Part shown: in pieces, positions 1-30,883 of the stretch
Numbering within the stretch: the first letter of the stretch is position 1
Layout of the letters: every line of letters begins with the position of its first letter
IMG/VR virus record: IMGVR_UViG_3300042515_002946
Location: 1 to 30,883 of that record
Reading direction: 5' to 3' (one strand)
Origin: a virus
DNA: 30,883 nt
Notes under the pieces: model-generated
The model's database searches: none
The model's input: only the letters and a program-made list of their open reading frames with translations
What the model was told of the DNA's origin: nothing
Made by a program: the position numbers and the translations under genes

Positions 1-769
1 TGCAAATCAAAATCATCCCGAGTATCAAAAATCCAGAGACATTCTACAAAAGATACATGGAGGAGACTGGGACGACTTTGCCGCTCACGCAGGGTTACAT
101 CCAGACTCTGGGCCTCAGCTCAGTGCAGCTGCCAGAGGAAATTTGAGCCCTCAAGACTTTAGAGGCAATGTGCCGTCTCAATCTACCCTGGAAGATATTC
201 AGAATCATGCCAAAGCTTTGCACGACTCGGGCTTCTCTAGCAACACTGCTCGAGAGTATGTTCCCAAGATGGGTCCTATGGCAAAAGGAGAGACTCCTGG
301 TATGAGCATGGGACAGCGTGCTGCTGTAGGGGCAGGTGTAGGATTTATGTCTCCTATTCCAGGAGGCACTGTTCTAGGGGCAGGTCTCGGAGCACTAGGT
401 CCGTGGGGAACAACAGCAGCGCTAGGCTACGGAGGCTACCGACTAGCCAAGAGCATGTTCGGAAAAGACGACAGCTCTACCGATGTTACAGGCCAGCTTG
501 AAGACAGAAACCGAGCCGTGCCTTTCATGAAGAACAAATGGGCAGGAGGAGTAGGAGGAGCACTGCTAGGCTTGTTGATTGCTAATGAAATGCAGCGCAA
601 CGGTATGGGGAACTATGGAATGATCATGCCCATTCTCGGTGGAGTTCTAGGCTACAATTATCTTCCTGGTATGATGAATCGCTGGAAAGATCCTTATGGT
701 GTGGGTGCAAACAGTGTGCAGCCTGGAGCTGCAGCCAGCAACAGTCAATACCCATTAACGACCAACTAG
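1..769 (+). CDS. Glycine-rich membrane-associated protein, 5' end cut by window
   Basis: The reading frame is open from base 2 to the stop at 767-769, so the true start lies upstream of the window. At least 255 residues are visible. A TTG at 143 could be read as a start, but the uninterrupted upstream codons make a truncated gene more likely. The visible part has a polar first ~100 residues, then two Gly/Ala-rich hydrophobic stretches (about residues 104-145 and 181-222) with GxxxG-like spacing such as GAGVGF and GAGLGALG, separated by a charged segment. This pattern fits membrane insertion or a glycine-zipper-like virion protein. I do not recognise a family. The next gene starts 8 nt after the stop, and the dense plus-strand run suggests one structural operon. 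Confidence 0.7.
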   Translation, partial: ANQNHPEYQKSRDILQKIHGGDWDDFAAHAGLHPDSGPQLSAAARGNLSPQDFRGNVPSQSTLEDIQNHAKALHDSGFSSNTAREYVPKMGPMAKGETPGMSMGQRAAVGAGVGFMSPIPGGTVLGAGLGALGPWGTTAALGYGGYRLAKSMFGKDDSSTDVTGQLEDRNRAVPFMKNKWAGGVGGALLGLLIANEMQRNGMGNYGMIMPILGGVLGYNYLPGMMNRWKDPYGVGANSVQPGAAASNSQYPLTTN

Positions 770-777
770 TCTATAGT

Positions 778-1581
778 ATGAATGTATACATGCCCGCCTT
801 CTATCTAGGTGTACAGGAAGAACTTGAGAAACAGGCTTTCGACGTAGGCGCTATGCCTATGAATGAAAACATTCTACCCAACATCACAACACAGGCAAAA
901 TGGAAGTACGCTAGAACAAAAGACGGGCTAAACCTGTCCGATGGTAATCTTGTGTATGGCTTTAAAGGGCTTCCTGAGAAATTTCCGGCCGAGGACCACA
1001 AGCTGAGTCGCTCGGAAGATGACAACATTTTAAACTTTGAAACAGACGCAATCAGTAAAGGAACTGCGCAAATTCACAGGTCTAGTCCAGACAACATCTA
1101 TATGACTCTTGTTGACGGAAGTCAAAATCCTACTTTTATGCTTCAGCACGAGGAAGGTAAAAACTGGAGGTACTCTCCAACAAAGAAGTTTATAGAGAAG
1201 CTAAAGGCTCTCGAGTCTGTTTCGGGCGAGGAGTCTGCTCAGCTAGATCCAGGAGCTCTGATCGACGGAGCTGAAGAGCATGCTAAGACTGCTTTTGTAA
1301 ACCCTCACGTTGCTGCAGGTATGCTCGACGCGGACGGACTTGCAGGTTTGCTGCAAGGGGCAGGTAACCTAGGAAAATCTTTCATTCAAGCTCACGCAGA
1401 CTATCCGATAGCATCTGGTGTAGGATCGTACGCCCTGAGCAAGATGGTTGGAGGACTACGAGACAAAATGAATCCTGCAAGAATAGGAGAACGTATGGCA
1501 AATCCTGCAGTTAGAAACAGAAGAGAGCTGATTCCTCTTGCGAGCGCTATACTTCCTTCAGCTCTCTCACAACTAGCTTAA
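778..1581 (+). CDS. Unrecognised virion-like protein with N-terminal EELEKQA motif
   Basis: This 267-residue protein has no family I recognise. It opens with a short amphipathic segment (FYLGVQEELEKQAFDVG) that resembles the start of the protein at 3443 (LREGYEETLEKTA). A second similar segment, EEHAKTAF, occurs near residue 170. The middle is polar and the last ~90 residues are richer in Gly and Ala. The start ATG has no Shine-Dalgarno sequence; it follows the A/T-rich leader tctatagt, 8 nt after the previous stop. The next ATG begins 1 nt after this stop, so the genes are probably co-transcribed. A virion or scaffold role is inferred only from position in this cluster and from the shared N-terminal segment. 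Confidence 0.75.
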   Translation: MNVYMPAFYLGVQEELEKQAFDVGAMPMNENILPNITTQAKWKYARTKDGLNLSDGNLVYGFKGLPEKFPAEDHKLSRSEDDNILNFETDAISKGTAQIHRSSPDNIYMTLVDGSQNPTFMLQHEEGKNWRYSPTKKFIEKLKALESVSGEESAQLDPGALIDGAEEHAKTAFVNPHVAAGMLDADGLAGLLQGAGNLGKSFIQAHADYPIASGVGSYALSKMVGGLRDKMNPARIGERMANPAVRNRRELIPLASAILPSALSQLA

Positions 1582-1582
1582 T

Positions 1583-1966
1583 ATGGACAAAGAGGCGTAT
1601 AACGGAGCTTTTGGAGGAGTCGGAGATGTTTCTGCTCATGGCAGACCTATGTTTGGGCTCGATGTGCTTTCGGACCCTGTCTTGCTGACGAAGTTTATTC
1701 GACAAGACCATGGTCTTGATGGCAGAAAAAAGCAGTCCCTTTTGACGATGCTAGACAGTCCTGAGTGGTTTGATCATCTTGTGGTTGGCGCAGCAGGAGC
1801 AGCTCTTGCCAAGACCGTGGCATCATATGCGGAGCTTAGTCCTCCAGCACAAACGTTAATGAGCTTGGCTGGTTTCGGTGTAGGCAATATAATATATAAC
1901 ACCTATCACACAAAGAAGTTTACCAGCTATAATCAGGATACCGGAAAAGTCAGAATAAAACTATAA
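1583..1966 (+). CDS. Small unrecognised protein with Gly/Ala hydrophobic segment
   Basis: This 127-residue protein starts MDKEAYNGAFGG, another N-terminus carrying an acidic-Lys-x-Ala element (DKEA). Residues about 68-110 form two hydrophobic Gly/Ala-rich stretches (VVGAAGAALAKTVASY and LMSLAGFGVGNIIYNTY) that could be membrane helices or packed helices in a virion. The C-terminus is basic. No catalytic motif is visible. It sits 1 nt after the preceding stop and 2 nt before the next ATG, with no Shine-Dalgarno sequence (leader ctagcttaat). A structural role is inferred from context only. Confidence 0.7.
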   Translation: MDKEAYNGAFGGVGDVSAHGRPMFGLDVLSDPVLLTKFIRQDHGLDGRKKQSLLTMLDSPEWFDHLVVGAAGAALAKTVASYAELSPPAQTLMSLAGFGVGNIIYNTYHTKKFTSYNQDTGKVRIKL

Positions 1967-1968
1967 TT

Positions 1969-2307
1969 ATGGAACTTACAAACTACGCAAAAGCAATTAA
2001 AGCCGAGATGAGTCTACAGCTCCAGAAGCAGGGCTCGAGCATTGAAAACTTCGAGAAAGCACTAAAAAGTCTAAACACCGGAGAAGGAGTGTATAAGGTT
2101 GCAGAAGATAGCGCTGGGATGCTTTTCGGCTTGCCTGAGATGGCGTTCAAGAGCAGCTTGGCTGGTGGAGCAATGGCTGGTTTGACTCTCGACGAAATGG
2201 ACAAGTCTGTAGACTCTGTGAATGGAGCTCTCGAAAGAGAAAGACAAAAGGTCAATCTGGTCAGGCGAATCACGCAAAACCTTAGAAGAGAACATGGAAT
2301 TCAATAA
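1969..2307 (+). CDS. Small unrecognised helical protein
   Basis: This 112-residue protein is predicted by eye to be largely helical and charged, with a short Gly/Ala hydrophobic stretch near residues 60-75 (KSSLAGGAMAGLTLDEM) and a basic C-terminus. I see no recognisable domain. The start has no Shine-Dalgarno sequence and follows the previous stop by 2 nt (taattATG). Two longer reverse-strand frames overlap it, but the spacing pattern with its neighbours and the same-strand context support this frame. It may belong to the same set of small virion-associated proteins. Confidence 0.6.
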   Translation: MELTNYAKAIKAEMSLQLQKQGSSIENFEKALKSLNTGEGVYKVAEDSAGMLFGLPEMAFKSSLAGGAMAGLTLDEMDKSVDSVNGALERERQKVNLVRRITQNLRREHGIQ

Positions 2308-2311
2308 GACT

Positions 2312-2674
2312 ATGGAGTTTAAAGCTACTGAGCATTTTGACTTTGGTGAAAGTTCGTTTGATCCGACATCAAGCAGTAAAAAAAGAAACATCAAAAATGA
2401 AGTAACAAACAAATCTTTTGATCCTGAAGCTGTAATAGATGCTTACGAAAAAGCAAAAGGAATCAAAAAGAGAGGTGTTGCTTCGGACATGGCCGACTAC
2501 ACGTTTAAGAATATTATCCTCGATCCTGAGCAACAAAGAGATCAAGACATGCTCAATGAGTTGTTAAACAATAAAAAGTATCTAATCGCCCTATGGAAAG
2601 ACACCTGGACAAACCAGGGAAATTTTAGAGTGTTTGTTATCTACGGATCCAAGAAAGAAAAAGCTAAAGAATAA
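2312..2674 (+). CDS. Small unrecognised hydrophilic protein
   Basis: I place the start at the ATG at 2312, giving 120 residues (MEFKATEHFDFGESSFDP...). It lies 4 nt after the preceding stop, like the gaps elsewhere in this run. An in-frame ATG at 2294 would add MEFNKT and overlap the upstream gene by 14 nt, so it remains possible. The protein is charged and lysine-rich, with no hydrophobic segment and no motif I recognise; it ends in a basic KKEKAKE tail. The next gene starts 4 nt downstream. Function is unknown, and its place in the small virion-gene cluster is the only clue. Confidence 0.6.
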   Translation: MEFKATEHFDFGESSFDPTSSSKKRNIKNEVTNKSFDPEAVIDAYEKAKGIKKRGVASDMADYTFKNIILDPEQQRDQDMLNELLNNKKYLIALWKDTWTNQGNFRVFVIYGSKKEKAKE

Positions 2675-2678
2675 AATT

Positions 2679-3440
2679 ATGTCAACTAACGAAAAAACCG
2701 CACTTACTCAGCTTCCACTGTCTCCTGACGAGCAGTATGAAGCTTCTGAACTGTTTGGGAAGAGTCTATTTAGTGCTATTCAACTAGCTAAAGAACAAGA
2801 GCTTCGTAAGAAGCTGGAAGAGAAGAAAACTTACGGAGGTGGTGACGAAGATGTGTTAAAGATACCTATCCCTATGCATCTGCTTCCAAATCACGAAAAA
2901 ATGGGAGAGGCTTCGGACGCCTACTCCGATCCAGGCATCTTGGCTAGAGCTCTAAAAAGTCAGAACTATCCTATGCGTATGCTGGTAGGAGGGCAGACTG
3001 GCTTTCGTGACGCCAAGAAAGACTATTTCATGCAAGAGAAGGCGAGGATACAGCAAGAACTCATGCTTGCTCAAAAAGAGTATATTGACACTCTATCAAA
3101 GATAAAAACAGGAGCTGAACATATCGAAACTCCATGTGTCGACGCTTTCTGTAACGGGCTAGCCTACGCTGCTCTGTTCGATAACGAAAAGGTGGCTCTA
3201 TCTTTTGACAACGATGTCGACATCGAAGATGACTCTATGAAGAGAGTAATTCAAGACGCAGCAACTACAATTAAAAAGCCTTTTTCTCCTGTTATAGATA
3301 CTGCAGCCAGCGGACTGTTGGGTACAGGAGCAGGCGCAGCGTATCTGACATATCTATTGAGAAAGAAGATGAGAGAAAAGCCGGACAGCTATCTCGACGA
3401 ACATATGCCAACCAGAGTTGAACTTCAACCCTACGCTTAA
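2679..3440 (+). CDS. Unrecognised virion-like protein with N-terminal EKTA segment
   Basis: The ATG at 2679 (leader taaaatt, 4 nt after the previous stop) gives 253 residues starting MSTNEKTALTQLP. An upstream in-frame extension would run inside the previous gene and is not favoured. Residues about 45-75 are strongly charged and probably helical or coiled coil (AKEQELRKKLEEKK). A second helical region lies near residues 120-150. A Gly/Ala-rich hydrophobic stretch near residues 207-227 (ASGLLGTGAGAAYLTYLL) could be a transmembrane helix. Two cysteines occur in TPCVDAFCNG. The family is not recognised. Its place between other small cluster genes suggests a virion or assembly role. Confidence 0.7.
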   Translation: MSTNEKTALTQLPLSPDEQYEASELFGKSLFSAIQLAKEQELRKKLEEKKTYGGGDEDVLKIPIPMHLLPNHEKMGEASDAYSDPGILARALKSQNYPMRMLVGGQTGFRDAKKDYFMQEKARIQQELMLAQKEYIDTLSKIKTGAEHIETPCVDAFCNGLAYAALFDNEKVALSFDNDVDIEDDSMKRVIQDAATTIKKPFSPVIDTAASGLLGTGAGAAYLTYLLRKKMREKPDSYLDEHMPTRVELQPYA

Positions 3441-3442
3441 AT

Positions 3443-4156
3443 ATGAAAATTGACTGGACTGCTCTTAGAGAAGGTTATGAAGAAACACTGGAAAAAACAG
3501 CAGTAGCGTACAGCCCTCCTGCTGCTCCCTCCTCGCCCGCTCCGCCTGCTGGTGGGGGTGGCGCAAAACCCATGAATCCTCCTGCTCGGAATCCTAAGCC
3601 AGGGTTTGGAACTACTTTTTGGGAGACAGCCACAAGCCCGTTTAAAGCCGTAGCTGATGGTGTTTCTAACTTTGTCGGAAAATTCAATCCAGTCACTCCG
3701 ATAACTCACGCAATCAGCGATGCTGGAGACGCACTAAAATCTGTAGCTCCTTTAGGTTTAGCTGCAGTTGCTGGTGGAGGGCTCCTTGGAGGAGGGTCCT
3801 CTGGAGGTGGAGGAGCAGGCAATAACTACGGCTCAGGAGGAGGATCGCGAGGAGATATTCTTAACTACAACAAAGCAGGGGTGTCCACTATGAATGCTCC
3901 TAAAGTTAAAGTTGGAGGATTCTTGCTCGATCCGTTGATGGCTGCTGCTGAAAGAAGAGCAGCCAACTCTGTTTTAAATGAGGTAACAAAGACCAACCCT
4001 TTCGGAGAATCAGAGGCTTCGGCAGACGCGCACACACAGCCTCATATGCATGAAAAATCTGATAAAGAAATTCAACTGGTTTCTAAATACCCTGAGCTTG
4101 CTAAGCTGCTGGAAGATGAGAAAAATAAAGCCTATCTAGCGCAGTTGACTAGCTAG
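3443..4156 (+). CDS. Pro/Gly-rich virion-like protein with N-terminal LEKTA motif
   Basis: This 237-residue protein begins MKIDWTALREGYEETLEKTA, closely echoing the start of the protein at 778. A low-complexity Pro/Ala/Ser/Gly region follows (about residues 28-55), then a helical stretch, and a long Gly-rich linker (about residues 108-140, including GGGLLGGGSSGGGG). The C-terminal ~60 residues are charged and helical. Flexible Pro/Gly linkers between a short N-terminal tag and a folded end are common in virion or internal proteins, but no family is recognised. It is the last gene before a rho-independent terminator, so the upstream plus-strand run probably ends here. Confidence 0.7.
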   Translation: MKIDWTALREGYEETLEKTAVAYSPPAAPSSPAPPAGGGGAKPMNPPARNPKPGFGTTFWETATSPFKAVADGVSNFVGKFNPVTPITHAISDAGDALKSVAPLGLAAVAGGGLLGGGSSGGGGAGNNYGSGGGSRGDILNYNKAGVSTMNAPKVKVGGFLLDPLMAAAERRAANSVLNEVTKTNPFGESEASADAHTQPHMHEKSDKEIQLVSKYPELAKLLEDEKNKAYLAQLTS

Positions 4157-4162
4157 TGTAAT

Positions 4163-4198
4163 AAGGTCTTGCTTTATACTGAGTAAGACTTTATTTTT
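4163..4198 (+). terminator. Rho-independent terminator after the small-protein cluster
   Basis: An 11-bp stem (4163-4173 with 4182-4192, two G-T wobbles) encloses an 8-nt loop and is followed by attttt. It lies just after the 3443-4156 gene and only 9 nt before the next ATG at 4207, so readthrough or a promoter inside the hairpin region would control the downstream pair. Confidence 0.7.
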
Positions 4199-4206
4199 AA
4201 TCATCT

Positions 4207-4428
4207 ATGTCCACGTCAAGCAAACAAGTATACATCCCGTCGCTAAAGATAGTTGGATCTTTTATGGAAGAAATTGGAGGTACAGCAGACCGGGTTATAT
4301 ATCCAGGCAATCCATTTTCTGTTGAACTATCCTCTGAAGATTTTAAAGATCCTGAAGAGTATCACACTGTCTGGATAGCCATAACAAAGGCCGTTAAACT
4401 AAAACTATCTAAAGATGCCTCAGAATAA
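4207..4428 (+). CDS. Small unrecognised protein preceding RNAP beta fragment
   Basis: This 73-residue protein contains alternating hydrophobic and charged segments suggestive of a small beta-rich fold (YIPSLKIVGSF, RVIYPGNPFSVELS). No family is recognised. It starts 9 nt after the terminator tail with leader tttttaatct and no Shine-Dalgarno sequence. Its last 14 nt overlap the start of the polymerase beta fragment gene at 4415, so the two are probably translationally coupled. A link with the polymerase is inferred only from this overlap. Confidence 0.65.
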   Translation: MSTSSKQVYIPSLKIVGSFMEEIGGTADRVIYPGNPFSVELSSEDFKDPEEYHTVWIAITKAVKLKLSKDASE

Positions 4429-5080
4429 TCCTCCAGCACACACCAGAGCTTTTTTCGATCCTATCAGACTTCGGGGAATGTTGTTTGATACGGCCAAGGA
4501 AGCTTTCACTAAAAAACTCAATGCTATAGAAACCCCAGACTTTAAACTGGCTGTTAAAGATCTAAAAATTGAGAGTACGCACGTCACATCTTCAGCCAAG
4601 AAGAAAGCGATCCTCGAAAAGAAAGACCTTACTGTTCCTTTAAAGGGTACGGTAGATCTCATCCACAAGGCGTCTGGTAATGTGGTGGAGTCTAAAAATA
4701 CTACCATAGCTCATATTCCGTATTTAACTAACCACAACACTGTAATATACAACGGGTCAGAGTACGAATCTGTAAACCAGCAAAGACTTCTTCCAGGAGT
4801 ATATTCCCGTATCAGACAGGACGGCATCCCTGAAGCTCATATAAATCCAGAAGCTCGCACAGGCCAGTCAGCAAGAATATTATTTCTTCCTGAAAAGCAA
4901 CTGTTTATCTTGATGGTCAAAAATTCGCAAGTGAGGTTGTACGGTATCTTAAAAGACATGGGTATAACCGACTCAGTCATCAAGGAAGCTTGGGGAGAGC
5001 AGATATACAATGCAAACAGGTTGCAGTATAAAGGAGACGAGATAGATAAGCTCTACGCACTGTTTGTTGGTCCAGATTAG
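4415..5080 (+). CDS. RNA polymerase beta subunit, N-terminal fragment
   Basis: This 221-residue protein matches the N-terminal part (protrusion and start of lobe) of the multisubunit RNA polymerase beta chain. Residues about 76-130 contain the diagnostic stretch: a beta strand GTVDLI, then IAHIPYLTNHNTVIYNGSEY and VNQQRLLPGVYSR. These parallel the bacterial IPLMT-NGTFVINGTER and SQLHRSPGVFF segments. Full beta chains exceed 1,000 residues, yet this frame ends at a stop after the segment KDMGITDSVIKEAWGEQIY. The following 150 bp do not continue the homology. A second, central beta piece is encoded on the other strand at 12239-12931. The gene therefore looks like one part of a split beta subunit rather than a random decay product, because its reading frame is intact. 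It overlaps the preceding small gene by 14 nt. The distance between the pieces is unusual. Confidence 0.8.
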   Translation: MPQNNPPAHTRAFFDPIRLRGMLFDTAKEAFTKKLNAIETPDFKLAVKDLKIESTHVTSSAKKKAILEKKDLTVPLKGTVDLIHKASGNVVESKNTTIAHIPYLTNHNTVIYNGSEYESVNQQRLLPGVYSRIRQDGIPEAHINPEARTGQSARILFLPEKQLFILMVKNSQVRLYGILKDMGITDSVIKEAWGEQIYNANRLQYKGDEIDKLYALFVGPD

Positions 5081-5143
5081 AGGCTAAGCTTCTGATAAAT
5101 TTATTTGCATACTATTAAAATATGTGCAATACTATAGGTAGCA

Positions 5144-5257
5144 ATGGAGAAGATCATCGGTCTCTCTGGAAGCCTAGCTTCTGTTGCAGCTTTTGAAGCT
5201 CCTCTGCTACTAAACAACAAACCAAATAAAAACACAATATGGCTACATATAAAGTAA
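5144..5257 (+). CDS. Possible 37-residue small peptide
   Basis: A short frame starts at ATG 5144 (MEKIIGLSGSLASVAAF...) and contains one hydrophobic segment. Its leader (tagcaATGgag) resembles that of the gene at 11725 (tagcaATGgaa). It ends 19 nt inside the next gene. Length and overlap make it doubtful, and I list it only because it is the sole frame in the 158-bp gap after the beta fragment. Confidence 0.2.
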   Translation: MEKIIGLSGSLASVAAFEAPLLLNNKPNKNTIWLHIK

Positions 5258-5673
5258 AAAAACTAGCATCAGGCGCTTCTGATATTTCCGGACTAAAGAC
5301 CTCTCGTTATGAGAAGCTTCAAGTCGCATACGGCGCCATCAGCGACACTGCATACGCGCTCAACGACACCCTCGTTTTTCACGATGTGCCGTCAAAAGAT
5401 ATCATCAGAGCTACGGTGGTCGCTCATGCGACTGTACCTATTACTCTTGAAGTCTTCCCGGCCACAAATGTCACAGGCTCACCATTCACGCTGACTCTGT
5501 CTACTGGACAAGCTGCCTGTAAGATCAGTTATGTTATTGAGTATATCCGTGGCAACGGTAAAGTCGGTATTGGAGCAGGTCCTTCGGACGGAGAGCTGTT
5601 TGCTGTAACTATCGTTGCTGGAGCGCAAGCTATCCCAGCTACAAGGGAAGAGCAGATTCCTGCTGCCTCCTAG
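5239..5673 (+). CDS. Probable small structural (beta-rich) protein
   Basis: This 144-residue protein is Ala/Val/Thr-rich, with many short alternating hydrophobic strands (ATVVAHATVPITLEVFPAT, TIVAGAQAIPAT) and only two clear charged patches. That composition is typical of capsid decoration, tail or fibre-tip proteins, but I do not recognise the family. It begins with the A-rich leader aaaaacacaatATG and no Shine-Dalgarno sequence. A strong terminator follows 28 nt after its stop, so it may be expressed as a short, abundant transcript. The structural role is inferred from composition, leader and terminator. Confidence 0.65.
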   Translation: MATYKVKKLASGASDISGLKTSRYEKLQVAYGAISDTAYALNDTLVFHDVPSKDIIRATVVAHATVPITLEVFPATNVTGSPFTLTLSTGQAACKISYVIEYIRGNGKVGIGAGPSDGELFAVTIVAGAQAIPATREEQIPAAS

Positions 5674-5701
5674 TAGTCTATCACCTAGCTACTTACAGTT
5701 T

Positions 5702-5736
5702 AAAAAGGGCGCTGTTAATTCAGCGCTCTTTTTTTT
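5702..5736 (+). terminator. Strong rho-independent terminator
   Basis: A GC-rich stem (agggcgctg pairing with cagcgctct, one G-T wobble, loop ttaatt) extends into flanking A/T pairs and ends in eight T residues. It terminates the transcript of the 5239 gene and separates it from the following fibre region. Confidence 0.9.
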
Positions 5737-5747
5737 GTACAAAACCC

Positions 5748-5776
5748 TTGCAGACCCCTTTCGTCACAGGTACTGT
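5748..5776 (+). promoter_or_regulatory. Candidate sigma70-like promoter for the fibre region
   Basis: TTGCAG at 5748-5753 and TACTGT at 5771-5776 are separated by exactly 17 bp, just after a strong terminator and about 30 nt before the likely ATG at 5806. The -35 match is good and the -10 match is partial, so this is tentative. Confidence 0.35.
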
Positions 5777-5805
5777 TATTGATGTCTGCTATAACTAACC
5801 AAAGT

Positions 5806-5973
5806 ATGAACGAACAAAAAACCTCAAAAGAAGAACAAATTTACAACCTCGTAATCGAGCTCGAGACTGCAAAAAAGAATAAGCGTGATGTAGTCAAGGC
5901 ACATACTGAAGAAGTAAAAAGAATTCAGGCAGAAATTAAAGACTTGCTTGAAGAAAATGACGCACTTAACTAA
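5806..5973 (+). CDS. Small coiled-coil protein
   Basis: I prefer the ATG at 5806 (55 residues, MNEQKTSKEEQIYN...). The in-frame ATG at 5779 would lie inside the probable promoter zone. Nearly all residues after position 10 fit charged heptad-like helix, for example IYNLVIELETAKKNKRD and VKRIQAEIKDLLEENDAL. It therefore probably forms a coiled coil. It precedes another coiled-coil protein by 8 nt. No function is recognised; small helical proteins beside fibre genes can be assembly partners, but nothing here proves it. Confidence 0.55.
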   Translation: MNEQKTSKEEQIYNLVIELETAKKNKRDVVKAHTEEVKRIQAEIKDLLEENDALN

Positions 5974-5981
5974 CAAACACT

Positions 5982-6239
5982 ATGAGCACTGATCGCGTAG
6001 AACTTCCGGCCGTTACTCCAGTAGACACTGAAAAGCAACATGTATCTCTTCTTCTGATTGCTGACGCTCTGCGTAACGCAGACTCTGTAATTTCCGAACA
6101 AGAGACTGCCATTACGAAATTGAGCCAACAACTACAGCAGCTCCAAAATAACAGGATCGCTACTGTTGCACAAAAAAACGTACTCACGTCGTTGCAGGAG
6201 AGGATTCTAGAAATCGAGAACACCAACAAGACTCAATAG
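5982..6239 (+). CDS. Small coiled-coil protein
   Basis: This 85-residue protein starts MSTDRVELPAVTPVDTEK. From about residue 22 to the end it is helical with heptad-like Leu/Ile spacing and many Gln residues (ETAITKLSQQLQQLQNN, LTSLQERILEIENT). A coiled coil is likely. It follows its similar-looking neighbour by 8 nt, and the membrane protein gene begins 1 nt after its stop. The leader aactaacaaacact is A-rich with no Shine-Dalgarno sequence. Function is not recognised. Confidence 0.6.
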   Translation: MSTDRVELPAVTPVDTEKQHVSLLLIADALRNADSVISEQETAITKLSQQLQQLQNNRIATVAQKNVLTSLQERILEIENTNKTQ

Positions 6240-6240
6240 T

Positions 6241-6576
6241 ATGCAGCTTTCTGAGATAGCCTTCGTGTGTAGTTATCTGCTTTTGATTTGGCTAAGAACC
6301 AATGCTTTTGCAGAGTACTTGACTTTGTTTAGACTCACTAGGCTCTTTAAATTAGATGAGTACAATAAACTTGCCCACGAAGGCTATCCAGGAAACTATA
6401 TTGACTTTTTAGCTGAATACTATCGCCCTCTTTTTATAGTGAGACTAGTTATATGTCCTGTATGTATTAGTTTTTGGCTAGGTGTATCCTCTCTATCTTT
6501 CCTCGCTGTAGAGGACGCTATCGCATTGGCTCCTTTGACATTGCTTTTCTATACTTTGTTTAATAAAATGCTTTAA
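6241..6576 (+). CDS. Small membrane protein with CPxC motif
   Basis: This 111-residue protein has hydrophobic segments at about residues 5-20, 63-88 and 92-108, consistent with two or three membrane helices around a polar middle. The motif RLVICPVCISFWLGV near residue 70 is a CPxC followed by SFW. This resembles small phage and bacterial membrane proteins of the DUF1360-like type (Cys-x-x-Cys-x-x-FW), though the match is by eye only. The stop and the next start overlap by one base (TAATG), so translation is probably coupled to the fibre gene. A holin or export role is conceivable but unsupported. Confidence 0.55.
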   Translation: MQLSEIAFVCSYLLLIWLRTNAFAEYLTLFRLTRLFKLDEYNKLAHEGYPGNYIDFLAEYYRPLFIVRLVICPVCISFWLGVSSLSFLAVEDAIALAPLTLLFYTLFNKML

Positions 6577-9500
6577 TGTCGAACAGCATTAATCCAGGGT
6601 CTATCCATCTAGGAGGAGATGTACCACAATACTACGCAGAGTATTTCCCTGCTTATGATTCGGTAAACAATCCGAAACCTCCTTCCTGTGCTATCCCTGA
6701 CGGTATTGAAGTAGCGGTAAGCTCTACCGAACTGCTTCCAATTAACGAAGCCTGTGTATTCCAATTTCCGGATGTTACACCCATTCCTCCGGTGTACACC
6801 CCTCCGTATATTGCTCCTCCCTCCTGTCTAAGCTTTACAGCAGAATCCAAAATAAAAGCAGTAAACGCAGCTAAAAACAGCACGTTTACTCTTACCGCTG
6901 CAGGACCCAGCAACTGCGGAGTAGTACTAGACGGACAGATTGATGTGGCTGCTTGCGAAGACTTCAAAGCCACAACGAACATAACTTTCGCTGGAGCTGC
7001 TCGTAACACAGCTACAAACAATAGCTCCATAATTATCTCGGCTGCGTCTATACCTAATTGCGGACTAGACATCTCAGGCACTATCAGTGTTGAGGCCTGT
7101 GAGACGTTCACGGCCGATACCTCGAAACTCTCCTTTTCAGGAGCCGCCGCAGGCTCCTTCATGAGTATTGTTTCAACATCCACTCCGAATTGTGGCTTTG
7201 TAATTGATGGGAATATCAACGTAGCGGCTTGTCAGTCTTTTGACGCTAACGTAGATATCAATATTTCCGGAACAGCCGTACAAAAAAGTCTGTTCAGTAT
7301 AACTCCGTCCAGTCAACCCAATTGCGGGTTTACCTTGAAAGGAGATGTTGAAATTAATGCGTGTCCCAGTTTCAGCCTTAAAGTGCTGGAAGGACGTTCT
7401 CCTAAAGTGACCGTTAAAGACTATAACGGCGTATTTTTAAGTAGCGCGACAATTACATCAGCATTAACCGTAACAGGCACCGACTGCGAAAAATTTCTAA
7501 AGCTAGATTTTACAGATATAGTGATAGATATACCCCCGGCTTCATACTTTGTTGGAGGAGGGGGAGGAAGCACAACCTTCACTATAGATCAAGACCGCAT
7601 AGACATAAAAACTATAGGAGGCGAAGCATCCAGACAATGGACTGCCCTCTCAGATGGTCCTTACCTACGTCAAACAGGAAACGAGCTGCAATTATCAGGC
7701 ACTCTGTCTCCTCCCTACTTCGGTTGCGGAGATTCGCAAACCGATGATGGCGATATGGTCTTCAGAACACTTAATCTTGAAGAACTAGATGTTACTCTGC
7801 TGAAGAAAAATAGCTGCTGCTCATTGCCATCAGAAAATGAAATAAACATATGTGATGGAAGTTTGTTCATGACCTGCTCAAACCAGGCAGATCCTAACAT
7901 AATTGACTTGTGTGCCTCTGATCCAAACGCATCAAGACCTACACTTAAATTCTCGGGAGTTGGATCAATAAGCTACATCGACGATTACTACAACACAGAT
8001 TTGCGGGCCTATCATATGCGAGTCGCTGAAGGCGGCACAAATGGAGCTCGTAATTACGCCTCTCTAGAACTAAATTATAGTGCCGGAGGCCTAGCCAGAC
8101 TCAACATACAAAACAACGCTACATATAGCACACAGCTGGCAGGGAATACCTTCTATCAAGGAGACAGTCTCTATAATTACATTCAATTTCCTGGTCCCGA
8201 CAACGACAATTCAGCATTTCGTATCGTTATACGCAACGACGACGTATTTAAGACTGTCATAACCGGAAGCAATATATACACAGGGATAGACGGTAAAAAC
8301 GCAAGCATATCTCCAGGAGATATGTGGATAAAACAATCTAACTCAAGTTATGCACGTATTAACGGAGCTAATGTATATATCACTGACGATGGAGGAACTA
8401 CGAATACAAATATTTCCCCTGGAGATATTTATGTAGTTGATTCTAACTCTGCGTTTACAAGAATTCAAAGCACCAATCTGTATCTAACCTCCGACGGAGG
8501 TACTACAAACACAAGCATCAGCCCTGCAGAGGCCTACTTCAAAAAATCTGCTACAGATTATACAAAAATTGATGGAGGTACGATATACTGTAACGCCGCT
8601 GACGGCACACAGATGTCGGTCAACTCTAACGATCTATGGCTTAAGGATAGCTCGACGTCGTACACACATCTTGATGCAAACACCATATACACCACTTCGA
8701 GCCCTTCTGAAAATTCAAGTATAACTCCAGGTAAGGCAACGATAAAAAAATCGTCAGGCTACACGGATATAGACGGAGCTACTTTATATGTTGGGAACGG
8801 AGGAGTCGGTGCAAATAACGATAGCATCAGTATAGGTATAGCTTCAGGAGCTCATGTAGAAGTAACCGATGGTACTTCAGGAGGAAAACTAAGCGGGAAT
8901 AATCTATATGTCTATTCTGGCTCAGATTCGACAACAGTAAATTCTAACCATGTATTTGTCAATAACTCTACAGGCGAAAGTACTCTAGGTGCGAGCAGTC
9001 TTACTCTCAATGATAACACAAATACAGGAGGCTACTACACCAGCAGTTTGTCTTTAACTCTAGGTTCACACTCTACAGTACTGAACACGAACAATCTGTA
9101 TATAGAAAAGGATTCTGCAGGAGCTTGTACTCTGGGTGTCAGTAGTCTGTCTCTTAGTGATGGAACAAACTCAGGCAACTATAACGTTGCTGACCTTACA
9201 GTTCGCAAAGGGACTAAGAGCGTAACCATAGATGCCGCCACTCCGTATGTTGAACTGAGCAGCGGTACAGCTAATGTCACAAAGCTGAGTTACGGAGCGC
9301 TAGCTATACATGACGGAACAAACAAAGCAGATCTTGCTCCCTCTAGTCTCACAGTTAGAGAAGGAACTAAATCCGCTGCTTATAAAGCAACAGGCATAGA
9401 TTATAACGACGCTAATTTACAGTCGCAGCTTTATGCAGGAAATCTTTGGGTAAAGACCGACAGCACAAACTACACACATATAGCAGGATCACGGATTTAC

Positions 9501-11330
9501 TCCGGCAACGGCAGCACGGCTAGTGTAGATATTTCAGGGCTGAACGGTACGGTGGAAGCAACTGCAGGTACGCTAGGAGGTAAACTGACTCCCGGCAGCC
9601 TTTCAGTCTATTCTTCTGCGTCAGTAACATCTGCTTTAACTGCAGCTTTACTAACTTTAACCTCTGGGGTAGCCTCTTCAACGCTAGGTCCCTCAAGTCT
9701 AGAACTAGGTTCCGGTACAAATAAAGGAAACTACAACATAGGTGATTTTACTATTCGAGACATTGCAGCAACAGGAAAGTACGTATCCGCTTCGGCAGGA
9801 GACCCTAGCCTGACTCTCGGAGTAGGAATCAAAACAACAAAGCTGTCGTATGGAGCTCTCAGCCTCAATGACGGCACAAATATAGCTAATTTTACACCCA
9901 AATCTATAATTCTGCGTGACGGAGCAGAATCCACAACATACGGAGTAGGGCAATTTTCAATAGCTAACGGATCAGGATCTTCTGCTACGGTCGGAGCTAC
10001 AGAGATATGGTCGAATATTTCAGGAACAAACTACACAAAAATAACAGGAGCTTCCATATATTCAGGAGACGGCTCAAACTACAGTGTAAATATTGAAGGT
10101 ACGCTAGGTAAACTGGGAGTGCAGCAAGGTGCAAATATAGGTGTCGAGACGCTTCCAACTTACCTGTTAGTTTACAATAATGGTATCGGTGCGAGTAATA
10201 CTATAAACGCCTCGTCGTCGTCCATAGTGCTCGGCTCGGCCTCCTCTTCTTTAGGACCAAGTAGTTTATCGTTAAGTACCGGGACGGATACCGGAAACTA
10301 TAATGTTTCTGATCTTACATTACGTAAAGGCACCAACACAATTACAGCCAGCGCTGACACCAAGACTTTAGAAATCAACGACACTTCAACTTCTAGTAAA
10401 TCTCTACTAAAAGGAAACAGTCTGCGATTAGAGGGATCAGGAAGCGCTAGCGATTACACAAACTCAAGCGTCACAGTAAGAGGCAGTAACAACAGGTCAG
10501 TAGCAATTAGTACCGGAACAAGTCCAAACATACTCATCTCGACAGGAACAATCTCATCTACACTAGGCACATCTAGTCTTGAGCTAGGTACAGGTACAAT
10601 TACTGGAGCAGCGAACTACAATATAGCTGACTGGACTATCCGCGCAGGACTAAACACATACATAAGTGCGGTAGCTTCTAGTACCTCAAACATCTTAATT
10701 TCCGCCTCAGGCGTATCGTCAACTCTAGGAACATTGAGTCTGCAGCTAGGAACAGGAAGCACAAACGCAGCAAGCTATAATGTTAGTGATCTGTCTATTA
10801 ATCTTGGGTCCCACTCGGCTACTCTCTCAACAAACAGTCTGTATATAGAAAAGGATTCTGCAGGAGCTTGTACTCTGGGTGTCAGTAGTCTGTCTCTTAG
10901 TGATGGAACAAACTCAGGCAACTATAACGTTGCTGACCTTACAGTTCGTAAAGGGAATAAGTATGTAACAATTGACTCTAATGCTTCTTCCTTAGCCTTA
11001 CATAATGGAGGGCAAACAGGAACATATACCAATGAGAACATTAGCCTTGCGGCTTCTGCAGGAGGCAGCATAGCCATAAACTCTTCGCTAGGTAACTTTA
11101 CCTCTAGTGTAGGCACAAAGACATCGACACTAGGTACAAGCAGCTTATCTCTGTCCGACGGAGCAAACACAGGCAATTATAACGTTTCTGATTTAACTCT
11201 AAGGTCAGGAACCAAAACAATAACGCTTGACGCAGCAAGTCTTCCTAGCAGCGCATCTTTTCAGCAAATTACAATATGTGTTAATGGTACAAACCGCACT
11301 GCCTGGGTATTAATGACAACTCCTAGCTAA
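6576..11330 (+). CDS. Long repetitive tail fibre / adhesin protein
   Basis: This 1,584-residue protein is low in charge and rich in Ser, Thr, Asn and Gly, as in phage fibres. The N-terminal part (about residues 84-265) holds four 44-48 residue modules, each with an NCG Cys and an AC Cys 13 residues later (Cys114/127, 162/175, 206/219, 250/263). The rest is built from degenerate modules of the type SSLSLSDGT-NSGNYNVADLTVRKGTK, repeated many times between about residues 560 and 1570. Another group with YTKIDG, NASISPGD and YTDIDG elements covers about 560-800. The C-terminus FQQITICVNGTNRTAWVLM resembles the end of fibres in other environmental phages. A 111-bp perfect direct repeat lies inside it. 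Receptor binding or virion surface display is the likely role. It is co-directional with the cysteine-rich gene 7 nt downstream. Confidence 0.8.
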   Translation: MSNSINPGSIHLGGDVPQYYAEYFPAYDSVNNPKPPSCAIPDGIEVAVSSTELLPINEACVFQFPDVTPIPPVYTPPYIAPPSCLSFTAESKIKAVNAAKNSTFTLTAAGPSNCGVVLDGQIDVAACEDFKATTNITFAGAARNTATNNSSIIISAASIPNCGLDISGTISVEACETFTADTSKLSFSGAAAGSFMSIVSTSTPNCGFVIDGNINVAACQSFDANVDINISGTAVQKSLFSITPSSQPNCGFTLKGDVEINACPSFSLKVLEGRSPKVTVKDYNGVFLSSATITSALTVTGTDCEKFLKLDFTDIVIDIPPASYFVGGGGGSTTFTIDQDRIDIKTIGGEASRQWTALSDGPYLRQTGNELQLSGTLSPPYFGCGDSQTDDGDMVFRTLNLEELDVTLLKKNSCCSLPSENEINICDGSLFMTCSNQADPNIIDLCASDPNASRPTLKFSGVGSISYIDDYYNTDLRAYHMRVAEGGTNGARNYASLELNYSAGGLARLNIQNNATYSTQLAGNTFYQGDSLYNYIQFPGPDNDNSAFRIVIRNDDVFKTVITGSNIYTGIDGKNASISPGDMWIKQSNSSYARINGANVYITDDGGTTNTNISPGDIYVVDSNSAFTRIQSTNLYLTSDGGTTNTSISPAEAYFKKSATDYTKIDGGTIYCNAADGTQMSVNSNDLWLKDSSTSYTHLDANTIYTTSSPSENSSITPGKATIKKSSGYTDIDGATLYVGNGGVGANNDSISIGIASGAHVEVTDGTSGGKLSGNNLYVYSGSDSTTVNSNHVFVNNSTGESTLGASSLTLNDNTNTGGYYTSSLSLTLGSHSTVLNTNNLYIEKDSAGACTLGVSSLSLSDGTNSGNYNVADLTVRKGTKSVTIDAATPYVELSSGTANVTKLSYGALAIHDGTNKADLAPSSLTVREGTKSAAYKATGIDYNDANLQSQLYAGNLWVKTDSTNYTHIAGSRIYSGNGSTASVDISGLNGTVEATAGTLGGKLTPGSLSVYSSASVTSALTAALLTLTSGVASSTLGPSSLELGSGTNKGNYNIGDFTIRDIAATGKYVSASAGDPSLTLGVGIKTTKLSYGALSLNDGTNIANFTPKSIILRDGAESTTYGVGQFSIANGSGSSATVGATEIWSNISGTNYTKITGASIYSGDGSNYSVNIEGTLGKLGVQQGANIGVETLPTYLLVYNNGIGASNTINASSSSIVLGSASSSLGPSSLSLSTGTDTGNYNVSDLTLRKGTNTITASADTKTLEINDTSTSSKSLLKGNSLRLEGSGSASDYTNSSVTVRGSNNRSVAISTGTSPNILISTGTISSTLGTSSLELGTGTITGAANYNIADWTIRAGLNTYISAVASSTSNILISASGVSSTLGTLSLQLGTGSTNAASYNVSDLSINLGSHSATLSTNSLYIEKDSAGACTLGVSSLSLSDGTNSGNYNVADLTVRKGNKYVTIDSNASSLALHNGGQTGTYTNENISLAASAGGSIAINSSLGNFTSSVGTKTSTLGTSSLSLSDGANTGNYNVSDLTLRSGTKTITLDAASLPSSASFQQITICVNGTNRTAWVLMTTPS
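9095..9205 (+). repeat. 111-bp perfect direct repeat, copy 1 (in fibre gene)
   Basis: Bases 9095-9205 are identical to 10838-10948, offset 1,743 bp (581 codons, so in frame). Flanking bases diverge at 9094/10837 and 9206/10949. The surrounding modules are only loosely similar, so the identity suggests recent gene conversion or duplication. Confidence 0.9.
10838..10948 (+). repeat. 111-bp perfect direct repeat, copy 2 (in fibre gene)
   Basis: This is the second copy of the repeat at 9095-9205. It encodes the same fibre segment, beginning LYIEKDSAGACTLGVSSL and ending in NVADLTVR. Recombination between the copies would delete or duplicate 581 codons without a frameshift. Confidence 0.9.
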
Positions 11331-11337
11331 TAATAAT

Positions 11338-11706
11338 ATGTCTTGGTTATTTCCTGTAATACAAGGTACAGAGTGTAAATGTAATTGTCCGGCGCAACGC
11401 TGTGATGACAAATGTGCCACAAACTATGACCCGTCAGGTACTGCTCCTCCATGCTCCGACAAGTCATGTTGCTCGTATCCAACTGATCCTGTTCGAGGTT
11501 GCACCGACCCTACAGCATCCAATTACAATGAATGTGCTACAATAGATGACAACTCATGCAAATCAGGATCGCGGTGTCCTGCTCCCGAGTGCTGTCCTGG
11601 AGAAACAGGCACCGGTTGCGGACAATGCTCGAACGGTCAACCGTGTTGTATTTGTGGCTCCGGCCAAGCCCCTGTAGGTCCTAATTGCGCTTGCGTCTTC
11701 GTTTAA
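11338..11706 (+). CDS. Cysteine-rich small protein with GCTDPxASNYN motif
   Basis: Of 122 residues, 21 are cysteine (about 17%), including several CC and CxC pairs (CKCNC, ECCPG, PCCICG). The segment GCTDPTASNYNECATIDDNS matches the widespread GCTDPxAxNYxxxAxxDDGSC type repeat found in secreted surface proteins of Bacteroidota and in environmental phage proteins. A weaker earlier copy is CATNYDPSGTAPPCSDKSC. There is no obvious signal peptide; the N-terminus MSWLFPVIQG is only weakly hydrophobic. The gene lies 7 nt after the fibre stop, suggesting a fibre-associated or disulfide/metal-stabilised virion component. The function is inferred. Confidence 0.65.
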   Translation: MSWLFPVIQGTECKCNCPAQRCDDKCATNYDPSGTAPPCSDKSCCSYPTDPVRGCTDPTASNYNECATIDDNSCKSGSRCPAPECCPGETGTGCGQCSNGQPCCICGSGQAPVGPNCACVFV

Positions 11707-11724
11707 AGTTAATAATATGTAGCA

Positions 11725-12261
11725 ATGGAAGAAGAATTGACCAAATATGAAAAGCTTGAGGTTGTAATGTACGCCATGACCTTGACTGAGCGTGCCGATA
11801 AACGTGACCTTTGGCTAAACAAAGGGGCGTTTGCTCGCGTACATAGTCGAGGACCTCGAGCATTGTTTGACTACTGGAAGGCGCGACTGGATTCTGATCC
11901 TTTGGTAGAAGATTTGCTAAACACTACCTGGGCTAGATTTGTTGCTGAGACAGAAAATCCACCCGCGACCGCCAAGAGCATTTCGGTACAGCCAAATAAA
12001 GTATCTGCGTTAACAAAAGCAAAAACACTACTACAGGCAGTAAAAAATTTTACAGCAAGCGGGTTCGTTTTTGCTAGTGACGAAGTGTATAATCAAAGAC
12101 TAGCTATTTGCAAATCTTGTGAGTTTTGGGACGCTGCTTCTTTTGTCAATACCGGCAGCTGTACTTTGTGTGGGTGCTCTACAAAAGCTAAACTAAAGCT
12201 GCCTCTGGAAAAATGTCCTGCAGATAAATGGCTCCCTGTTAGTGTTCAGGAACATCAATAG
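11725..12261 (+). CDS. Zinc-ribbon protein of unknown function
   Basis: This 178-residue protein has a helical, charged N-terminal part (about residues 1-75), a linker, and a C-terminal cysteine cluster from about residue 128: CKSCEFWD, then CTLCGC, then EKCPADKW. The pattern CxxC-(~14)-CxxCGC...CPxxKW is a zinc-ribbon-like signature seen in many environmental phage proteins (DUF6171-like by eye). A nucleic-acid or protein-binding role is plausible but not shown. The start has the leader aatatgtagca with no Shine-Dalgarno sequence. Its 3' end overlaps by 23 bp with the converging minus-strand polymerase fragment gene. Confidence 0.65.
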   Translation: MEEELTKYEKLEVVMYAMTLTERADKRDLWLNKGAFARVHSRGPRALFDYWKARLDSDPLVEDLLNTTWARFVAETENPPATAKSISVQPNKVSALTKAKTLLQAVKNFTASGFVFASDEVYNQRLAICKSCEFWDAASFVNTGSCTLCGCSTKAKLKLPLEKCPADKWLPVSVQEHQ

Positions 12262-12931
12262 TAGAGCTTAAAAATTCCTGATGGTCTATCCATACGGCTT
12301 TGCCTGTACTGTTATCTATTACTTTGCGATAGATTTTTCCGTCGCTTCCTTTGCGTGCGTTATTCACAAAGAAGTTTACAACTCCGATTGTAGTAGCCTC
12401 TACGGTTTGAATGGGATCAAGTAATCCAAACTGACTCTCATTCACTTCTCGAGAACTATCTGGAATAGCTTCACTAGATCCTATTCCTCCCATACCCATC
12501 TTGGTCACTTTGTGAGCAAGCATATACTGCTCCATAGGATTTACTCCCTCGATATTCTGAGCCAGCGAGTTCCCGACAAACACACTCTTCACCTGAGGAC
12601 TAAAAAACCCTCCATGCAGCCACGAAAGATTCCTTTTTTGTCTTAGCTTGTTTTTAGCTTTTAGTTGAATCTTGCCTGCGTCATGTTCGATATGTTCTTT
12701 TATAAAATCCTCAGGACCTAAAAATTTCGAAAAGACTACGTTATCACGATCATCAGGCTCCTCTTGTCTTCCGTACACTCTAAGAAGCTTTTGAGAAGCA
12801 TTCAGCACAAGGAGAGGACTTAGAGAAGTCGTCGTCAGCCCGAGAGTCCTGCCCATGACGCTAGCATCGAGTTTCATGTTTCTAAAACTCTCTTTAAGTT
12901 TAGTTATTTTTTCTTGTTTACTTAGAGCCAT
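12239..12931 (-). CDS. RNA polymerase beta subunit, central (fork / rifampicin-pocket) fragment
   Basis: This 230-residue protein is a second piece of polymerase beta. Residues 58-64 (EPDDRDN) parallel bacterial DDIDHLGNR. Residues 111-149 align without gaps to the E. coli rifampicin region: VKSVFVGNSLAQ, NPMEQYM, HKVTKMGMGG (E. coli VKEFFGSSQLSQ, NPLSEIT, RRISALGPGG). Then come DPIQTVEATTIGV (CPIETPEGPNIGL) and KIYRKV (ETPYRKV). It starts at a clean ATG with leader tataaactaat and ends soon after HQEFLSSTID, well short of the hybrid-binding and flap regions. The first ~60 residues may continue where the 4415-5080 fragment stops. It lies on the strand opposite to that fragment, about 7 kb away. 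The remaining beta and all of beta-prime would have to be outside the window. Confidence 0.85.
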   Translation of the reverse strand: MALSKQEKITKLKESFRNMKLDASVMGRTLGLTTTSLSPLLVLNASQKLLRVYGRQEEPDDRDNVVFSKFLGPEDFIKEHIEHDAGKIQLKAKNKLRQKRNLSWLHGGFFSPQVKSVFVGNSLAQNIEGVNPMEQYMLAHKVTKMGMGGIGSSEAIPDSSREVNESQFGLLDPIQTVEATTIGVVNFFVNNARKGSDGKIYRKVIDNSTGKAVWIDHQEFLSSTIDVPEH

Positions 12932-12977
12932 ATTAGTTTATAGTAATGTATATCTGACAAAAAAACAACAGAAAGAG

Positions 12978-13166
12978 ATGAGATTTGAATTTGACTACGA
13001 TACAGAAGCAGAGCAAATAACTATCGTCTATGATGGAGTTTTCACTTTGACTGTTGATTATGATGGGGAGAAATTAATTTTCAAGAATTTTGATAGAGTT
13101 GAAGACGACGAGATTGAGAAGATCTTGAAAACCCTTTGTCGTGCAGCCTTCGATGTGTTAGGTTAG
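12978..13166 (+). CDS. Small acidic protein
   Basis: I place the start at ATG 12978 (62 residues, MRFEFDYDTEAEQ...), because longer in-frame extensions run through the divergent promoter region and into the opposite gene. The protein is strongly acidic. It has an apparent beta hairpin (ITIVYDGVFTLTVDYDGEKL) and a C-terminal helix (EIEKILKTLCRAAFDVL). It may be a small regulator or DNA mimic, but this is speculation. The next gene starts 6 nt downstream. The leader aacagaaagag is purine-rich and is one of the few here that could act as a Shine-Dalgarno sequence. Confidence 0.55.
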   Translation: MRFEFDYDTEAEQITIVYDGVFTLTVDYDGEKLIFKNFDRVEDDEIEKILKTLCRAAFDVLG

Positions 13167-13172
13167 CCGACC

Positions 13173-13625
13173 ATGAATCCTACAGAAAGAACACGTCCCG
13201 ACTGGGATCAGTACGGGCTTTTACTTGCTTATGCCGCAGCTCAAAGATCTCCTGATCCTTATGTGCAAGTGGGAGCTGCAGCATTTAAGTCAGACCACTC
13301 AACAATAGGTACCGGATACAATGGAACTCCGGCTGGAGTTGAAATAGACTGGTCAGACAGAGATAAGCGACGGCCTTTTGTGGATCATGCTGAATACAAC
13401 TGTCTGAGATATACAAAACAGGGAGAGCCTCACTATCTTTACGTAACTCTATCTCCATGTACGGAGTGCTTAAAGCTGGCAGCAGCTCACGGAGTTAAAG
13501 AAATAATCTACAGTGAACTATATGGCAGAGATCAAGCAGCCTTGCATCTAGCCAGCAGTTTAAATATAAATGTAAGGCAACTAGACAGCTCATATGCGCA
13601 CCTCTTTAAACCACACTCCGTTTGA
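13173..13625 (+). CDS. Deoxycytidylate (dCMP) deaminase family protein
   Basis: This 150-residue protein carries the cytidine/dCMP deaminase zinc-site signature. HAE lies at residues 72-74 (VDHAEYNCLRY), with the proton-shuttle Glu74. SPCTEC lies at residues 95-99, giving zinc ligands His72, Cys96 and Cys99. The N-terminus WDQYGLLLAYAAAQRS, then VGAAAF and GTGYNGTP, matches the dCMP deaminase subfamily, which makes dUMP for thymidylate synthesis. Length fits the family. It lies between a small acidic gene and the amidase-like gene, and upstream of a ribonucleotide reductase, so a role in phage dNTP supply is likely. The next gene overlaps its 3' end by 32 nt. Confidence 0.9.
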   Translation: MNPTERTRPDWDQYGLLLAYAAAQRSPDPYVQVGAAAFKSDHSTIGTGYNGTPAGVEIDWSDRDKRRPFVDHAEYNCLRYTKQGEPHYLYVTLSPCTECLKLAAAHGVKEIIYSELYGRDQAALHLASSLNINVRQLDSSYAHLFKPHSV

Positions 13626-14280
13626 CATATCTTCTAAAAGTTTTGTGTCAGCTCGATCAGACAAAACAAATATTGTTTTGCATGGAAGCCTGTCTAGAAC
13701 GAAATATTCCTATACCTCTGAACAGAATAGTGAAAACTATCTGATGAAGACCTGGGGTCTTCTCGGAGACAAGGTAGCAGGGCATTATGTCGTAGGCAGG
13801 TCAGGAGAAATATTTAGCTGCTTCGATGAGGACTACTGGTCGAATCATCTAGGACCTGACAAGCGGGTCTCTTCCTTGAACAAAAGCAGTATCAGTATCT
13901 ATCTGTGTAATGAGCTTTACTTGGAGAAGGAGAATAGTCGGTATTATGCTTTTGGTTATGTACATCCTTCTAACCTATATAAAGGACCAGTTTTTGAACA
14001 TAAATTCAAAGGATACAACTACTGGGCAGATTACAGCAAAGAGCAAGTGGCGAGCTTGGTTTTATTGCTTAAAGATATATGCTCTCGCTGGGATCTCTCG
14101 ACCACCATGCTTGAAAATACTACGAGGCTGATCCCAAAAGCTTCTGCTCGTGCAACTATAGTTTCTGGAAGTAATGCATCTAGCTCTTCCTACAGTTTGC
14201 CTTTTCCTTCTTGGGCGCTCAACCATCTAAGTCAGTCAGGTGTCTCTATGTTGAGTTGCATTGAAGAAGGCAAGAAGTAA
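13594..14280 (+). CDS. Amidase_2-like (N-acetylmuramoyl-L-alanine amidase) protein
   Basis: This 228-residue protein resembles the Amidase_2/PGRP fold. IVLHGSLSRTKYS holds a first zinc-type His30. HYVVGRSGEIFSCFDED is the typical H-Y-x-V-x-x-x-G-x-I block. YWSNHLG holds a second His85. NKSSISIYLCNEL fits the following SIxIE-type strand. I do not see the usual C-terminal GH...K-DPG ligand region; the tail is PKASARATIVSGS and Ser-rich. It may therefore be inactive, divergent, or a peptidoglycan-binding virion or lysis protein. The start at 13594 overlaps dCMP deaminase by 32 nt; a GTG at 13645 is a shorter alternative but would remove part of the N-terminal strand. A lysis or cell-wall entry role is the best guess. 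Confidence 0.65.
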   Translation: MRTSLNHTPFDISSKSFVSARSDKTNIVLHGSLSRTKYSYTSEQNSENYLMKTWGLLGDKVAGHYVVGRSGEIFSCFDEDYWSNHLGPDKRVSSLNKSSISIYLCNELYLEKENSRYYAFGYVHPSNLYKGPVFEHKFKGYNYWADYSKEQVASLVLLLKDICSRWDLSTTMLENTTRLIPKASARATIVSGSNASSSSYSLPFPSWALNHLSQSGVSMLSCIEEGKK

Positions 14281-14307
14281 ATTTTTGCGGTAAAAAATTA
14301 ATTTTCT

Positions 14308-14332
14308 GTACCCAAACCTCATATTTGGGTAC
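14308..14332. promoter_or_regulatory. 9-bp perfect inverted repeat upstream of reductase gene
   Basis: GTACCCAAA and TTTGGGTAC are separated by 7 bp and overlap the start of TACTATAAA (14330-14338), a promoter-like element. It lies 30 nt before the reductase ATG. It lacks a T tract, so an operator or attenuating hairpin is more likely than a terminator. Confidence 0.55.
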
Positions 14333-14362
14333 TATAAAACCTCACATCAATAACAAACAAAA

Positions 14363-16213
14363 ATGAGCAAGGAATTCCTAAGCAAACTCGTACACTACCG
14401 CACATACGCAAAATATCTTCCTGAAGAGCTTCGCAGAGAGTCTAAAGAGGAGACTATAAATAGGAATATGCAGATGCATATCCGGAAGTTTCCTGAGCAT
14501 GCAGAAGCTATTGAAAAAGCATACGAGCAGGTTTTTGCCGGTAGGGTAGTTCCCAGCATGCGCAGCTTCCAGTTCGCTGGCGAAGCAATTGAGCGTCGCA
14601 ATAATCGAATGTTTAATTGCAGTTTCCTAAACATCACAAAGTTTAGAGATTTTGCAGACCTATTCTACATGAGCATGAGCGGTGTAGGTGTCGGCTTCAG
14701 CGTCAAAAAGAAACACATCTCTTCTCTAGGAGCTATTCCCGAAGGCGCTGTGGTCCCTCCCTATGTTGTGGCTGACTCGGCAGAGGGTTGGTGCGATAGC
14801 TTGCTGGAACTTTTCCGCAACCCTGATCTGCAGTTCGACTATACTCCCATTCGTCCTATGGGTGCTCCTTTGAGTACAGGAGGGACAGCTAGTGGTCCGA
14901 AAGCTCTAATCAAGATGCATGCGAATGTCCGTGCAATTTTGAGGAAGGCTGTCGGACGGCAACTCACCCCTTTCGAATGTCATCGCGTTGCCTGTTTGAT
15001 TGCCGATTGCGTTGTTGTCGGAGGCGTTCGTAGAGGAGCACTGATTAGTCTGTTCGATGTGGATGATGAAGAACTTCTGAACTGCAAAGCAAACAACTGG
15101 TGGGAAAAATATCCTGAGCTTGCTCGTGCAAATAACTCCGCTGTTCTACGCAAAGACGATCCAGACTTTAGAGAAAAAGCAGGCAGGGTAATTGATGCTT
15201 GTTTTGCTGGCGGTCAGGCAGAGCCTGGCCTGAGTCTCACCAACGATGATGAGATGGGATTCAATCCTTGTCACGAGATTGCACTCAAGAGTATGGGTGT
15301 CTGCAACCTTACAGAAATTAATGCCGCTCAATGCTTCAGCAAAGAAGATTGGCTGAAGGCTGTTGTTAGTGCGACTATTCTAGGAACACTACAAGCAACC
15401 TATACAGACTTTAAATATGTGCAGCCTGAGTGGAAAAAGAACGCAGACGAAGAAGCGTTGCTAGGGGTGAGCATCACAGGACAAGCTGAAGCTCAAGCCA
15501 TTTTGACTCCAGAAAACCTTAAAGAAGGTGCAGAGGTAGCAGTTCAGGTAAACAAGCTCTGGGCGCAAAAGCTGGGAATCAACCCTGCTCGCCGAATAAC
15601 TACCACAAAACCTTCAGGAACCAGCAGCAGCTGGCTAGGAACAACTGCAGGTGTACATGCAGGACATGAGATTCGTTATGTGCGTCGTGTACGTATGGAT
15701 AAGTTTAGCGCGCTGGCTAAAGCTTTAGCCAAGAAATTCCCTGCTTTTGTTGCAGAAGATCCATTCAACAGCAACGACATGATCATGCAGGTTCCTATCA
15801 AACTGTATGACACCACACTCCTCAGAAGCCAGGAAACCGCTGTGCAGTGTTTGGAGCGCGTGAAAGTATTGTATGACAGCTGGATTGTTCCAGGGCACAT
15901 TGTTGGAGACAATACCCACAACATCAGTCTAACCATAAACTACCACGAGCATGAAAAAGAAGCGATCAAGCGCTGGATGCTAGATAACAGAGATTCATAT
16001 TATGGTATCAGCCTCATTCCATATGACGGCGGAGACTATAAATACCTGCCCTACAGCCAGCCTCCACATCCTGAAATTTTTGAAATTTTAGAGAAGGCTT
16101 TTTCTCTCGTCACCGACGAGTTCAAATTTGAAGATATTCGTGAAAGAAAAGATAACACTGACTTCAAAGGAGAGATTGCTTGTGCAGGAGGAGCCTGTAG
16201 CTTAGAGCTGTAG
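14363..16213 (+). CDS. nrdJ: Adenosylcobalamin-dependent (class II) ribonucleoside-triphosphate reductase
   Basis: This 616-residue protein reduces ribonucleotides to deoxyribonucleotides using adenosylcobalamin. The family's catalytic cysteines are present. NPCHE is at residues 301-305 (thiyl Cys303 and Glu305). Cys314 lies in MGVCNLTEIN, 11 residues on as in the Lactobacillus enzyme (C408/C419). Cys86 lies in MFNCSF, and the C-terminal shuttle pair Cys607/Cys612 in CAGGACSLEL matches the CX4C of that enzyme. Other family motifs are GVGFSV, RPMGAPLS-GGTASGP, GGVRRGALISLF and TTTKPSGTSS. It is shorter than the ~740-residue monomeric reference, mostly before Cys303. The product would be dNTP, or dNDP if it is a diphosphate form. 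A PduO-type adenosyltransferase at 16859 could supply the cofactor. It is followed by a strong terminator, and an A-rich leader (aacaaacaaaaATG) precedes the start. Confidence 0.93.
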   Translation: MSKEFLSKLVHYRTYAKYLPEELRRESKEETINRNMQMHIRKFPEHAEAIEKAYEQVFAGRVVPSMRSFQFAGEAIERRNNRMFNCSFLNITKFRDFADLFYMSMSGVGVGFSVKKKHISSLGAIPEGAVVPPYVVADSAEGWCDSLLELFRNPDLQFDYTPIRPMGAPLSTGGTASGPKALIKMHANVRAILRKAVGRQLTPFECHRVACLIADCVVVGGVRRGALISLFDVDDEELLNCKANNWWEKYPELARANNSAVLRKDDPDFREKAGRVIDACFAGGQAEPGLSLTNDDEMGFNPCHEIALKSMGVCNLTEINAAQCFSKEDWLKAVVSATILGTLQATYTDFKYVQPEWKKNADEEALLGVSITGQAEAQAILTPENLKEGAEVAVQVNKLWAQKLGINPARRITTTKPSGTSSSWLGTTAGVHAGHEIRYVRRVRMDKFSALAKALAKKFPAFVAEDPFNSNDMIMQVPIKLYDTTLLRSQETAVQCLERVKVLYDSWIVPGHIVGDNTHNISLTINYHEHEKEAIKRWMLDNRDSYYGISLIPYDGGDYKYLPYSQPPHPEIFEILEKAFSLVTDEFKFEDIRERKDNTDFKGEIACAGGACSLEL

Positions 16214-16228
16214 AGTAGCTGACAGCTA

Positions 16229-16272
16229 AAAAAAACACCCACAACGAATTACTTTTGTTGTGGGTGTTTTTG
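16229..16272. terminator. Bidirectional terminator between convergent genes
   Basis: A 15-bp A/T-flanked stem (aaaaacacccacaac with gttgtgggtgttttt) has an 11-nt loop. A runs on one side and T runs on the other let it act for both the reductase and the minus-strand gene ending at 16291. Confidence 0.9.
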
Positions 16273-16290
16273 TGTTCACGCTAATTCAAA

Positions 16291-16776
16291 TCAGTCTGTT
16301 CCAAGCATAGCTATCAAAGCATCTGTAATGCCTTCCCAGAAGGTAATATGATCCTTTAATTTTCTGCTGACCAAGTTGAAGTGGTACCTGTCCACCTTTG
16401 AATATTCGAGGTCAGGGAACTCGCTGTCGTAGTTTTTCAAACAAAGCACCGTAGGTTCGGCATCCTCCATTTCTCCAGGTTTGAATACTGTGGTGAACAC
16501 TGCTCCGGAATGGAGAGGTAATGTAGTCATTATTTTTTCAACATATCTTTGGATAGTTTCAAATGCCTGACTGTTCACAGCTACCTGTAAAAAACTCATA
16601 GGGTGGCACTCTCCACAAGGACATGCCCAGAAGTTACTAGGCATCACTGCCACACCATTCACATCGTTAATCATCTCCATGTACGGTTTAGCGTTTTTGC
16701 ATACCGTTTCGGACTCTACAGCCGCGACGAACATGTCTATCAAGTCTAGTTTTTTGTCTTCGGTTAGTGGTATCAT
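16291..16776 (-). CDS. Unrecognised 161-residue protein with CPCGEC motif
   Basis: This 161-residue protein is mixed helical and polar. The motif ACPCGECHPMSF (about residues 51-62) contains Cys-x-Cys-x-x-Cys and a His, possibly a metal site, and is the only notable element. The C-terminal half is rich in Phe, Tyr and acidic residues. I do not recognise the family. It faces the reductase gene across a shared terminator. It has a good extended -10 promoter upstream (16798-16814) and diverges from the cobalamin adenosyltransferase gene. Nothing visible links it directly to B12 metabolism. Confidence 0.7.
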   Translation of the reverse strand: MIPLTEDKKLDLIDMFVAAVESETVCKNAKPYMEMINDVNGVAVMPSNFWACPCGECHPMSFLQVAVNSQAFETIQRYVEKIMTTLPLHSGAVFTTVFKPGEMEDAEPTVLCLKNYDSEFPDLEYSKVDRYHFNLVSRKLKDHITFWEGITDALIAMLGTD

Positions 16777-16797
16777 AAAATAAAATCGGGTGATCTC

Positions 16798-16814
16798 ATC
16801 AATATATTATACCA
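16798..16814 (-). promoter_or_regulatory. Extended -10 promoter, conserved 17-mer
   Basis: On the minus strand this reads TGGTATAATATATTGAT, containing the extended -10 TGGTATAAT. The identical 17 bases occur at 21486-21502, also upstream of a minus-strand gene start. No good -35 is seen. Confidence 0.75.
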
Positions 16815-16821
16815 CAAATGT

Positions 16822-16850
16822 TTGACTTTTGCTGTGAGGAGTCACAAGAT
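16822..16850 (+). promoter_or_regulatory. Weak candidate promoter for adenosyltransferase gene
   Basis: TTGACT at 16822-16827 and CAAGAT at 16845-16850 are 17 bp apart, only 8 nt before the ATG at 16859. The -35 is good and the -10 is poor, so a near-leaderless transcript is possible but uncertain. Confidence 0.3.
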
Positions 16851-16858
16851 TGTGAGCT

Positions 16859-17398
16859 ATGAAGATCGCTACAAAATCAGGAGACAAAGGAAAAACAGGA
16901 AGATTGTTCGGTTCGAGGGTAAGCAAGACAGACCCGGCCATCGCTGCTGTGGGAGACATTGACGAGCTGAATGCTGCTATGGGTATGCTGAAGTATGAGG
17001 CTCATCAATACCCCAAGTACGCAGCTTCTTTAAAAGAAATTCAACACAGGCTTACTCTATTGATGGGAGAGATCGCAGCTGAAGCCGAGATGCGTGATGA
17101 ATATGTTTTGAAATATGATTCGATAAAGACAGAAGATCTAGACTCTTTAGATGCTGAAGTTTCTTTACTTGAAAACATGTCTGAATTAGATCAGCAAGGC
17201 TGGGTGCTGTATGGAGAGTCTAAAAGAGGTTCGCTTGCAGACTTCGCCTCTAAGGTTTGCCGTCGCGCAGAAAGATCTGTTTTGCGTATGGAAGAAGCTG
17301 AAGGCAGCGTTGTCAGACCTACACTAAAAAAATACCTCAATAGGCTGAGTGATTTTCTCCATCTACTAGCTAGGTATTTTGATTTTGAAGAAAACTAG
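16859..17398 (+). CDS. PduO-type ATP:cob(I)alamin adenosyltransferase
   Basis: This 179-residue protein transfers adenosyl from ATP to cob(I)alamin, making adenosylcobalamin (coenzyme B12). The PduO/MMAB family signatures are present. The N-terminal ATP loop is TKSGDKGKTGRL (residues 5-16), followed by RVSKTDP and GDIDELNAAMG. CRRAERSVLR (from residue 134) contains the conserved arginines, and YLNRLSDFLHLLAR (from residue 159) is the signature C-terminal helix. Length fits a single-domain enzyme. The reductase in the same neighbourhood requires this cofactor, so the two genes form a coherent pair, although the minus-strand gene at 16291 and a terminator separate them. It starts 8 nt after a weak promoter and is followed by a small cysteine-containing gene 15 nt downstream. 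Confidence 0.9.
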   Translation: MKIATKSGDKGKTGRLFGSRVSKTDPAIAAVGDIDELNAAMGMLKYEAHQYPKYAASLKEIQHRLTLLMGEIAAEAEMRDEYVLKYDSIKTEDLDSLDAEVSLLENMSELDQQGWVLYGESKRGSLADFASKVCRRAERSVLRMEEAEGSVVRPTLKKYLNRLSDFLHLLARYFDFEEN

Positions 17399-17413
17399 AA
17401 ACTGAAAATTAAT

Positions 17414-17797
17414 ATGAGTACAACCCAATTAAAACTTAAAAAGAATCACAAGAAGGCGTTAGAGGAGTCTTTGAAGGAATTTAACCTGACTGTTGATGAA
17501 GCTCTGTCCTGGCTGAGCGAAAGCCAACAGGCGCTGCAGCCAAAAAAGCTTTGCGGTTCTGCGTCGTGCGAAAACCCTTATAGATGTAATATTGAAGGAT
17601 GTGAGTTTTCCGAAGCCTTGAACTGTGTTAATCCTCCCAGCAACGTCACATTCATTCCAGGAGACTCGATAAACCCTGCCTCTGTTTTTGTAGGCACGAC
17701 CAGAATGACTGGGCTTGTGGAAACTAACGTAACTTACGTTGGAGCAGATTCTCCTGTTTTGCGATTGACTATAAGGGGAGCAAAAATATCTAATTAA
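17414..17797 (+). CDS. Unrecognised small protein with cysteine cluster
   Basis: This 127-residue protein has a lysine-rich helical N-terminus (about residues 5-45). A cysteine cluster follows (CGSASCENPYRCNIEGCEF...LNC, about residues 55-79) with five cysteines. The C-terminal ~45 residues are beta-rich (VTFIPGDSINPASVFVG, VLRLTIRGAKIS). The cysteine spacing could bind zinc or form disulfides. No family is recognised. It follows the adenosyltransferase by 15 nt with leader gaaaattaat and is closed by a terminator, so the two may share a transcript. Confidence 0.65.
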   Translation: MSTTQLKLKKNHKKALEESLKEFNLTVDEALSWLSESQQALQPKKLCGSASCENPYRCNIEGCEFSEALNCVNPPSNVTFIPGDSINPASVFVGTTRMTGLVETNVTYVGADSPVLRLTIRGAKISN

Positions 17798-17822
17798 CCG
17801 ATTGCGAACGAGACCATGTATG

Positions 17823-17860
17823 ATGAGCCTGGATAGTTACCTGTCCAGGCTCATTTTATT
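17823..17860 (+). terminator. Rho-independent terminator
   Basis: An 11-bp perfect stem (atgagcctgga with tccaggctcat, 10-nt loop) is followed by ttttatt. It separates the small cysteine protein gene from the membrane protein starting at 17863. Confidence 0.85.
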
Positions 17861-17862
17861 AT

Positions 17863-19116
17863 GTGTTGAGCTTGCGGATTAAATGTACTACAATTATTGG
17901 TATGGCATTTATTATACTTGTAGCTCTTTCTGCATTTTTTGTGGCCGGTTGTGCTGCCTTTTTTAGTATAAAAGGACTTGTTGTATTATTTTCTGGAAGT
18001 TCACTGGCTATAGGCATAATGGCCAGCTCTCTGGAGATAGGAAAGCTTGTTGCTGCTAGCTTTCTTCATAGCTACTGGAAAGATATTAAATTTTTACTTA
18101 AAGTTTATCTCTGTAGTGCTGTGTTAGTTTTAATGGGCGTTACTAGCTTGGGTATTTTTGGTTTTTTAACAAATGCCTATCAAACACACGCCACCACCGT
18201 AAGTTCTTTTGAAACCAAAATAAAAACTCTAGAGAACGAGAAGCTCTCGCTGGTTGAGAGTATCAGCAACAACTCAGAAAGAGTTAGAGTGCTGTCAGAT
18301 ATACGTACAACACAAGAACAGCGCGTAAAAGATGCTGGTAACTACAAAGCCCCCAGAGATCAGGCTTATAAGGCGATAGCCGACGCTAATGAGGAAGCAC
18401 AAAAGAAAGAGGCTTTGATTTCCCAATCTAGAGAAAGAAGCATATCTGTAGACAGGGAGATAGAAGATTTAAAAATAGCTATGAATACAACTACAGACGT
18501 AGGGTCATTCAAATTTATAGCTAATGCACTCAACACTGACGTAGATACCTCTGTTCAATACTTTATATTTGCCCTGATTACTGTTTTTGACCCTTTGGCA
18601 GTCACTCTAATTCTAGCTTTAAACAAGCTTATTGAGCTTAGGAGCGCACGGAAAGAAGCAGAGATGAAAGAGCTGGAAAACCTACTCAGGACCGAAGTGG
18701 TGCCTGAGTACAGCGAGATTTCATCACCATCTACATCTCCAGCCCCTATATTTGTTCCGCCCTCTTCTGCTCCTGTTATTGCTCCCGACATCGCTCCTGC
18801 TTCTGTTGCGCACGAACCTGCAGTGACTGAACTTGTCGAAGAAATAATTCCTCCTGCCGTTCTGGTCGTCCCGCCTGAGCCTGAGGTTGTGTCCTACACT
18901 CCTGTCATAGTGCATGCCGCTCCAGAAGACCCTCTGTGGGCTCTTGAAGACTCTACGCCTGTTCCGGCTTCAGTGTCAGAGACTTTACGGATTGACGTTC
19001 CTACAGATATGGTATCAGGTCTTCCTGTAGCTCATGTAGACTCTGAAGACCCACATACTGATACTAAGCGTAGAACAATACAATCAGGCGACAACAACTC
19101 TATAATCAGAGGCTAA
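17863..19116 (+). CDS. Multi-pass membrane protein with coiled coil and Pro-rich tail
   Basis: This 417-residue protein starts at GTG 17863; an in-frame ATG at 17902 is the alternative. Hydrophobic segments lie near residues 10-32, 38-62 and 78-105, then a long charged coiled coil (about 120-210, including KIKTLENEKLSLVESI). Another hydrophobic segment (FIFALITVFDPLAVTLIL, about 228-247) is followed by a Pro/Ala/Val-rich, probably disordered tail (about 290-370). This layout, with SLEIGKLVAASFLHSYW and VTSLGIFGFLTNAYQ, is familiar from environmental phage membrane proteins of unknown function. An inner-membrane, lysis-related or host-takeover role is possible but not shown. It converges on PhoH with a 4-bp overlap (19113-19116). 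Confidence 0.7.
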   Translation: MLSLRIKCTTIIGMAFIILVALSAFFVAGCAAFFSIKGLVVLFSGSSLAIGIMASSLEIGKLVAASFLHSYWKDIKFLLKVYLCSAVLVLMGVTSLGIFGFLTNAYQTHATTVSSFETKIKTLENEKLSLVESISNNSERVRVLSDIRTTQEQRVKDAGNYKAPRDQAYKAIADANEEAQKKEALISQSRERSISVDREIEDLKIAMNTTTDVGSFKFIANALNTDVDTSVQYFIFALITVFDPLAVTLILALNKLIELRSARKEAEMKELENLLRTEVVPEYSEISSPSTSPAPIFVPPSSAPVIAPDIAPASVAHEPAVTELVEEIIPPAVLVVPPEPEVVSYTPVIVHAAPEDPLWALEDSTPVPASVSETLRIDVPTDMVSGLPVAHVDSEDPHTDTKRRTIQSGDNNSIIRG

Positions 19117-19868
19117 TTTTTTTTAGACTCCATTACTGCAGGATTCTCTTCAAAAGTTTTCACTATGAATCTGCAGAGTTCGCTACGAACAATGTCCGAA
19201 GAATCAAAAGCTACGCTATATATGCCGAACTGCTGAGCTTCGACAGTATTGAACATGTGAGCGCACTTTTCAAAGCCTCCTTGTTTGTTCTTAGGTAGGT
19301 CAGACTGCTTGGGATCTGCACACAAAATCATTTTTGTAAACTTCCCTATACGAGTCATCAGAGTCTGAATCTCGTTAATTGTTAGATCTTGGCACTCGTC
19401 GATTATAATTAATTTAGCTGTCCAGCTAGCCCCTCTAACAAAATTAATGGGCTGGTAGATAAACCTATTTTCAGCTTTTAGTTTTTTAACATCTCCGGCA
19501 CACAGCAACTCTTCCAGTTTATCTTCGAAAGGTCCCATATAAGGCTCATACTTTCCGTTAATGTCTCCAGGAAGATAGCCGAGCTTTGAGTCTGCAGACT
19601 CTACAGCAGCCCGCACAAAGACAAGGTCGGACACCTTCTTACTGTTTAACATCTCTAGTCCGATTCTCATTGCGCAGGTGGTCTTGCTGCTTCCTGCAGG
19701 ACCAGACAAGAAGATAATTCTGCTGTCTCTAGCTGATCCTAGCTCAATTAAAGCTTTTTGCTTTTCGGTCCATGGAAGCTCGCGAATTTTAAGCTCGAAA
19801 GAAATTTTTTCTCTCTGGTACACCTTAGGGCTAGTGTCTGGTTTTGCGGGCGTTTTTGGTTTTGTCAT
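19113..19868 (-). CDS. phoH: PhoH-like ATPase
   Basis: This 251-residue protein has the PhoH NTPase layout. Walker A is GPAGSSKTT (residues 56-64), with Ser instead of the usual second Gly before Lys. PhoH-specific segments include ADSKLGYLPGDINGKYEPYM and PFEDKLEELL. Walker B is LIIIDECQDLT. SNxIxT-type elements lie in TRIGKFTKMILCAD. PhoH proteins are RNA/NTP-related P-loop ATPases, common in phages, with debated function. It is the first gene after the convergent membrane gene, on the minus strand, and probably shares a transcript with the two small genes upstream of it. The basic N-terminal tail (MTKPKTPAKPDTSPK) is not part of the P-loop domain. Confidence 0.9.
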   Translation of the reverse strand: MTKPKTPAKPDTSPKVYQREKISFELKIRELPWTEKQKALIELGSARDSRIIFLSGPAGSSKTTCAMRIGLEMLNSKKVSDLVFVRAAVESADSKLGYLPGDINGKYEPYMGPFEDKLEELLCAGDVKKLKAENRFIYQPINFVRGASWTAKLIIIDECQDLTINEIQTLMTRIGKFTKMILCADPKQSDLPKNKQGGFEKCAHMFNTVEAQQFGIYSVAFDSSDIVRSELCRFIVKTFEENPAVMESKKN

Positions 19869-19869
19869 A

Positions 19870-20316
19870 TTATTTTACGTATATGCCTTTGGTTGGATTG
19901 TCCGGATAAATCTGTTTGTATTTTTCACTCAGACTTACCGCGTGCAGGACATTTAATCTTAGCCCAGCCAGCTTAAACGCTGCTTTTATCTTATGGGCTC
20001 TGCGAAAATTACTTCCGTTAATCAGATACTTATTGTGAAACGGGATATCAAACAGGGAGAACAGCTCTATCCACACCTTTCGCCTAAGGTATCCTTCGTT
20101 AATTACATCAGTGCAAAACAAGAGGTCAAAATCTGCTCCTGTTGTTTGATGTATATGTATTTGAAGCTCAAAAATGATTTGCCTAAATTCTCCTAAGAAC
20201 TCTTTAAAGTCCAGCTTTAACAGAGCCTGTAACGCTTCTATAACTTCTCCAAGTAGTGAAGTTAGCGGGTACTTTCTACCACCTAACAACTCTTCGCAAA
20301 CCTGTTTAACTTTCAT
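19870..20316 (-). CDS. Unrecognised helical protein
   Basis: This 148-residue protein is mostly helical by eye, with acidic and basic patches (FKEFLGEFRQIIFELQIHIH) and a basic C-terminus. No motif is recognised. A distant resemblance to MazG-like helical phage proteins crossed my mind (EFRQI, GEVIEALQALL), but the metal-binding EExxE pattern is not visible. The start overlaps the preceding gene by 4 nt (ATGA-type), and PhoH begins 1 nt after its stop, so the three are likely one transcript. Confidence 0.65.
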   Translation of the reverse strand: MKVKQVCEELLGGRKYPLTSLLGEVIEALQALLKLDFKEFLGEFRQIIFELQIHIHQTTGADFDLLFCTDVINEGYLRRKVWIELFSLFDIPFHNKYLINGSNFRRAHKIKAAFKLAGLRLNVLHAVSLSEKYKQIYPDNPTKGIYVK

Positions 20317-20573
20317 TTATATTCTATATTTGAAGGAATCAGCTTTCTTTGCGTGTGTATTTTAAATCCGGAAGGAATATGCGTTATGCCTACATATTTT
20401 TCATTTAACTTTGAGTCTATCTTAAACTGCTTGGGGCTTTTGTTAAGAATGTCTTGAAGTATTTTATTTTTTGTTGTGTAGTCGCCTGCGTCAGACCGCT
20501 CCTTGGCCTCAATAAGCTTTCTAAGCTCTAAAGACTTGGCTAGCTTAACTATATTGGCAGGCAGCAATCGCAT
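20313..20573 (-). CDS. Small unrecognised basic protein
   Basis: This 86-residue protein starts MRLLPANIVKLAKSLELRK. It is helical in the first half (LRKLIEAKERSDAGDYTTKN) and beta-like in the second (YVGITHIPSGFKIHTQRK). Lysine-rich composition could suit nucleic-acid contact, but no fold is recognised. Its 3' end overlaps the next gene by 4 nt. The upstream leader carries tattata, 9 nt before the ATG, and a terminator lies between it and the upstream genes, so it may start a new short operon ending with PhoH. Confidence 0.6.
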   Translation of the reverse strand: MRLLPANIVKLAKSLELRKLIEAKERSDAGDYTTKNKILQDILNKSPKQFKIDSKLNEKYVGITHIPSGFKIHTQRKLIPSNIEYK

Positions 20574-20617
20574 ACTTCTATAATAGCAGGTTCTAGCCTA
20601 AAAGCCACCTAATAGCT

Positions 20618-20650
20618 AAAAAAAGGGCGGAGAATATCTCCACCCTTTTC
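20618..20650 (-). terminator. Minus-strand rho-independent terminator
   Basis: Read on the minus strand, GGGTGGAGA and TCTCCGCCC flank a 3-nt loop with one mismatch, followed by a run of T residues. It closes the DUF3228 operon and separates it from the PhoH operon. Confidence 0.75.
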
Positions 20651-20680
20651 TTGTATGCCTAACTCTTGTTTAGCCTGGCT

Positions 20681-20884
20681 TCAGGGACGTTTTTTACCTC
20701 TCTTTCTAATGCGTCCTAGGGTGTCCCATACCCCAGTCCTTTTAAGCTGAGGAAACAACCAAGGCCGCTCCATGATTATGGGCTGCCAATAATCCTCGTC
20801 TCTGAGCATGCTGCTTCGGGCATTCGCAGATTCTGCGATAGTCCTCGCGCTTCCGTGCGGGTTAGGCATGTATGGAGAGCACAT
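20681..20884 (-). CDS. Small unrecognised protein downstream of DUF3228 gene
   Basis: This 67-residue protein (MCSPYMPNPHGSARTIAESA...) is basic at its C-terminus (IRKRGKKRP) and has Trp, Pro and Met residues in WQPIIMERPWLFPQ. It starts 1 nt after the DUF3228 stop. No family is recognised. Its position before a terminator supports it as the last gene of a two-gene transcript starting at the promoter near 21486. Confidence 0.55.
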   Translation of the reverse strand: MCSPYMPNPHGSARTIAESANARSSMLRDEDYWQPIIMERPWLFPQLKRTGVWDTLGRIRKRGKKRP

Positions 20885-20885
20885 A

Positions 20886-21440
20886 TCATCTGTCCGCGAG
20901 TATCACTTTGTCGGCCCAGAACACATAGCTCTGCTTGAGTCTTACAGCAAACTCGTCGACCGAGATCGCCATCGGTGAACCTCCAGGCAGCAAGAAGTAA
21001 TTCTTGATGAGAGTGTCAGGATGGATTGGCTGCGGACCAGTGCCCTGCTTCGTGATTATAGTCACAAGCTCGAAGGTTGAATCTTCGTGTGTCGCATCTC
21101 TCCCCAGAGCAGTTCTTCCGTACATCACGAGCTCCGCAGAGTCAAACGGATCAGGAGTTAGAGAAGCGTCAGCTCGCAGGCGCTTCGACGGAAGTTCATC
21201 TACTCCGGGTCTGGCTTCGAACGTAAACGTTCCTGTATCTCCAGGCTTTAAAGTAACAAGTACCGGATTCACCCATTCTGTGGGAATGGTTATCAGGTAC
21301 GTGTCAGGCTTGTCTCCTTCTGTAAATGCTCTGGTTTTAAAAGCATTTTCTGCGGCTTCGACCAAAGTCGCGGCATCGACATTGACGCGGCTGAGCTGGC
21401 TTTCAGTGAAGTACTTATTCAGGTTAATTTTAACGTTCAT
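20886..21440 (-). CDS. DUF3228 family protein
   Basis: This 184-residue protein matches the DUF3228 layout by eye. An N-terminal TRAFTEGDKPDTYLITIPTE leads into VTLKPGDTGTFTFEARPGV. Next come AELVMYGRTAL and STFELVTIITKQG. The end pattern HPDTLIKNYFLLPGG followed by SVDEFAVRLKQSYVFW parallels the family's P-x-TL-x-x-N-LL-x-PGG and EEFAxSxxYW. The biochemical function of DUF3228 is not known to me. It is transcribed from the conserved 17-mer promoter and shares a transcript with the small downstream gene. The A-rich leader caacaaaacATG lacks a Shine-Dalgarno sequence. Confidence 0.7.
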   Translation of the reverse strand: MNVKINLNKYFTESQLSRVNVDAATLVEAAENAFKTRAFTEGDKPDTYLITIPTEWVNPVLVTLKPGDTGTFTFEARPGVDELPSKRLRADASLTPDPFDSAELVMYGRTALGRDATHEDSTFELVTIITKQGTGPQPIHPDTLIKNYFLLPGGSPMAISVDEFAVRLKQSYVFWADKVILADR

Positions 21441-21485
21441 GTTTTGTTGGGTGGTTAAAAGGCTACCAGGACAACATGTCTAGGT

Positions 21486-21502
21486 ATCAATATATTATAC
21501 CA
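21486..21502 (-). promoter_or_regulatory. Extended -10 promoter, conserved 17-mer
   Basis: The minus strand again reads TGGTATAATATATTGAT, identical to 16798-16814, followed by a leader of about 45 nt to the DUF3228 ATG. It lies between the sugar-cluster end (21535) and this gene. Confidence 0.75.
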
Positions 21503-21534
21503 TAAATTTGCCCTATTATTTAATCAGGCAATAC

Positions 21535-22536
21535 TTAGATTTCGTAGTCTTCTTCGATTTTGTCGAAGGTTAAAATAGGTTTAATGGTGAAGTTCAGTTT
21601 TGAGTCGTAGTCTTTGAATCCGACATTATTGCTAGCATAAGACGTACGTCCTATGAGATGTACATACAAGTGCTCGCAAGAATCGTAAGCATTTGCAAAG
21701 CTCTTGCGAAAAACCCTGCCGTCTAAATACGCAAAATACTGCTCTTCAAAATTTTTAAAAGTTGTTTGAGCTACTCCATTTGGTAGCTTTTCAGGGAATT
21801 CAAACCTGGCCTGTAGCTTATCAAAATATAATTTATTTTCAGCTCCTGGGTGATAAGTGTCTGCCACTATTCCCGAGTAAGCAGTATAAAAATACTTGAA
21901 CTTATCAGGATAAAGTCCGGCATACATTTTAAGTGTACATTGAAACCATCCCTCATCTAGTAGGTGTTGATCTCTAGTCTTCGGGATACTTTCCTTGGCT
22001 TCTTTTAGTCTAGACGGCATGTAATTTGGGTGATTTGGCCAGTTAGACACATCCAATAAAATATTTTTAGCTTTGTCCCCTTTCTTTAAAAAACAAAGAT
22101 GACCTCTGTTGCCTATAAAGTCGTATTGTTCAAAGTCTTGAAGAAATTTGGAAGCATCTCCAAAAATAAGATCGCAGTCTACAAACCCCCAATAAGGGTA
22201 GCTCTGCAATTCTTCAGCAAACACGTCACCATAAAGAAATTTGTAATCGCACAGTTTATACAGCGCCGGTCTTCCGTTGGACATCTTGCCTTCAGGAAAG
22301 GGTGTAGCCACATCTACCGAAAACCAATCTTTGATAGCTGCAGTTATTCTCTTACCTACCTCATCAACTGAATAGATTTTGTTATAAACGTTCGAGGGTA
22401 GATCGGGCACAGGATGATCTGTAACCAGCAACAAATCAAAAAAGTCTTTGTTTCTGCCTACACTATGTAGAAACAAATTAAAGTAGGCATGAAACGGTCC
22501 GTAATAGGGAAGAACCAAACAAATTTTATTTTTCAT
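21535..22536 (-). CDS. Glycosyltransferase-like protein (DUF6625 type)
   Basis: I start at MKNKICLVLPYYG (22536), giving 333 residues. The longer frame would extend the overlap with the sulfotransferase to 86 nt and lacks homology. The layout is KICLVLPYYGPFHAYFNLF, then FDLLLVTDHPVPDLPSNV, then the acidic YWGFVDCDLIFGDASKF. This is a GT-A-like N-terminal strand and DxD site as in the DUF6625 group often found in bacterial polysaccharide loci. The remainder carries large-residue conserved blocks (AYSGIVADTYHPG, FEEQYFAYLDGRVF). Donor and acceptor are unknown. It overlaps the sulfotransferase gene by 11 nt and is the last gene of the sugar cluster. Confidence 0.7.
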   Translation of the reverse strand: MKNKICLVLPYYGPFHAYFNLFLHSVGRNKDFFDLLLVTDHPVPDLPSNVYNKIYSVDEVGKRITAAIKDWFSVDVATPFPEGKMSNGRPALYKLCDYKFLYGDVFAEELQSYPYWGFVDCDLIFGDASKFLQDFEQYDFIGNRGHLCFLKKGDKAKNILLDVSNWPNHPNYMPSRLKEAKESIPKTRDQHLLDEGWFQCTLKMYAGLYPDKFKYFYTAYSGIVADTYHPGAENKLYFDKLQARFEFPEKLPNGVAQTTFKNFEEQYFAYLDGRVFRKSFANAYDSCEHLYVHLIGRTSYASNNVGFKDYDSKLNFTIKPILTFDKIEEDYEI

Positions 22537-23434
22537 ACATTCTCTTATAGTTAAACGCGGTAAAGTCTTTTGCAAATATCTCGTAAAACAAGCTCTCTGT
22601 GTCCGGATCAAACATAGTGAAATGATCTGGTAGTGTGTTGGTTTCTGTAGCCAATTTCACAATTTCGTCTCCGTGTGTGGTTGCAGAAATGCTGCCTCTC
22701 AGATCTTTTTTAGGGGCGGTGCTGTTCCTGTTCGCATGTACTTTTAAATTTTGTGCAGTCAGCTCTTTTATCCGGGCAAGATCCCCTTCGCTTAAAAATC
22801 TTCCGTAAAACTCTGCTACACCGTCAGGAAGACGTTCAATATCCATTACATATATATCTTTTAAAATCCTGTCGAGCTCCCAGCCAGGGTAGGGATAAAA
22901 GCACTGAAGTTCGTGGTGCTCTTCGAGATTGAAGATTCCGTTAGCTTTAAAGAACTTTAAAAACTCCAGATACCTTCTAAACGAAGTATCAAAGTCGTCA
23001 GGCACATCACCTAGGTTGATCGGCAGCTTCGCCTTTCTGATCAATGATTTTAATGACGGAGACAATCTATGCAGCTCGTCATTGTCTGAAGCAGTGGCTA
23101 CCAGCTCTGCATCTTTTGTAATACAGTACAATTTAAATAAATTTACAAACTTTACAGAAAGAGTTGTTTGGCTTCCCTGGACATGTAAGAACTTATCATA
23201 GTAGGCGCTGAGTACTCGCTTATAAGGATTCCTAACCAAAATAAACTTGTTGCTTGTTGCATAGACCTGAGGCTTGTCGTTGCCGGTAACAAATAGCGAG
23301 CTGAAATTAAGCCCGTCCCAAGAAGAGTACTCATCTTCGTGAAAGTCTTTGTATATTTTACGCATGAGGCTGCATCCTGCCTTGGGCACGTAACACATCA
23401 CGTAGTCGTGTTTTTTATTGTAGATAATATTCAT
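22526..23434 (-). CDS. Carbohydrate sulfotransferase family protein
   Basis: This 302-residue protein looks like the Sulfotransfer_2 family, which moves sulfate from PAPS to sugar hydroxyls. The 5'-phosphosulfate loop is YVPKAGCSLMRKIY (about residues 15-28). The 3'-phosphate site is FILVRNPYKRVLSAYYDKF (about residues 64-82), including the Arg and Ser that contact PAPS. The typical HhxhP-like middle and C-terminal blocks are less clear. It is encoded by an overlapping minus-strand gene chain (4 nt overlap with the preceding gene, 11 nt with the next). Sulfotransferases are uncommon in phages but occur in environmental ones. The acceptor is probably a glycan made by the neighbouring transferases. 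Confidence 0.75.
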   Translation of the reverse strand: MNIIYNKKHDYVMCYVPKAGCSLMRKIYKDFHEDEYSSWDGLNFSSLFVTGNDKPQVYATSNKFILVRNPYKRVLSAYYDKFLHVQGSQTTLSVKFVNLFKLYCITKDAELVATASDNDELHRLSPSLKSLIRKAKLPINLGDVPDDFDTSFRRYLEFLKFFKANGIFNLEEHHELQCFYPYPGWELDRILKDIYVMDIERLPDGVAEFYGRFLSEGDLARIKELTAQNLKVHANRNSTAPKKDLRGSISATTHGDEIVKLATETNTLPDHFTMFDPDTESLFYEIFAKDFTAFNYKRMYEK

Positions 23435-24234
23435 AAAGTTTTTAGCAGGCTTTGAAATTTACGATAATAGTGAATTATTGATTCCTCCGCGTGTTTACTA
23501 TGACATACCAGCGGCTTTAATCCAGGGATTCGTTCAGCAAAAAGAGAGGCTCCAAGCTCAATCAGTTTTTCAGCACGATCGCTCTGCATTCCGTGATAAT
23601 GTATAATGCTTGCATCATCATTTATACCCCAGTAAGTTTTCCAATTCAATAGATCGCTAAGCTTTTTAACTGAGGTCTTATAAAAGCTATTCAGAGCTCC
23701 CTGGTCTCTTCCTGCGAATTTAAACTGTTTATCTGTAATGCTTGTGATGAGCGCGTCGTATGTTTCGAGCATGTACTCACTATTGCACCACAGCACTCCT
23801 GCATTAAAATGTTTGCTTACATCACAATTTTTAGCGTTCTCTCCTGCAGCAGCAAAAGTCTCTGGCAAATAGCTGTTGAGTAACTCGTACGGGTCACTTT
23901 GGAAAAGAACATCCACATCCGTATACAGATAATGCGATGCTTTAACCTCGAGCTTTTTAAGTACAACAGGAACATCTAACCTAAGATATGTGGAACAGGC
24001 TGTGCGCACTTCGTTAGGGTCAGACACATACTCGTGGATTTCGTCATGTATAGCGCACTCTCCTCTTATTACAGTCACCTCATAGCTCTCCAAGAAACGA
24101 ACAAAAGCCTCATCATTGCCGTTATACAGACAATAGCGCTTAAAGTTTTTACAAATTTCGGCAGTAGCTACAGCCACTTTTGCTTGCTCTTGATATAGAT
24201 CATTAAGACAGATGAACCAGGGTATTGAGCTCAT
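23431..24234 (-). CDS. Glycosyltransferase-like protein, tandem paralog B
   Basis: This 267-residue protein begins IPWFICLNDLYQEQAKV, with GT-A-like strands and the acid triad YLYTDVDVLFQSDPY (about residues 103-117), a DxD site for nucleotide-sugar metal binding. Conserved blocks FNAGVLWCNSEYML, GRDQGALNSFYK and LLNWKTYWGINDDASIIHYHG resemble GT8-like and related families. The gene at 24237 encodes a close paralog with the same blocks. The start overlaps the sulfotransferase by 4 nt. Donor and acceptor are not deducible. Confidence 0.75.
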   Translation of the reverse strand: MSSIPWFICLNDLYQEQAKVAVATAEICKNFKRYCLYNGNDEAFVRFLESYEVTVIRGECAIHDEIHEYVSDPNEVRTACSTYLRLDVPVVLKKLEVKASHYLYTDVDVLFQSDPYELLNSYLPETFAAAGENAKNCDVSKHFNAGVLWCNSEYMLETYDALITSITDKQFKFAGRDQGALNSFYKTSVKKLSDLLNWKTYWGINDDASIIHYHGMQSDRAEKLIELGASLFAERIPGLKPLVCHSKHAEESIIHYYRKFQSLLKTL

Positions 24235-24236
24235 AA

Positions 24237-25049
24237 TTACAAAGAAGCTAGCTGTTGTTTATATGTGTTGTAGTAATAGTTAAGCGCTTCGCCTGTGTCT
24301 GGCTTGTAGTTTACAATATGCCTAATCATAGGCCATTTTTGTAAAAACTTTTCACGGTCCAGGGTAACAAAGTCTTCCAGACGGTCTATTTTAAGTCCGT
24401 GAAAATGGACAAGATAAGCTTCTTTGTTAATTCCCCAGTAAATCTTCCAATTAAGAAGATCTGAAAATTTGCAGACTGCGTCTTTGTAAAAAATATTTAA
24501 AGCTCCTTGATCATGAGCTTGAAAGTTGTACTTACCTAGTTTTACAAACTGTATAAGATCTTCGTAACTGTTGTACATGTATCGTGTGTTACACAGCATA
24601 ACTCCTGCATTAAACAAGTTCTTAACATTGCCTTGCTCTGTAAATTCTCCTGTAGCTGCTATAGTGGAGGGTAGATTATCTACAAGTTCGGTATATGGGT
24701 CTTTCTGAAAAATTACGTCAGTATCTGTATAGAAGTAGTGCGAGTAGTCTAGTCCGCGCTCATGCATTACTTTTGGAATATCCATACGCATATACGTACC
24801 CTGCATCAATAGTTTTTCACCAGGGATTCGATTTGTCTTGTTTATATCGTCAGTAAATGTCGATTTATGTTTAATGACTGTGACTCCTGTACCTGTAAGG
24901 TAATCTACGAATGCTTGGTCTTCTCCAGCATACAGACAGTAACGGTCAAAATTTTCGCACACCTCCGACGATTTGGCCGCTATTTTAGCTAGATCGTTAT
25001 ATATGTTTTTTCTGTCGTTAAGACAGATGAACCAGGGAATTTTTTCCAT
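24237..25049 (-). CDS. Glycosyltransferase-like protein, tandem paralog A
   Basis: This 270-residue protein is a paralog of the downstream protein. It shares the start IPWFICLNDRKN, the DxD site YFYTDTDVIFQKDPYTE, FNAGVMLCNTRYM, HDQGALNIFYK and LLNWKIYWGINKEAYLVHFHG. The divergence is moderate, so the duplication is not recent. It is probably a GT-A fold transferase with a retained acid motif. It follows the GT92-like gene by 1 nt and precedes the paralog by 2 nt. Confidence 0.75.
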   Translation of the reverse strand: MEKIPWFICLNDRKNIYNDLAKIAAKSSEVCENFDRYCLYAGEDQAFVDYLTGTGVTVIKHKSTFTDDINKTNRIPGEKLLMQGTYMRMDIPKVMHERGLDYSHYFYTDTDVIFQKDPYTELVDNLPSTIAATGEFTEQGNVKNLFNAGVMLCNTRYMYNSYEDLIQFVKLGKYNFQAHDQGALNIFYKDAVCKFSDLLNWKIYWGINKEAYLVHFHGLKIDRLEDFVTLDREKFLQKWPMIRHIVNYKPDTGEALNYYYNTYKQQLASL

Positions 25050-25050
25050 A

Positions 25051-25845
25051 TTATAAATTTTGTCTTATTTGCTCTGCGTATTGTTTTGCGGTATCGTCAT
25101 AGACTTCATTAATGTCGTAGGCATCAAACCAATCAATATCCGCACGTTCTTTAAAGTTACTCGAAGTTTTGTCGCTAGCTCTGTACTTTTCTAGATAATC
25201 CTCGTAAGCTCTTGTAAAATATTGATTAACTCTTATCTTACTCCCATTAACAGCTTCTAGTCTACCTGGAGTTTCTCCTTTAATTAATTCTCCGTTCTCG
25301 TCAGCAGTTCCTTTTAAAGTATTAAATACATGAGGATTTAGATAACCTATCACCTCGCTAGGTTTTACAATGCTTTTGACGTGCAAGTTCACGCACCAGT
25401 CGTCTTTGCCTCTGTTTAAAAAATTCTCAACACAAAGACCTGAGACTGGTCGCAGAATGTGTCCAGAAGATCCGTACGTTCTCCAGTTTGCGCCTACTCC
25501 AGAAAACTCCTCGTAGTCTTCAAGAAATTTCCTCAAATCATCCACAGCTTGAGGTATAAAAAACTCGTCAGGATCACAAAATATCATCCACTCTGTTTTG
25601 CTCTTAAAGTATTCAACTGCGAAGTTATAAGCGGAAGCAATTTTGTCTGTTTTATTTAGTTTAAAGTCTATGAAGTTTATATCGTCCGAAAAGGGTAAAT
25701 CATACACTTCGTCTTCTGTTCCGTCCGTGGATCCGTTATCAAAGATATAGAACTGCTCGACTCCCATGCTCTTGTAGTAAGCCAGCCACTCTTTAATATA
25801 GTGCTTTTCATTTTTAACTATGGTTGTGGCAGAAAGGTAGTTCAT
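25051..25845 (-). CDS. Glycosyltransferase family 2/92-like protein
   Basis: This 264-residue protein shows VKNEKHYIKEWLAYYKSMG followed by FYIFDNGSTDGTEDEV and MIFCDPDEFFIPQ, the DxD-type acidic motif. This is the Glyco_tranf_2_4/GT92 signature. It is close to the family's usual size for the catalytic domain alone. An arm of conserved residues near RVNQYFTRAYEDYLEKY follows. It sits inside the sugar cluster, 1 nt from its downstream neighbour and 3 nt from its upstream neighbour. Confidence 0.8.
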   Translation of the reverse strand: MNYLSATTIVKNEKHYIKEWLAYYKSMGVEQFYIFDNGSTDGTEDEVYDLPFSDDINFIDFKLNKTDKIASAYNFAVEYFKSKTEWMIFCDPDEFFIPQAVDDLRKFLEDYEEFSGVGANWRTYGSSGHILRPVSGLCVENFLNRGKDDWCVNLHVKSIVKPSEVIGYLNPHVFNTLKGTADENGELIKGETPGRLEAVNGSKIRVNQYFTRAYEDYLEKYRASDKTSSNFKERADIDWFDAYDINEVYDDTAKQYAEQIRQNL

Positions 25846-25848
25846 GGC

Positions 25849-26910
25849 TTAAAAATGATGCTTACAAAAAAGTGTTCCGTCGCAGTATTGTTCCCATCCA
25901 GACGCTGACCATTCTTCTCCAATGCTACCGTCCCAGCCAGTCATATAAAAATTACCGTGAGGTCTTTTAAACGTCAGCCTATACGGAAGCACCTCTTGTA
26001 ACGCTTTACAGTTGTACAAAGAGAATCCTCCTCCTTGCATCTCTACCCGTATCAGTCTAGGCTGCATGTCTTCAATTTTGGGAGTCTTACCCCATATGAA
26101 AGGTTGCATAGATAGGCATGGTGTCGAAGGGTCCAGTTTCTGCCTATAGTACCCTCCTACGCAAGCCACTTTCTTTTTCTGTTTCTCTAAATTTTTTATC
26201 TGCTCGTAGAGTCTTACAAATCCGTCCTCTGGAGGCTCCATATCGTCCTCTATTTTTAGTATATAGTCGAAGTGCTCGGAGGGTTCTTGCAGCAGTATCG
26301 AATAATTCACAGCCACATGAGCATGCTTGTGCATTTCTAGATAGTGGTCTTCAGGTTTAACCTCGTAAGGGTCTCCCAAATCTAAAATGTGTATGTCTCT
26401 ATATTTTAAAGACAACTCACTCTTTAGCTGAACTTGTAGATTTTTTACGTTTGTGTTTCCGCTATTATCTCCCAGAATCACATCAACTTCGACATCGTCA
26501 GGAAATTGCACATTTTTAATAAATTCTAACCAGCAGTCTCTTGAGGCTTTTGGAGAAAACATAGTAATTATGGCTACACTAGTTTTCTCTGTACTTTTAA
26601 AGTTAAAAAGTCTGGGCTTCGAAGGCACGTCAAAGGCTAAAGAATTTATCGTGTAATTCGCGGCTACCGCCTTTTTAAAAAGCTCTTGAATCGATCCGAA
26701 CTGCTTTTTGAAATGTCTTACTCCGTTGACGTTGATGATGTATATTCCAGGATAAGGCTCAGTCCAGATAGCTCTGCGGTCTGTGGGTAACTCCACTTCT
26801 GGAGCTGCTCCATCTCGCCACACGCTTGAGTCCACAAGCTTAATATGTTCCGTAGTTGTGTCATCTATAGCTGTGTGCAGAGCACTAAGCAATTTTTCTT
26901 CGGTTATCAT
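25849..26910 (-). CDS. Glycosyltransferase-like protein (GT-A fold)
   Basis: This 353-residue protein has an N-terminal ~110-residue region without a recognised fold, then a GT2-like core (VAIITMFSPKASRDCWLEF, VDVILGDNSGN). The acid motif is YILKIEDDMEPPEDGFVRLY. Another block, EMQGGGFSLYNCKAL, and the C-terminal DGSIGEEWSASGWEQYCDG fit a nucleotide-sugar transferase. The start overlaps the bactofilin-like gene by 4 nt. Acceptor and donor are unknown, but it belongs to the same transcript as its neighbours. Confidence 0.7.
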   Translation of the reverse strand: MITEEKLLSALHTAIDDTTTEHIKLVDSSVWRDGAAPEVELPTDRRAIWTEPYPGIYIINVNGVRHFKKQFGSIQELFKKAVAANYTINSLAFDVPSKPRLFNFKSTEKTSVAIITMFSPKASRDCWLEFIKNVQFPDDVEVDVILGDNSGNTNVKNLQVQLKSELSLKYRDIHILDLGDPYEVKPEDHYLEMHKHAHVAVNYSILLQEPSEHFDYILKIEDDMEPPEDGFVRLYEQIKNLEKQKKKVACVGGYYRQKLDPSTPCLSMQPFIWGKTPKIEDMQPRLIRVEMQGGGFSLYNCKALQEVLPYRLTFKRPHGNFYMTGWDGSIGEEWSASGWEQYCDGTLFCKHHF

Positions 26911-28394
26911 ATAACTATGGTTGTAGAACCTGAATTTGTTGAATTGGGGAAACTACCCATCCCAGCTATTGGAGTGGTAGAAGTATATCCTGTAGGTAAA
27001 GGAGTAATCTCGTCGATAACTCCTGATAAGTTTACTGAGTAAATAAAGTTGTTGTAGCTGAAGTCCTGAGCTAGAGGTGTCGATAAATTTGGATTTGCAA
27101 ATACCTCCGCATCTAAGCCGAGTGTCTGATTTTGTGGTACCCATATTTCCTTACGAGAAGACGTGGAACCTCCGTAGGCATTGCCCAGGTAACCTTTGTT
27201 AAGCTCTAGAGGCTCTCCAGCTGAGTTGTATCGTGCTGCAGCCAGTGTAGTTTCAGAAGTCTGCGTTCCTGTAGTTGACCTTATGAGGTTTCCATCGATA
27301 GTTTTCGTAAACCCTGTTCCTGTTGGAGGGGTACTTAAATACCCGTTATTGTAAAATCCTGTAGTATAAGGCCCCGACACCCATCCTCTCGAGCTATATC
27401 CACTCCAGCCTGCTGTGTCTCCTTCCCAACGATCTGTCCCTGCAGCAAAAGCCGCCGATCCTGTAGCTGTCCCGCCAGGGTCAGCAGGAACATATTCGGG
27501 TGTTCCTCCTGTTCCTGCGTTTAGTCCAGAGTATGCATCAAAAATAGCGTCGGCTCCTTGGAAATACACTCTCCTGTTCGCTGCTGCAGGTATATCTAGA
27601 GGCACGCTAGGTTTAACTTCTCCAAAAGCTGGATAGTAAAAAGTTCCAGATTGAAAGTAGCCGTTGCTGTATACTCCACTGGCAACTCGGGTTGTTGGTG
27701 TTTGCGTCGGAGCATTATCTCTTCCTGCGACGTTGTATACTCTGAATATCCCATCGTCTATTGCTGGGCGAGGCGTAGGCACAGGTACAGTAGTGATACC
27801 TCCATTTAAATATCTCCCAGTGCTGTAATATCCATTAGCAGGATTAGAAGACCCTGCAGAGTAATTGTAGTATACATTAGCCGGACCATCCAGAGCAGGG
27901 GTAGGCAGATTTATTACCGTAGCGGAAGCAATCTCTCCGTTATCTCCATAATACGCGTTTATGTAAGGACCAACTTTATACTCGGTAACTGCTCCGTATA
28001 TCGCTGCGTTAGCTGTATTTGCAAGCCTCTGAACTCTGGCGTCACCATATACTGTTACGTTATTTATTATAGCGTTATTCCGTATCACTACCTTTCCTGT
28101 AACTACTGCAGGCTGATTAGGACTACCAGCTATCGCTCCTGCATTGAGAACAACCTCTCCCAAGACTTGACCATATATTTCTCCCTCAGCGTCGACAACC
28201 ACTTTCCCTGTACATAGTGTGCTTGTTGGACAGCTTTTCCCGTGATTTCCTCCTTTGCGTACGTTAATATTTCCTATCACCGTACCGCAATTGCCTCCTC
28301 CTTCGTTTATTTCCACCTCTCCGTGCACAGTAGTGTGCAGAGTTGCTCCCGCATTCAGTGTGGTGTTTACAAATATTTGATTCTGGTCAGCCAT
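26907..28394 (-). CDS. Fibre-like protein with bactofilin-like beta-helix start
   Basis: This 495-residue protein is rich in Gly, Asn, Thr and Tyr. The N-terminal ~160 residues repeat short strands such as TVHGEVEINEG, CTGKVVVDAEGEIYGQVLGE and VTGKVVIRNNAIINNVTVYGD. That resembles the polymer-forming right-handed beta-helix of bactofilins. The middle and C-terminal parts repeat a GYYS-xGxY-xxG-type unit (ANGYYSTGRYLNGG, SGVYSNGYFQSG, SGPYTTGFYNNGYL). No catalytic site is seen. Its place among glycosyltransferases suggests it could be a surface or fibre protein and perhaps the substrate of the sugar pathway, an inference only. It overlaps the next gene by 4 nt. Confidence 0.6.
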   Translation of the reverse strand: MADQNQIFVNTTLNAGATLHTTVHGEVEINEGGGNCGTVIGNINVRKGGNHGKSCPTSTLCTGKVVVDAEGEIYGQVLGEVVLNAGAIAGSPNQPAVVTGKVVIRNNAIINNVTVYGDARVQRLANTANAAIYGAVTEYKVGPYINAYYGDNGEIASATVINLPTPALDGPANVYYNYSAGSSNPANGYYSTGRYLNGGITTVPVPTPRPAIDDGIFRVYNVAGRDNAPTQTPTTRVASGVYSNGYFQSGTFYYPAFGEVKPSVPLDIPAAANRRVYFQGADAIFDAYSGLNAGTGGTPEYVPADPGGTATGSAAFAAGTDRWEGDTAGWSGYSSRGWVSGPYTTGFYNNGYLSTPPTGTGFTKTIDGNLIRSTTGTQTSETTLAAARYNSAGEPLELNKGYLGNAYGGSTSSRKEIWVPQNQTLGLDAEVFANPNLSTPLAQDFSYNNFIYSVNLSGVIDEITPLPTGYTSTTPIAGMGSFPNSTNSGSTTIVI

Positions 28395-28395
28395 A

Positions 28396-28833
28396 CTAAG
28401 GTCGCAGAGCTACATTATTTGCTATTAGTCTTGCAGACCTTTCTCCGTACACTGAACAAGAAAAAGCTGGAGGTGTGGCTGCGGTAGACGTTAGGGTCAA
28501 GGTAACATCTTTTTCTAGATATATGCTTTTAGGCGTTACCCAACTCGAAGAGTCTAGATTCGCTGCGCAACTAGAGAGTAATGTAACTTTTGATGAACTG
28601 GTCGGTAAACTCGTTGCGTTTGTTTTACGGCTAAGATTTTTATACCAGTTAGCCAGATTAGTCCACTGTGTGTCGCTGCCTACGGCATAGAAGTATAGTG
28701 GATTGGTTCTAGAGAACTTGTCTAGAACTCCAGAAGCTCGTCTGATATCTGTAAATTTAGTCAATAGCGGCATAACAACAAAAATAAATATGAGAGCTGC
28801 ATAAAGCATAAAAAAATACCGATACACCTTCAT
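28396..28833 (-). CDS. Small membrane-anchored beta-rich protein
   Basis: This 145-residue protein begins with a hydrophobic anchor (YFFMLYAALIFIFVVMPLL, about residues 6-24) followed by a polar, Ser/Thr/Asn-rich domain with WTNLANWYKNL and LPTSSSKVTLLSSCAAN. This is like the ANW...LP...V-T-L strand motif of secreted and fibre domains. The gene lies 1 nt upstream of the beta-helix gene, so the two may act together. The promoter near 28891 is the probable start of this transcript. Confidence 0.6.
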   Translation of the reverse strand: MKVYRYFFMLYAALIFIFVVMPLLTKFTDIRRASGVLDKFSRTNPLYFYAVGSDTQWTNLANWYKNLSRKTNATSLPTSSSKVTLLSSCAANLDSSSWVTPKSIYLEKDVTLTLTSTAATPPAFSCSVYGERSARLIANNVALRP

Positions 28834-28890
28834 GCATCAGTATCTCCGAAGTTAAAAATACTTTGTTTTTTTGCTCATAATCTCTGTTAA

Positions 28891-28919
28891 TATATAACAT
28901 ATTACAGAGAATCGAGCAA
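28891..28919 (-). promoter_or_regulatory. Promoter with overlapping inverted repeat
   Basis: On the minus strand, TTGCTC (28919-28914) and TATATA (28896-28891) are 17 bp apart, with TG before the -10. An interrupted inverted repeat TCTCTG...CAGAGA (28881-28910) covers the -10 region and could be an operator. It lies ~60 nt upstream of the gene at 28396-28833. Confidence 0.6.
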
Positions 28920-28933
28920 TTTAATTTAACCTG

Positions 28934-29515
28934 CTACGGTTTAAATATAGCCCAACTAGAATCTATATACTTTTGTAGGGTGAGCTCTTTATTATTAGCT
29001 AAAAATTCATCTACTGCTTTTACTGCGCCAGGCCAGCTTACCTGATTATAGTCGTGTCCTGCAAGTACTCCACCAGAAGGAATTTTGTCGTACCATGCAG
29101 CGATGTCTGACTTTACATCCCCATAGTTATGGTTCCCGTCGATGTACACTACGTCAACTTGATCTATTTCCTCAGAAAAATCTAGTGATGATTTTTTGTG
29201 GAGCACGCAGCGGCCCTCACGTATAGCATCTTTCAATCTTCTAGCGCTTAAAGAATTTTCCAGTATGTCTACACAATGTAGCTTTTTTATGTATCTAAAC
29301 CCTAATAACAGCGCTGCCGCCTCTCCGTGGTGTGTGCCTATTTCGACCCATATACTTTTATGTTTTGCCTTCTCCTGCACATCTTGAGCCAAATGAAGCA
29401 GGCCTTGTATTCCTTTAGGGCTCAGAGGATTCCAAGGCATCATATAGCGCAAGGATATGTATTGTGTCCCTTCCAGGGTAATGCTGACCAGTCTAGAGTC
29501 ATTGGTTATTTCCAT
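28934..29515 (-). CDS. Class I SAM methyltransferase
   Basis: This 193-residue protein shows motif I WVEIGTHHGEAAALLLG (residues 56-72), the acidic end of strand 2 at CVDILENS, and VDVVYIDGNHNYGDVKSDI, the signature of the Methyltransf_24 type. A late GGVLAGHDYN block follows. Substrate is unknown; in polysaccharide or glycoprotein pathways such enzymes O-methylate sugars, which fits the neighbourhood. It overlaps the preceding glycosyltransferase gene by 17 nt, and a promoter-containing gap of 100 bp follows. Confidence 0.85.
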   Translation of the reverse strand: MEITNDSRLVSITLEGTQYISLRYMMPWNPLSPKGIQGLLHLAQDVQEKAKHKSIWVEIGTHHGEAAALLLGFRYIKKLHCVDILENSLSARRLKDAIREGRCVLHKKSSLDFSEEIDQVDVVYIDGNHNYGDVKSDIAAWYDKIPSGGVLAGHDYNQVSWPGAVKAVDEFLANNKELTLQKYIDSSWAIFKP

Positions 29516-30458
29516 CTTCTTTACGCATTTTAAAATAGTTATAAACTTCTTGCTCGAGAGCTGTATTTTGCTCTCTGTAGGTCAAAACTCCTTCTGAGGT
29601 ATATTTTAAACAAGTTTCAGGACTGTACTGATTGTTCGTCAATATTTTATGTCTGTGTGTATAGTTCCTGTCTTCAATCTCTCCATGACTATAGTGACAA
29701 ACCAAGCCTCGCACACTAGATATTCGAGCGTTGGTCAGTTTTCCTATATGCTCTGCAGCATCCTCAGCAATCCCAGCCAGCATGCCTGTACTTTTTAGTT
29801 TTAACTTAGCTATCAGGATTAGTGAATCTGCTCCTCCTACAATCCCTTTGTCGTACAATCCTCCTAGCTTTGTATAGAACTCTCTGGTTATCGCCCAGGC
29901 CTGTCCTGGATGTCCTCCCCATACATTAGTGGTAAGCCTTCCTATCGTGGAAGGCGTGGCTCTATGCCAGTTATCTGTAGTCATTGTGTTTTTCGCAAAA
30001 AAGCTACAAAAGCTTTCAGCAAAAACAACAGACTCCGTGTGTTTTGTTATAGTTTCAGGAAGGTGATCTTTATCTAAAAAAACACAAGAGGTCCAAGGCT
30101 GCACGAGATCGTTGTATTCTAGCTGCTGGATAGTCTCCTCTACCCAGCTTGTATTTGTGAATAAAATATCTCTGTCTATCCAAGAGGCATACTTCCAATC
30201 ATCAGGCAAACTAGCTACGCCTATGTTTATTAAATTTTCTTTGACCCACAAAACGCTAGGAAGATGAACTTTAATATGCTTGAAAATTTTTTCTGTAAAA
30301 TCAGGCAGGCTAGTCTCTCTGTATCCTTCTACCAACACCATTTTAATGTCAGGGTACATAGCCATCTGGCTTACAAACCTGTTTAGATTTTTTAATCCTG
30401 AGGAGTAATTTACAAAATTAAAATACGGTACGACTACAAACAAAGATTTGTCGCTCAT
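29499..30458 (-). CDS. Glycosyltransferase-like protein
   Basis: This 319-residue protein shows FVVVPYFNFVNYSSG, then KYASWIDRDILFTNTSW (an acidic DxD-like site), NVWGGHPGQAWAITREFY and YDKGIVGGADSLIL. This layout resembles GT2/GT7-C-type nucleotide-sugar transferases with the GGAD catalytic-base region. Donor and acceptor are unknown. The gene overlaps the methyltransferase by 17 nt and follows the GT61-like gene by 3 nt, so all three are probably one transcript that begins outside the window. Confidence 0.75.
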   Translation of the reverse strand: MSDKSLFVVVPYFNFVNYSSGLKNLNRFVSQMAMYPDIKMVLVEGYRETSLPDFTEKIFKHIKVHLPSVLWVKENLINIGVASLPDDWKYASWIDRDILFTNTSWVEETIQQLEYNDLVQPWTSCVFLDKDHLPETITKHTESVVFAESFCSFFAKNTMTTDNWHRATPSTIGRLTTNVWGGHPGQAWAITREFYTKLGGLYDKGIVGGADSLILIAKLKLKSTGMLAGIAEDAAEHIGKLTNARISSVRGLVCHYSHGEIEDRNYTHRHKILTNNQYSPETCLKYTSEGVLTYREQNTALEQEVYNYFKMRKEDGNNQ

Positions 30459-30461
30459 AAA

Positions 30462-30883
30462 CTACAGTACGGTTGTTTCTAAAAAACTTTTTAATTTGTC
30501 TGTGTTAACAAACATGCTTCTTTGTGCGTGAGGCGCAGAGCTAGAAACTTTCTTATTGGGTTCGCTCTCAGCGCAAACGATACCATAATATTTAAATCCT
30601 ACTGAGTCAGCTAAGCTCATATAGTACGGAGCAATATAATAAGCAGGAAGCAAGTCTATCAGAGTAGTTTTGGTTGAGCAAAACACGCAGTTTGCCATCG
30701 CAGCTCCGTGTGAGCCTATAACCACGGAAGCTTCTTGCATGATCCTCGGGAGATCTGCTTGATTACTTGCGTATATTGTTTCAAATCCCAGAGAAGCAAG
30801 CAGGTCCTCAAAAGGTTCGAGGTTGTGTACGTCTCTTCCTCCTCCCTCTCTAGAAAGATATATCGACCGGTACGGTTCTCTAA
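30462..30883 (-). CDS. GT61-like glycosyltransferase, C-terminal part (cut by window)
   Basis: The frame is open past the window end (about 140 codons visible). It reads SIYLSREGGGRDVHNLEPF, then LGFETIYASNQADLPRIMQ, then ASVVIGSHGAAMANCVFCST. This matches the C-terminal half of GT61/DUF563 enzymes: the xYxSR strand, the hydrophobic helix and the GxHGAxxxN block. The ATG at 30740 is internal, so the true start lies outside the window. Confidence 0.85.
   Translation of the reverse strand, partial: REPYRSIYLSREGGGRDVHNLEPFEDLLASLGFETIYASNQADLPRIMQEASVVIGSHGAAMANCVFCSTKTTLIDLLPAYYIAPYYMSLADSVGFKYYGIVCAESEPNKKVSSSAPHAQRSMFVNTDKLKSFLETTVL

What the first reader, a model, noticed from the sequence alone, without database searches (positions are those of the whole stretch)
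4415..12931. RNA polymerase beta chain split into two genes on opposite strands
The 221-residue product at 4415-5080 shows the beta N-terminus (protrusion, VIYNGSEY...LLPGVYSR). The 230-residue product at 12239-12931 (minus) shows the central fork/rifampicin-pocket region (NPMEQYM...HKVTKMGMGG, DPIQTVEA). They are separate intact frames, in opposite orientation, with fibre and cysteine genes between. The second piece may begin where the first ends. The remaining beta and beta-prime would be outside the window. Split polymerases are known in giant phages of the phiKZ type; this particular division plus strand inversion looks unusual, and I do not know of a description of it.
Basis: partly seen in the sequence, partly recalled or inferred. 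Interest (0 to 1): 0.85.

Follow-up and report, generated by a model that had tools for sequence, protein, structure and literature searches.

The report
Phage RNA polymerase scattered in pieces
A group of large phages known from metagenomes encodes its RNA polymerase as four separate proteins, with the beta chain cut in three and its first piece flipped to the other DNA strand, and relatives with longer uncut chains suggest that the cuts happened during phage evolution.

Summary
Confirmed and extended. The 221-aa and 230-aa genes are the N-terminal and middle parts of RNA polymerase beta, intact and on opposite strands. They are two of four parts. A contig 100% identical to window 1-22925 runs past the window's start and holds the third (rest of beta FUSED to the N half of beta-prime, ~1000 aa, minus strand) and the start of the fourth (C half of beta-prime). 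The three beta-bearing genes tile the single 1525-aa chain of Salmonella phage Arash end to end (cuts ~228|229, 470|471). In all 23 records (window included) where both are seen, betaN and betaM are on opposite strands. One polymerase is found per record; active-site aspartates and lysines are kept; protein change is low against saturated silent change. In a tree rooted on a bacterial enzyme the clade nests among relatives with contiguous chains, so these cuts look derived. That bears on the published view that split phage polymerases are pre-LUCA relics. Split phage polymerases are known (phiKZ, AR9); in the open-licence papers searched I saw none with these cut sites, the betaC-beta'N fusion and the inversion. 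Assembly into one enzyme is inferred. Verdict: new variant of a known kind.

The parts
4415..5080 (+). betaN: N-terminal part of RNA polymerase beta (to about E. coli beta residue 228); equals residues ~1-228 of Salmonella phage Arash gp206
   Evidence: frame; tiling on gp206; profile 76-200 = E. coli beta 96-228; model pLDDT 85, the 50 Foldseek rows shown all RNA polymerase entries (TM-score 0.40 over the model)
12239..12931 (-). betaM: middle part of beta (fork and rifampicin-pocket region, about E. coli 386-607, the start extrapolated); equals gp206 ~229-470
   Evidence: PF04565 E 2.7e-5; profile 35-215 = E. coli beta 420-607; betaM alone models poorly (pLDDT 57)
4207..4428 (+). 73-aa frame that overlaps the start of betaN by 14 bases; no Shine-Dalgarno-like motif was seen before betaN, so translational coupling is possible (inference)
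   Evidence: coordinates; upstream sequences

Best explanation
The two genes encode two of the four polypeptides of one phage DNA-dependent RNA polymerase of the two-barrel (beta/beta-prime) type: betaN, betaM, a betaC-beta'N fusion that carries both catalytic barrels, and beta'C. The set derives from a contiguous beta-beta'N chain like Arash gp206 by two gene fissions in beta, plus an inversion (or transposition to the other strand) of betaN. The pieces are translated separately and assemble without a peptide link, as phiKZ and AR9 polymerase pieces do. SHOWN: homology, end-to-end tiling, orientation, conservation, single copy in the records searched, kept catalytic residues, nesting among contiguous relatives in a rooted tree. 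INFERRED: that the four chains form one active enzyme, that translation is separate without splicing, and the order of fissions. NOT KNOWN: when in infection it acts, whether it is packaged in the virion, and what recognises promoters.
For: betaN, betaM and betaC-beta'N fall on gp206 1-228, 229-470 and 471-1525 in 9 of 9 genomes with all three read (three of the nine cut at 227|228). Rpb2_6 (12 of 12 records) and Rpb1_2 (11 of 12) lie in one ~1000-aa frame; beta'C is a separate ~620-aa frame in 11 of 12 records, the twelfth being a fragment that ends in the fusion gene. betaN opposite betaM in 22 of 22 records with both in one locus, window included, and in one more by coordinates; betaN opposite betaC in 14 of 14. 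In 36 records of the clade no frame joins betaN with betaM or betaM with betaC. Window clade is one branch, bootstrap/SH-aLRT 100/100, nested among contiguous-chain lineages when rooted on a bacterial beta/beta'. In 25 gene comparisons over 7 genome pairs dN is 0.056-0.219 while dS is 2.08 or more, or saturated. Aspartate triad in 15 of 16 window-type contigs read, both lysines in 16 of 16. betaN and betaM open with ATG in 11 of 11 genomes. No Rfam match at E<=1 in window 3900-13600. A 184-kb contig with a 207-bp end overlap (one mismatch), thus probably near complete though classed linear, shows one copy of each piece.
Against: No expression, proteomic or biochemical data. betaM alone does not give a confident model (pLDDT 57, pTM 0.33, no Foldseek hit at E<=0.001, best an RNA polymerase at E 0.16), which fits a partner-dependent fragment but proves nothing. 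betaN's TM-score to RpoB chains is only about 0.40 over the whole model. dS is saturated, so dN/dS has no exact value. The tree's root depends on one long bacterial branch (about 3 changes per column). Sigma region 2 passes its cut-off in only 2 of 13 records, with weaker matches (E<=0.1) in 4 more, so promoter recognition is unexplained.
Confidence: 0.87

Rival explanations
1. The pieces are rejoined: by trans-splicing of RNA (split group I/II introns) or by split inteins, so that a normal long chain is made.
For: The family is rich in such elements: a group I intron in the beta gene of Vibrio phage D181 (931-bp insert after codon 514 of the D69 gene, RF00028) and one at the same profile position in the contig of L124/L189; intein matches in L184, L190, L196; an intein-like insert spread over two frames inside the catalytic loop of window-type contig G021.
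Against: No Rfam match at E<=1 around the window genes. The fragments end and begin within a few residues of the homologous cut, with no intein-length tails. betaN and betaM open with ATG in 11 of 11 genomes.
Confidence: 0.06
2. The split is primordial: phage polymerases were always multi-piece, and contiguous chains arose by fusion (the view of Iyer et al. 2021 for phiKZ-type enzymes).
For: Published argument for group 1 jumbo phages (PMC7824862, passages). The tree's root rests on one long branch.
Against: Bacterial beta is contiguous at both cut sites (record), and among the non-window-type loci that cover both joints only L196 is cut at the first joint and none at the second; the window clade lies inside them with 100/99 and 98/95 support at the two forks below it. 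L196 has betaN separate on the SAME strand with two other frames between, and an AU test rejects one clade of L196 with the window type (p 0.0009, long-branch caution), so separation at this joint may have happened twice.
Confidence: 0.05
3. The fragments are decaying remnants of a lost polymerase.
For: Fragments of a conserved gene scattered on both strands.
Against: betaM is an open frame of 231-294 aa (stop to stop) in 32 of 34 records, the other two being cut by contig ends; some records are near copies of each other. dN is low against saturated dS; all parts and catalytic residues are present.
Confidence: 0.01
4. Assembly artefact.
For: Metagenome-derived contig.
Against: Same relative orientation in 23 of 23 records with both genes, from many metagenome numbers, down to ~46% identity in betaM.
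Confidence: 0.005

Closest known systems
Salmonella phage Arash gp206 + gp216; Vibrio phage D69 _0261 + _0264 (beta-beta'N fusion | beta'C); D148 and D181 also match (D181 interrupted by a group I intron)
   Same: Same polymerase family; same beta-beta'N fusion and separate beta'C; a gp218 / D69_0266 homologue lies downstream of beta'C.
   Different: Their beta is one chain with beta'N (1525 and 1527 aa), not cut in three; all on one strand. About 25-34% identity to the window-type pieces.
phiKZ/AR9-type jumbo-phage virion and non-virion RNA polymerases
   Same: Beta and beta-prime made as several separate polypeptides without alpha or omega; beta-prime cut after the catalytic barrel (PMC7598289, passages).
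   Different: Two enzymes per phage there, one found here; their beta C part and beta' N part are separate chains, here they are fused; beta cut sites differ. That review gives two beta pieces; Iyer et al. give three for the virion enzyme, cut as N | barrel | C-extension (PMC7824862, passages), not N | fork | barrel-plus-beta'N.
mReC RNA polymerases (Weinheimer & Aylward 2020)
   Same: Metagenomic tailed phages with beta/beta' enzymes found by profile search (PMC7481178).
   Different: Their filter asked for both matches of at least 800 aa and the NADxDGD motif. None of the 15 window-type motifs read has NADxDGD, so I infer that such enzymes were filtered out. The held main text has no occurrence of 'split'.
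Archaeal B subunit and cyanobacterial/plastid rpoC1/rpoC2 splits
   Same: Stable fission of a conserved polymerase subunit (recalled; named in PMC7598289 passages).
   Different: Other cut sites; no fusion across the beta/beta' border in the same chain (recalled, not tested).

Membership tests
Two-barrel multisubunit RNA polymerase | DxDGD aspartate triad in beta' | tested here: met
   GYGGDSDGDQLNV in the contig identical to the window; triad in 15 of 16 window-type contigs read; in the 16th (G021) the loop is interrupted by an intein-like insert
Two-barrel multisubunit RNA polymerase | two catalytic lysines of the beta barrel | tested here: met
   DK...AKGV in 16 of 16 window-type contigs
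Two-barrel multisubunit RNA polymerase | beta'C with Rpb1_5 | tested here: met
   PF04998 over cut-off in 11 of 12 records; partial gene of the window's species E 1.4e-13
Two-barrel multisubunit RNA polymerase | transcribes DNA | not testable with these tools
   -
phiKZ/AR9-type jumbo-phage polymerase | two polymerases (virion and non-virion) per phage | tested here: not met
   one Rpb2_6 match in 12 of 12 records, one Rpb2_3 in 13 of 13, Rpb1_2 in one frame in 11 of 12; records may be incomplete and a very divergent second copy could be missed
phiKZ/AR9-type jumbo-phage polymerase | betaC and beta'N as separate chains | tested here: not met
   19 of 22 frames with betaC or beta'N hold both; the other three are two frames cut by locus ends and the second frame of G021
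phiKZ/AR9-type jumbo-phage polymerase | beta' cut after the catalytic barrel | tested here: met
   the beta'N frame ends ~85 residues after the triad (A2), beta'C is separate
Arash-type beta-beta'N | beta'C polymerase | beta contiguous and fused to beta'N | tested here: not met
   beta cut at gp206 ~228|229 and 470|471; only the last part is fused
Arash-type beta-beta'N | beta'C polymerase | beta'C separate, gp218-like gene downstream | tested here: met
mReC polymerases | NADxDGD motif and beta, beta' matches of at least 800 aa (the authors' filter) | tested here: not met
   motif differs in 15 of 15 read; criteria; placement in the authors' own tree not tested
Trans-spliced gene (introns or split inteins) at the betaN/betaM/betaC joints | intron or intein halves at the fragment ends | tested here: not met
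   no Rfam match at E<=1 in window 3900-13600; no extra tails at the cut sites

The most novel reading that the evidence does not exclude
Phage multisubunit polymerases of this family are not relics but are being broken up repeatedly: the same enzyme occurs as one, two, three, four and, in G021, five reading frames, through insertion of introns, inteins and genes, and scattering betaN and betaM to opposed operons makes assembly of active polymerase depend on both transcription programmes being on, a built-in coincidence switch. In G021 an intein split after ~13 residues would rebuild the catalytic loop itself by protein trans-splicing.
Probability: 0.15. Interest if true: 0.88.

Novelty: new variant of a known kind. 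Interest (0 to 1): 0.72.

Why it matters
Whether the many-piece polymerases of giant phages are relics of the pre-LUCA world or were cut from longer chains is disputed in print (PMC7824862 passages argue relics; PMC7598289 passages mention intron-driven splitting). This family has contiguous, intron-bearing, intein-bearing, partly split and fully split members on one tree, so the question can be tested on it. It also gives natural cut points for building split polymerases and suggests that beta tolerates separation of its N-terminal part and its fork from the barrel.

Tried and rejected
Pfam PF04563 (Rpb2_1) on the window gave nothing; the profile misses these divergent N-termini, so this was not counted as absence. 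RecA tandem constructs on top of the betaN phmmer list were rejected as summed 5-bit repeats. Structure of betaM alone failed. A genome-contig scan with the betaM alignment found no relative (86 pattern matches, none confirmed), so no host hint. An upstream word search over 292 frames gave mainly A/T-rich words, no clear promoter motif. The group I intron site of D181 (gp206 residue 517) was considered as the origin of the betaM|betaC cut (470|471) and rejected: 46 residues apart. The insert of L184 near the betaN/betaM joint was considered as a former intein at the cut site; intein models hit elsewhere in L184, so this is not claimed. In the first tree rows L112 and L114 carried a wrong label; they are window-type. 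Eight rows (L112, L114, G020, L191, D181, L193, L126, L148; short or near copies) were left out of the second tree.
Full report
OBSERVATION. The window is a 30,883-base IMG/VR virus fragment. The two frames are real and are parts of RNA polymerase beta: PF04565 for 12239-12931, phmmer to RpoB (weak for the first), and family profiles that match RpoB chains in the PDB table with best E 1.8e-12 for the first and 1.5e-20 for the second. They map to E. coli beta up to about residue 228 and to ~386-607 (420-607 aligned). The 50 Foldseek rows shown for the predicted betaN fold are all RNA polymerase entries (pLDDT 85; TM-score about 0.40 over the whole model). betaM alone is not confidently folded.

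THE REST OF THE ENZYME. Relatives were found in IMG/VR (5 loci with betaN, 23 with betaM). In 12 related records the C part of beta (Rpb2_6, 12 of 12) and the N part of beta-prime (Rpb1_2, 11 of 12) sit in one ~1000-aa frame, and the C part of beta-prime is a separate ~620-aa frame (11 of 12); the record lacking the last two is a 44.7-kb fragment that ends in the fusion gene. A contig 100% identical to window 1-22925 runs past the window's start and holds, on the minus strand, the fusion gene (window-equivalent about -2455 to -5460) and the start of beta'C (about -6983 to -8503, cut by the contig end). So the window's own phage has the set.

TILING. Salmonella phage Arash gp206 (1525 aa) and Vibrio phage D69 _0261 (1527 aa) are single chains of whole beta plus beta'N, with a separate beta'C downstream. 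Aligned to gp206, betaN ends at 228, betaM runs 229-470, betaC-beta'N starts at 471 (three of nine genomes cut at 227|228). Nothing is missing and no intein-sized tail is present. The E. coli mapping implies that the family lacks most of the bacterial lobe between betaN and betaM (inference).

CONSERVATION. Over 36 records of the clade, window included (34 with betaM), no frame joins betaN with betaM or betaM with betaC. betaN and betaM are on opposite strands in 22 of 22 records with both in one locus, and in one more by coordinates; betaN and betaC in 14 of 14. Some records are near copies (the window and 3300044647_002964 are identical where compared). The clade reaches 46-50% identity in betaM. 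In 25 gene comparisons over 7 genome pairs dN is 0.056-0.219 and dS 2.08 or more, or saturated, so selection against protein change is clear but dN/dS has no exact value. PF04565 occurs once in 13 of 13 records, always in the betaM frame, so a second or complete beta was not found. One 184-kb contig has a 207-bp end overlap with one mismatch, so it is probably near complete although IMG/VR classes it as linear; one of each piece was seen in it.

CATALYTIC PARTS. The aspartate triad is kept in 15 of 16 window-type contigs read and both lysines in 16 of 16. The motif reads G(A/G)D(S/C/N)DGD in 14 and AYDLDGD in one (G013), never NADxDGD; in G021 the loop is interrupted.

EVOLUTION. Profile searches of stop-to-stop frames show, in one family: single beta-beta' chains of ~1985-2611 aa; beta-beta'N | beta'C (Arash type); beta plus the start of beta' | beta'N2 | beta'C; Arash-type genes with a group I intron at one site (D181 after codon 514 of the D69 gene; L124/L189, one contig); chains with intein matches (L184, L190, L196) or an inorganic pyrophosphatase domain (L200); L196 with betaN separate on the same strand, two other frames between; and the window type. 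In a 53-row IQ-TREE rooted on a bacterial beta/beta' the window clade has 100/100 support, is sister to L196+L184 (100/99), then to L185/L190/L200 (98/95). An AU test rejects window type + L196 without L184 (p 0.0009), so betaN may have come loose twice; both are long branches, so caution. Bacterial beta being contiguous, the two cuts are derived under parsimony. The order betaC-beta'N, beta'C, gp218-like is shared with Arash, which suggests that betaC kept the ancestral neighbourhood and betaN and betaM left it.

MECHANISM. Most likely four chains fold together into one polymerase, as the pieces of phiKZ and AR9 enzymes do (PMC7598289 and PMC9209446, passages). No intron or intein halves were found at the cuts. 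Which transcription phase it serves, and whether it is packaged, is open; sigma region 2 passes its cut-off in 2 of 13 records, with weaker matches in 4 more.

KNOWN OR NEW. Split phage polymerases are known. Papers seen: PMC7481178 (abstract, parts 1 and 3 of 6 of the main section, passages), PMC7598289, PMC7824862, PMC9209446, PMC13282480 (passages only). In the listings (open-licence PMC only) and in those passages I saw no description of this split; subscription papers were not searched. PMC7824862 states that phage pieces were not derived by splitting; this family argues against that for its own members, and does not settle the phiKZ case.

Noticed in passing
L233 (G021, IMGVR_UViG_3300030508_000015); L241-L244: The window-type fusion gene is broken inside the catalytic loop: frame 1 ends after GYGAD plus 13 residues, frame 2 (579 aa, with intein-splicing and LAGLIDADG matches) resumes at SDGDQLNV. 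The break is identical in all four contigs found with it; they may be one population. beta'C follows as a further frame with an insert. Candidate intein split very close to its N end, or a disrupted intein.
   Followed up: partly
L200:8483-13402: Phage beta-beta'N chain with an inorganic pyrophosphatase domain (PF18823, E 2e-31) inserted in beta.
   Followed up: partly
L122, L123, L125, L126, L128, L130, L165, L186, L192, L199: Phage frames of ~1985-2611 aa carrying beta and beta-prime profiles in one chain, some with further large inserts; L122 is cut by its contig end.
   Followed up: partly
L089 736-943 and 4533-4813: Two group I introns in Vibrio phage D181, one in the polymerase gene and one just upstream of the putative portal gene.
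   Followed up: partly
window 14363-16213 and 16859-17398: A frame with B12-type ribonucleotide reductase matches (just below or below the Pfam cut-offs) close to a clear cobalamin adenosyltransferase (PF01923, E 2.7e-40): the phage may make its own reductase cofactor.
   Followed up: no
window 778-4156: Several frames next to betaN carry a K-x-A motif (EKQA, DKEA, EKTA) near the N-terminus: 8 of 36 window frames against 1.7 expected by shuffling, with a motif chosen after looking. Perhaps a virion targeting or cleavage signal.
   Followed up: partly
window 9090-9218 and 10833-10961: A 129-bp near-identical repeat inside the 1584-aa fibre-like gene.
   Followed up: no
downstream of beta'C, e.g. 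L068:8716-10926: A protein related to Arash gp218 / D69_0266 (729-763 aa where complete) lies downstream of beta'C in G001-G010 and G015, and further downstream in L185, L190, L200; the one copy scanned has no Pfam match. Possible extra polymerase subunit.
   Followed up: no
window 21535-30740: A long minus-strand run of frames that look like sugar-transfer genes to me (not tested; one scanned, 25849-26910, has no Pfam match) with a methyltransferase at 28934-29515 (PF13578).
   Followed up: no
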